From: Myxococcales bacterium | GTDB lineage: Bacteria; Myxococcota; Polyangia; Polyangiales; Polyangiaceae | DNA: 43,811 nt | Reading direction: 5' to 3' | Assembly (NCBI GenBank): GCA_003151595.1 | Contig: PLXW01000022.1 | Location: 219,804-263,614, forward strand | In this document: in pieces, positions 1 through 43,811 of the stretch | Layout of the letters: each line of letters begins with the position of its first letter | How positions within the stretch are numbered: the first letter of the stretch is position 1 | Program-made: the position numbers and the translations under genes | The notes under the pieces: model-generated | The model's input: the letters and a program-made list of their open reading frames with translations, nothing else | The model's database searches: none | What the model was told of the DNA's origin: nothing

Positions 1-2
1 TG

Positions 3-1010
3 CGCGACGCGACGTTCACGCTGCTCGCGCTCCTTCAGAGCGGTTACCAGGACGAAGCGAAGGCGTGGCGCGAGTGGCTGCTGCGTGCGATCGCCGGCAA
101 GCCGAGCGAGCTTCAGATCATGTACGGCGTCGGCGGCGAGCGCCGGCTCACCGAGCTGGAGCTGCCGTGGCTCGCCGGGTACGAGGGCTCGAAGCCGGTG
201 CGCATGGGGAACGCCGCGTGGAACCAGACGCAGCTCGACGTGTACGGCGAGCTCCTCGACTGCATGTTTCACTGCCAGAAAAACGGGTTGCCGGCGGCGG
301 ACGACGCTTGGGCCGTTCAACGAAAGCTCCTCGAGTTCCTCGAAGGCGCCTGGCACAAGCCGGACGAAGGGATCTGGGAAGTGCGCGGCGGGGCTGCGCA
401 CTTCACGCACTCGAAGATGATGGCGTGGGTCGCGATGGATCGCGCGATCAAGACGGTCGAGAGCTTCGGCGGCGACGGGCCGGTCGACACCTGGCGCGCG
501 CTTCGGCAGACGATCTTCGACGAGGTGTGCACCAAGGGGTTCGACGCGAAGCGCGGCGCGTTCACACAGGTCTACGGCGGCAAGGCGCTCGATGCGTCGC
601 TGCTCATGATGCCGCTCGTGGGTTTTCTTCCGGCGACCGATCCGCGCGTCGCGTCCACCATCGAAGCGATCCAACGCGAGCTCGTCGTCGACGGCTTCGT
701 GCAGCGCTACACGAGGAGCGACGTCGACGGCGTCGCCGGCCACGATGCCGCGTTCATCCCGTGCACCTTCTGGCTCGCCGATTGTCAGGCGCTGCTCGGG
801 AAACGTGATGAGGCGAAGCGCGACGAGGCGCGCGCGACGTTCGAGCGCTTGCTCACGATCCGCAACGACGTCGGGCTCCTGGCGGAAGAGTACGACCCGC
901 GGAAGAAACGGATGCTGGGGAACTTCCCGCAGGCGCTCTCGCACGTGGCCCTGATCAACACGGCGCTGGGCGTGGAAGAGGGGGAGGCCAAGCGCGCGAA
1001 GACGACGTGA
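3..1010 (+). CDS. GH15-family glycoside hydrolase (glucoamylase/trehalase type), 3' part
   Basis: The reading frame is open from the left window edge, so the N-terminal part is missing. The visible 335 residues match the (alpha/alpha)6-barrel half of bacterial GH15 proteins: an RDATF segment at the edge, then LQIMYGV, GERRL, GNAAWNQTQLDVYGE and near the C terminus AEEYDP followed by LGNFPQALSHVALI. The Glu pair in AEEYDP is where the family carries its catalytic base. Members hydrolyse alpha-glucosidic bonds in oligosaccharides or trehalose; substrate cannot be told from this part. No signal peptide can be judged. The TGA stop overlaps a possible GTG start of the next gene by 4 nt, which suggests co-transcription. 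Confidence 0.9.
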   Translation, partial: RDATFTLLALLQSGYQDEAKAWREWLLRAIAGKPSELQIMYGVGGERRLTELELPWLAGYEGSKPVRMGNAAWNQTQLDVYGELLDCMFHCQKNGLPAADDAWAVQRKLLEFLEGAWHKPDEGIWEVRGGAAHFTHSKMMAWVAMDRAIKTVESFGGDGPVDTWRALRQTIFDEVCTKGFDAKRGAFTQVYGGKALDASLLMMPLVGFLPATDPRVASTIEAIQRELVVDGFVQRYTRSDVDGVAGHDAAFIPCTFWLADCQALLGKRDEAKRDEARATFERLLTIRNDVGLLAEEYDPRKKRMLGNFPQALSHVALINTALGVEEGEAKRAKTT

Positions 1011-1039
1011 GCGGCGAAGAACGCGATAAGACACTCGCG

Positions 1040-2659
1040 ATGAAGATCGAGCGCGTCGCGTGCGTCCTCGCCGTCGCAGGGTCCATCGGGTGCCGCTCGT
1101 CGGGCGATGCCCCTTCGCTGGCGGCGCTCGACGCCTCCGCGAGCGTAGACGCCGGCATGCCCGTCGCGCCGGGGTGGTCGCAGCTCGGTGACGCTGCCGC
1201 GGCCGCACCGTCGTCGCGGCTGCTCGGTCACAACGCGATCTGGTCGCGCGGCGGTCTCGGGCTGTGGAACGACACGACGCACGCCGCCGATCCCACCGTC
1301 GCTTCACTCGTCGCCGCGCTTCACCCCGGCGTGCTCCGCTTCCCGGGCGGCACGCGCGCGATGCGCTACCACTTCGCAGAGGCCATCGGTCCGCTCGCGT
1401 CGCGCGTTCCACAGTGCGATTCGTTCTCCGGCACGACCGACGCGACCGGCTACGGCGTCGACGAATTCATGACGATCGCCGAATCGCTCGGCGCGAAGGT
1501 CACGCTCGTGACTCCGTGGGTCGACGGCTCGCCGCAGGAAGCCGCAGCGTTCGTCGCGTACGTGAACGCGGCGACGTCATCGACCTTCGCCCTCGGCGTC
1601 GACCCGAGCGGCACCGACTGGGGGACGGCCGGCTCGTGGGCCCAGAAGCGCGCGGCGAACGGGCACGCGGCGCCGTACGGAGTCGCGTTCGTGGAGATCG
1701 GCAACGAGCCGTACTCGTCGCTCGCCACCGGGCCGAAGACGTCGTGCGGACGCGCGTCGCAGTTCAAGCAAGACGAGCGATGGGTGAACGGAGTCGCCAT
1801 TCCCACGACCGCCAAGGACTACGCGACGCAGCTCGCGCTCACGGCGACGCTCGTTCGCGGCGTCGATCCCGCGATCCGGATCGGCGCGCCGGTCCCCGCG
1901 ACCTACGACGGGACGAGCGACGCCGCGAAGGCGCTCGGCGATTTCGATCTCGCCACCAACGACGGCGATGCGTGGACGCCGCGCCTCCTCGCCGACGCGG
2001 CGAGCGCGTTCGATTTCTTCGTGCTTCACCCGTACGACTTCACGACCTCCGACGCGCGCCTCGAGCTCGCCGAAGACCTGCGGAAGGCGATCCGCGATCT
2101 GCGCGCCGTCGCGCCCTCGAAAGGGATCGGCGTCACCGAGTTCGGCTTCCTGCTCGACGGCGACACGGTGCTCGACGCGATCGTGAGCGCGGACGTCGTG
2201 CGCGTCGCGCTGGAGGAGGACGTCGAGCTCGTCACGCGACACGTGCTCATCGAGGACGATCTCGGCGAGCCGTTCGCGAGCAACGCGCTCATCGGCGGCG
2301 CGTCGCATCGCCTGAGCCCCGCTTACGCCGTCGAGGAGAAGCTCGCGGCGATCGTCGCGGGGGCGAAGCTCGTTCCGGTCGCGCAACCGCGAGCGGACGT
2401 CGTCGTTCTCGCGCTCGCCGAGAGCGATGGCTCGATCGGGATCGTCGCGCTCGACCGACGCGACAACCCCACCGACGAAACGGATCTCGCGGTCGAGCTT
2501 CCGAGCGGCGCGTGGCACGGCACGGTTGACACGTTTGCCCCGTCCTCCTCCATTCTCGACACAGTCAGCGACTCCGCGAGCGCGACCGTTGCAGCGAGCG
2601 GGGCCCTTTCGCTGCACGTTTCGTCAAACGGCATCGTGATTGCACATCTCCAGGACTGA
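1040..2659 (+). CDS. Secreted lipoprotein glycosidase, GH51 arabinofuranosidase-like
   Basis: A 539-residue protein beginning with a lipoprotein-like signal (MKIERVACVLAVAGSIGC) and a flexible Ala/Ser/Asp linker. The body looks like a clan GH-A TIM barrel: FPGGTRAMRYHF early, VEIGNEPYSS near the middle (Glu of NEP is the expected acid/base) and GVTEFGF about 150 residues later (Glu as expected nucleophile). A beta-sandwich-like C-terminal domain follows. This resembles GH51 alpha-L-arabinofuranosidases and related enzymes; family membership is inferred from motifs only. A GTG at 1007 would overlap the preceding stop as GTGA and is an alternative start; the ATG at 1040 is preferred because it puts the signal peptide at the N terminus. 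Confidence 0.75.
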   Translation: MKIERVACVLAVAGSIGCRSSGDAPSLAALDASASVDAGMPVAPGWSQLGDAAAAAPSSRLLGHNAIWSRGGLGLWNDTTHAADPTVASLVAALHPGVLRFPGGTRAMRYHFAEAIGPLASRVPQCDSFSGTTDATGYGVDEFMTIAESLGAKVTLVTPWVDGSPQEAAAFVAYVNAATSSTFALGVDPSGTDWGTAGSWAQKRAANGHAAPYGVAFVEIGNEPYSSLATGPKTSCGRASQFKQDERWVNGVAIPTTAKDYATQLALTATLVRGVDPAIRIGAPVPATYDGTSDAAKALGDFDLATNDGDAWTPRLLADAASAFDFFVLHPYDFTTSDARLELAEDLRKAIRDLRAVAPSKGIGVTEFGFLLDGDTVLDAIVSADVVRVALEEDVELVTRHVLIEDDLGEPFASNALIGGASHRLSPAYAVEEKLAAIVAGAKLVPVAQPRADVVVLALAESDGSIGIVALDRRDNPTDETDLAVELPSGAWHGTVDTFAPSSSILDTVSDSASATVAASGALSLHVSSNGIVIAHLQD

Positions 2660-2681
2660 AATCCAAATGGAGGGTTCGCTC

Positions 2682-3122
2682 ATGCGCCACTTCGCAAGTC
2701 TCGGGGCAGCGATCATCGGTTCGGCACTCGTTCTCGCGTGCGGGGTCGACAGGATCGACGTGCAGCACGCGCACGCGAGCGGCGCGGGTACCGTCAAGAC
2801 GTACGACGTCGGCTTCGACACCGCGTGGCAGGCGGCGCACGCCGCGCTTCGCTGGAGCGGCGCGGGGACTCCGCAGGACCACCTCGATCAACACTACGTC
2901 GTGACCAACGACCCGTCGTCTTCCGCGGCGAGCTACGGCCAGCAGGTCGGCATCTGGCTCGAGCCGCTCGCGGCGACGCAGACGCGCGTGAACGTCGTCG
3001 TCCTCGAGTCTACGACCACCGCCGACACCGGCGGTCCGGACGAGCGCGTCGTACAGCAGGACATCGAGAAGGCCGTGAGCATGCTGGTCTCGGGTCAACC
3101 GCTCCCCGACAAGCGGCCCTAG
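2682..3122 (+). CDS. Small putative lipoprotein
   Basis: A 146-residue protein with a good lipoprotein signal: a hydrophobic stretch ending in LVLAC with Cys20 as the likely lipidated residue. The rest alternates short beta-like segments (KTYDVGFDTAWQAAHAAL, QQVGIWLEPLAATQTRVNVVVLE). This resembles small periplasmic proteins that describe a per-gene 'DUF3568-like' fold, but no family is claimed. The start at 2682 is chosen because GGAGGG lies about 8 nt upstream; two ATGs further upstream would add a polar leader before the signal. It lies 22 nt after the glycosidase stop, in the same direction. Confidence 0.7.
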   Translation: MRHFASLGAAIIGSALVLACGVDRIDVQHAHASGAGTVKTYDVGFDTAWQAAHAALRWSGAGTPQDHLDQHYVVTNDPSSSAASYGQQVGIWLEPLAATQTRVNVVVLESTTTADTGGPDERVVQQDIEKAVSMLVSGQPLPDKRP

Positions 3123-3160
3123 TCGCGTCGCCGCGTCGCCGCGTCGCCGCGTAGTCGCTC
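3122..3160. repeat. 8-bp tandem repeat between convergent genes
   Basis: Three perfect units of CGTCGCCG (3126-3149) with degenerate flanks directly after the lipoprotein stop and just before the 3' end of the convergent gene. It is short and probably a slippage product. Confidence 0.6.
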
Positions 3161-3176
3161 ACGTAGTCCCGCGCTT

Positions 3177-3479
3177 TCACTTCAGCGCGAGGATGCCTCG
3201 ACGCACGAGCCCGTCGAGGAGCGCGAGCGCTTCTTCGGACGGCATGCCGCAGATGTCGATGAGGTTCTCGATCGTGGTCACGCCGTCGAGCAGCGAGATC
3301 AGGAAGTACTCGCGGTGGTCGAGCTCCGAGGCGTGCACCTCTTCGGACGGGATCGCGAGGTGCGGAACCGTGGCGAGGAGCTCCTTCGTCACGGCGAGCT
3401 GCCGCGCCGTCGGCGAGCCGTCGAGCTCGTCGTCCACCATCACCGCAATCTGATCTGCGCTCGGGCGACGACCAGGCAT
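3177..3479 (-). CDS. Conserved small protein, winged-helix-like C-terminal segment
   Basis: A 100-residue protein of unknown function. Residues 50-100 (LDHREYFLISLLDGVTTIENLIDICGMPSEEALALLDGLVRRGILAL) match a segment repeatedly seen in myxobacterial proteins, where a helix carrying the pattern 'DG.TT.E.L.D.CGMP..EAL..L..L...G' looks like a degenerate winged helix. The N-terminal half is polar with no signal peptide. It is monocistronic, convergent with the lipoprotein gene and followed upstream by tRNA-Ala. Function cannot be stated. Confidence 0.7.
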   Translation of the reverse strand: MPGRRPSADQIAVMVDDELDGSPTARQLAVTKELLATVPHLAIPSEEVHASELDHREYFLISLLDGVTTIENLIDICGMPSEEALALLDGLVRRGILALK

Positions 3480-3613
3480 GAGTCCCCTGCGAGAGCCTAG
3501 CGCAGTGAGGATCGTGAGGCCTTCTTCTGCGCGGCGATTGCCCCTTCGAGCGGGCCGGGCGGGCGCCGAATCGAAGGGGTCTCTCCGCTGATTTTCGCTT
3601 CGGTGACTTCCGG

Positions 3614-3686
3614 TGGAGCAAAGGGGGATCGAACCCCTGACCTCTGCATTGCGAACGCAGCGCTCTCCCAGCTGAGCTATTGCCCC
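3614..3686 (-). tRNA. tRNA-Ala (anticodon CGC)
   Basis: The complement folds into a full cloverleaf of 73 nt: acceptor GGGGCAA/TTGCTCC, D arm GCTC-AGCTGGGA-GAGC, anticodon stem CTGCG/TGCAG with loop TTCGCAA (anticodon CGC, decoding GCG), a 5-nt variable loop and T arm AGGGG-TTCGATC-CCCCT, with A as discriminator. The G3:U70 pair, the identity element of tRNA-Ala, is present. The 3' CCA is not fully encoded (ACC then G). Confidence 0.95.
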
Positions 3687-3702
3687 GGACGTGAGGGCGC
3701 GG

Positions 3703-3730
3703 ACTCTACGTGTAGAGAAGCCAAAGTCAA
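3703..3730 (-). promoter_or_regulatory. Putative sigma-70 promoter of tRNA-Ala with overlapping palindrome
   Basis: On the minus strand TTGACT (3725-3730) and TAGAGT (3703-3708) are separated by 16 nt, placing transcription start about 8-10 nt before the tRNA 5' end. The -10 region overlaps a 14-bp palindrome, CTCTAC-GT-GTAGAG (3704-3717). This is read from sequence only. Confidence 0.5.
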
Positions 3731-3758
3731 GCCGGTATGAATGCGCGAAAGGCGCGCG

Positions 3759-4421
3759 TCAGCGATAGCCGGCGACGAGCGCCTGGGAGAGCAATCCCCA
3801 GCCGTCGATCGCGACGAAAAGGAGGAGCTTGAACGGCAAGCTCACCTGCGTCGGGCTGAGCATCTGCATGCCGAGCGCGAGCAAGATGTTGCCGACGACG
3901 AGGTCGACGATCAGGAAGGGCAGGTAAATGAGAAAGCCGACGGCGAACGCTTCGCCCAGCTCGGTGACGACGAACGACGGGACGAGCACGGGGAGGTCTG
4001 CGTCGGTGACGGCGTCGCGATCGGCGCCGGCGCGGGCGTCGCGGGCGATCGTGAGGAAGCGCGCTTTCTCGCGGGCGCTGGCGTTCTTGGAGAGGAACTC
4101 GCGGAGCGGCTCGCGGACGGCGTCGATCCCTTCGCGGATGAGGGTGACCGTGTCGCGCTCTTTGCCGTCGAGAAGCGGCGCCGCGCGCGCGGCGATGCGT
4201 GAGCCGACCGGCGCCATGGCGAGGAGCGTGAGCGCGGCGGCGAGCGCCATGACGACCGTGTTCGACGGGACGCTCTGCGCGCCGATGGCGCTGCGGACGA
4301 TCTGGAGCACCGTGGAGATTTTCACGAACGCGGTGACGCTCATGAAGACGAACGGCAACAGCGAGACGATCGCCAGCGCGACGACGAGCGCCAGCGGGCG
4401 CGTGAGGACGTCGTCGGTCAC
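3759..4421 (-). CDS. sctR: Type III export apparatus inner-membrane protein, FliP/SctR family
   Basis: A 220-residue polytopic membrane protein. N-terminal hydrophobic helices are followed by FVKISTVLQIVRSAIGAQ and VPSN, then MAPVG; the C-terminal half has ELGEAFAVGFLIYLPFLIVDLVV and GMQMLSPTQVSLPFKLLLF, the signature stretch of the family. The KIS and VPSN wording is closer to SctR of non-flagellar systems than to FliP (usually TRI and PPN), and the long cleaved signal of FliP is absent. It would sit in the export gate core with SctS/SctT. The GTG start overlaps the TGA of the upstream gene as GTGA. No SctS, SctT or ATPase gene is nearby. Confidence 0.85.
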   Translation of the reverse strand: MTDDVLTRPLALVVALAIVSLLPFVFMSVTAFVKISTVLQIVRSAIGAQSVPSNTVVMALAAALTLLAMAPVGSRIAARAAPLLDGKERDTVTLIREGIDAVREPLREFLSKNASAREKARFLTIARDARAGADRDAVTDADLPVLVPSFVVTELGEAFAVGFLIYLPFLIVDLVVGNILLALGMQMLSPTQVSLPFKLLLFVAIDGWGLLSQALVAGYR

Positions 4422-4786
4422 GGCGATTTTCCTGGTGTGGACCGAGCCTCGCTGCGCGAGGACTCGCCGTCCTTCGCGAGCGCGCGCGCGATCGCTCCGG
4501 CGAACCCCGACGGCTCGTTCGCCACGACCGGAACCTGCGCGCTCGGGACCTCGCCGAGCTTCGTGAGCCCCGCTTCGCTGGCGCCGACGATGATGACGTA
4601 CTCGCCGACCCGCACGAGGTAGATCGCCCTCCGTCCGTCGAGCGGCAGCTGCCCTGCGAGCGTGATGGGGCCGCTGGCTCGCCCGACGCCGAGCTTCCGC
4701 GCGCCGTACAGCACCGCAAACGCCGCTCCGCACACCACGACCAGCGTGAGCAGCGTCTCGAGCAAATACCCGGCGTACGACCCCAT
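4418..4786 (-). CDS. fliO: FliO-like type III export accessory protein
   Basis: A 122-residue protein with one N-terminal membrane helix (residues about 7-27) followed by a small cytoplasmic domain that matches the FliO pattern: LAGQLPLDGRRAIYLVRVGEYVIIVGASEAGLTKLGEV. The C-terminal 40 residues are polar and low complexity. In flagellar systems FliO assists assembly of the FliP ring, which fits its position directly before the FliP/SctR gene with a 4-nt overlap. It is divergent from lysC across a 123-nt spacer that should contain both promoters. Confidence 0.75.
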   Translation of the reverse strand: MGSYAGYLLETLLTLVVVCGAAFAVLYGARKLGVGRASGPITLAGQLPLDGRRAIYLVRVGEYVIIVGASEAGLTKLGEVPSAQVPVVANEPSGFAGAIARALAKDGESSRSEARSTPGKSP

Positions 4787-4909
4787 TTACGTTCCCACCT
4801 ACGTCTTTGGCCCCCCGCGTGAACCGCGCGAACTCCTAACACGAGCGCCACCGTTCGTGGCGCGCCCGATTGACGCGGCGCGCGAGGCGCCCTAAACGAT
4901 TCAGGTCGC

Positions 4910-6148
4910 GTGGCTCTCGTCGTACAAAAATTCGGCGGTACGTCGGTCGGCTCGATCGACCGGATCCGGAACGTCGCTCGTCGCTGCCTCGCCGCGCAGC
5001 GCGAAGGGAACGACGTCGTCGTCATCGTGAGCGCGATGAGCGGCGAGACGAACCGCTTGCTCGGGCTCGCGCATCAAGTGTGCGAAGTGCCGGACGCCCG
5101 CGAGATGGACGCCATCGCCGCCACGGGTGAGCAGATCTGCGCCGCGCTCACCGCGATGGCGATTCAGACCGAAGGGGGCAAAGCGCGGTCGCTCGTCGGC
5201 CACCAGGTGCGCATCCTCACCGACGGCGCGTTCACCAAGGCGCGCATCAAGACGATCGACGGGTCGAAGATCTTCGAGACGTTGAAGCAGGGGGAGATCG
5301 CCGTCGTCGCCGGGTTCCAGGGGGTCGACGAGTACGGCAACATCACGACGCTCGGGCGCGGCGGATCGGACACGTCGGCCGTCGCCATCGCTGCGGCCAT
5401 CGGCGCCAGCGCGTGCGAGATCTTCACGGACGTCGACGGCGTCTACACCACGGACCCGAACGTCTGCCCGTCGGCCAAGAAGATCGCGCGCATCTCGTTC
5501 GAAGAGATGCTCGAGCTCGCGTCGCTGGGCGCGAAGGTTCTGCAGATTCGAAGCGTGGAGATCGCCATGAAGTACGGAGTTCCCATTCACGTGCGCACTT
5601 CTTTTTCAGATGCTCCGGGCACGTGGGTCACGGGTGAAGACAAGACGCTCGAAGAGGTCGTGGTCGCCGGCGTGGCGTACGACAAGAACGAAGCGCGCGT
5701 TCACATCGTGGCGGTCGACGACAAGCCGGGCGTGGTCGCGCAGCTCTTCAGCGCCATCGCCGAGAAGAACCTCAGCGTCGACATGATCATCCAGAACGTC
5801 ACGCGCGGCGACGAAGCGCGCACCGACGTCACGTTCACCGTGTCGAAGACCGATCTTCAGCGCGTGAAGTCGTTCATCGAGGAGACGGCGAAGGCGCTCG
5901 GCGCGCGCGAGGTTCGTTACGACGAGGACATCGTGAAGATCTCGATCGTCGGGCTGGGCATGCGCTCGCACGCCGGCGTCGCGGCGAAGATGTTCCGGTT
6001 GCTCGCCGACGAGCAGATCAACATTCAGGCGATCTCGACGAGCGAGATCAAGATCAGCTGCCTCGTCGCGGCGAAGTACACCGAGCTCGCGGTGCGCGCG
6101 TTGCACGACGGGTTCGGCCTCGGCGATCGCCCGGCCGCCGCGAAGTAG
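4910..6148 (+). CDS. lysC: Aspartate kinase
   Basis: A 412-residue aspartokinase, the usual length for the monofunctional class with a catalytic domain plus two ACT domains. KFGGTSV lies at residues 7-13; the kinase core carries [15 protein letters not shown] and [15 protein letters not shown] domains occupy about 265-335 and 345-405 and include [26 protein letters not shown] and [36 protein letters not shown]. It phosphorylates L-aspartate, the first step to Lys, Thr, Met and diaminopimelate, with feedback control by the ACT domains. The start codon is GTG. It is convergent with the outer-membrane gene, only 13 nt separating the stops. Confidence 0.96.
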
Positions 6149-6161
6149 CTACCAGCCGCGT

Positions 6162-6713
6162 TCACCAACCCCAGATGTATTCGACGCGAAGCCCGAGCGT
6201 CGTGAACTCGGGGTACGTGCTCATCTTCGAGACGAACATGTGCTGTCGGTACGCGAAGCCGACGGCCCACGATCGCGTGATCTCGTAGTCGAGCCCCACG
6301 GCGAGCTGCGCGTCGGGCGTCCAGAACGGATGCGCGACCCGCGCGCCGGCGAAGTACGCCGGGCCGAGGAGGACGCCCGCGTACGGCACCCAGCGAACGA
6401 CGTCGAACACGTACGTGACCCCCGCGCCGCCGGTGGCGACGATGCCGGGCTGGGGAGGGGGAGCCTTCGACGGGCCTTGCGCGGTGAGCCCGGCGCCGCC
6501 GACCTCGGCGACGAAGTTGAACGCGTCGGAGATGCCGTACGTGTAGTGGAGGCCGAGGTCGATGCCGGCGCGCGTCTTGGCGCTGTCGGTCTGGGAGAGC
6601 GCGCCGCCGGCCTCGAGGCCGAAGTGCTGCTGGCGCTCGTAGGCCGAGGCCGAGCGCGCGGTGAAGAGCGCGCACACGCCAGCGAGCGAAATCGCAATCG
6701 GACCTGCGCGCAT
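6162..6713 (-). CDS. Outer-membrane beta-barrel protein
   Basis: A 183-residue protein with a clean Sec signal peptide (cleavage after SASA, residue about 24) and a series of alternating amphipathic strands separated by turns: AGIDLGLHYTYGI, AFNFVAEVGGAG, GVTYVFDVVRWVPYAGVLLG, AQLAVGLDYEI, WAVGFAYRQHMFV, and a final TTLGLRVEYIWGW ending in an aromatic residue. This is typical of a small 8-strand OmpA/OmpW-like barrel, though no specific family is claimed. The frame stays open upstream, but the ATG at 6713 is chosen because it starts the signal peptide. Confidence 0.75.
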   Translation of the reverse strand: MRAGPIAISLAGVCALFTARSASAYERQQHFGLEAGGALSQTDSAKTRAGIDLGLHYTYGISDAFNFVAEVGGAGLTAQGPSKAPPPQPGIVATGGAGVTYVFDVVRWVPYAGVLLGPAYFAGARVAHPFWTPDAQLAVGLDYEITRSWAVGFAYRQHMFVSKMSTYPEFTTLGLRVEYIWGW

Positions 6714-6949
6714 CGACTTCGCGAATAGCACATCGGCGACGCGGCTGGCGCCTTGGACGAGATCCTCGAGTCGTGCTTCGAGGTGCACCTCGCCGCGGCC
6801 GCGCGGACTTTCCTTTCGCGGCGCGCGGCGGCGCGGCTCGCTGTGGCATGGGACACGCGCGAACGTGGCCATGACGCTAGGGACCTCCGCGTTTCGGCGG
6901 AAATCGCGCTGCGCGCGGGTGGCTTGCGAGCCGCTCTCGGCGCCGGCCC

Positions 6950-7744
6950 GTGAGCGTTCTTGCACCAGCGTATCGGCCGCGGGGTCCCACCGAGACGGTG
7001 CTCTACGCGGTCGTCCACCGCCATCTCGAGACCTTCCTCGCATACGCGCGCGAGACCTACGCCGCACCATTGCCTCACTACGTCGAAGAAGAGCTCCGCA
7101 GCTACTTGCGCTGCGGCGTCTTCGCGCACGGCTTCGTCCGCGCGCACTGCGAAGCGTGCGGTCACGATCTGCTCGTCGCATTCTCTTGCTTGGGTCGTGG
7201 TGTCTGCCCGAGCTGCGCGGGACGACGCATGTCGAAGGTGTGCACCAAGTCGACGGGCGACGCGGCGGACGAAGTGCCGACGCAGCGCGAATCGCGAGGC
7301 CCGACGAGCGCGTCCCGCCGTGACCGTCGAAGCGACGCTACGCCGTCGCGCACCGTGTCTTCGACTCTCGTCGCGAGCTCACGCTCCGACGACGAAGCGA
7401 CTCGGCCCGCTCCTCCCCCCGCGAGCCTCGCAGCTCACGCAGGAGACCGCGTCGCGCTGCTGACACCGAACGTCCTCGGCGTGAAGCATTGGAGTCGGCT
7501 GCTCGGGGGCCTTCTCTATGCGGCATCCCCGCGGCTCGATTGGCCGACGCTCCTTCGCCGCAGCTTCGGCACCGACGTGCTCGCGTGCCCGAGCTGCGCG
7601 GGTCGCCTCCGTGTACTCGGCGAAGTCACCGAGCCCGCGACGGTCCGCCTCGTGCTGGAGAGCCTCGGCATGCCCGCGGAAGCGCCGCGAGCCGCGCGCG
7701 CCCGCGACCCGACCGAATTGCTCGGCGACACGACGGACGAGTGA
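6950..7744 (+). pseudogene. IS91-family transposase remnant with internal deletion
   Basis: The 264-residue frame joins two ends of an IS91-type rolling-circle transposase. Residues 1-95 match the N-terminal zinc-binding part (VLYAVVHRHLETFLAY, LRCGVFAHGFVRAHCEACGHD, CPSCAGRRMS with four Cys). Residues about 175-250 match the C terminus (LLTPNVLGVKHWSRLL, LDWPTLLRRSFGTDVLACP, CAGRLRVLGEV). The central portion with the catalytic HUH and Tyr motifs, roughly 150-250 residues in intact relatives, is missing and replaced by a low-complexity Ser/Arg/Thr stretch. It cannot be an active transposase. A GTG at 6950 is the first start in frame. Confidence 0.85.
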
Positions 7745-7800
7745 CGAAGCCCCGGCGCGGCGCGAGCGGCTCGAGCGGCGAGGCCTGCCTTCGACCTGCT

Positions 7801-7909
7801 CAAATCGGCCCGCGTTCCAGCGAGAGCGTACCGCGCGAACGACGATCGCATAACGTCGTTTCCGTCTACCCGGCTTCGCGTGGCGCGCCCCCTTGCACTA
7901 CCTTCCCGC
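7801..7909 (+). repeat. Dispersed ~109-bp repeat, copy A
   Basis: Begins CAAATCGGCCCGCG and ends CTTCCCGC. It is identical over all 109 bp to copy B (12407-12515). It contains a perfect 7-bp inverted repeat, AACGACG/CGTCGTT with a 9-nt loop. It lies 56 nt after the IS91 transposase stop and directly before a second IS91 fragment, that is, where an IS91 terminal end would be expected. Confidence 0.9.
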
Positions 7910-7940
7910 TGACGCCCCGCACGGCCCCAGCGGACCGGTG

Positions 7941-8015
7941 CAGCTACTGCTCACCCCAAACGTCGTCGGCCAGCACTGGAGTCGATTGCTCGGAGCGCTC
8001 CTCTACGCGCCGGAA
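7941..8015 (+). pseudogene. Second IS91 transposase fragment (C-terminal piece)
   Basis: About 25 codons read LLLTPNVVGQHWSRLLGAL and LYAPE, matching the same segment of the remnant at 7453-7527 (LLTPNVLGVKHWSRLLGGLLYA) but with many silent and some replacement differences. It is therefore a separate IS91 copy, not a local duplication. It lies between repeat copy A and the Kelch lipoprotein and is in the same frame as it. The 7745-8057 stretch contains only this fragment and copy A. Confidence 0.75.
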
Positions 8016-8057
8016 TGCTCGATGACGACCGCGCGCCCGAGCGTATTGGTGAAGAAC

Positions 8058-9113
8058 ATGCGGCGCGTGCTTCTCCTCCTCGCTCTCCTCCTCGCCTTTC
8101 TCTGCGAAGGCGCTTGCCGCCCGCGATCCGAGTCGACGCCCGTTCACGTCGCGGCGCCGGTCGTCGCCCCCGTCGCGCTGCCGAGCGCGCCCTCGTCGTC
8201 GCTTGATGCGGGACACGCGACCGCGCACGGAGGATGCGTTCGAGTCGGACGTCTCGCCGATTGGCGGTACAGCCCGAGCGTCAGCGCGCTCGACGGCGGT
8301 CGGGTGCTCGTCGCCGGCGGAAGGCACCACGACGGCGTGGACTTCCTCCGGTCGGCCGAGATCTGGGACCCGACGTCGGCCACGTTCCGATCGGCGGCGT
8401 CGCTTCACGATGAACGCGCGATGCACGCCGCGGTCACGCTCCGCGACGGCCGCGTGCTCGTCGCAGGGGGATTGGCGACGCGCGTCGAGCTCTACGACCC
8501 GAAGCGGAGCTCGTGGGCGATCGTGGGCGCGCTGCGAACGCCCGTCGTGACCCCATTCGCAGGGCTCCTCTCGGACGGCAGGGTGCTCCTCGCGGGCGGG
8601 GACCTTCAATGGAAGGGCGCCTTCTCGAGTGAGACGAATCTGTTCGATCCGTCGCAATCCAAGCTCGTGCGAGGCCCGGACCTCGCGCCGGACGAAGGGG
8701 GCAGCGAGCCCGGAGTCGCGATCACGCTCGATGGGAAACTCTTGCTCGTTCCGGGCGCGTCCACCGGCGAAGCGAAGGATCTCGCGGGGTGGCTCTTCGA
8801 TCCGAGCGTCGGCGCGTATTCGAAGTGGACCGGAAAGGACGCTCGCCTCGCCGCCATCCGCGCTCTCGACACCGCGCCGCAAGGTCCTTGGACGCTGATC
8901 AGCGCCGGCGACGGCACGGCGCTTCACCCGGCCATCGCCGTCTCCGACGACTCGGTACGGCGCTACGACGCAGCGGCGGGAGAATGGATCGCGACGGCGC
9001 GATTCCTCGACAAGCACGAGGCGGGCGGCGCCGTAGCGATCGACGAGCACACGGTCTTCGTCGTTGGAGGGTTGGAAGAGGTCGAGGCCACCGCCGAGCG
9101 CTGCACCTTCTGA
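8058..9113 (+). CDS. Kelch-repeat secreted lipoprotein
   Basis: A 351-residue protein. The N terminus MRRVLLLLALLLAFLCEGAC is a strong hydrophobic signal with Cys20 as a possible lipidation site. After an Ala/Pro/Ser linker come about five Kelch-like blades marked by GGRVLVAGGR, DGRVLVAGGL, DGRVLLAGGD, DGKLLLVPGA and HTVFVVGGL, each followed by a Leu/Ala-x-x-E-x-x-D-P segment. Such beta-propellers usually bind proteins or glycans at the cell surface. The open frame extends upstream through the IS91 fragment, so the original 5' region may have been replaced by IS sequence; the ATG at 8058 starts the signal peptide. A truncated dispersed repeat starts 1 nt after the stop. Confidence 0.8.
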   Translation: MRRVLLLLALLLAFLCEGACRPRSESTPVHVAAPVVAPVALPSAPSSSLDAGHATAHGGCVRVGRLADWRYSPSVSALDGGRVLVAGGRHHDGVDFLRSAEIWDPTSATFRSAASLHDERAMHAAVTLRDGRVLVAGGLATRVELYDPKRSSWAIVGALRTPVVTPFAGLLSDGRVLLAGGDLQWKGAFSSETNLFDPSQSKLVRGPDLAPDEGGSEPGVAITLDGKLLLVPGASTGEAKDLAGWLFDPSVGAYSKWTGKDARLAAIRALDTAPQGPWTLISAGDGTALHPAIAVSDDSVRRYDAAAGEWIATARFLDKHEAGGAVAIDEHTVFVVGGLEEVEATAERCTF

Positions 9114-9114
9114 C

Positions 9115-9135
9115 CAAATCGGACCGCGTTCCAGC
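9115..9135 (+). repeat. Truncated copy E of the dispersed repeat
   Basis: Twenty-one bases matching the first 21 bases of copies A and C with one or two changes (CAAATCGGACCGCG then TTCCAGC). Similarity stops after 9135. It lies directly after the Kelch gene TGA and has the same orientation as the other copies. Confidence 0.6.
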
Positions 9136-9164
9136 CCGGTCGCTCACGGCGCGTCCTCTGCGTG

Positions 9165-9314
9165 GAGAGTGCCGTCTTCCACGAGGAGAGAGCTCTCTTC
9201 GACGAGAAGAGTGCGGTCTCTCGCCACCAGAAGACTGGTCTCTTCCACGCGGAGAGTGCGCTCTTCCACGCGGAGACACGACTCTTCGCGCGAAAGACCG
9301 GACTCTCCTCTAGC
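9165..9314. repeat. Degenerate 21-bp tandem array, seven units
   Basis: Units start at 9165, 9186, 9207, 9231, 9252, 9273 and 9294, with one extra codon before the fourth. The pattern is roughly GAG-AGT-GCG-CTC-TTC-CAC-GCG. Because the unit is 21 bp, three frames are open and repetitive; on the minus strand one reads as heptads like LLVEESS and LRVEERT. Many units can pair CTCTTC with GAAGAG, giving short hairpins. It sits between the convergent Kelch and PIN toxin genes; no start or clear gene is assigned. Confidence 0.75.
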
Positions 9315-9337
9315 AACACGTTCTCGCCGCCGACGAT

Positions 9338-9742
9338 TTACGGCGATTCGATCGCGCAGAGGCCCCCCGCCTTGCGTCCGATCTCGAGGTCGAGCGTGAC
9401 GAGGGGAAGCCCGCGCGAGACGGCGACCCACACGTATGCGGCGTCCGCCGCGCGGAGGCGTGTCTTGGCAGCGACCGCGGAGATCGCTCGCGCCGCGCGC
9501 GGTCCGATCGTGATGAGCTTGCGCGCGGCGAGATCGCGCTCGAGATAACGTCGGGCGCTCGCCGGTGAGGCTTGCCCTCGGACGAGCGCCGAGGTGACTT
9601 CGAAGTCGAAGATCGCGGGTACGACGACGTCATCGGCGCCCGTGAGCAGCGCAGCGAGACGATTGCGCGCCGCCGCGTGCGACGGTTCCGAAGGCCGAAC
9701 GGCCGCGACGGCGACCGAGGCGTCGAGCACGTAGGTCGTCAC
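9338..9742 (-). CDS. vapC: PIN-domain toxin (VapC-like ribonuclease)
   Basis: A 134-residue PIN-domain protein with the expected acidic residues: Asp7 in VLDASV, Glu48 in FDFEVTSAL, Asp100 in LRAADAAYVWVA and Asp118 in PLVTLDLE. VapC toxins are Mg-dependent RNases that inhibit translation. Length is normal for the family. The GTG start overlaps the antitoxin stop by 4 nt (GTGA), the usual translational coupling of such modules. All active-site positions are intact, so it may be functional. Confidence 0.9.
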   Translation of the reverse strand: MTTYVLDASVAVAAVRPSEPSHAAARNRLAALLTGADDVVVPAIFDFEVTSALVRGQASPASARRYLERDLAARKLITIGPRAARAISAVAAKTRLRAADAAYVWVAVSRGLPLVTLDLEIGRKAGGLCAIESP

Positions 9743-10020
9743 CGTCGCCCTTCGAGCAAGTCGGCGACGGCCGAGAAGCTCTCGTCGCCCGCCATCTCGC
9801 GCGCGAGCTCGTCGAGACGAGATTCAGCCTCTTCGCGTGTCATGGAGGGTCGCCGACGTCTGCCGCGAGCCACGCCGATCGGAACCACAGCCGCCGCGGG
9901 CTTGCCGTGTCGCAGGATGATGATCTTCTTCCCGCGATGCTCGGCCTGGTCGACCACCTCCGACAGGTGCGCCTTCACGTCCGCGAACGATCGCTTTTCC
10001 ACGTGACCAATATGACCCAT
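9739..10020 (-). CDS. Phd/YefM-type antitoxin
   Basis: A 93-residue protein. Residues 7-45 (VEKRSFADVKAHLSEVVDQAEHRGKKIIILRHGKPAAAVVPI) match the Phd/YefM fold that binds operator DNA; the C-terminal half is charged (SMTREEAESRLDELAREMAGDE) as expected for the toxin-binding tail. It is the first gene of the module and probably autoregulates it. ATG at 10020 is chosen; a GTG a few codons later (VEKRS) is an alternative. The divergent GST gene begins 86 nt away. Confidence 0.88.
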   Translation of the reverse strand: MGHIGHVEKRSFADVKAHLSEVVDQAEHRGKKIIILRHGKPAAAVVPIGVARGRRRRPSMTREEAESRLDELAREMAGDESFSAVADLLEGRR

Positions 10021-10105
10021 GCGCGCATTCCGCGCCAGAGCCACCCCGCCATCGCGAGCGCCCGCACGCTTGAAGCGCGCCGCGCGGGCCCGTAGCTTCC
10101 GTCGC

Positions 10106-10723
10106 ATGAGCATGAGCCGACCGACGCTGATCTACTTCGACGCCCCCGTGAGCCGCGGCGAGGAGTGCCGCCTGGCGCTCCACATCGCGGGGGTCGACTT
10201 CGAGGACGTCCGCATCAAAGGGGACGACTGGCCCGGGCTCAAACCGAGCACGCCGTTCGGGAGCATGCCGGTGCTCGAGATGCCCGGGCACGCGCCGCTC
10301 GCGCAGTCGAATGCGATCCTCGTCCTCATCGGACGCCAGTACGGGCTGCATCCGAAGGACGACTTTCAGGCCGCGCGCCACGAAGCGATGATGTCCCACG
10401 TCGAGGACCTCCGCGCGGCGGTCTCGCCGACGTTGCGAATGAAGGACGCCGAAGAGAAGAAGAGCGCGCGCGAGACGCTCGCCGCATCGTACCTGCCGAC
10501 GTGGGCCGAGCAGACCGAGAAGCAGATCGGGCACGGCGCGTTCTTCGCGGGAGGGAAGCTCAACGTCGTCGACCTGAAGCTGTACGTCGTCGTCCGCTGG
10601 TTCTTGGGGGGGAAGCTCGATCACATCCCGACGACGATCTTCGCGAAGTACCCGAAGCTCCTCGGCGTGCACGACGCCGTCCGCGACGACGCGCGCGTGA
10701 AGGCCTGGTACGCGAAGCACTAG
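10106..10723 (+). CDS. Glutathione S-transferase
   Basis: A 205-residue GST. The N-terminal thioredoxin-like domain (residues 1-80) has TLIYFDAPVSRGEECRLAL, the cis-Pro segment GSMPVLEMPGH and the glutathione-binding LAQSNAILVLIGRQYGL, where Gln-Ser contacts the gamma-glutamyl moiety. The C-terminal all-helical domain (90-205) includes LNVVDLKLYVVVRWF with the conserved N-capping Asp. The overall pattern is sigma/prostaglandin-D-synthase-like. Substrate is not evident. ATG at 10106; a second ATG two codons later is possible. Confidence 0.9.
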   Translation: MSMSRPTLIYFDAPVSRGEECRLALHIAGVDFEDVRIKGDDWPGLKPSTPFGSMPVLEMPGHAPLAQSNAILVLIGRQYGLHPKDDFQAARHEAMMSHVEDLRAAVSPTLRMKDAEEKKSARETLAASYLPTWAEQTEKQIGHGAFFAGGKLNVVDLKLYVVVRWFLGGKLDHIPTTIFAKYPKLLGVHDAVRDDARVKAWYAKH

Positions 10724-10765
10724 CAGGGCACCCGGTTCTGACGCGCACTCCGCGCGAGGCGAAGG

Positions 10766-12028
10766 TCACCCGAGCGGGAACGGCACGACGACTCCCTTGG
10801 CGTCGCCGACGAAGCTCGTCGTTCCCCGAATGCACGTGCTCACGTCGATCCCGTCGCACCCGGGGACCGTGAAGTCGATCGCCCGCACGATGTACGAGTG
10901 ACCCGTCGTCGGCTTGAACACCCACGGACTCCCGGTCGACGGGCAGCCGTTCACGGCGGTCCACTGCGTGTCGAGCGTCCCCTCGTCGACCCACCCACTC
11001 CCCGCGGTCACGTCGTCGACCCACATCTCGAGCGGGCGCTGCTGGCTGATGCAGTTGGTGACGTCGAGCTCCTTCACGCCCGGCGGGGGCTTCGTTCCGC
11101 TACCGCTCGGGGGGGGCAGCGTCTTCTGATACCAATTCAGGCCGACGCCCCAGGTCTGATCCCCCTTGACCAGGTAGTCACCCGCCGACTTATTCCACAG
11201 CGCGAACGTCGAGTTGTCCAGGTTCTGCCCCGGCGTTCCGTTGCCGACCACGTACCACTCGTAGACGGGCGTGTCCGACAGGACGAGATCGACGCCGAAG
11301 CTCTGCGTGCCATGCGCGAGCCACCCCGCGCCCCACACGCGAATCGCGATCGCTTCCCCCTTCATCAGCGGCCACGTCGAGCCGTCGCCTTGTCGTTCGC
11401 CCTTCGCGTTGTTTCCGGTGGACGGACCGAGGCCGAGGCTCACGCCCCACGTGCGGCTCTGCGTCTGGAGAAAATCGTTGCCGACGCTCAGCGGCGCGGC
11501 GAGGTCGTTCGTGAACGCCAGCCCTGACCACTCGATGGTCGCCGCCGGCGCACTCTGCGGGAAGGCGCTCGGGTCGGGGCGAACGGTGCACTGCTCCTTG
11601 GTGGCCGTGCTCATGCCGGTGCTCGAGGAGACGGCGACGATCAGGTAGCACTGCGCGCTCACGCCGTGATCGCTGTCCGGCCACGTGAACGTCGCGCCTG
11701 CCTTGTTCGGCTCGACGTGGAGCTGCTGCCAGTTCCAGCTCGCGTCGCGGCGATAGACGACGAACTGGTCGGCGGTCGCGTCGGGTGACACCCACTTCAC
11801 GAGCACCGACATCGCCGACGGCGTGAACGAATACGTCGGCGGCGCCGACGGCGGCGAGGGGAGCCCCTTGGTCGGCGGCGTGACGGGCGGAGGCCTCACG
11901 TTGAGCGCGTCGCTCTCCGACGCGGCGTCCTCCGTCGACGCCACGCATCCGGCGGCGAGGAGGCCGGTGCTCACGGGAACGGGGACGAGGGCGAGAGCGA
12001 GCAGCGATCGATGGACGACGGGGTGCAT
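10766..12028 (-). CDS. Secreted lipoprotein with fibronectin-like domain
   Basis: A 420-residue protein with a good lipoprotein signal ending LLAAGC and a Pro/Thr-rich linker (VRPPPVTPPTKGLPSPPSAPP). Residues about 65-145 look like a fibronectin type III fold (SVLVKWVSPDATADQFVVYRRD through QCYLIVAVSS). The remainder carries two related segments (TWGVSLGLGPSTGN and TWGVGLNWYQKTLP) and several Cys residues. No enzyme motif is seen. ATG at 12028 follows a purine-rich GGAGAAC. Confidence 0.75.
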   Translation of the reverse strand: MHPVVHRSLLALALVPVPVSTGLLAAGCVASTEDAASESDALNVRPPPVTPPTKGLPSPPSAPPTYSFTPSAMSVLVKWVSPDATADQFVVYRRDASWNWQQLHVEPNKAGATFTWPDSDHGVSAQCYLIVAVSSSTGMSTATKEQCTVRPDPSAFPQSAPAATIEWSGLAFTNDLAAPLSVGNDFLQTQSRTWGVSLGLGPSTGNNAKGERQGDGSTWPLMKGEAIAIRVWGAGWLAHGTQSFGVDLVLSDTPVYEWYVVGNGTPGQNLDNSTFALWNKSAGDYLVKGDQTWGVGLNWYQKTLPPPSGSGTKPPPGVKELDVTNCISQQRPLEMWVDDVTAGSGWVDEGTLDTQWTAVNGCPSTGSPWVFKPTTGHSYIVRAIDFTVPGCDGIDVSTCIRGTTSFVGDAKGVVVPFPLG

Positions 12029-12664
12029 GGTGGTTCTCCGGAGGCGCGCGGGGTGCGCGCTGGTCCCGGCCACTTCGCAAGAGACGCGCCATGCTGAGTG
12101 CAGCGCGTTTCGCGGGATTTGCGGGGAAGCCGCCGATGGAAAGGTGGGGTGTGGCGTTGCATGCGACGCGCACGGAGTGAACCCGGCCTACCCCAACGCG
12201 CTCTTCAACAGCGCCACCAACTCCCCCCACGCCTCCCCGCGTTCGTCGGATCCCCGCGCGTGGGGGAAGGCGGTCGTCCCCGCGAAGAGCGTGACTACAC
12301 GGTCGACAGTGCTCGCTCCGTTCGAGGTGAGCCTGTCGATGGTCTGGCACGACACGACGCCAGTACGGGTACGAGTCGCGCTCTGAGCGCACCAAGATGA
12401 GGACCTCAAATCGGCCCGCGTTCCAGCGAGAGCGTACCGCGCGAACGACGATCGCATAACGTCGTTTCCGTCTACCCGGCTTCGCGTGGCGCGCCCCCTT
12501 GCACTACCTTCCCGCCCGACGAGCGTACAAGGAACGGCCTTCGCCGAGGAGGATCGCGAGCGCGAGGCGAGCCCTCGGCGAGCGGCGAAGATCACGGCGG
12601 GCGATTGACACCTGTCACTGCGAATTCCATTGCCCGCGCGCGCGCTCGCCACAATAAATGCCGC
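12029..12664. other. Intergenic stretch with a possible gene remnant and repeat copy B
   Basis: No intact gene is seen. On the minus strand 12188-12330 reads as a protein-like tail (TVDRVVTLFAGTTAF, HARGSDERGEAWGELVALLKSALG) ending in TAG at 12188; it is open towards the repeat copy at 12407-12515 but has no recognisable start or family. It may be the 3' end of a gene lost when the repeat entered. From 12516 to the peptidase start is a spacer with a perfect TTGACA at 12605 but no convincing -10. Confidence 0.35.
12407..12515 (+). repeat. Dispersed ~109-bp repeat, copy B
   Basis: Identical to copy A across 109 bp, including the 7-bp inverted repeat. It ends 149 nt before the S9 peptidase start. 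No IS91 coding sequence is adjacent, showing the repeat can exist without it. Confidence 0.92.
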
Positions 12665-14797
12665 ATGCGAAGCCTCTCCCCGCGTGCCCCGCTCATCCTG
12701 ATTTCGCTCGTGGCCGCCGGCGTGCTCGCGTGCGGAAGCTCGCAGGCTCCCGCGCCACAGAGTCCTGCTCCGGCCCCCGCGCCGAGCGTCGCGCCGTCCG
12801 TGCCGGTCGCGCAAGCGAAGCCCGCGCCCGCCGCCCCCGCGACCGACGCGAGCCTCATCCCGCGCGAGATCCTCTTCGGCAACCCGGAGCGGGCCGCGCC
12901 GCAGATCAGCCCCGACGGAAAGTGGATCGCCTACCTCGCGCCGGTGGACGGCGTGCTCAACGTCGTCGTCGCGCCGCTGTCCGATCCGAGCAAGGCGACC
13001 CCCGCCACCCACGACACGTCGCGCCCGATCGACCAGTACATGTGGACGCGCGAGCCGAACGTCCTCATCTACTCGCAGGACACGAAGGGGGACGAGAACT
13101 TCCACGTCTACGCCGTGTCCGTGCCGGGCGGCGCCCCGAAGGACCTCACCCCCTACGCGAACACGCGCGCCGAGCCCCGCGACACATCGCCGAAGCATCC
13201 CGACGAGGTCGTGCTCGCGATGAACGATCGCGACCCGAAGTACCACGACTTCTACCGCGTGAGCCTGAAGACGGGCGCGCGCACGCTTCTCGCGAGGAAC
13301 GACGGCTACCGCGGCTTCGTCCTCGACGACGACTTCAAGGTCCGCCTGGCGGTGAAGTCGAACCCCGACGGCGGCAAGACATACTTCGCTCCGGGCGCGA
13401 AGAAGGAATTCGACGCGCCGTACATGACGGTGGCGTTCGAGGACATGCACTCGGTCGGAATGTCCGGCTTCGACGACAAGGGGAAGACGATCTACATGGT
13501 CGACGGGCGCGGGCGCGATACCGCAGCGCTCGTCGCGATGGACGCCGCGACCAAGAAGGTCACGGTGCTCGCCGAGGACGCGAAGAGCGACGTGTCGATC
13601 GGCCTCGCGGACCCGAAGACGCACAGGCCGCTCCTCGGGACGACCACGTACGACCGCAAGCGGTTCGTCGTCCTCGACAAGAGCTGGCAGGCGGACCTCG
13701 ATTACCTGAAGACCGTCGTCCCCGGCGCCGACTTCAGCCTCGACACGTGCAGCGACGACATGAAGCGCTGCATCGCGGCGTTCACCGTGTCCGACGGTCC
13801 GACGCGCTACTACGCGTACGATCGCGCGAAGCACAAAGCCGACTTCCTCTTCTCCGACAAGCCGAAGCTCGAGGGGCTCCCGCTGGCGAAGATGCTCCCC
13901 GTCACGATCCCCTCGCGCGACGGCCTCTCGCTCGTCTCGTACCTCACGCTCCCCGCCGGCTCCGACGCCGACGGCGACGGCAAGCCGGACCACGCGCTCC
14001 CGATGGTGCTCTTTGTCCACGGCGGGCCGTGGGCGCGCGACGAATGGGGATACGACGCCGATCACCAGTGGCTCGCCAACCGCGGCTACGCGGTGCTGAG
14101 CGTGAACTACCGGGGCTCGACCGGCTTCGGAAAGAAGTTCGTGAACGCGGCGAACCTCGAGTGGGCGGGGAAGATGCACGACGATCTGATCGACGCCGTC
14201 GCGTGGGCGACCAAGTCGGGCATCGCCGACGAGAAGAAGGTCGCGATCTACGGCGGCAGCTATGGCGGCTACGCCACGCTCGTGGGGCTCACGTTCACGC
14301 CGGCCACATTCGCGTGTGGCGTGGAGGTCTGCGGCCCGTCGAACCTCGAGACCCTCTTGCAGACCATCCCTCCGTATTGGGCGTCCGAGAAAGAGATGTG
14401 GGCGAGGCGCGTCGGCGACTCGCGCACCTACGATGGCAAGAAGCTGCTCGAAGCGCGGTCGCCGCTCACGCGCGCCGGCGCGATCACGAAGCCGCTCCTC
14501 ATCGGCCAGGGGGCGAACGATCCGCGCGTGAAGCAGGCGGAGAGCGATCAGATCGTGAAGAGCATGCAGGCCAAGGGGATCCCCATCTCGTACATCTTGT
14601 TCTCCGACGAGGGGCACGGGTTCGAGCGACCGGAGAACGGCAAGGCGTTCCGGGCGGTGCAAGAGACCTTCCTCGCGCAGTGCCTCGGCGGCAAATACCA
14701 ACCCGTCGGCGACGACTTCAAAGGCTCGACGATCGCGGTCCCGGCGGGAGCCGAGCAGGTGTACGGGCTCGAAGACGCGCTAAAGCAGCCCCGCTAG
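12665..14797 (+). CDS. S9-family prolyl oligopeptidase-like lipoprotein
   Basis: A 710-residue exported serine peptidase. A lipoprotein signal ends VLACGSS, followed by an Ala/Pro linker. Residues about 60-440 form a beta-propeller (QISPDGKWIAYLAP, repeated WTR/ Y-S-D-T segments); 450-700 are the alpha/beta-hydrolase domain. The catalytic triad is Ser532 in GGSYGGY, Asp619 in GANDPRV and His651 in EGHGF. HGGPWARDEWGYD marks the oxyanion region. The arrangement fits the S9C acylaminoacyl/dipeptidyl peptidase group, which cleaves short peptides. ATG at 12665 starts the signal; a TTG at 12605 in the same frame is less likely. GC content and codon use match the neighbours. Confidence 0.93.
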   Translation: MRSLSPRAPLILISLVAAGVLACGSSQAPAPQSPAPAPAPSVAPSVPVAQAKPAPAAPATDASLIPREILFGNPERAAPQISPDGKWIAYLAPVDGVLNVVVAPLSDPSKATPATHDTSRPIDQYMWTREPNVLIYSQDTKGDENFHVYAVSVPGGAPKDLTPYANTRAEPRDTSPKHPDEVVLAMNDRDPKYHDFYRVSLKTGARTLLARNDGYRGFVLDDDFKVRLAVKSNPDGGKTYFAPGAKKEFDAPYMTVAFEDMHSVGMSGFDDKGKTIYMVDGRGRDTAALVAMDAATKKVTVLAEDAKSDVSIGLADPKTHRPLLGTTTYDRKRFVVLDKSWQADLDYLKTVVPGADFSLDTCSDDMKRCIAAFTVSDGPTRYYAYDRAKHKADFLFSDKPKLEGLPLAKMLPVTIPSRDGLSLVSYLTLPAGSDADGDGKPDHALPMVLFVHGGPWARDEWGYDADHQWLANRGYAVLSVNYRGSTGFGKKFVNAANLEWAGKMHDDLIDAVAWATKSGIADEKKVAIYGGSYGGYATLVGLTFTPATFACGVEVCGPSNLETLLQTIPPYWASEKEMWARRVGDSRTYDGKKLLEARSPLTRAGAITKPLLIGQGANDPRVKQAESDQIVKSMQAKGIPISYILFSDEGHGFERPENGKAFRAVQETFLAQCLGGKYQPVGDDFKGSTIAVPAGAEQVYGLEDALKQPR

Positions 14798-14845
14798 AGG
14801 ATCGGCTGATCGCGGTGCTGCGGAAGCAGTCGCGCGGGTAGGGGC

Positions 14846-15223
14846 TTACGACGAGCGTTTCAGCTCGACGGCGATGACGCGAAGCTCTCTGGTCCCGATG
14901 TTGTGCACTCAGTGTGGCGTGAGAGGCGGTCCCCACAGCGCGCTGCCGTCCGTGGGTTTCGCCGCCAGGGTCCGCGAATCGAGGAGAACCTTCCCCTCCG
15001 CGTCATAGCGAACGAAGTCGCTCCAGCTGAGCACGTAGAGCGCCGCGGGCCACTCGTGCGCGTGCACGGCGGTCCGTTCGCCCGCTCCGACGTGCGTGTC
15101 GAGAACCCTGACGTGCTCGTTCTCCAGGAGCACGGCGTGATGCTCCGGGTCGGCGCTCATCGCGTCGAGTGAGTGACTCCCTCCCGCTCGTTCGTCCGTC
15201 TTGCTCATCATGCTTCGTCGCAT
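14846..15223 (-). pseudogene. Cupin-like protein gene interrupted by in-frame TGA
   Basis: The first 104 codons encode a small cupin-like protein (HHAVLLENEHVRVLDTHVGAGERTAVHAHEWPAALYVLS) ending GPPLTPH, then TGA at 14909-14911. After the stop the same frame continues with VHNIGTRELRVIAVELKRSS and a TAA at 14846, which is the typical last strand and tail of such cupins (the HxVENIG/LRVIAVELK pattern). The missing residue is a single codon, so one base change would restore the gene. Real start may be one of the ATGs at 15223, 15211, 15208 or 15160. Readthrough or sequencing error is possible. Confidence 0.8.
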
Positions 15224-15332
15224 TCTAGAACAGCGCCGTCGGGCGCAGACGCCGATCCGCGTGCACCTCGAGAGTCCCGGCGCTCAGCTACGACGACCGG
15301 GTGACATGCGGGGTCTCGTTCGCACGGGGGAC

Positions 15333-15439
15333 CAAATCGGCCCACGTTCCAGCGAGAGCGTACCGCGCGAGCAAAGATCGCATACCGTCGTTTCCGTCTA
15401 GCCGGCTTCGCGTGGCGCGCCCTTGCACTACCTTCCCGC
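15333..15439 (+). repeat. Dispersed ~109-bp repeat, copy C
   Basis: Matches copies A and B with about six substitutions and a 2-bp deletion near the 3' end. The stem of the internal inverted repeat is damaged. It ends 66 nt before the GTG of the membrane-protein gene. Confidence 0.9.
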
Positions 15440-15505
15440 TGATTCGCGGACGAGCGGCGAGGCGCGGAGCGGAGTAGAACGCGATCACTTCCGAGGAGCA
15501 TCGCT

Positions 15506-16273
15506 GTGACTTCGCCCGCTTCCGCCCCGCCGCCCTACGATCCCTATTTGCCACCGCTCAACGCCGATGGTGAGCGGCACGGTCGGCGTTCGAGCGCGCC
15601 AGCGATCGTCACGCTGCTCTACGGGGCCGCGATCATGGCCAACCTTTCGGCGCGCGCCGTGGTGGCCTACAGCGCGGACCCCGGCGTCCGGGTGATCACA
15701 GGGGCGGCGATTACGGCGAGCGGGACGGTGAGTACAGCACTCGCGCTGGTTTGGATCTACGTCGCATGGAACGGGATTCCCGAGACACATCGAGGAACCA
15801 TCTCTCCTCGACGAGCCGTGCTCTCGTTCTTCATTCCCGTCTACAACGCGTTCTGGGTCTTCGCCGTCAACGCGGCTCTCTGCGACACGATGAATGGCAT
15901 TCTGGAACGGACTGGCTCGTCGCGCCGCGCGCCGCGCCTCCTCGGAGGAATCGCTGGCGCGGCGTGGCTCGGATCGCTCGTGATTGCGAGCGCGTTCGTC
16001 AGCGCTGGCAGGACCGCGGGCTGGGCCTTCTACCTGCTCACGCTGCTCGCACCGGCCGTCACGGGTGGGCTTTGGTTCACGTACATGCTGCGGTGCGATC
16101 TCGCGCGCAGCGTCGTCGCCTCGTTGAGGGATCGGCCGAATGCGCTCGGGACCCCGCGACTATCGCAAATTCAACGCGAGTCCGGTCCGGGAGTGGGCAC
16201 GGCGATCGCGCTCTGGGGCCTTGTCGTGTTCGGGCTTGCGTGCTGGCAGTTTCTGACGCCGGTTCCACGCTGA
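15506..16273 (+). CDS. Polytopic membrane protein (DUF4328-like)
   Basis: A 255-residue protein with a Pro-rich N-terminal tail (PPPYDPYLPPL) and about five or six membrane helices beginning near residue 33. WIYVAWNGIPETHRGTISPRRAVLSFFIPVYNAFWVF resembles the signature of DUF4328-type membrane proteins (W..P..N...P.....S...A...FFIP..N...P). Function is unknown. The GTG start is supported by GAGGAG 8 nt upstream. Confidence 0.75.
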   Translation: MTSPASAPPPYDPYLPPLNADGERHGRRSSAPAIVTLLYGAAIMANLSARAVVAYSADPGVRVITGAAITASGTVSTALALVWIYVAWNGIPETHRGTISPRRAVLSFFIPVYNAFWVFAVNAALCDTMNGILERTGSSRRAPRLLGGIAGAAWLGSLVIASAFVSAGRTAGWAFYLLTLLAPAVTGGLWFTYMLRCDLARSVVASLRDRPNALGTPRLSQIQRESGPGVGTAIALWGLVVFGLACWQFLTPVPR

Positions 16274-16442
16274 GTCAGTTCAGCGCACTGCGCGCGGCCT
16301 TCGGCCGTGCTCGTGGGTTCCAGCGCGACCCGTGCGCGCGAGCGGGTCGCGTATGCCGAGCACGGGTCCAGCGGACCTCGGGACGACCCGAGAGAGAGGC
16401 CCGAACGGGCCGAGCGGTACTGCGCACGAGATGATCCTGTTC

Positions 16443-16690
16443 TCAGGTTCGCTAGGTCTGGACCGGCGAACACGATCGTCTGGACCTTGGACCAGTAGGT
16501 CTGGACCTCGGTACCGCTAGGTCTTGTGCGGAGTACCGGTGCTAGCGGTTCCAGGTTCGCTAGGTCTGGTACGGCGAACAAGATGCAGCGGACCCGCGAA
16601 CAAGATGGAGCGAACCTGGGTTAGCTAGGTCTGGTGCGCGGGTCCGGTGGTAGCGAACCTGGGGACGGTAGGTCTTGTAGGAAGGTCTAG
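16443..16690. repeat. Degenerate repeat field with CTAG-containing units
   Basis: Short words recur in both orientations: TTCGCTAGGTCTGG at about 16448 and 16556, GCTAGGTCT at 16516 and 16624, GCGAACCTGG (its reverse arm) at 16610 and 16653, and GCGAACAAGATG at 16574 and 16596. CTAG appears six times in about 240 bp, in a genome stretch where it is otherwise rare. No frame is convincingly coding. Confidence 0.7.
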
Positions 16691-16806
16691 ACCGGGGGTG
16701 CGGAGGACGGGACGGGAGGTGCGGGAGTGCGGAGGGGGGCGTGGGCGAGACACGACGGGAGATGCGCCGAACGAGAACCTAGGGACGCGGGACGTCAGCG
16801 ACGGCT

Positions 16807-16967
16807 CAAATCGGCCCGCGTGGCCGACAAAATTGAGTAGGCAGAGCTGCTCGTTCGGTCAACGGGCGCGCGTTCCAGCGAGAGCGTACCGCGCGAACGA
16901 AGATCGCATGACGTCGTTTCCGTCTACCCGGCTTCGCGTGGCGCGCGCCCTTGCACGACCTTCCCGC
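16807..16967 (+). repeat. Dispersed repeat, copy D, split by a 52-bp insertion
   Basis: The first 14 bases match copy A (16807-16820), then 16821-16872 is foreign sequence, and similarity resumes at 16873 (TTCCAGCG) to the end with about four substitutions. CGCG flanks both sides of the insertion, so it may carry a short target duplication. Confidence 0.85.
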
Positions 16968-17050
16968 TCCACTCAGGGGTTTCCGACGGTGCCGAGAAAC
17001 GCACGCGCCGTGGGGTGAAGGCGCCACCCGTCGGTGCCGATGCCCGAGCC

Positions 17051-17521
17051 CTACTTCTTTCTGGCCAGCGCGCGCCGCGCGTCGCGCGCGACGTTCGCGA
17101 AACCCATCCGTTGAGCGCGGCTGAGCGTGTCGCCAACGATCTGTTTGGCGCGTGCGGCGCCGCCCGAAGACGCCGCGAGCAGAGCCGCGCGGGCGATCGC
17201 GAGCTCCATCTGCGCCTCCACCCGGGTCGGCTCGATGCCCCCCGCTCGATCGAGCGCGACCGCGGCGTCCTCGAGCTTCTTCTGCGCGACGAGTGCCGAG
17301 GCCAGCGCGGCGAGCGCCGCCGCTTCGTCGTTCTTCCGCCCGCCGGCATGCGCGCTATCGGCCGCTCCTCGCGCGAGCACTTCCGCGTCCGACGCGCGTC
17401 CGTCCGCGAGCGCGGTCGTCGCGAGGAACGTGTCGGCCAGATCGACGACGCCCACGAGCTTCGCGCCGCCGGCCGTCACGCGCGCCCCCTCGGCAACATG
17501 CTTCGCGGCGGCGGAGTCTCC
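17051..17521 (-). pseudogene. Disconnected C-terminal part of the kinase-TPR gene
   Basis: Directly after the TAG at 17522 the same frame continues for 156 codons (GDSAAAKHVAEGARV, then TLADTFLATTALADGRASDAEVLARGAAD) as TPR-like helix pairs ending LARKK and a TAG at 17051. No separate start of its own is likely; a GTG at 17479 exists but has no clear ribosome site. It reads as the missing C terminus of the gene above. Confidence 0.8.
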
Positions 17522-20269
17522 CTAACCCATCGCCATCTGCGCCCGCACGAGCGCCGCGCGTGCGATCAGCTCTTCGTCGCCGAGCTTCTTCGCCCCTTCC
17601 TCGCCGTCGGCCAGCTCGCTCGTCGCGCTCTTCACGTCGTCCGTCATGACGGCGAGGGCGGCGAGGTTGATCGTCGTTTCGGTCACGCCGTTCGCCTGAT
17701 CGACTTCGCGAAGAGTCTCCCGCGCTTGGGTGAAGCTCTCCTTGGCGTGCGCGAGATCGCCTTCGTCTTCGAAGAGGTATCCCTGCCACTCGAGCGCCCA
17801 CCCGATCCCCTCGCGATCGTGAATCGCCTCCCAGAGCCCGCGCGCTTCGTCACCGAGGGCGCGCGCTTTCACGTCGTCGCCGAGAAGCCAATGGATGCCG
17901 GTCAGATCGAGGACCAGGCTCGCAGTGTCGTACCGCACGCCCAGCTCGCGAAAAATGGCGAGGGTCTGCTCGCCGATCGGCTTGGCGCTCGCCGGGTCGC
18001 CCGCTTCGACGCGGAGCCACATGAGCGTGCGGAGACAGCTCGCTTCGAACTTTCGGTCGTGCAGCTTCACGTACAGGTCGAGCGCCTTCTCCGTCTCGAC
18101 GCGCGCCTCGTCGGGGCGATGCAAGGCTTGGAGCGCCCCGCCGGCATAATGGTGCCCGTCGGCGAGCACGCTGAGCTGGCCAGTTCGTTCCGCTTTCGCG
18201 ATCGCGCGGCGAGCCGCCGCCAGCTTTCGCGTCGGGTCGGAGATCTTTCCCGCGGCGAGCGCTTCGTTGATGTCGATGCGCGCGTCGTCGCCGTCGGGCG
18301 GCGGAAGCGCGTGCAGATGGTCGACCTCGACGAGAGCGTCTTTGGACTTCCCCGCCTTGAACAGCGCGCGCACGTAGCGGAGGCCATAGTCGACGTTGTC
18401 GGGGTAGAATTCGACGAGGGCGCGCGCGATCGCCGTCGCGCGATCCCAGTCCCTCGCGTTCTCGCGGTAGCGCTGCTCGATGCCGAGCTGCTGCTCGCGC
18501 GACAGGGACCGCGACAGCTCGAACGCCTTGCGCGCCTCCTCGAGCGCGCGCGCGTCGTCGCCCAAGCGAAGCGCGGCGACACCGAGACCGTCGTGCGCGA
18601 GCGCGAACGAGGGATCGAGCTGCACGGCTTGCTCGAAGCGGTTCATGGCGGCGGCGTAGTCGGAGGTCGCGAGCTTCTCGCTCCCTTCCGCGTAGCCTCT
18701 CATCGCCCCGGCGTTGTCGGTGGCCGTCGCGCGCGCGGCGACGATCTCCGCGTCGGTGGGATCGCGTACGCCGAGCCTCTTACGAACGGCGCTGGCCAGC
18801 GGCGTCGCCAGGTCGAACAACTTCCCGGTCGTTCCACGCGACGCCGCCCTCGCCGCCGTCTTCCCCGTGCGCGCGTCGTCGAGGGCGAGCTCGACGCGCG
18901 CTGAGCCGTCCGCGCCCGCGACGTAGGAGCCTACGACGACGTAGTCGACGGCGAGGTTGTCGCGCAGTCGCGTCAACGACGCAGGCGTCGCGATCGCGTC
19001 GTCGCCGATGCCGAGATCGCGCTTCGCTTCAGCGACGCGGTTCGCGGGGACGACGCGCAACGCTTCGTCGGCGTCGAGCTCCGCGGTGAGCATTCCCGAC
19101 AGCGCCGTCGCCAGCCACCGAGTGTCGTCGGTCGCGCTCCGGTCGCTCATGGTGATGGCCAACGTCGGCCGGCGCCGGGCATCGACGATCGCGGCGTCGC
19201 TCGACGCTCGCGCATGACTCCACGCCGCTGCGGCGACGACCCCGGCGATCGCCATCCCTGCGCCCACGCCGATTCGCACGCGCATCATCGTCGCGCGCCG
19301 CGTGTCGAGCGCGTCGAGCACCTGGCGCACCGACGCGAAGCGCTTCGCGGGCTCGGGCGCGAGGCACTTCATGATGACGGCGTCCCAACCGCGATCGATC
19401 GACCGCACGCGCGCGCGCGGCGATGGCGGAGGTTTTGTCAGACGACTCGAGATCAAGTCCGTCAGGGCGCCCTCGAAGGGGAGCGCTCCCGTCACCATCT
19501 CGAAGAGCACGACGCCGAGCGCGTACACGTCGGTCGCGCGCGTGATCTCCCCCCCCTTCATCTGCTCCGGCGCCATGTACGCGGGCGTTCCAACGAAGCG
19601 CCCTGCGTCGAGCGCGCGCTGTTCGTCTTTTTCGACGGCGACCGCGATGCCGAAATCCATGACGACCGCGCGCGTCTTCGCGCCCCCCGTGCCCGGCACG
19701 AGCATCACGTTGCGTGTCTTGAAGTCGCGGTGAATGACCCCCGCTTCGTGCGCGGCTTCGAGCGCCTCACCGAACTGGCGCACGATCGGCAGCGCCTCGC
19801 GCGTGCTCAGCCGCCCCTTGTGCGCGATGTGCGCGGCCAGCGTGTCGCCGCTCAGGAGATCCATCGTGAGGAACGCGCTCGTGCCGCCCAGGCCCGCGTC
19901 GAAGCCCAGGTCGTGCAGGCGACATACGTTGGCGTGCGTCACCTTTCGCGCGAGCAAGACCTCCTGCTTCAACCGCTCGATCATCTCCTCGTGCACGACC
20001 AGCTCGGGTGCGATGGCCTTCAGCGCGACCCGCATGCGAAGCACGAGGTCCTCGGCCTCGTACACTTCGCCCATCCCGCCCCGCGCGAGGAAGCGCACGA
20101 TGCGGTAGCGACCCGCGAGGACCGCATCGGGGTCGAGCGCCGGCCGCCAGTCGAACGGCAGCGTCCCCGATCGAGCGCGATCGCCGCTGCCGTCGCCGGA
20201 GGCGATCTCGGTCGTTCGATGCGCGAGCGAGTTGGTTCCGCGCTCGTCCTCCGCCATCCCGCTCAGCAT
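17522..20269 (-). CDS. Ser/Thr protein kinase with TPR region, truncated by TAG
   Basis: A 915-residue Hanks-type kinase. The kinase domain (about 50-310) has the Gly loop ARGGMGEVYEA, the VALK lysine, HRDFKTRN, DFG and APE motifs intact. A membrane helix (about 335-355) precedes a periplasmic or extracytoplasmic sensor region with a FlgO/TolB-like segment (RPTLAITMSDRS through VDYVVVGSYVAG) and many TPR-like repeats (ALEEARKAFELSRS, ARVETEKALDLYVKL). It ends at TAG 17522-17524, yet the same frame stays open for another 157 codons (see the next feature), so the full protein was probably about 1070 residues. Start ATG at 20269 or 20257. The domain order is typical of myxobacterial signalling kinases. 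Confidence 0.9.
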   Translation of the reverse strand: MLSGMAEDERGTNSLAHRTTEIASGDGSGDRARSGTLPFDWRPALDPDAVLAGRYRIVRFLARGGMGEVYEAEDLVLRMRVALKAIAPELVVHEEMIERLKQEVLLARKVTHANVCRLHDLGFDAGLGGTSAFLTMDLLSGDTLAAHIAHKGRLSTREALPIVRQFGEALEAAHEAGVIHRDFKTRNVMLVPGTGGAKTRAVVMDFGIAVAVEKDEQRALDAGRFVGTPAYMAPEQMKGGEITRATDVYALGVVLFEMVTGALPFEGALTDLISSRLTKPPPSPRARVRSIDRGWDAVIMKCLAPEPAKRFASVRQVLDALDTRRATMMRVRIGVGAGMAIAGVVAAAAWSHARASSDAAIVDARRRPTLAITMSDRSATDDTRWLATALSGMLTAELDADEALRVVPANRVAEAKRDLGIGDDAIATPASLTRLRDNLAVDYVVVGSYVAGADGSARVELALDDARTGKTAARAASRGTTGKLFDLATPLASAVRKRLGVRDPTDAEIVAARATATDNAGAMRGYAEGSEKLATSDYAAAMNRFEQAVQLDPSFALAHDGLGVAALRLGDDARALEEARKAFELSRSLSREQQLGIEQRYRENARDWDRATAIARALVEFYPDNVDYGLRYVRALFKAGKSKDALVEVDHLHALPPPDGDDARIDINEALAAGKISDPTRKLAAARRAIAKAERTGQLSVLADGHHYAGGALQALHRPDEARVETEKALDLYVKLHDRKFEASCLRTLMWLRVEAGDPASAKPIGEQTLAIFRELGVRYDTASLVLDLTGIHWLLGDDVKARALGDEARGLWEAIHDREGIGWALEWQGYLFEDEGDLAHAKESFTQARETLREVDQANGVTETTINLAALAVMTDDVKSATSELADGEEGAKKLGDEELIARAALVRAQMAMG

Positions 20270-20339
20270 CTCACGCGAGCGGCGCGCACAGCATCTCTCG
20301 AGAGTGACTCGACGCCGTGCCGACGACGGCGAGCGACCT

Positions 20340-21443
20340 TCAGCGCAGGAGCCCCATCGAAGCCATCACGCGCGGCATGAACGGAGCGTCTCCCCCCGTC
20401 TCGCTCCAGCTCGTGCCGTCGAAGGTCCACGTCGTGGTGGCGTTGTCGAAGACCTCGATCCCGACGAGGCTCCCCTGAAGAGGCGCGGCGGCGGCCGGAT
20501 ACGCGGGAGGAGGCGCCCCCGTGACGCTTGTCGCAGTCCACTCCGTGCCGTCGAAGGCCCACGTGTCCCCGAGGCTCGTCGCGTCGTCGGTGAACCCGGA
20601 CATGCCGCCGAAGACATAGAACGTCGTGTCGAGCGTCGCCGAGGTCGCGCCGTATCGCGCCGGCGGAGCGACGAGCGCGCCCTCGGACGACCAGGTCGCG
20701 CCGTCGAAGGTCCAGGTGTCGCCGAGCGCGGCGCCGCTGGGCCCGGCGCCGCCGAAGAGGAGGACCTCGTCGCCGACCGCGCCCATGGTCGCGAGCCAAC
20801 GCGCGGGCGGACCCGCTCCGGGCACGGCGGACCATTCCGTGCCGTCGAAGACCCAGGTGTCGGCAAGGGCCAGGACGAATTGGGCCTGCCCGCCGAACAG
20901 GACGACGCGGTCGCCGAGCGGGGCCACGCTCGCGCCGAATCGCGCGGGCGGAGCCGTAGGTGACTGGACCTGAGACCAGCTCGCGCCGTCGAAGAGCCAC
21001 GTATCGTTCATCGGAAGGCCGTCGGTGCCCAGGCCGCCGAAGAGGAGCACTCGCGCCCGATCGCCGACGCCAACCGACGCCATGCTCGCCATGGTCCTGG
21101 CGGGCGGCGACACGCTCGTGACCACGGGAGACCAACTCGCGCCGTCGAACATCCACGTGTCGCTCAGGATCGGAGCTCCCGAGGCCGTCTGGCCGTTGAT
21201 GCCATCCCCGCCGAAGAGGACCACCCGCGGCCCGCGTGGGAGCGCGGCGTCGTCGGTGCCCACGGGGGACGCGCCGTCGGGAGCGCCCGCGTCATCCGAG
21301 CGGAGCGGGCCCGGCGTGCCGATGGTGCCGGAGTCGAGATCCGGAGCCGGATCGGCGTCGAGGGCGGAGCGCGTACCGCACGAGGCGACGAGCAGAAGCG
21401 CGCCGATCGTCGACGCAGAACGAAGTCGTGCCGGGTGAGACAT
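20340..21443 (-). CDS. Kelch-repeat lipoprotein
   Basis: A 367-residue surface protein. The signal ends LLLVASC with Cys22 as lipidation site, followed by an Asp/Ala linker. Six Kelch blades follow the pattern 'VVLFGG....LSDTWMFDGASWS' (also RVLLFGGLG, VVLFGGQAQ, VLLFGGAGP, FYVFGGMSG), spaced about 50 residues. Kelch propellers usually bind other proteins or sugars. It is separate from the other Kelch protein (8058-9113), which has a different blade wording. ATG at 21443. Confidence 0.85.
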   Translation of the reverse strand: MSHPARLRSASTIGALLLVASCGTRSALDADPAPDLDSGTIGTPGPLRSDDAGAPDGASPVGTDDAALPRGPRVVLFGGDGINGQTASGAPILSDTWMFDGASWSPVVTSVSPPARTMASMASVGVGDRARVLLFGGLGTDGLPMNDTWLFDGASWSQVQSPTAPPARFGASVAPLGDRVVLFGGQAQFVLALADTWVFDGTEWSAVPGAGPPARWLATMGAVGDEVLLFGGAGPSGAALGDTWTFDGATWSSEGALVAPPARYGATSATLDTTFYVFGGMSGFTDDATSLGDTWAFDGTEWTATSVTGAPPPAYPAAAAPLQGSLVGIEVFDNATTTWTFDGTSWSETGGDAPFMPRVMASMGLLR

Positions 21444-21580
21444 GCCGAGGCAGCAATGCGAGAGAGATGCCACGCTCGCCGTGCGCGAAACATGAGGCCG
21501 CGCGCATCCCACCTCGGTGTTCACCTGTGCCAACTGCGGCGCGGGCGCCAGACGGCTCGCCCCCCGAGGCGCTCGAGCCC

Positions 21581-23545
21581 TCAGCGCGCCGGCTCGGCGA
21601 GCGCTCGGTCGACGAGCCGCTTGAAGCTCTTGTACGGCATCGCTCCGTCCAGGAAATACCCGTTGATGAAGAACGCCGGAGCGCCTTGCAGCCCCGCCGC
21701 GTCGGCCGCGTGCACGTCGGCGTCGACCGCGTCCTTGTGCGTGTGCCCGTCGAGCGACGCCGCCCACTTCTTCATGTCGAGCCCCAGCGTCTTGGCGTAG
21801 CCGTCGAGCGCGTCGCGCTGGAGCGCGCCGTCGACCCCCTGGTTCGCGAAGAGCAGCGTGTGCATCTTCCAGAACCCCGCTTGCCCCTTCTGCGCCAGCG
21901 CTTCGAGCGAGGCCTCGGCGGCGAGCTGCGCGTCCGGATGAATCTGCGTGAGCGGGAGGTTGCGCCACACGATCTTCACGCGCCCCGGGTACGCCGCGAC
22001 GAGCTTGTCGAGCGACTCTTCGGCGCGCTTGCAGTACGGGCACTGGAAGTCGGCAAACTCCTGCACGACGATCTTCGCCTTCGCCGCGCCGCGCTCCGGC
22101 GCGTTGGCTCCCGGCGGGGCGACGTCTTTCTTTTCGGGGCCCGACATCGCCACGCCGTCGGCGATCAGCGTGTCGTAGATCGCGCTCGCCGCGACCCCCT
22201 TGGCCGCCAGCGCCTTGGTCTTCGTGAGCTCGTCGTCGATGATCGTGGCGAACGCTTCGAGCGGCTGCGACCCCACGATCCGCCGCCCGTCGATGAAGAA
22301 GTGCGGCGTGCCGGTGGCGTGGAAGCCGTCGGCCACCGCGTCGTCATCGTCGATCGACTTGGCGTACTTCTTCGTCGCGATCGCCGCCTTCACCTTCGCC
22401 ACGTCGAGCTTCAGGTCGCGCGCGATCGACTCCAGGTCCGCCGGCTCGAGGCCCTTCGCCGCGAACAGCGCGTCGTGCGCCGTCCAGAATCCGGCGTCGC
22501 CTTTCTCGGCGCGCGCCTCGAGCGCCAGCTCCGCGGCCGGCTCGGCGTGCGGGTGGAACGGGAGCGGCTCGTCTTTCCAGACGACGCGCACCGAGTCGCC
22601 GTACTTCGCGCGCACCTTGGTGAGCGTCTCGTCGGCGCGCCGGCAGTACGGGCACTGGTAGTCGCCGAACTCGACGATCGTGATCGGCGCATCCTTCGCG
22701 CCGCGCACCGGGCTCGTGCCGACCGGGACCCTGTAGACGTTCGTGTCTTCCTTGCGCGCGGTCTCTTCTTCGTTCGCTTGCGGCTTGAAGTTCACGGCGG
22801 CGGCGGCGGCGTACACGGCGCTTCGCGCGGTGCCGGCGGAGACGAGCAGGTTCGCTTGCGTCATCGCGGCGACGACGACCTGCTCGAACGCTTCGTACGG
22901 CTGCGCGCCGGTGATCCACGCGCCGTTCACCAGGAACGCGGGGGTCCCGTCGACGCCGAGCTTCTGCGCGGTCTCGAGATCGCGCTGCACCTTCGCCGCC
23001 CATGCGCCGCTCTGCGCGCCGCGGGCGAACGCGCTCGGGCTCACGCCCGCGTCGGCCGCCCACTTCGCGTACGAGTCGGCGCCGAGCGCGCGCTGATTGG
23101 CGAACGCGCTCGCCAGGAACTTCCAGAACGCCTCGTTCCCCCCGATCGCCCGGACCCCTTCGGCCGCTTCCGCCGCCGGGCGCGCGTTCTCATGGAACGG
23201 CAGCGGCGCGTGCTTCCACACGACGCGCAGCTTCTCGGGTCCGTACGTGCTCTCGAGCTTCTCGAGCGTGGAGGCCGTGCGCGCGCAGAACGGACACTGG
23301 ATGTCCTCGAAGGCGACGATCGTCACCAGCGCATCGCGGCTCCCCCACGTCGCGTCATCGGGCGCGATGGGGACCACGGCTTTCTCTTCGCTGGGAGCGC
23401 CTGTCGCGGCGACCGCCGGCGATCCCGAAACTTTCGCATCTGCGTTCGTCGCGCTCTGCGGGGCCACCGGCGCCTTCGCCGAGCCTCCGCACGCGAGGAG
23501 CGATGCCATCACACCAACCAAGCCAAGCGTCGAACTGCGATTCAT
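21581..23545 (-). CDS. Triple DsbA-like (thioredoxin_4) lipoprotein
   Basis: A 654-residue exported protein made of three DsbA/DsbG-type domains. The lipoprotein signal ends LLACGG. Each domain has an N-terminal strand plus active-site pair: CPFC (Cys84/Cys87), CPYC (Cys298/Cys301) and CPYC (Cys502/Cys505), and a downstream cis-Pro loop (GTPAF at 200, GTPHF at 412, GAPAF at 621) with FFING or VNG and AQP. PLPFHP and FWKF/FWTAHDALF segments recur. Domains 1 and 2 diverge more than the second gene's set. Each could oxidise or isomerise disulfides in the envelope. It lies downstream of the paralogue 23720-25777. Confidence 0.93.
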   Translation of the reverse strand: MNRSSTLGLVGVMASLLACGGSAKAPVAPQSATNADAKVSGSPAVAATGAPSEEKAVVPIAPDDATWGSRDALVTIVAFEDIQCPFCARTASTLEKLESTYGPEKLRVVWKHAPLPFHENARPAAEAAEGVRAIGGNEAFWKFLASAFANQRALGADSYAKWAADAGVSPSAFARGAQSGAWAAKVQRDLETAQKLGVDGTPAFLVNGAWITGAQPYEAFEQVVVAAMTQANLLVSAGTARSAVYAAAAAVNFKPQANEEETARKEDTNVYRVPVGTSPVRGAKDAPITIVEFGDYQCPYCRRADETLTKVRAKYGDSVRVVWKDEPLPFHPHAEPAAELALEARAEKGDAGFWTAHDALFAAKGLEPADLESIARDLKLDVAKVKAAIATKKYAKSIDDDDAVADGFHATGTPHFFIDGRRIVGSQPLEAFATIIDDELTKTKALAAKGVAASAIYDTLIADGVAMSGPEKKDVAPPGANAPERGAAKAKIVVQEFADFQCPYCKRAEESLDKLVAAYPGRVKIVWRNLPLTQIHPDAQLAAEASLEALAQKGQAGFWKMHTLLFANQGVDGALQRDALDGYAKTLGLDMKKWAASLDGHTHKDAVDADVHAADAAGLQGAPAFFINGYFLDGAMPYKSFKRLVDRALAEPAR

Positions 23546-23593
23546 CGAAATCGATTTCTCTTCGGACGTTGTTCAGAGCACCTGTCCCGCGCG

Positions 23594-23683
23594 GCCCCTC
23601 ACCCCCGGCCCCTCTCCCGCAAAGGGAGAGGGGTGTCTGATCTCGCCCCTCTCCCCTTGCGGGAGAGGGGTTGGGGTGAGGGC
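23594..23683. repeat. REP-like palindrome pair upstream of the first triple-DsbA gene
   Basis: CCCTCACCCC and CCCTCTCCCGC-AAA-GGGAGAGGGG form one hairpin, and CCCCTCTCCCC-TTGC-GGGAGAGGGG with a trailing GGGGTGAGGG a second; the two are mirror images. It resembles the REP/BIME-type extragenic palindromes common in proteobacteria. It lies between the two DsbA genes, its first CCCT being 54 nt from the start codon of the downstream gene. Confidence 0.85.
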
Positions 23684-23719
23684 ACGCGAGCGGAGTGGTC
23701 TCAGTTACCGCAGCGTCAG

Positions 23720-25777
23720 TTACTTCCCCGAGTCCGCGATCGCCTTGTCGATCGCCTTCTTGAAGGCGTCGTACGGCTGCGCGCCGTTGATGAAGTAGCC
23801 GGGCGTTCCCTGCTTGCCGTCACCGATGATGAACGCCGGCGTCCCCTGGATGCCGATGTCGTTCCCCAGCTTCGCGTCGGCATCGACTTCGGCCTTGTGC
23901 GAAGCGCTGTCGAGCGCGGCCTTGAACTTGTCCATGTCGAGACCGAGCTGCTGCGCGTAGCTCTCGAGCGCCGGGCGCTTCAGGCCGTCTTGCGACGTCT
24001 GGCTCGGCTGGTTTGCGTAGAGCAGGTCGTGCATCTTCCAGAAGGCGTCGGAGCCCTTCTGCTTGTAGGCCTCCATCGAAGCCTGGGCCGCCATCGGCGC
24101 GTCCGGGTGCATCGGGAGGGGGAGGTTGCGCCAGACGAAGTGGACCTTGTCGCCGTAGTCCTTCATCACCTGGTTCGTGCTGTCTTCGACGCGCTTGCAG
24201 AAGGGGCACTGGAAGTCGCTGAACTCGACGATCGTGACCTTCGTGCTCTTGTTGCCGCGCCACGGTGCGCCCGTGATCGACGGCATCGGCTTCATCTCGG
24301 CGGCGCCCGGCCCTTTGCCGTTCATCGTGAGCTGCGCGTAGACGTCCTTCGGTGCGGTGCCCTTCGCGACGAGCGCGTTGGCCTTGGCGATCTCTTCGTC
24401 GATGATCGACTTGAACTTGTCGTACGGCTGCGCGCCGACGAGGTTGCGGCCGTTGATGAAGAACGCCGGCGTGCCGGTGACCTTGAAGTCGTCACCGCTC
24501 GCCGTGTCGGCGTCGATCGACTTCTTGTACTTGTGCGTGGCGATCGCGTCGGCGACCTTCTTCGGGTCGACGCCGATCTTGGTGGCGATGGCCGCGAGGT
24601 CAGCGTCTTCGAGCTTGGGCTGTGAGTCGTAGAGCGCGTCGTGCGCGGCCCAGAACCCCTTGTCGCCCTTCTCGGCGCGCGCTTCGTTCGCCAGCTCCGC
24701 GGCCGGTTCGGCGCGGTTGTGGAACGGGAGCGGCTTGTTCTTCCAGACGAGGCGAACCTTGTCGCCGTAGTCGTCGTGGATCTTCTTCATCGAGTCTTCC
24801 ACGCGCTTGCAGAACGGGCACTGAAAGTCGCTGTACTCGACGATCGTGACGAGCGGCTTGTCGGTCGCCCACGTCGCCGGGTTGCCGTCGATCGGCACCT
24901 TGAAGACGGTCGAGGTGTCGTCCTTCGGTCCGTCGTCAGCCGCAGCAGCGGCGGGCGGCGCGGCCTTCTTGTTGTCCTGCGACATCGCCACGTACACCTT
25001 GTCTTTGGGCGTACCGCTGGCGATCTTCGCCTGAGCCTTCGCGAGCTCGGCGTCGATCACGGTCTTGAACTTGTCGAACGGCTGCGCGCCCGAGAGGCTG
25101 ACGCCGTTGATGAAGAACGCCGGCGTTCCGTTCGCGCCGACCGACTTGCCTTCGGCGTTGTCCTTGTCGACCTTGTCGGCGAACTTGTGCGCGTCGAGGT
25201 CGGCCTTGAACTTGGCCATGTCCTTCACGCCCGCCTCTTGCGCCCACTTCGTGTAGCTGTCCGGCCCGAGCGCCGACTGGTTCTTGAAGGCCGTGTCGTG
25301 GAACTTCCAGAACGCATCGTTGCCCGCCGACGCGAACACGCCCTGCGCCGCTTCGGCCGCCGGGTGCGCGTTGGGGTGGAACGGGAGCGGCTCGTTCTTC
25401 CAGATGATGCGGACCTTGTCGGGCCCGTACGTCTCTTTGACCTGCGTGACCGTCGGCTCGACGCGCGAGCAGAACGGGCACTGGAAGTCGCTGAAGACGA
25501 CGATCGTGACCGGGGCGTCGCGCTTCCCCCACATGGGGTCTTTGCTGTCGATGGCGACCGGCGAGTCCGCGTCGCTCCATGCGCCGCCGGAGTCGGCCGC
25601 GATGTCGCCGCGCTTGGTGACGCCGTTGTGCGCGTCGTAGCCCCACATGAGGCCCGCGCCGGCGACGAAGCAGAGGACGAAGCCGATGACCGCGACGCCG
25701 GTGTTCATTCCACCGGAGTCGTCTTGCCCGTGCGACGGATGCTCGTCCGACGCGCGCGCTTTCTGTTCTTGAGACAT
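23720..25777 (-). CDS. Triple DsbA-like membrane-anchored protein, paralogue
   Basis: A 685-residue protein with an N-terminal membrane anchor (residues 27-46, GVAVIGFVLCFVAGAGLMWG) rather than a lipobox. Three DsbA-like domains carry CPFC (Cys100/103), CPFC (Cys320/323) and CPFC (Cys524/527), each with GTPAFFING-like cis-Pro loops (about 216, 435) and one divergent GTPAFIIGDG plus GTPGYFINGAQP at the C terminus. Within the protein the second and third domains are close (KRVEDS...YGDKV). The whole arrangement is shared with the downstream gene, so the pair is a tandem duplication of a three-domain protein. The ATG start at 25777 has GGAAAGG-like purines upstream on the minus strand. Confidence 0.93.
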   Translation of the reverse strand: MSQEQKARASDEHPSHGQDDSGGMNTGVAVIGFVLCFVAGAGLMWGYDAHNGVTKRGDIAADSGGAWSDADSPVAIDSKDPMWGKRDAPVTIVVFSDFQCPFCSRVEPTVTQVKETYGPDKVRIIWKNEPLPFHPNAHPAAEAAQGVFASAGNDAFWKFHDTAFKNQSALGPDSYTKWAQEAGVKDMAKFKADLDAHKFADKVDKDNAEGKSVGANGTPAFFINGVSLSGAQPFDKFKTVIDAELAKAQAKIASGTPKDKVYVAMSQDNKKAAPPAAAAADDGPKDDTSTVFKVPIDGNPATWATDKPLVTIVEYSDFQCPFCKRVEDSMKKIHDDYGDKVRLVWKNKPLPFHNRAEPAAELANEARAEKGDKGFWAAHDALYDSQPKLEDADLAAIATKIGVDPKKVADAIATHKYKKSIDADTASGDDFKVTGTPAFFINGRNLVGAQPYDKFKSIIDEEIAKANALVAKGTAPKDVYAQLTMNGKGPGAAEMKPMPSITGAPWRGNKSTKVTIVEFSDFQCPFCKRVEDSTNQVMKDYGDKVHFVWRNLPLPMHPDAPMAAQASMEAYKQKGSDAFWKMHDLLYANQPSQTSQDGLKRPALESYAQQLGLDMDKFKAALDSASHKAEVDADAKLGNDIGIQGTPAFIIGDGKQGTPGYFINGAQPYDAFKKAIDKAIADSGK

Positions 25778-25826
25778 GGTGAGTACCTTTCCTGATCAAT
25801 CGAAGAGAGAACTGCGAAGACTGCGC

Positions 25827-25932
25827 GCCCTCACCCCCGCCCTCTCCCGCAAGGGGAGAGGGGCGGAGAGCGAGATCGCGGGTATGGCTCCCCTCTCCCT
25901 TTACGGGAGAGGGGTTGGGGGTGAGGGGCGCG
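25827..25932. repeat. REP-like palindrome pair upstream of the second triple-DsbA gene
   Basis: The same two-hairpin design (CCCTCTCCCGC-AA-GGGGAGAGGGG, then CCCCTCTCCCTTTACGGG with AGAGGGG and GGGGTGAGGGG), separated by 25 bp instead of 12. Its CCCT is again 54 nt from the start codon of the adjacent DsbA gene, although the intervening sequence is unrelated to the other copy. Confidence 0.85.
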
Positions 25933-25988
25933 CGGTGAGGGGACGCGCCGTGCGTGCCCGCCTCTACGCGACGGTGACCGATTCGCGA

Positions 25989-26384
25989 CTAGACGCGCGG
26001 TGGTCGATCGAGTCGCGCGTGATCGCCGTCGCGCGCGCCGAGGCACGCATCGCGATTCACGTGCGAAGAGACGAACGGCGCTTCGGGCACGGGAGGCATC
26101 GCGCTCGGGATCGCGGAGTCACCGGCGGCGATCGGCGCTGCGGGCACCGGCGCGCGACCGTCGTGCAGCGCACGAGCCGTGAGCGCCGACTCGCTGCACT
26201 CGTTCTCGTCGGGCGCGCCGATGTCGAGCGACGTGAGCGGTTCTTGAAGCTGCGGGGCCGGCGCGATGGCCGTCGCTCCGCGCGGATCGCACAACGGGGC
26301 CGATGCATACGCCGGCGCGGCGACCAGCCACGCGACGAGCGCCGTCGCGATCGCGACGAACAGACGGACCCATCGAGAAAACAT
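25989..26384 (-). CDS. Small secreted protein of unknown function
   Basis: A 131-residue protein with a Sec signal peptide (cleavage after AAPAYASA, about residue 28). The mature part begins with PLCDPRGATAIAPAPQLQEP and ends SSHVNRDACLGARDGDHARLDRPPRV; two or three Cys could pair. It is rich in Ala and Pro with no clear fold. Similar small proteins (Cys-Asp-Pro-Arg-Gly then Ala/Pro) occur in myxobacteria, but no function is known to me. It is 50 nt downstream of the haem-motif lipoprotein, same strand. Confidence 0.65.
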   Translation of the reverse strand: MFSRWVRLFVAIATALVAWLVAAPAYASAPLCDPRGATAIAPAPQLQEPLTSLDIGAPDENECSESALTARALHDGRAPVPAAPIAAGDSAIPSAMPPVPEAPFVSSHVNRDACLGARDGDHARLDRPPRV

Positions 26385-26434
26385 CCGCGGGGAGTCTGGA
26401 TCGGCCGGGGACCCTCGGGCAAGCGATTCGTCGT

Positions 26435-27667
26435 TTACGGGGGGAACGACCCCACCGGGAAGCTCCCGTTCGTGATCCACTTTTTCACGGCGGTCACGTC
26501 CGCGATGTCGGGCGTGCTGGTCCCGATCGGCGGCATTTGCAGGTTCGGAACGTTGCGGCTGGCCGCCATGAACGGCACCAAGCTCGTCCCAATTCCGCCA
26601 TCGAACCCATCGTTCGGCGTGATGCGATGCCACCCTTCGCCCGAGTATGGCGACAGCTGAGGCGTGATGTTCACGGCGGTCAGGTATGTATTCGTGTGCG
26701 CCACGTCGCCGAGCGTCGCCCCCGCGTCGGTCGTCCCGATCTCGAGCCGCATCAGCAGCCCCGACGACGCCGCGGTCGCTCCGGGCGAGGCGCTATGGCA
26801 CGACGTTCCGCAGTTCGCGTGCAGCCATCCGAGCGCGGGCGCCGCGAAGCCGGTGCCGTCGTCGGGCATCGTGATCGCGCCGACGGGCGCTTGCGTGAGG
26901 AGACCTCCGCTCACGAGCGTCGCCAGCGTCACGCCGCTCGCCGACGGCTGCGCGAGGCTCACCGCCTCGACGCCGAGCAAGCGATCGATGCGCCCCGAGT
27001 GACACGTGTCGCACTCGTCGATCGGCGGGATGGCGTACGACGACCCGCCGACGTTCGTCGCGCCCGTCGCCGTGTACACCGCCGACCCGTCCGCGCCCCA
27101 CGCATACGCGCCGCGAACCCAGTCGTCGTCGCCCCGCTTCCAGTAGAAGCGGGTCTCCACGCGATGCCCGCTGATCTGGAACTCTTGCCACGCCTTCGTT
27201 CCGACCGGGAAGCGCCACTCGTTCATGTCGCTCGAGTCGATCTTCGTCCCCGTGGGCAAGAAGAGGAAGCGCGCGACCGACGCGCCGTCGCTCCACAGGT
27301 GGAGGCCGGGGTCGAAGGGTTGCACGCCGGCGGCGACGGTCTTCTTCGCGAAGTCGGCGTAGAGGCCGGTGCACTGGAGATCATTGGGCGCCGAGAAGCT
27401 GGCGTCTTCGGCGGCGCAGTTGGGGCCCGCGGGGGCGTCGAGCGTGCCGTCGCCGAGCGTGATCGATCCGTCCAGGTTGAGGATGATCGTGGGCGCGTCG
27501 GTCGTGGAGTTGGGGCCGCCGTCGAAGCCGGGGGCGACGCCGCTATCGCCGGGGAGGTCGTCGATCAAGTTCGAGCAACCGCCGAACGCCCCCGCGATCC
27601 CCGCGAGCACGAACGGCACCGCGAAGACGAACGAGCGTGCGAGCACCGCGCGGTGCGTGGAGGGCAT
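26435..27667 (-). CDS. Secreted lipoprotein with c-type haem motifs
   Basis: A 410-residue protein with a lipoprotein signal ending AFGGC. An Asp/Gly linker leads to a body with CDTCHS (a CxxCH haem site) and, about 70 residues later, NCGTSCHS (a CxxxCH variant), both followed by His. Trp/Tyr-rich strands (RFLFLPTGTKID, FYWKRGDDDWVRGAYAWG) precede them, as in myxobacterial proteins of this type. A C-terminal VTAVKKWITNG helix suggests a cytochrome-like end. Role in periplasmic electron transfer is an inference. It starts 9 nt after the PAP2 stop. Confidence 0.8.
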   Translation of the reverse strand: MPSTHRAVLARSFVFAVPFVLAGIAGAFGGCSNLIDDLPGDSGVAPGFDGGPNSTTDAPTIILNLDGSITLGDGTLDAPAGPNCAAEDASFSAPNDLQCTGLYADFAKKTVAAGVQPFDPGLHLWSDGASVARFLFLPTGTKIDSSDMNEWRFPVGTKAWQEFQISGHRVETRFYWKRGDDDWVRGAYAWGADGSAVYTATGATNVGGSSYAIPPIDECDTCHSGRIDRLLGVEAVSLAQPSASGVTLATLVSGGLLTQAPVGAITMPDDGTGFAAPALGWLHANCGTSCHSASPGATAASSGLLMRLEIGTTDAGATLGDVAHTNTYLTAVNITPQLSPYSGEGWHRITPNDGFDGGIGTSLVPFMAASRNVPNLQMPPIGTSTPDIADVTAVKKWITNGSFPVGSFPP

Positions 27668-27676
27668 CGCGCTTCA

Positions 27677-28231
27677 CTATAGCCGACGCGCGCGAACGGC
27701 GGTGAAGCGGCGCCCGGCGAGCCCGCCCAGCGTCGCGCCCAGGATCGCGCCCGAGACGACGTCGCCCGGGAAGTGCGCGCCGAGCACCACGCGCGAGACG
27801 CCGACGCACGCCGCGAAGACGACGCATGCGATGGCGGCGGCGAGCGCGAAGCGCGGGCGCGGCGTGCGATCGAGGAGCGCGCGCGCGGTGAAGACCGCGA
27901 AGGCGAAGCTCCCCGCAGAGTGTCCGCTGGGGAACGACGGATCGGTCGGCGTGCGGAGGATGCAGTGCGCGAGATCGGCGCACGCCAGGTACGGACGCTC
28001 GCGCGCGATCGCGATCTTCGTCATGAAGACGACGAGCGCCGTCCCCACGAGCACCGCCAGGAGCCACACGCCGAAGCGCCGCGCGGGCGGCGTGAACAGG
28101 AGCGGAACGATCGCCAGCATGCACCACCCGCCGCCGATGGCGCTGAAGACCAAGGCCAGCGTCCGTATCGCGCCCGGGTCGCCGTTCGCGAAGATCGCGC
28201 GGAAGAGGCTCTCGTCGATTCGGTGCAGCAC
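27677..28231 (-). CDS. PAP2-family membrane phosphatase
   Basis: A 184-residue membrane protein with five or six helices and the three acid-phosphatase motifs: KIAIARERP, PSFPSGHSAG and SRVVLGAHFPGDV. Catalytic His and Arg residues are all present. Family members remove phosphate from phosphatidate, undecaprenyl pyrophosphate or similar lipids. It is the first gene of the minus-strand set that continues to the haem-motif lipoprotein, and it diverges from tyrA across about 95 nt. Confidence 0.93.
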   Translation of the reverse strand: MLHRIDESLFRAIFANGDPGAIRTLALVFSAIGGGWCMLAIVPLLFTPPARRFGVWLLAVLVGTALVVFMTKIAIARERPYLACADLAHCILRTPTDPSFPSGHSAGSFAFAVFTARALLDRTPRPRFALAAAIACVVFAACVGVSRVVLGAHFPGDVVSGAILGATLGGLAGRRFTAVRARRL

Positions 28232-28325
28232 GTCGTCCTCGCCTCTATCCGACGCGGCGCGCGTCGCCGCAAGCGTCGCGCGCCGTCCGCGCTACGCTCC
28301 CGTCCAAGATGAGTCGCGAGAAACC

Positions 28326-29462
28326 ATGAGCAGCGCGAAACCCCCGAGCCCCCTCCTCGCCATGCGCGACGCCCTCACCGCGTGCGACGTGCAGATCGTC
28401 CAGCTCCTCGGCGAACGGATGCGACTGATTCGCCGCGTCGCCGAGCTGAAGGCGCAAGCGCGACTCCCGTCGTTCGATCGCGAGCGTGAAGGCGCGCTCA
28501 TGAGCGATCTGCTCGACAAGGCGACCGAGGCCGACGTCCCCGGCGACGTCGTTCGCGACGTGTACGCGACGCTCTTCGCGGCGTCGCGCGCGGCGCAGCG
28601 GCGCGTGCTTCAAGCGGGCGATCCCCACTACTCGATCGGCATCCTCGGCGGCACTTCGGGGATGGGCGCGTTCCTCGCGCGCTTGCTCGATGGCGCGGGC
28701 TACCCGGTGGAGACGACGGGGCTCGATCGCGGGGCGCCGAACGCCGAGGTCGCCGCGCGGCACGATCTCGTCATCGTCGCCGTGCCGATCGCGGCGACGC
28801 GCACGGTGATCGAGCAGGTGGCGCCGCTCGTGAAGCGCGGCGCGTGCATCGCCGACGTGACGAGCGTGAAGCGCGCGCCGCTGGAAGCGATGCTCGCCGG
28901 CGCGCCCGCCGACGTCGACGTCGTGGGGACGCATCCGATGTTCGGCCCCAGCGGGCAAGACATGGATCGGCAGAAGGTCGTGCTCGTGCGCGGCCGCGGC
29001 GAGCTCGGCTTCGATCGCGTGAAGCGCCTCTTCGAGTCGTTCGGCGCCGAGGTCATCGAAGCGACCGCCGAAGAGCACGACGCGCAGATGGCGCTCATCC
29101 AGGTGCTCGTGCACGAGAAGACGATGGTGCTCGGCTCGGTGCTCGAGCGCCTGAAGGCGAAGCTCGCCCGCTCGCGCGACTTCGCGAGCCCCATCTACCG
29201 CGCCGAGCTCTCGATGATCGGGCGCATGTTCTCGCAAGGGGCCGAGCTCTACGCCGACATCCTCACCTCGAACCCCGACGGCGCCGCCGCCTCGCGCGTC
29301 TTCGAAGAGGAAGCGTCGCGGTTCGCGCGCGCGGTCGGCGCCGGAGACCGCGAGGCCATCGTCACGCGCTTCCGCGAGGTGGCCGCGTACATGACCGACT
29401 TCGCGCAGTGGGCGAAGAAAGAGAGCGACGCGATCCTCTCCGACGTCGTGAAGCACGGCTGA
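28326..29462 (+). CDS. tyrA: Bifunctional chorismate mutase/prephenate dehydrogenase (T-protein)
   Basis: A 378-residue fusion like enterobacterial TyrA. Residues 10-90 form the helical AroQ-type chorismate mutase (ACDVQIVQLLGERMRLIRRVAELKAQ), and 100-378 the NAD-dependent dehydrogenase with GILGGTSGMGAFLARLL, the substrate-binding GTHPMFGPSG (His as the catalytic candidate) and helical dimer region. It converts chorismate to prephenate and then to 4-hydroxyphenylpyruvate in tyrosine synthesis. The ATG at 28326 is chosen; the frame is open far upstream without meaning. An overlapping 6-codon ATG frame (28309-28329) ends over the start codon. Confidence 0.95.
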   Translation: MSSAKPPSPLLAMRDALTACDVQIVQLLGERMRLIRRVAELKAQARLPSFDREREGALMSDLLDKATEADVPGDVVRDVYATLFAASRAAQRRVLQAGDPHYSIGILGGTSGMGAFLARLLDGAGYPVETTGLDRGAPNAEVAARHDLVIVAVPIAATRTVIEQVAPLVKRGACIADVTSVKRAPLEAMLAGAPADVDVVGTHPMFGPSGQDMDRQKVVLVRGRGELGFDRVKRLFESFGAEVIEATAEEHDAQMALIQVLVHEKTMVLGSVLERLKAKLARSRDFASPIYRAELSMIGRMFSQGAELYADILTSNPDGAAASRVFEEEASRFARAVGAGDREAIVTRFREVAAYMTDFAQWAKKESDAILSDVVKHG

Positions 29463-29601
29463 CGCCGCACCCGCGGCTGGATCGCGAACGATCCGAACTG
29501 GATCGCGCGTGGACCGCTTTCCGTTGAAAAATTCCGTCAATCACGGGGATTTCGTGTGGCGCGAGGTGTGCTCCTTCGCCTGATGGGCGGAGGACACGAC
29601 G

Positions 29602-31773
29602 ATGGCGACTTGGACTAAGCGTGGCGTGCAGACGTACGGAGGCGTGGCGATCGTTCTCGCCGCGGCGTGCGCGGCGGCGTGCGGAGGCGGAAGCAACGCC
29701 CCCGGCGGCTCGCACCCGAACCCCGGCAGCGCGAACGACGGCGGCGCGATCCCTTCGCTCGAAGGGGACGGCGGCGTCCCGCAGCTCGGCGTCCCATCGA
29801 TCACCTCCATCGCCATCTCGCCCGCGACCGCCGCCGTCGAATCGGTCGATGGCGCGCCCGTCACGCAAGGCTTCACCATCGTGGCCCAGTACGACGACGG
29901 AACGAGCGGACCGCTCACCGACGGCGTGACGTGGACCGCGGGCGTTCCTCAGGCGGGATCGATCGCATCGACCGGCATGTACACGGCGAGCGGATCGATC
30001 GGCAGCGTCGTCCCCGTCACCGCGACCTACAAGACGATCACGGCGACCGCGTCGCTCACCGTGAAGCTCCACCTGCATCAGGGCGCGACGACCGTCGGCG
30101 GCACGGTCGCCAGCGCGCTCGCCGGCGCGACCACGCCCGACACGAGCGCCACGTGGGCCTACCCGTACAACGGTACCGTCTTCCCGCGCGGCCTCATCGC
30201 CCCCGTGCTCCAGTGGAACGGCGGGACGGCGAGCGACGACGTCTTCGTCCACGTGACGAGCCCCACCTTCGAGCTCGAGTCGTACGCCGCCGCCGCAGGG
30301 CCGAACGCGCAGTTCACGTTCGACGCCGCCACGTGGCAGAAGCTCACCGACTCGACCGCCGGACAGGCGACGCTCTCGGTCGCGCGCTGGAACGGAACGG
30401 CGGCCACGATCCTCGCCAGCCACACGTGGACGATCGCGGCCGCGTCGATGCGCGGCACGATCTACTACTGGGCGCAGAACATCGGCCGCGTCGTGCGCAT
30501 CAAGCCCGGCGCAGCGACGCCCGACGACTTCGCCAACGCTCCTCCGCTCAACGACACGAGCACGTACCCGTCGAGCTCGTGCTTGATGACGTGCCACACG
30601 GTCTCGGCGAACGGCGCCGTGCTCGTGAGCGGCGGCGGGAGCTTCGGAGGGTCGTACTCGCTCGCCACCGGGCAACCGATTCACTCGCTCGGCGGCGTGT
30701 GGGGCGGCGGACCGACGGGCGCGGAGAGCGATCCCTCCGTCGTGCAGTGGTCGAACTCCGCGCTCACGCCCGACGGCGCGTATGTCGTCGAGAACCAGAT
30801 GGCGTCGCAGCTCAGTCAGGCGGTGAGCGGGCCGGCCTACGGCGGCATGTTCAAGACCGCCGACGGCACCGCGGTCGCCACGTCGGGACTCCCGAGCGAC
30901 CCCGTCTTCATGCCCGCCTTCTCACCCGACGCGAGCAAGATGGTCTACGTCGCCGGCGTGGCCTCGGTGCCCGCCGACTGGATCAGCAGCGCGGCGCCGG
31001 GCGCGCTTCGCGTGATGGACTTCAACGAGTCCGGCTCCCCGATGCTCACCAACGCGCGCGATCTCGTCCAGCCCGGCGCGGCGCCGTACACCGACATCAC
31101 GTGGCCCACCGTCTCACCCGACGGTCACTGGGCGCTCTACGCGCGCTTGAACAGCACGATCATCGACTCGCGCGGATCGTGCGGCGGTAGCGGCTGCGAC
31201 TACGCCACGCTCGGCGACATGTACCTGGCCGACACGACGAAGCCGAACAGCGAGATCCGTTTGGCCGCGCTCGACGGCGACTCGTATCCGTTCGCCGCCG
31301 GCGCGCGCGACCTCCACTACAACTACGAGCCGACGTTCGCGCCCGTCGCGGCCGGCGGTTACTACTGGGTCGTGTTCACGAGCCGCCGCACGTACGGCAA
31401 CACGCTCACCGGCACGCCCGCGGTGACCAAGCAGCTGTGGGTCGCGGCGATCGATCAGAACCCGAAGCCCGGCGTCGATCCCAGCCACCCGGCGTTCATG
31501 CTCCCCGGCCAGGACGCGACGACGCTCAACCTCCGCGGCTTCTGGGCGCTCGATCCCTGCAAGGGCGACGGGCAAGGGTGCGCCTCGGGGACCGAGTGCT
31601 GCGGCGGCTACTGCGACGCCACCGGCGGCGACTCCGGCGGCCCCGTGTGCGGCGCGATGGCTCCTGCGTGCGGGAACGACGGCGACAAGTGCAACGTCGC
31701 GGCCGACTGCTGCGGCGCGGCTTCGGGCACCACGTGCATCAATCACGTGTGCTCGGAAGCGGCCCCGAAATGA
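29602..31773 (+). CDS. Large secreted lipoprotein: Ig-like, propeller, haem motif and Cys-rich tail
   Basis: A 723-residue protein. The signal ends AAACAAACGGG with a lipidation Cys. Residues 70-160 form a bacterial Ig-like domain (ITSIAISPATAAVESVD to TYKTITATASLTVKLH). The centre has SSSCLMTCHTVSANG, a CxxCH haem-like site, and WD/TolB-like propeller strands (ALTPDGAYVVENQ, FMPAFSPDASKMVYVAG, TWPTVSPDGHWALYARL). The C-terminal 65 residues are Cys-rich (CKGDGQGCASGTECCGGYC and CNVAADCC), resembling a dickkopf/knottin-like module. This mosaic is typical of Polyangia surface proteins. No enzymatic role is proposed. Confidence 0.85.
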   Translation: MATWTKRGVQTYGGVAIVLAAACAAACGGGSNAPGGSHPNPGSANDGGAIPSLEGDGGVPQLGVPSITSIAISPATAAVESVDGAPVTQGFTIVAQYDDGTSGPLTDGVTWTAGVPQAGSIASTGMYTASGSIGSVVPVTATYKTITATASLTVKLHLHQGATTVGGTVASALAGATTPDTSATWAYPYNGTVFPRGLIAPVLQWNGGTASDDVFVHVTSPTFELESYAAAAGPNAQFTFDAATWQKLTDSTAGQATLSVARWNGTAATILASHTWTIAAASMRGTIYYWAQNIGRVVRIKPGAATPDDFANAPPLNDTSTYPSSSCLMTCHTVSANGAVLVSGGGSFGGSYSLATGQPIHSLGGVWGGGPTGAESDPSVVQWSNSALTPDGAYVVENQMASQLSQAVSGPAYGGMFKTADGTAVATSGLPSDPVFMPAFSPDASKMVYVAGVASVPADWISSAAPGALRVMDFNESGSPMLTNARDLVQPGAAPYTDITWPTVSPDGHWALYARLNSTIIDSRGSCGGSGCDYATLGDMYLADTTKPNSEIRLAALDGDSYPFAAGARDLHYNYEPTFAPVAAGGYYWVVFTSRRTYGNTLTGTPAVTKQLWVAAIDQNPKPGVDPSHPAFMLPGQDATTLNLRGFWALDPCKGDGQGCASGTECCGGYCDATGGDSGGPVCGAMAPACGNDGDKCNVAADCCGAASGTTCINHVCSEAAPK

Positions 31774-31807
31774 TCGGACGCTGAGACCCGCGCGCGCGGT
31801 TCGCGCT

Positions 31808-32191
31808 TCAGTGCGGGCGGAGGCTCTTGAAGATGAGCCCGAAGCCGGCGGCCATCGTCGCCACCATGATGAGCACGACGGTGAGGCTCGTTCGCTGGAA
31901 CGCGATGTCCATGTTGAGGAGCACGCCGGCGAAGATGAAGAGGAGCGCGCCCGCGGTGAGAACCCAACCGAGGATCGATTTGCCGTTCGCGAACAGCATG
32001 GCCACGCCGAAGATGAGCGGAACGAGGAGCACGCCGAAGGGGTGGCTCATGCCGCCGAAGCTCCAGAAGCCAGTGGTCACGGTCACGCGATCGAAGATCA
32101 GGTAGACGCCGAGCGACGCGAGGATCGCTCCGACGATGAACTCGCCGAGGCCGCCCGAGGTCCCGCCTGCGCCGCGCCGCTCCTTCTCCAT
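31808..32191 (-). CDS. Small polytopic membrane protein
   Basis: A 127-residue protein with about four hydrophobic helices (VGAILASLGVYLIF, GVLLVPLIFGVAMLFA, ILGWVLTAGALLFIFAGVLL, VVLIMVATMAAGFGLIF) and a short polar N terminus. It has no recognised family. It is the last gene of the molybdoenzyme/PepSY set on the same strand, 55 nt after the PepSY gene. Confidence 0.75.
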   Translation of the reverse strand: MEKERRGAGGTSGGLGEFIVGAILASLGVYLIFDRVTVTTGFWSFGGMSHPFGVLLVPLIFGVAMLFANGKSILGWVLTAGALLFIFAGVLLNMDIAFQRTSLTVVLIMVATMAAGFGLIFKSLRPH

Positions 32192-32246
32192 GACGATCGA
32201 GCCTACGCGATCTACGCGCGCGCTCGATCGACGTCGCGCCTCGTCG

Positions 32247-32810
32247 TCACGGTCCGCCGGAGAATACGACGTACGCCGCGGGGATGGCCGCGCCGATCAG
32301 CACGAACACCGCACCGCGCCCGAGCATCCCGCGCTTGCCGGCGATCATGAACATGCCGCTCGTCGCCAGGAAGAGGAGCGCCACGGCGTACGTATCGGCC
32401 ACGTAGCGCCACGCGCGCTTGCCGCGATTGAGGTGAAGCCAGTTGGCGAGACGGAGGAAGAAGCGCGGCTTCTGCCCCTCGTCGTCGACGTGGCCGGTCT
32501 CGGGGTTCACGTGGAGCGTGCGGTGCTCGTACGTGACGTCGAGCTCCGTGGGCGAGGCGCGGTACACGTCGCGCGCGTCTTCCTTGATGCCGAGCTTCGA
32601 GGCCGCGAGCTTGGCGATGGCGTCGTCGGTCTTGTCCGTGACAGGGCCGAGCTCGTGCTGCGCGGTGTAGTTGGCGAAGCTCGGGTCCCAGTCGCCGATG
32701 TGATTCACCGCCAGCCCCGAGGCGGCGTAGATGAACGTCAGTCCGACCGCCGTGTACCCGAAGTCGCGATGCAGCGCGCGGAGCCACGCGCGCCATTGAA
32801 TGCGAGGCAT
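32247..32810 (-). CDS. PepSY-type membrane protein, likely partner of the molybdoenzyme
   Basis: A 187-residue protein with an N-terminal helix (residues about 14-33), a periplasmic part that reads like a PepSY fold (LAASKLGIKEDARDVYRASPTELDVTYEHRTLHVNPETGHV) and two C-terminal helices. WLHLNRGKRAW and HRDFGY contain His that could bind haem in PepSY_TM-like proteins. It follows the molybdoenzyme gene after 4 nt, so it could pass electrons to it in the manner of MsrQ; that role is inferred from position. Confidence 0.8.
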   Translation of the reverse strand: MPRIQWRAWLRALHRDFGYTAVGLTFIYAASGLAVNHIGDWDPSFANYTAQHELGPVTDKTDDAIAKLAASKLGIKEDARDVYRASPTELDVTYEHRTLHVNPETGHVDDEGQKPRFFLRLANWLHLNRGKRAWRYVADTYAVALLFLATSGMFMIAGKRGMLGRGAVFVLIGAAIPAAYVVFSGGP

Positions 32811-32814
32811 GGCT

Positions 32815-33522
32815 CTACGAATACCTCTCCTCTTTCCAAGGATCGGCGTGGTTGTTGTAGCCGCGCACTTCCCAGTAGCCGGGATCGTCGACCGTCGCGA
32901 AGCGAATGCCGGTCAGCCACTTGGCGCTCTTCCAGAAGTAGAGATCCGGAATCAGCGCGCGCGCTGGCGCTCCGTTCTGGCGCTGCAGCGGCTGCCCTTC
33001 GTGGCGATGCGCGACGAGCGACGTCGGCGCGAGCGCCTCGCGGAGGAGCACGTTCGATGTGTAGCCGCCGTACGCCTCGAAGATGACGTGACGCGCGGAG
33101 GGCTTCAGCTTCGCGCGCGCCGCGAGATCGGCGATCTTCACGCCGGTGAAGTGCGCGTCGAGCATCGTCCACTTCGTCACGCAGTGGACGTCGCACGTCT
33201 GCTCGACCTGCGGCATGGCCAGGAGCTCGGCGAAGCCGATCTCGAAGGGCTGCTCGACCTCGCCGTAGACCTTCAGCTTGAAGTGACCGGGACTCGGGTC
33301 GCCGTCCTGGCCCCCCATCGGTCGCAGGTGCTTCAAGAGGTACTGGCTCGGTGGGAGGCGCGAGCGTCCGTCGGCGCGCTTGTCGTTCCGGGCGCGCTCT
33401 TCCTCTTGCTCACTGGCGCAGACGTACGTGGAGCCGCCCAGGGCCAGGACCAGCGTTCCGGCGGTCACCCCGCGCAAGAAGACGCGGCGGTGCATCGAAG
33501 GTTCGATCGGTCGCGACATCAT
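32815..33522 (-). CDS. Tat-exported molybdopterin oxidoreductase (sulfite oxidase/MsrP fold)
   Basis: A 235-residue protein. HRRVFLRG at residues 11-18 is a twin-arginine signal, so it is exported folded. The core matches the SUOX-fold molybdopterin domain: FKLKVYGEVEQPFEI, EQTCDVHCVTKWTM (Cys114 as the Mo ligand candidate), and GGYTSNVLLREAL, PLQRQNGAPARALIPDLYFWKSAKWLTGIRF. It is shorter than MsrP and lacks the dimerisation domain. Substrate may be oxidised sulfur groups, unproven. ATG at 33522 gives MMSRP, and a second ATG directly precedes HRRVFLRG. Confidence 0.9.
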   Translation of the reverse strand: MMSRPIEPSMHRRVFLRGVTAGTLVLALGGSTYVCASEQEEERARNDKRADGRSRLPPSQYLLKHLRPMGGQDGDPSPGHFKLKVYGEVEQPFEIGFAELLAMPQVEQTCDVHCVTKWTMLDAHFTGVKIADLAARAKLKPSARHVIFEAYGGYTSNVLLREALAPTSLVAHRHEGQPLQRQNGAPARALIPDLYFWKSAKWLTGIRFATVDDPGYWEVRGYNNHADPWKEERYS

Positions 33523-33568
33523 CCATCACTACGCGCCACCGGCGTCCTCGGTTACGGTCCCCCCATCG

Positions 33569-35158
33569 ATGGCGGCGCGCAAGGCGAGTCGGGACGTTTC
33601 GGCGCGTGTGCGCGATCCGGGGTTTACCCCCAGCGTTCGCGACCTTCCTGCGCTCGTGGTGCTTCTTGGCGATCCCGACGAAACGCAGGCGCTCGCCGCC
33701 GAGCGCGCGCTCGTGCGCCTTGGAGCCACATTGGTGCCACTGGCGCGCGAAGCGGCGATGGGGGCGGATGACGCCGGGCGCGCGCGCCTGGTGCGCGCCG
33801 TGGGGACGATCGCCGCGAAGGACGAAGACGACGTCGCAGTGGCATGGCTCGTCGACGAGCTGAAGGTGGGCGAGGGGAAAGCGGCGCGCTACGCGGCCAA
33901 CGCGCTCGGCAAGATGCGCGGGCACGCGCGCGAAGCGGAGACGGCGCTCGTGGCGGCGTGGGAGGCGGCGACGTCGATCGAGCTGCGTCGCGCGATCGCC
34001 GATGCGCTCGGCAAGGTGGGGACGAGCGACGCGGCCAAGGCGCTCGCGTCGCATGCGTCCGACGACCCGGAGCTCGCGCGTCGCATGGGGCGCGCGAAGC
34101 TGCGCGTCGATCGAAGCGCGGTCCGCGCCGAAGCGAGCTCCATCGACGGCGACGCCGTGGCGCGCGGTCCGTGCGCGGTCGTGTTTCGTTGCCGCGCCGG
34201 GCTCGAGTCGACGCTCGTGGGCGAGCTGGGCGAGGAGTGGTCGCCGCGCGCCGACGAAGAAGGGCGCGTGCGCGCGGTCCTTCGCGGACCGCTGTCGCGC
34301 GCGAGCGTGCCGCGCGTCGCGATGTCGTTCGCCTTGCCGCTCGCCGAGCGCCAGGGGACGGACGCCGCCGCCATCGCCGCGTCGATCGCCAGCGACGAGT
34401 CGTTCCGCATCTTGCGCGCCTTCACGCGCGGGCCGATCCGCTTCCGCCTCGCGTTCGAAGACGGCGGTCACCACCGCGCGCTCGTCTGGAAAGTCGCCGC
34501 CGCCGTCGCCGCGCTCCGCCCCGAGATCGTCAACGATCCGACCGACAGCCCGTGGACCGCGCTCGTCCGCGAACGTGACGGGCGCGTCGCCGTCGAGCTC
34601 GAGCCGCGCGCGCTCGACGACACGCGCTTCGACTACCGCGTGGCCGACGTGCCCGCCGCGTCGCACCCCACGATCGCCGCCGCCCTCGCGCTCGTCGGCG
34701 GCGCGCGCGCTGACGACGTGGTGTGGGATCCGTTCGTCGGCTCGGCCCTCGAGCTCATCGAGCGCGCGCGCCTCGGTCCGTACGCCTCGCTTCACGGCTC
34801 CGACGTCGATGAGCACGCGCTCGAATCGGCCCGCGCCAACCTCGCGCGCGCCGGCGTGAACGACGTGAGCCTCTCGCTGGCCGACGCGACGATCTTCGCC
34901 CCGCGCGGCGTGACGCTCGCCATCACCAACCCGCCCATGGGCCGTCGCGTCGCGCGCGGCGAGCTCGCGCCGCTGGTCGATCGCTTCCTTCACAACGTCG
35001 CCAGCGCGCTCGTCCCCGGCGGCCGCCTGGTGTGGCTCTCGCCGATGCCCGAGCGATCGCGCGCGCGCTTGAAAGACGCGGGGCTCACGATCGACGTGGC
35101 GCGACAGGTCGACATGGGCGGCTTCCGCGCCGAGCTCCAACGCGCCACGAAACGCTGA
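33569..35158 (+). CDS. HEAT-repeat/THUMP RNA methyltransferase
   Basis: A 529-residue protein. Residues about 20-175 are HEAT-like helical repeats (ALVVLLGDPDETQALAAERALVRLG, AARYAANALGKM, LRRAIADALGKVGTSDAAKALASH). Then a THUMP-like region (VVFRCRAGLESTLVGELGEEW to RFRLAFEDGGHHRALVWKVA) and a Rossmann methyltransferase with DPFVGSALELI (Asp387) and NPPMGRR (Asn454), which are the motif I and the NPPY-type motif of THUMP-linked RNA m2G enzymes such as Trm14/RlmL. It probably modifies tRNA or 23S rRNA; the HEAT part is unusual. ATG at 33569. Confidence 0.88.
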   Translation: MAARKASRDVSARVRDPGFTPSVRDLPALVVLLGDPDETQALAAERALVRLGATLVPLAREAAMGADDAGRARLVRAVGTIAAKDEDDVAVAWLVDELKVGEGKAARYAANALGKMRGHAREAETALVAAWEAATSIELRRAIADALGKVGTSDAAKALASHASDDPELARRMGRAKLRVDRSAVRAEASSIDGDAVARGPCAVVFRCRAGLESTLVGELGEEWSPRADEEGRVRAVLRGPLSRASVPRVAMSFALPLAERQGTDAAAIAASIASDESFRILRAFTRGPIRFRLAFEDGGHHRALVWKVAAAVAALRPEIVNDPTDSPWTALVRERDGRVAVELEPRALDDTRFDYRVADVPAASHPTIAAALALVGGARADDVVWDPFVGSALELIERARLGPYASLHGSDVDEHALESARANLARAGVNDVSLSLADATIFAPRGVTLAITNPPMGRRVARGELAPLVDRFLHNVASALVPGGRLVWLSPMPERSRARLKDAGLTIDVARQVDMGGFRAELQRATKR

Positions 35159-35218
35159 TCCCGCGCCCTAGTCCCCAGGATTTGTCGCCCGTCGCTCTCG
35201 CGTGCGACCATCGGACCC

Positions 35219-35677
35219 ATGGCCGTCTGCAGCGCGTGCGGCGAAACGTTGATCGGCTCGGGGAAGTTCTGCGCGTACTGCGGCGCTGCCGTGACGGCAG
35301 CTCCCAACGCGCCCGGTCGCCCGACGATCCCGAGCGCGCCCCCCGCCGTCTCCACCCTTCAACCGAGCTCGCCCCCTCCGCGCGGCAGCGGCTATGGTCC
35401 TCCGCCGACGCAGCCGCCCGTTCCGTCGTCGGGCTACGGCGCGCTCCCCGCGTCCCGACAGACGCCGACGCTCCAGCCGCACACGAACCAGTCGCCTCCG
35501 TACGCCGCGTCGTTCCCCGCGCCGTTCGCGGTCGGCGCGCACGTGCTCGTGCAGTGGGCCGACGGCAATCGCTACCCGGGGATCGTTCAGCAGATCGCTC
35601 CTGGCCAGTGCCTCATCGTGTTCCCCGACGGGCAGCAGCGCTGGGTCGACAACCAGTTTCTGTCCGCCGCACGCTGA
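35219..35677 (+). CDS. Zinc-ribbon protein with Tudor/agenet-like C terminus
   Basis: A 152-residue protein. Residues 3-24 form a zinc ribbon (CSACGETLIGSGKFCAYC, two CxxC pairs). A disordered Pro/Ser/Gln linker of about 70 residues follows. The last 45 residues (VGAHVLVQWADGNRYPGIVQQI to FPDGQQRWVDNQFL) look like an SH3-like Tudor/agenet barrel, with aromatic residues at the cage positions. Function unknown; similar pairings occur in myxobacterial proteins. It sits between the methyltransferase and hotdog genes. Confidence 0.8.
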   Translation: MAVCSACGETLIGSGKFCAYCGAAVTAAPNAPGRPTIPSAPPAVSTLQPSSPPPRGSGYGPPPTQPPVPSSGYGALPASRQTPTLQPHTNQSPPYAASFPAPFAVGAHVLVQWADGNRYPGIVQQIAPGQCLIVFPDGQQRWVDNQFLSAAR

Positions 35678-35695
35678 CTGTGCACTGATCCCGAA

Positions 35696-36124
35696 ATGGA
35701 CTTCGACGCGCTCAAGCACTTCATGGAGACGGGCATCCCGTTCAACCGCGTGCTCGGCATCAGGCTGGTCACGCTCGAGAAGGGGCACGCGCGCCTCGAG
35801 ATTCCGTTTCGCGACGAGCTCGTGGGCGATCCGTTCCGCCCCGCGCTTCACGGCGGCGTCTTGAGCGCGCTGGCCGACACGGCGGGAGGCGCCGCGGTGT
35901 GGAGCAACGTCCTCGACCTTCGCCCGCGCGTATCGACGATCGATCTCCGCATCGACTACCTGCGCCCCGCGCGCCTCGAGGCCATCGTGGCCGACGCGCG
36001 GGTCGTTCGCATGGGCAACCGCGTCGGCGTCGTGGACGTGCGCCTCTTCCACCCCGCGAACGAGGACGAGGCGTTCGCCACGGTGAAGGCGGTCTACAAC
36101 GTGAGCCCCGCGAAGAAGGCGTAG
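35696..36124 (+). CDS. Hotdog-fold thioesterase (PaaI-like)
   Basis: A 142-residue protein of the 4HBT/PaaI type: LHGGVLSALADTAGGAAVW is the catalytic helix segment of the hotdog fold, followed by TIDLRIDYLRPA and FHPANEDEAFATVKAVY strands. Acyl-CoA thioester hydrolysis is the family activity; the substrate is unknown. It is convergent with the PLP synthase gene, only 7 nt separating the stops. Confidence 0.92.
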   Translation: MDFDALKHFMETGIPFNRVLGIRLVTLEKGHARLEIPFRDELVGDPFRPALHGGVLSALADTAGGAAVWSNVLDLRPRVSTIDLRIDYLRPARLEAIVADARVVRMGNRVGVVDVRLFHPANEDEAFATVKAVYNVSPAKKA

Positions 36125-36131
36125 ACGACGG

Positions 36132-37664
36132 CTACGCCCGCGCGCGCGCCTTCGGCTTGGTCTTCGCGGCCGGCTTGGTCTTCGCGGCCGGCTTGGCCTT
36201 CGCCCCGCCGTTCTTCTTCGCCTTCGCGGCCGCGGTCCCGTTCTTCTTCACGAGCTTCGCCATCGCCGGCGGCGGCGTCGACGCGCTCTTCGACGGCTGC
36301 TTCGCCAGGAAGTCGATGAGATCGATCTTCGTCACGATCCCGAGCACGTTGTCGTGGTCGGTCACGATCGCCACGCGCGCGTCGGCCAGCGCCGCTTGCA
36401 CGAGCTCGATCTTCGTATCGGGCGACACCGTCGCGTAGTCCCCTTCGGCCAGGTCGCCGATCGGCGAGTCGAGCCGCTTCATCCCCGTCACGAGGTGACG
36501 GAGCAGATCGACCTCGGCCACGATCCCGCGCAGCTTCCCCTTCTCCACGACGGGAATCTGGCTGATCGACAGCTTCTTCATCATGTCGATGACGTCGCGC
36601 ACCTTCGAGTGCGTCGTCGCCGTCACCATCTGCGAGTGCCCTCGCGCGAGGAGCAGGTCGCGCACGGTGCCGAGCCCCGGCTGATCTTCGAGGAAGCCGT
36701 TCTCGCGCATCCAGTCGTCGTTGAAGATCTTCGACACGTACTTGTTCCCGCCGTCGCACAGGAAGACGAGGATCTTGAACCCCGGACGATCGTGCGCCTT
36801 CGCGTACTTGATCGCGCCGGCCACCGCCGCGCCCCCCGACCCGCCGACGAAGAGCCCCTCGGTGCGCGTCAGCTCGCGCGTCATGAGGAAGCACTCCTTG
36901 TCGTCGACGCGGATGATCTCGTCGAGAATCTGGAGGTTCATCGTCGTCGGGAAGAAGTCCTCGCCGATACCCTCGACCTTGTAGGAGAAGGGCTTGGTGA
37001 TGCGCCCCGATTTGACGAAGTCGTAATAGAGCGAGCCGATCGGATCGACGCCGACGAGCTGAATTGACGGCTTCTTCTCCTTGAAGAACTTCCCGCACCC
37101 GCTGATCGTTCCGCCCGTCCCCATGCCGGCCACGAACGCATCGAAGTCGCCGTTCGTCTGCTTCCAGATCTCCGGCGCGCTCGACAGGTAGTGCGCCTCG
37201 GGGTTCGCGGGGTTGTGGTACTGGTTCGCGTAGAACGAGTTCGGCGTCTCGTCGGCGATGCGGCGCGAGACCTTGTAGTACGAGCGCGGGTCCTCGGCAT
37301 CGACGGCCGTGGGGCAGACGACGACCTTGGCGCCGAACGCGCGCAGGTTCGAGATCTTCTCCTGGCTCATCTTGTCGGGCATCACGAAGATGCACTTGTA
37401 GCCGCGCACCGCAGCGAGCAGCGCGAGCGACGCGCCGGTGTTGCCGCTCGTCGCTTCGACGATCGTGCCGCCGGGCTTGAGCCCGTTCTCTTCGGCGCGC
37501 CGGAGGAGGTTCCACGCGAGGCGGTCTTTGTGACTCCCTCCCGGGTTCAGGTACTCACACTTGACGTAGATCTCGGATTGCAACCCGTGCGTCACCTTGT
37601 TCAGGCGAACGATGGGGGTGTTTCCGATGGCCTGCGTGATGTTCTCGAGCGCGCCTTGCATCAT
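36132..37664 (-). CDS. cbs: Cystathionine beta-synthase-like PLP enzyme with CBS domains and Lys/Ala tail
   Basis: A 510-residue protein. Residues 1-320 are the fold type II PLP domain with NPGGSHKDR (Lys46 forms the Schiff base), EATSGNTG, GMGTGGTISG and GGSGGAAVAG. Residues about 335-455 hold two CBS domains (SKVRDVIDMMKKLSISQIPVVEKGK, TKIELVQAALADARVAIVTDHDNVLGIVTKIDLIDF). The last 50 residues are a Lys/Ala/Pro tail (KKNGTAAAKAKKNGG, KTKPAAKTKPKARARA) like bacterial histone H1-like ends. It makes cystathionine from serine and homocysteine, or cysteine from O-acetylserine. ATG at 37664. Confidence 0.94.
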   Translation of the reverse strand: MMQGALENITQAIGNTPIVRLNKVTHGLQSEIYVKCEYLNPGGSHKDRLAWNLLRRAEENGLKPGGTIVEATSGNTGASLALLAAVRGYKCIFVMPDKMSQEKISNLRAFGAKVVVCPTAVDAEDPRSYYKVSRRIADETPNSFYANQYHNPANPEAHYLSSAPEIWKQTNGDFDAFVAGMGTGGTISGCGKFFKEKKPSIQLVGVDPIGSLYYDFVKSGRITKPFSYKVEGIGEDFFPTTMNLQILDEIIRVDDKECFLMTRELTRTEGLFVGGSGGAAVAGAIKYAKAHDRPGFKILVFLCDGGNKYVSKIFNDDWMRENGFLEDQPGLGTVRDLLLARGHSQMVTATTHSKVRDVIDMMKKLSISQIPVVEKGKLRGIVAEVDLLRHLVTGMKRLDSPIGDLAEGDYATVSPDTKIELVQAALADARVAIVTDHDNVLGIVTKIDLIDFLAKQPSKSASTPPPAMAKLVKKNGTAAAKAKKNGGAKAKPAAKTKPAAKTKPKARARA

Positions 37665-37695
37665 CGTGGGGTCGTGCGTACCACGGCCGGCACGC

Positions 37696-38307
37696 TCACG
37701 CCCAGGCGACGCGGAAACCGACCGACGTTGGGGTGCACAGCTCGCGGATCTCTTGCGCGTACGCCTTCGTGCAGACGAGCTCGCATAGCCCCATCACGAC
37801 GCCGCGGAGGCCGTTGCGGCAATACGGGATCGCGGCTCCGGCGAAGCCCACCATCTCGACCCGCGCGTCCTTCGGGCCGATCTTGAAGATGCCGACGCCG
37901 CCCCCCTTCCACTCGCGATCCCAGTTCGCCGGGAGCTGCTTCAGGACGCTGAACGGCGTCACGCCCGCCTCACGCGCGGCGCGGAAGCCCATCGAGAAGA
38001 TCGTCTTCTGAAGGCGGTTCATGATCGCCTTGCCGCCGGCGATCTGCTCCGGGAGCGAGAGCCCCAGCTGATCGCACGCGCGGTAGTGCTCGACGATGAC
38101 CTCCGCCGGGAGCCACACGCCCGCGATCGAGTGGAGGATCGGCTCGTGGAACTGCTTCGGGAGCTTCTCGAGGTACGGCTCCATCAAGCGTCGCTCGCGC
38201 ATGATGTCGAGCGAGGCCGAGAGCCACGTGCTCTTGAAGTGCGTTCCCATCGGCACCTGGTCGCGCGGCACACGGAACGGGACGATGACCTCCTCGGCGA
38301 ACGACAC
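37696..38307 (-). CDS. Conserved hypothetical protein, DUF2378-like
   Basis: A 203-residue soluble protein without signal peptide or membrane helix. It is mostly helical in the first 130 residues (LIMRERRLMEPYLEKLPKQF, QIAGGKAIMNRLQKTIF), then a beta-rich tail (DARVEMVGFAGAAIPYCRNGLRGVVMGLCELV to VGFRVAWA). Length and layout recall the Myxococcus-restricted TIGR02265/DUF2378 family or haem-NO-binding folds, which I cannot verify. It lies 15 nt after pgeF and 31 nt before the PLP synthase gene, same strand. Confidence 0.65.
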   Translation of the reverse strand: MSFAEEVIVPFRVPRDQVPMGTHFKSTWLSASLDIMRERRLMEPYLEKLPKQFHEPILHSIAGVWLPAEVIVEHYRACDQLGLSLPEQIAGGKAIMNRLQKTIFSMGFRAAREAGVTPFSVLKQLPANWDREWKGGGVGIFKIGPKDARVEMVGFAGAAIPYCRNGLRGVVMGLCELVCTKAYAQEIRELCTPTSVGFRVAWA

Positions 38308-38322
38308 GGGGCGTAGAGGATA

Positions 38323-39084
38323 TCATTCGAGCGCGGCGATCGCGGCCAGATGCCTGCCGCTCTGCGCGCCGTCACGACGGTAGGAGAAGAAGCGCGCGGC
38401 GTCGCAGCGCGTGCAGCCCGGGACGTCTTCGATGTCCCGCGCTCCGGCGGCAACGAGCTGCGCGCGAACGGCAAGACGTAGGTCGAGGTGCGCCTTCTCG
38501 CCGTCGCGGCGGGCCACGACGCGCGGGTCTCCGCACGCGGTCGCGATCTGCAAGGCGACGTCGACGCCCACTTCGAAGCAGCACGGGCCGATGCACGGAC
38601 CGATCGCGGCGACGGCGTCGTCCGCGCCCAGCTCCTTCAACGCCGCGGCGACGACCCCCGAGACCACGCCCTTCCATCCGGCGTGAATGGCCGCGACGCC
38701 GCGCGTGCGCGAGCCCACCAGGATGGGGACGCAGTCGGCGACCCGCACGCCGATGGCGCGCGCCTCGGTCTCGTTCTTCACGCGAAGCAGCAGCGCGTCC
38801 GCTTCTTCACGCGCCGCCGCGTCTCGCAACGTTCCCGCATCGACGATGCGCGCGCCGTGCACCTGCGTCACTTGTCGAAGTGTGCTCGGCGCGAACCCTA
38901 CACCGGCGGCGAACCGCTTCACGTTCTCCGCCACACGTGCCGCGTCGTCCCCCGCGCCGAAGTTCGCGGTGGCGTACGCCCCCTCGCTCACACCGCCGGC
39001 GCGGGTCGAGAATCCGTGCGCGAACCGCGCGCGCCTGAGGTTTTCGGCGACGAGGATCGCGGGCTCCTGGGAAGCGAACGTCAC
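38323..39084 (-). CDS. pgeF: Purine nucleoside phosphorylase, laccase-domain (YfiH/PgeF) family
   Basis: A 253-residue protein with the family's metal-binding motifs: QVHGA (His), ADCVPI (Cys) and IHAGWKG (His), plus HGFSTRAGGVSEG at the N terminus and DVPGCTRCDAARFFSYRRDG near the C terminus. Members cleave purine nucleosides and are linked to peptidoglycan editing. The GTG at 39084 is the start; the kinase on the other strand begins 24 nt away, so both promoters must lie within or beyond the other gene. Confidence 0.9.
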   Translation of the reverse strand: MTFASQEPAILVAENLRRARFAHGFSTRAGGVSEGAYATANFGAGDDAARVAENVKRFAAGVGFAPSTLRQVTQVHGARIVDAGTLRDAAAREEADALLLRVKNETEARAIGVRVADCVPILVGSRTRGVAAIHAGWKGVVSGVVAAALKELGADDAVAAIGPCIGPCCFEVGVDVALQIATACGDPRVVARRDGEKAHLDLRLAVRAQLVAAGARDIEDVPGCTRCDAARFFSYRRDGAQSGRHLAAIAALE

Positions 39085-39108
39085 GCGAACCGTGATACTA
39101 CCGTGGCG

Positions 39109-40284
39109 ATGCCCCCGACGGATCCGTTCATCGGTCGAGACATCCTCGACGGGCAGTTTCAGATCATCCAGAAGATCGGTTCTGGAGGCATGGGCGCGGT
39201 CTACAAGGCCTCCCAGCCGTCGATGAATCGGATGGTCGGGATCAAGATCCTCCATCCGAAGCTGGCCAACCGCAAAGACCTCGTCTCGCGCTTCCGTCGC
39301 GAGGCGCGCGCGATGAGCCACCTCACGCACCCGAACACCGTGAAGGTCTTTCTCTACGGCGAGCTCGACGACGGCTCGCTCTACATCGTCATGGAGTACC
39401 TGGACGGGAAGAACCTGAACCAGACCGTCCGCGCCGACGGCCCGTTCCCCATCGAGCGCGCGCTCCCGGTCTTGATCCAGGCGTGCGGCGCGCTCGACGA
39501 AGCGCACACGCAGGGGATCATCCACCGCGACCTCAAGCCCGAGAACATCTTCCTCTGCCAGCAGGGGGGAATGAAGGACTACCCGAAGGTCCTCGACTTC
39601 GGTTTGGCGAAGGTGACCGAGCGCGAGATGCGTCCGGGGAGCGTCATCCTCACGCAGGAGGGGATGGTCTTCGGCACGCCGGAGTTCATGAGCCCCGAGC
39701 AGGCGCAGGGGAAGGTGCTCACGCCGGCGAGCGACATCTATTCGCTCGCCGTGATCCTGTACGAGGTGCTCACGGGGAAGCTCCCGTTCGAGGCCAAGAC
39801 GGCGATGGAGTACATCCAGGCGCACGTGAACACGCCGCCGATCCCGATCGATCAGCGCGCCGGCAAGCAGTTTCCGCCGCTCTTGTGGCAGGCGATCTCG
39901 CGCGCGCTCTCGAAGGAGCCGGAGCAGCGGTTCAAGACCGCGGCCGACTTCGCGACGGCGATGCAGGCGGTGCTCAACGGCGCGACCGAGATGCCGGCGA
40001 CGCTCGCGCCTCCTCCGCCTCCTCCGCCTCCTCCGCCGATGCCACCGGAGGCGCTCACGCCGGTCATCGGGCAGGGGAAAGTGAAGCGCGCGCCGACCCC
40101 CGGGGCCTCGGGACCGGGCCAGCGAACGGACACGAAGCCCGACCGCCCTAAGAAGGCGATGGACAAGGCGCGCGCAGAGCCGTCGAGGGGGGCGCCCCTC
40201 GGGTTGCTCGTGGGCGTGGCGGCGGCGTGCTTGATCCTGGGCGTGCTCATCACCGTCGTGGCGATGAAGGTCTTCGTTCACTAA
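39109..40284 (+). CDS. Hanks-type Ser/Thr protein kinase with membrane anchor
   Basis: A 391-residue kinase. The kinase domain (about 15-280) has the Gly loop GSGGMGAVYKA, the lysine in GIKILH, HRDLKPEN, DFG and SPE motifs. A Pro-rich linker (PPPPPPPPPPMPP) and a Lys-rich stretch lead to a C-terminal membrane helix (residues about 364-387) with only a few residues beyond, so there is no extracellular sensor. It is a soluble-domain kinase anchored by its tail. ATG at 39109; GTG at 39103 is an alternative. Confidence 0.93.
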   Translation: MPPTDPFIGRDILDGQFQIIQKIGSGGMGAVYKASQPSMNRMVGIKILHPKLANRKDLVSRFRREARAMSHLTHPNTVKVFLYGELDDGSLYIVMEYLDGKNLNQTVRADGPFPIERALPVLIQACGALDEAHTQGIIHRDLKPENIFLCQQGGMKDYPKVLDFGLAKVTEREMRPGSVILTQEGMVFGTPEFMSPEQAQGKVLTPASDIYSLAVILYEVLTGKLPFEAKTAMEYIQAHVNTPPIPIDQRAGKQFPPLLWQAISRALSKEPEQRFKTAADFATAMQAVLNGATEMPATLAPPPPPPPPPPMPPEALTPVIGQGKVKRAPTPGASGPGQRTDTKPDRPKKAMDKARAEPSRGAPLGLLVGVAAACLILGVLITVVAMKVFVH

Positions 40285-40338
40285 ATCGCCGAGCGCGATT
40301 TCGCACGAAGCGCACGCCGGCGTTTAGTTCGTTCTGGT

Positions 40339-40374
40339 GGGGACTGCGTCCCCCTCGGAAGCTTCGCTTCCGAG
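40339..40374. terminator. Two abutting hairpins between convergent genes
   Basis: GGGGAC-TGC-GTCCCC (40339-40353) and CTCGGAAGC-TTC-GCTTCCGAG (40354-40374), 6-bp and 9-bp perfect stems, lie between the kinase stop and the FecR-like stop. There is no T run, so if this is a terminator it would be hairpin-driven; it may also be a repeat element. Confidence 0.55.
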
Positions 40375-40427
40375 CCTCCCTTGCCTCGCCTTCGGCGAAT
40401 CGTGCTGGCGCACGACGGCGATTAGCT

Positions 40428-40508
40428 CCCGGCGGGAGCTGGGGAGTCCCCGCGGGAACTAATTAGGTCCCCGCGGGAGCTGGGGGTTCCCCGCGGGAGC
40501 TGGGGGCT
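40428..40508. repeat. Four-unit ~20-bp tandem repeat
   Basis: Units of about 20-21 bp start at 40428, 40448, 40469 and 40489; the last two are CCCCGCGGGAGCTGGGGG followed by TT or CT, and the second is altered to GAACTAATTAGGT. Each contains the palindrome CCCGCGGG. It follows the hairpin pair in the same spacer. Confidence 0.85.
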
Positions 40509-40526
40509 GGAAATCGGAGCCGCGCT

Positions 40527-41954
40527 CTACTGGTTCCCCCCCGACGTCGTTCCCGCCCCCGTCACGACGGGCTTCCCGGGAACGGGCGCGCGCGGTCCCT
40601 GGCTCCACGTGCTGTTCGACCAGCATCCTTGCTCGCCGTAAACGAACGCATGCGCGTCGTCGGGGCCGATCGACTGCGCGAGCTGCTGCTCGAGCGCCTT
40701 GGACTCGCCGCTCATCGCGTACGTGATCTGGCCGACAACTCCCAGCGACGCGATGTCCTTCGGCATCGGGCGCTCGCCCGCGCGGATCTCGGCGACCTGG
40801 CGCAGCTCTTCGGCCGTGTCTTCGTGCTTGTTGGCAGTCTCGAAGACGAGCTGCTGACACGTCCCCTGGCCGAGCATGTCGGCGATCGCGGCGTTGCCGT
40901 CGAGCGCCTTCACGCAGAACGGCCGCAACACGCCCCACATCTTCTGACTCGACTGCGTGAGCGCCGCGTTGATCGGTTGGAGGTCCCCTTCCGGCAGCCC
41001 CACGGCCGCGAGGTTCTTCGGCGTAGCCAGCGCATGCTCCTCGCTGAGCGCGCACGGGATTCGCGCGCGCACTTCGCCGTTCGCGGCGAGCTGCTTCCAG
41101 TCGTCCTGGGTCAGATCGTTCGGGTTCTTCGGCGGACCCGATTGCGCGTCGTTGTCGGCGAGCGCCAGCTTCTTCTGCGCCTCGGCGAGCTGGCGTTCGG
41201 TCGTCCCTTTCTGGGCTTCGATGGCGTCGAGCTTGCGCTTGTAGTCGCGCACCTGGTCGGCGAGGTTCTCGTTGGCGACGACGAGCGGGTCGTCCGTCGT
41301 GGCCGCGCTCCCCGACTCGCCCGACGCGCCCGACGCGCGATGCACGCCGCTCCCGTCGCTGCGCGCGCTCTCGCCCGCCGTGAGCGTCACGCTCTCCTTC
41401 GCGTGCGACACGGCGACCTTGCCTTCGTACACGCTCACGATCGCCGCCACGGTGATGGCCGCGCCGACGGTCGCTGCTTTGATGTCTCGTCCGTTCACGT
41501 GATCCTCGTTTCGTTCGCTTCCATTCATGCGCACCCGGAAACAGGTCCCCAGCACGGCGACGTCGCCCGCGGGCGTGTGCACGCGAAACGCCCCGCCAGG
41601 CTCCACGCGGTAGAAGACGTCGCCGGCCGTTTGCTCGACGTCGTCCCCCTTCCAAGAGACGTGGCTCCCCGGCTCGAGCACCGCGATCGCGCGCGCGCCG
41701 AGCGCGAGCTGCGTGCGGTCGGCGACGATCGCCTCGCCGTGATCCTTCGCCCCCGCGCCGTGCCACGCGATCGCCAGGGCGACGCTCGCCGCGAGCGCCG
41801 CTCCTCCGGCGAGCCCGGCGACGAAACGCGCGCGACGCGGCGGCGCCTTCACGACCGCGCCGTGGGCCTCGCCCTCGACGCGCGCCATCACGCGATCGGC
41901 GAAGTCACCGCTCGGTTCGTCCGCGCTCCACTCGTCGCGTTCGTCGCGTTTCAT
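40527..41954 (-). CDS. FecR-like membrane protein, paired with ECF sigma factor
   Basis: A 475-residue protein. A cytoplasmic N-terminal tail (DFADRVMARVEGEAHG) leads to one membrane helix (about 44-70), then a FecR domain (residues about 75-195: ALGARAIAVLEPGSHVSWKG, VFYRVEPGGAFRVHTPAGDVAVLGTCFRV, VYEGKVAV). A Ser/Gly linker and a coiled coil (LADQVRDYKRKLDAIEAQKG to EAQKKLALA) precede a long C-terminal part with several Cys that has no recognised family. The ATG at 41954 overlaps the sigma stop (ATGA), indicating translational coupling. It may sense an envelope signal for the sigma factor. Confidence 0.85.
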   Translation of the reverse strand: MKRDERDEWSADEPSGDFADRVMARVEGEAHGAVVKAPPRRARFVAGLAGGAALAASVALAIAWHGAGAKDHGEAIVADRTQLALGARAIAVLEPGSHVSWKGDDVEQTAGDVFYRVEPGGAFRVHTPAGDVAVLGTCFRVRMNGSERNEDHVNGRDIKAATVGAAITVAAIVSVYEGKVAVSHAKESVTLTAGESARSDGSGVHRASGASGESGSAATTDDPLVVANENLADQVRDYKRKLDAIEAQKGTTERQLAEAQKKLALADNDAQSGPPKNPNDLTQDDWKQLAANGEVRARIPCALSEEHALATPKNLAAVGLPEGDLQPINAALTQSSQKMWGVLRPFCVKALDGNAAIADMLGQGTCQQLVFETANKHEDTAEELRQVAEIRAGERPMPKDIASLGVVGQITYAMSGESKALEQQLAQSIGPDDAHAFVYGEQGCWSNSTWSQGPRAPVPGKPVVTGAGTTSGGNQ

Positions 41955-42559
41955 TGATCCTCCCATGCGTCGCCCAGCGACGCGCGCATCCGTTCGCGCG
42001 CGCGGAACAACCGAGTCTTGGCCGTGGCCTCCGGGATCCCCATCGCGGCCGCGACCTCGGCGATCGAGAACCCGTGGTACTCGGCGAGGACGAGCGCGGC
42101 GCGCTGGTCGTCAGGCAGGAGCGCCGCGGCGCTTTCGATCGCGCGACCGAGCTCGCTCTGCGCGAGCGCGGTCTCGGGCGTGCCCGCATGCGCGACGTGC
42201 GCCCCCTCGTCGAGCGGGCGAATGGGGATGACGCGGCGCTTGCGGGCGTCGAGCGCGGCGCGCGTGGCGATCGTGAGGAGCCAGGTGGAAGGCTTGGCCA
42301 CGGCATCGACGTCGAACGAAGGCATCGCCCGGAACGCGCGAAGGAAGACCTCCTGCGCCAGGTCCTCGACGTGCGGCCCGCGCCCGAGCATCCGCGAGAG
42401 GCACGCGAACACGGCCCGCTCGTAGCGAACGACGAACGCGCGAAACGCGATCGGATCCTGCGCGCGACACCTCGCAAGCACGGCTCTGTCGAGCTCCGGC
42501 GCGCGCGAGGCGGCAGCGGGTCGGGGCGCGCTTGGGGCAGGCATCGCGATCGCCATCAT
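41951..42559 (-). CDS. ECF-type RNA polymerase sigma factor
   Basis: A 202-residue sigma factor. Region 2 (about 35-100: DPIAFRAFVVRYERAVFACLSRMLG, DLAQEVFLRAFRAMPSF) and region 4 (about 145-195: LLPDDQRAALVLAEYHGFSIAEVAAAMGIPEATAKTRLFRARERM) are complete. Regions 1.1 and 3 are absent as usual for ECF factors. The N-terminal Ala/Pro tail may be trimmed: alternative ATG at 42544. Its gene ends on the FecR-like gene, which is its probable regulator. A perfect 18-bp inverted repeat (42581-42598) lies just upstream. Confidence 0.93.
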   Translation of the reverse strand: MMAIAMPAPSAPRPAAASRAPELDRAVLARCRAQDPIAFRAFVVRYERAVFACLSRMLGRGPHVEDLAQEVFLRAFRAMPSFDVDAVAKPSTWLLTIATRAALDARKRRVIPIRPLDEGAHVAHAGTPETALAQSELGRAIESAAALLPDDQRAALVLAEYHGFSIAEVAAAMGIPEATAKTRLFRARERMRASLGDAWEDQ

Positions 42560-42580
42560 TCAATGGGTGACACGAGCCGG

Positions 42581-42598
42581 GCGGGAAAAGGTTCCCGC
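42581..42598. repeat. Inverted repeat upstream of the sigma factor gene
   Basis: GCGGGAA-AAGG-TTCCCGC, a 7-bp perfect stem, lies 22 nt before the sigma ATG and 48 nt beyond the rhodanese stop. It could be an operator or part of a terminator for the upstream rhodanese; no T run follows. Confidence 0.45.
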
Positions 42599-42645
42599 GA
42601 CGCGAGATCACGCCAGGAATGGGCACGCCACGAACGAGGCGTTCG

Positions 42646-42975
42646 CTACACGGCGACGCTGAGGTCGTCCACCATCGGCAGCCCGGCCCTGGCCCACGCC
42701 CGGGTCCCGCCGTTCACGCTGTAGATCGTGGTCATTCCCAGCGAAGCGGCGACGCGCGCCGCCGTCTGGCTGCGAACGCCGGCCGCGCAGACGAAGAGCA
42801 CGCCGTCGCGCGGGATCGTGACGCTCGGGTTGGCCCGGAGCTGCTCGAGCGGAACGAGGCGCGCCGTCGGCACGTGCCCGCCGGACCATTCGCCGGGATC
42901 GCGAACATCGACGACGTCGACCTCGCCGCGGGAGATGAGCTCGTGGGCCTGCTCGACGCTGATTGAATGAATCAC
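42646..42975 (-). CDS. Rhodanese-like sulfurtransferase
   Basis: A 109-residue single-domain rhodanese. VDVVDVRDPGEWSGGHVPTA is the CH2-type entry and CAAGVRS (Cys at about 63) the active-site loop; VNGGTRAWARAGLP is the C-terminal motif. It moves sulfane sulfur, perhaps for the adjacent Suf-type pathway. The only start in frame is a GTG at 42975, which coincides with the predicted transcription start, so the mRNA may be leaderless. Confidence 0.92.
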   Translation of the reverse strand: MIHSISVEQAHELISRGEVDVVDVRDPGEWSGGHVPTARLVPLEQLRANPSVTIPRDGVLFVCAAGVRSQTAARVAASLGMTTIYSVNGGTRAWARAGLPMVDDLSVAV

Positions 42976-42981
42976 ACGTCC

Positions 42982-43009
42982 AATATAGTAGACGCCGGAC
43001 GGTATTCAA
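42982..43009 (-). promoter_or_regulatory. Putative sigma-70 promoter of the rhodanese gene
   Basis: On the minus strand TTGAAT (43004-43009) and TATATT (42982-42987) are 16 nt apart. The start point expected 7 nt beyond the -10 falls on the GTG start codon at 42975, which suggests a leaderless transcript. Confidence 0.6.
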
Positions 43010-43096
43010 GGCCCCCGAGGTCGGAAGTGGGCGCGGTTCCGCGACCACGAAGGGGCTTCGTGGGCCGTGGAATCAGCGGGATTATCCGATCCTTCG

Positions 43097-43118
43097 TAAA
43101 AACGACGGGTCCGTCGTT
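43097..43118 (-). terminator. Rho-independent terminator of sufS
   Basis: Read on the minus strand, AACGACG-GACC-CGTCGTT (7-bp stem) is followed directly by a TTTTT run (43098-43102 as A on the plus strand), 14 nt after the sufS stop. This is a classic intrinsic terminator. Confidence 0.75.
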
Positions 43119-43131
43119 ATGACGAATTGCG

Positions 43132-43811
43132 TCAACTCGCGCGCGAGGCGCGCCCTGCCTGGAGCCTCCGCAGCGCCGTCACCAGCGCGTCGATGTCCTC
43201 GCGCGTGTTGTACGGCGCGAGCGACGCGCGCACGGTGCTCTCCAGGCCGAAGCGCCGGAGGATCGGCTGCGCGCAGTGGTGGCCCGACCGCACCGCGATC
43301 CCCTCTTCGTCGAGCATCCCGCTCACGTCTTCGGTGCGGACGCCGTCGAGGACGAACGACAGCACGCCGGCCTTGTCCGCCGCCGTACCGATCATGTGGA
43401 GGCCCGGCACGGTCGCCAGCCCTTCGGTCGCGTACTCGAGCAGCTCGTGCTCGTAGCGGCTCACGTTCTCGAGGCCGATCGCGCTCACGTAGTCGATCGC
43501 CGCGCCCAGGCCCACCGCGTCGGCGATGCTCCCGGTCCCGGCTTCGAAGCGCCACGGCGGCGATTGGTACGTCGTCTTCTCGAACGTGACGTCGGCGATC
43601 ATGTTGCCGCCGCCCTGCCAGGGTGGCATCTCCTCGAGGACTTCCTGAGTGCCGTAGAGCACGCCGATCCCGGTCGGCCCCAGGATCTTGTGGCCGGAGA
43701 AGACGAAGAAGTCGGCTCCGAGCTCTCGCATGTCGACCGGGATGTGGGGCACGGACTGCGCCCCGTCGATGAGCACCCGCGCACCAGCACGGTGGGCGAG
43801 CTCGACGATCT
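43132..43811 (-). CDS. sufS: Cysteine desulfurase SufS, C-terminal part
   Basis: The frame runs off the right window edge, so the N-terminal part is missing. The visible 226 residues contain VLIDGAQSVPH, the PLP-binding FSGHKILGPTGIGVLYG (Lys), RFEAGTGSIADAVGLG and the active-site RSGHHCAQPILRRFG (Cys). The wording fits SufS-type class V aminotransferases that release sulfur from cysteine for Fe-S cluster assembly. An intrinsic terminator follows the stop. Confidence 0.94.
   Translation of the reverse strand, partial: IVELAHRAGARVLIDGAQSVPHIPVDMRELGADFFVFSGHKILGPTGIGVLYGTQEVLEEMPPWQGGGNMIADVTFEKTTYQSPPWRFEAGTGSIADAVGLGAAIDYVSAIGLENVSRYEHELLEYATEGLATVPGLHMIGTAADKAGVLSFVLDGVRTEDVSGMLDEEGIAVRSGHHCAQPILRRFGLESTVRASLAPYNTREDIDALVTALRRLQAGRASRAS

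Follow-up and report, generated by a model that had tools for sequence, protein, structure and literature searches.

The window analysed here, a 43,811 nt stretch of the Myxococcales contig PLXW01000022.1, contains a short dispersed repeat whose copies are designated A to E and, next to copy A, two pieces of IS91-type transposase coding sequence (Table 1). All copies lie on the plus strand. Copies A to D were re-found by nhmmer, with E-values of 3.5e-36 each for A (7801-7909) and B (12407-12515), 3.9e-34 for the core of D and 7.1e-34 for C; no further copy in the whole window reached E 0.1.

Table 1. Repeat copies and IS91-type remains, in window coordinates
Feature	Position	Strand	Remarks
IS91-type transposase remnant 1	6950..7744	+	PF14319 (3.9e-13), no PF04986; alignment of relatives, tblastn
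Copy A	7799..7909	+	111 nt including leading CT; 109 nt from CAAATCGG to CTTCCCGC
IS91-type transposase fragment 2	7911..8009	+	C-terminal piece; tblastn, best E 4.9e-05 (P0039)
Copy E	9115..9135	+	21-nt stub, left end of unit
Copy B	12405..12515	+	identical to A over 111 nt
Copy C	15333..15439	+	nhmmer and alignment to A
Copy D	16805..16967	+	left-end piece 16805-16821; extra 52 nt 16822-16873; core (nhmmer 16861-16967)

A discrete unit in unrelated surroundings

The match between A and B extends 2 nt (CT) further left than the 109-nt unit and 0 nt further right. Aligned with A over 109 columns, copy C matches in 101, is mismatched in 6, and is gapped in 2; over the shared 3' part, agreement with A is 89/96 columns for C and 92/96 for D. 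The first-pass annotation, which had described a dispersed family of about 109 nt in one orientation with A and B identical and C and D diverged, was borne out by these alignments and by the sharp boundaries of the copies. Its treatment of D as a single diverged copy holds for the core, but the copy is split by 52 extra nucleotides that follow a 17-nt left-end piece and carry CGCGT at both borders. The ends proposed as constant are so at the CAAATCGG and CTTCCCGC boundaries, but not in the dinucleotide preceding CAAATC, which is CT in A, B, and D and AC in C and E. Copy E is not significant by nhmmer alone (E 0.27); it agrees with the left end of the unit at 20 of 21 positions, while in simulated windows the highest agreement reached was 17 for this left-end 21-mer (100 windows) and 19 for any 21-mer taken from the unit (40 windows). 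Its description as a stub was thus upheld. The 19-nt left-end pattern, with up to three mismatches allowed, occurred five times in the window as compared to 0.01 expected, each time in a member of the family.

The 60-nt flanks of A to D are only 18-35% identical (ungapped) in all six pairs; being unrelated, they imply that the copies moved rather than arose by segmental duplication. Sharp boundaries, unrelated flanks, and the identity of A and B all agree with the earlier suggestion that the unit moves or copies on its own. It lacks terminal inverted repeats, both exact inverted pairs of 6 nt or more in unit A being internal, and no matching sequence of 3 nt or more was visible directly at both ends of A to D when flanks were compared by eye for a target-site duplication.

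In four of the five copies (A-D), GGAC or CGAC was found inside the 10 nt left of CAAATC, at a spacing that varies from 0 to 5 nt: CGAC at 7792-7795, 5 nt from CAAATC in A; GGAC at 12401-12404, 2 nt from it in B; GGAC at 15329-15332, immediately adjoining C; and CGAC at 16799-16802, 4 nt from CAAATC in D. Left of E is TGAC (9111-9114), which includes the stop codon of a kelch-repeat gene; E is located 1 nt past that stop codon. Given a background of 0.17 per 10-mer for any of GAAC, GGAC, CAAG, and CGAC, the probability of four or more occurrences in five copies is about 0.0036 (binomial, by hand), a figure left uncorrected for the search behind it, which covered nine tetranucleotides at either end with a single width. 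One of the four tetranucleotides was present in the right flank of only one copy in five.

The unit looks real and discrete, apparently non-coding, and of a familiar kind. One plus-strand frame (frame +1 of A, the corresponding frame of the D core, and C as far as its 2-nt indel) has no stop codon in A to D, and coding is thus not excluded by stop codons by themselves. However, all substitutions in that frame change the amino acid (4/4 between A and the D core, 6/6 between A and C, counted by eye), and when three-frame translations were compared with 5.8 billion proteins, none of 28 candidates of about 59-189 aa was found at E ≤ 1 and none of 113 candidates of about 163-518 aa at E ≤ 10; a protein-coding unit was therefore rejected. 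A structured RNA or riboswitch was also rejected. The unit matched no Rfam family at gathering score, the only such match in the window being a tRNA at 3614-3686 (two more, at E 5.1 and 9.4, fell far below their gathering scores), and its folding was no stronger than that of shuffled sequences, with z-scores of -1.31 (A), -0.89 (C), and -0.33 (D core) on the plus strand and 0.22, 1.08, and -0.35 on the minus strand.

The inverted repeat AACGACG/CGTCGTT, put forward as conserved, is intact in A and B (7/7 pairs) but was not kept elsewhere: C has lost 2 of the 7 pairs and D has lost 1, no compensatory substitution restores any of them, and three distinct sequences are left across A to D. As a conserved palindrome it was rejected beyond A and B. 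The unit resembles REP/REPIN elements in being small, intergenic, and palindromic in A and B, REPs being palindromes that span a few tens of nucleotides; it differs in that the palindrome is not conserved in C and D, and it thus lacks the conserved Y1-recognised hairpin of a REP or IS200-IS605-type element.

Transposase remains on both sides of copy A

Remnant 1 retains a zinc-binding N-terminal domain and a C-terminal part. The latter is 78-82% identical to the relatives P0006, P0039, and P0062; compared with IS91-family transposases (PF14319 plus PF04986), the remnant lacks the catalytic middle (Y2_Tnp). Three further proteins, P0001-P0003, share 90-99% identity with it across 63-65% of its length and are encoded on ENA contigs of up to 226 kb. 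A gap of 54 nt separates the end of the remnant's stop codon from the 111-nt copy A, whose right end falls 165 nt past that stop; fragment 2 begins within the next 1-43 nt. Eight of 12 relatives matched fragment 2, with alignments starting at 7911 (one), 7920 (one), and 7947-7953 (six); because six of the eight start only there, the secure part is 7947-8009. No other IS91 coding match was found in the window at E 1e-3 (tblastn, default filters, 12 relatives), in keeping with the earlier statement that B, C, and D are without IS91 coding sequence: the similarity is confined to the surroundings of A. Turning the filters off brought up numerous scattered hits of low complexity, and some of those listed reached E 1e-3 to 1e-4 within ordinary genes; matches were taken from the default-filter search. 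A missing half of fragment 2 was looked for to the left of remnant 1, in the interval 6100-6960, and no IS91 coding piece was found there (best E 0.21).

Judged by its position, copy A appears to sit like the 3' tail of the IS91 remnant. That placement, with fragment 2 just after it, makes the independence of the unit from IS91 doubtful; all copies, A included, share one left end, and A could therefore be an independent insertion beside IS91 debris. On two plasmids of one Bdellovibrio strain, the encoded protein matches the C-terminal part of remnant 1 at 39-41%, and the DNA shared by the plasmids ends 208 nt past the stop of the IS91-like protein gene. The unit has no similarity to the 3' region of enterobacterial IS91.

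How the unit may have moved

The likeliest reading is that the repeat travels as a small hitchhiker on a mobile element of an established type, the broken remains of which adjoin one copy. We tentatively favour a non-autonomous unit mobilised by a rolling-circle (HUH) transposase of the IS91 type. In favour are the fixed ends in unrelated flanks, the IS91 sequence that flanks A and was found nowhere else in the window, the extent of the DNA shared by the Bdellovibrio plasmids, the tetranucleotides left of A to D, and the precedent of IS801. Under this proposal, the right end, CTTCCCGC, would be the origin end of an IS91-family element. A transposase supplied in trans would nick there and peel off a single strand, and transfer would end roughly 109 nt on, at a surrogate left terminus that precedes CAAATCGG, and would not span the whole element. 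The strand would be inserted close to a GAC-type tetranucleotide, and the target would not be duplicated; IS91-family elements are not known to duplicate theirs. Copy A would be a tail kept on the IS91 remnant, B a recent solo copy, and C and D older ones, with E and the front of D as decayed left-end pieces. The one-ended mechanism and the identity of the moving transposase are, like the origin at the right end, what we infer.

Trap experiments have already yielded isolated right-end pieces of one IS91-family element: in the IS801 study (PMC3189936), fragments of 229, 360, and 679 nt made up 26.3% of trap insertions, each with its left end at a tetranucleotide resembling the left end of IS801 itself. 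GAAC/GGAC/CAAG/CGAC-type tetranucleotides, including GGAC and CGAC, are reported there as IS801 targets, and a 229-nt fragment interrupts ISPsy3, another IS91-family element, which is a further parallel to copy A. These miniatures are like the unit in being short, with a constant right end, recurrent fixed left ends, no inverted repeats, and arguably a target-like tetranucleotide at the left. They differ in size, the smallest being 229 nt as compared to 109-111 nt; moreover, the tetranucleotide distance of the unit is not fixed, it has left-end stubs, and the right end of a parent was not seen. According to the same study, no more than 2 of 17 truncated natural IS801 fragments in P. syringae could be one-ended products, most being judged results of DNA reorganisation (PMC3189936).

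Several observations count against the one-ended reading. The tetranucleotide has no fixed place, its distance from CAAATC being 0, 2, 4, or 5 nt, and is scarce in the right flanks; a left end without a right is retained in E and in the front of D, and transfer started at the origin does not predict such pieces; and the hairpin was not kept in C and D. The left end that A shares with all other copies, the empty interval left of remnant 1, the dissimilarity to enterobacterial IS91, and the small share of natural IS801 fragments that could be one-ended products also weigh against it. If the one-ended reading is correct, a fixed-end family in which two copies are identical and others have diverged would demonstrate that right-end fragments are able to survive and multiply as elements. 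The unit would also offer a compact natural substrate with which to study how rolling-circle transposition is terminated. It is improbable, though conceivable, that the unit is a bacterial rolling-circle mini-element in its own right, a stable, mainly intergenic sequence of about 110 nt with two fixed ends and a prokaryotic counterpart of non-autonomous Helitrons, from a lineage outside the scanned genome collection.

A somewhat unlikely alternative, the strongest of the rivals, is a MITE-like element driven by another transposase, of the IS200/IS605-REP or IS110 type; A would then lie beside IS91 debris by chance, since dead transposons are safe landing sites. Not all members of these types need terminal inverted repeats or target duplications. 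Both ends are common to all copies including A, no target duplication is visible, and A and B have the hairpin; however, that hairpin is disrupted in C and weaker in D, the ends lack a fixed tetranucleotide, and no such transposase was among the 24 Pfam-scanned protein entries (some overlapping, from part of the window's ORFs). MITEs such as MITEPsy1 (100 nt) are comparable in size, absence of genes, and restricted distribution, but MITEPsy1 is bounded by terminal inverted repeats of 18 nt and duplicates 4 nt of its target (PMC3189936); neither of these hallmarks of a classical MITE is visible in the unit.

We consider it quite unlikely that an old repeat was homogenised locally by recombination, with A and B matched by recent gene conversion. 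The identity of A and B while C and D differ would fit, as would the single orientation and the 9.2 kb span, for which the chance is about 0.03 (four points) or 0.008 (five) in a region that was picked for its copies. Conversion cannot create copies in unrelated flanks, so a transposition-like step would still be needed.

More doubtful again is a conserved regulatory element, such as a promoter, a leader, or a region bound by protein, that selection maintains ahead of genes. Copies A, B, and C do lie 148, 149, and 66 nt before plus-strand starts chosen by eye (8058, 12665, and 15506), as the first-pass annotation had noted in giving a range of 66-150 nt. However, E follows a gene, and D does not appear to precede a plausible plus-strand one, the plus ORF at 17015 lying largely opposite a protein kinase gene. 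Similarity also breaks off sharply at both ends, and the fold z-scores of A, C, and the D core span only -1.31 to 1.08. A sigma-70 scan of 7700-17100, weak for such DNA, gave no sites where 0.4 were expected by chance, and TGGC..TTGCA, which we take to resemble a sigma-54 motif, is wrongly spaced in A to D (by eye) and was rejected. The suggestion that the copies bring regulatory sequence thus gained no positive support. Least probable is a series of cassette or island integrations that left the copies behind as direct-repeat attachment sites, which would explain the single orientation, the unrelated DNA between copies, and the stubs, but not the genes in both directions between copies, the lack of attC-like ends, or the lack of any integrase family in eight scanned ORFs between A and D (three matched no family).

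Searches beyond the window

No description of the repeat was found in the literature listings searched, and both literature and sequence searches agree with its having been called apparently undescribed. A 19-mer of the unit gave one match over 84,980 species genomes, in a Bacteroidota MAG where only 21 nt agree; we read it as chance. The unit had no blastn match in plasmid and phage records, and three DNA patterns gave no hit in viral contigs. Among plasmids, tblastn matched 290 records with the S9 peptidase, 405 with the IS91 C-terminal part, and at least 5000 with P0006, all below 60% identity and with no near relative among the matches listed. IS91 queries against viral contigs yielded 0, 1, and 0 confirmed loci; the single one, L002 (residues 44-75, 41%), was judged irrelevant on reading. 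Loci L005-L007 have one annotated context common to all three.

Copies of the unit and their distribution

Four full copies of the non-coding-looking unit of about 109 bp, together with the shorter E (9115-9135), were located on this contig. The first-pass annotation had described a dispersed repeat in a single orientation, and both repeat finding and a search with a profile of the copies bear this out: A, B, C and the core of D (its main part) all lie on the plus strand and match the profile with E-values of 7.1e-34 or better, and no further match to it was found in the window at E 0.1. The reported identity of A and B holds across 111 nt, reaching 2 nt further on the left and 0 nt further on the right. 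The divergence of C and D amounts to 89 and 92 of 96 columns equal to A, respectively, from GTTCCAGC to the unit end. E, proposed as a 21-bp stub, agrees with the initial 21 nt of the unit at all but one position (20/21); by nhmmer alone it is below significance (E 0.27), and in 100 simulated windows the best match to that 21-mer was 17/21.

Features of the repeat and the adjoining IS91-type sequence
Feature	Position	Strand	Evidence
IS91-type transposase remnant	6950-7744		PF14319, 3.9e-13
Copy A	7801-7909	plus	repeat finding and profile built from copies
Copy B	12407-12515	plus	repeat finding and profile built from copies
Copy C	15333-15439	plus	repeat finding and profile built from copies
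Copy D, core	end at 16967	plus	repeat finding and profile built from copies

A single tandem duplication followed by drift had been considered as an alternative; the 60-nt flanks of A-D, compared without gaps, are only 18-35% identical in all six pairs, and the copies are therefore not the product of larger duplicated segments. The repeat is a genuine small dispersed element, and apparently one not described before. An exact 19-mer common to A-D had one match in 84,980 species genomes, a scan by a single exact word that diverged relatives would escape; the match, in a Bacteroidota MAG, agrees over just 21 nt. The 19-mer had no match in 2.9 million viral contigs, and blastn of the unit at E 1 found nothing in either 72,556 plasmid records or 50,697 phage records.

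Anatomy and coding potential

All five copies have their left end marked by CAAATCGG; the dinucleotide in front of it is CT in A, B and D, and AC in C and E. The copies have a GC content of 64-66%, as compared with 69% for the window. The tips of unit A are without inverted repeats, both exact inverted pairs of at least 6 nt being internal, and by-eye comparison of the copy flanks revealed no target duplication. The inverted repeat AACGACG/CGTCGTT is kept in A and B, as had been claimed, and the hairpin is whole only there; it is not conserved in C (two unpaired positions) or D (one), neither of which has a compensating change (three distinct sequences compared). Copy D consists of a 17-nt left-end piece, 52 nt bordered on both sides by CGCGT, and the core; either a unit was interrupted here or a stub adjoins a unit.

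On both strands, fold energies were unremarkable relative to shuffles, with z from 0.28 to 2.83 for A and C folded as DNA and from -1.31 to 1.08 for A, C and D core folded as RNA. At gathering score, Rfam identified just one tRNA in the window, away from the unit; around copy A, only two matches were found up to E 10 (E 5.1 and 9.4), far under gathering scores. One plus frame is without stops in every copy, in C as far as its indel. All 10 substitutions in this frame (4 in D core and 6 in C relative to A, by eye) alter the amino acid, and the unit is therefore unlikely to be protein-coding. Translations in three frames had no match among 5.8 billion proteins.

Proposed relation to IS91-type transposition

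Of the readings considered, the likeliest is that the unit is a rolling-circle derivative, best explained as a non-autonomous one related to IS91-type transposition. Copy A occupies the expected place of an IS91 element's tail: the stop of the transposase remnant lies 54 nt upstream of the 111-nt copy A (109 nt plus a leading CT). At E 0.001 or better, 499 of 5420 candidates are related to the remnant; among the best 120, the closest is 99% identical over 65% of it. Compared with relatives, the remnant keeps the zinc-binding and C-terminal parts and lacks the catalytic middle. Of twelve relatives used as tblastn queries, eight matched a second, C-terminal IS91 fragment after A (best E 4.9e-05); the alignment begins at 7911 for one of them, at 7920 for another and at 7947-7953 for the other six. 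Outside the remnant and this fragment, none of the twelve matched the window at E 1e-3 with default filters; with filters off, scattered low-complexity matches to IS91 queries appeared in the window.

For IS801, an IS91-family element of Pseudomonas syringae, right-end fragments 229, 360 and 679 nt long accounted between them for 26.3% of trap insertions (PMC3189936). The right end of our unit is constant. The left ends of the IS801 fragments lie at a tetranucleotide like that at IS801's own left end (the target tetranucleotides being GAAC, GGAC, CAAG and CGAC, with GCAC for the 679-nt fragment), and one fragment of 229 nt is found in nature inside another IS91-family element, which it interrupts (PMC3189936). 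Here, the 10 nt adjoining the left end contain GGAC or CGAC in A-D, four of the five copies; stub E has TGAC, which holds the stop codon of the preceding gene. The four published tetranucleotides have a background frequency of 0.17 per 10-mer, which gives a binomial chance of about 0.0036 (by hand) for at least four in five; as the comparison covered nine tetranucleotides at a single width and at both ends, the enrichment is only suggestive.

Several results speak against a rolling-circle origin and make a MITE-like element, moved by another transposase, the main rival: the spacing between tetranucleotide and left end varies (0, 2, 4 or 5 nt), E and the front of D keep the left end and not the right, and a single left end is common to all copies, A included, so that A may be an independent insertion. 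In addition, right flanks carry a tetranucleotide in only one of five cases, the missing half of the second IS91 fragment was not found left of the remnant when searched with the relatives, and at most 2 of 17 truncated natural fragments in P. syringae are explicable as one-ended products (PMC3189936). The value of the element is as a test of whether IS91-type fragments of such a kind persist as elements.

Neighbouring genes and other repeats

Three copies had been noted shortly before plus-strand genes, and A, B and C indeed lie 148, 149 and 66 nt upstream of starts chosen by eye. The interval from A to D holds, besides three ORFs that match no Pfam family, a kelch-repeat gene, a PIN/Phd pair, a GST-like gene and an S9 peptidase; past D is a protein kinase with TPRs. 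Stub E begins 1 nt after the kelch gene stop, and minus-strand ORFs have copy D on their downstream side. The PIN-domain and Phd/YefM antitoxin-like genes (9338-10113, minus strand) lie between E and B.

Other repeats were also observed. Soon after stub E comes an imperfect array of 21-nt units in tandem (9164-9287; 5.2 copies in 9164-9276), and imperfect 21-22-nt tandem arrays lie upstream of copy D (16452-16616). Two neighbouring long minus-strand ORFs (21581-25777) have repeats common to their DNA; the ORF at 21581-23545 encodes three DsbA-like thioredoxin stretches, and that at 23720-25777 is flanked by GC-rich palindromic repeats of the CCCCTCTCCCGCAAGGGGAGAGGGG type (23594-23676 and 25840-25929). 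A 41-nt GC-rich tandem repeat occupies 40421-40506 (1.9 copies, or alternatively 4 copies of 20 nt).
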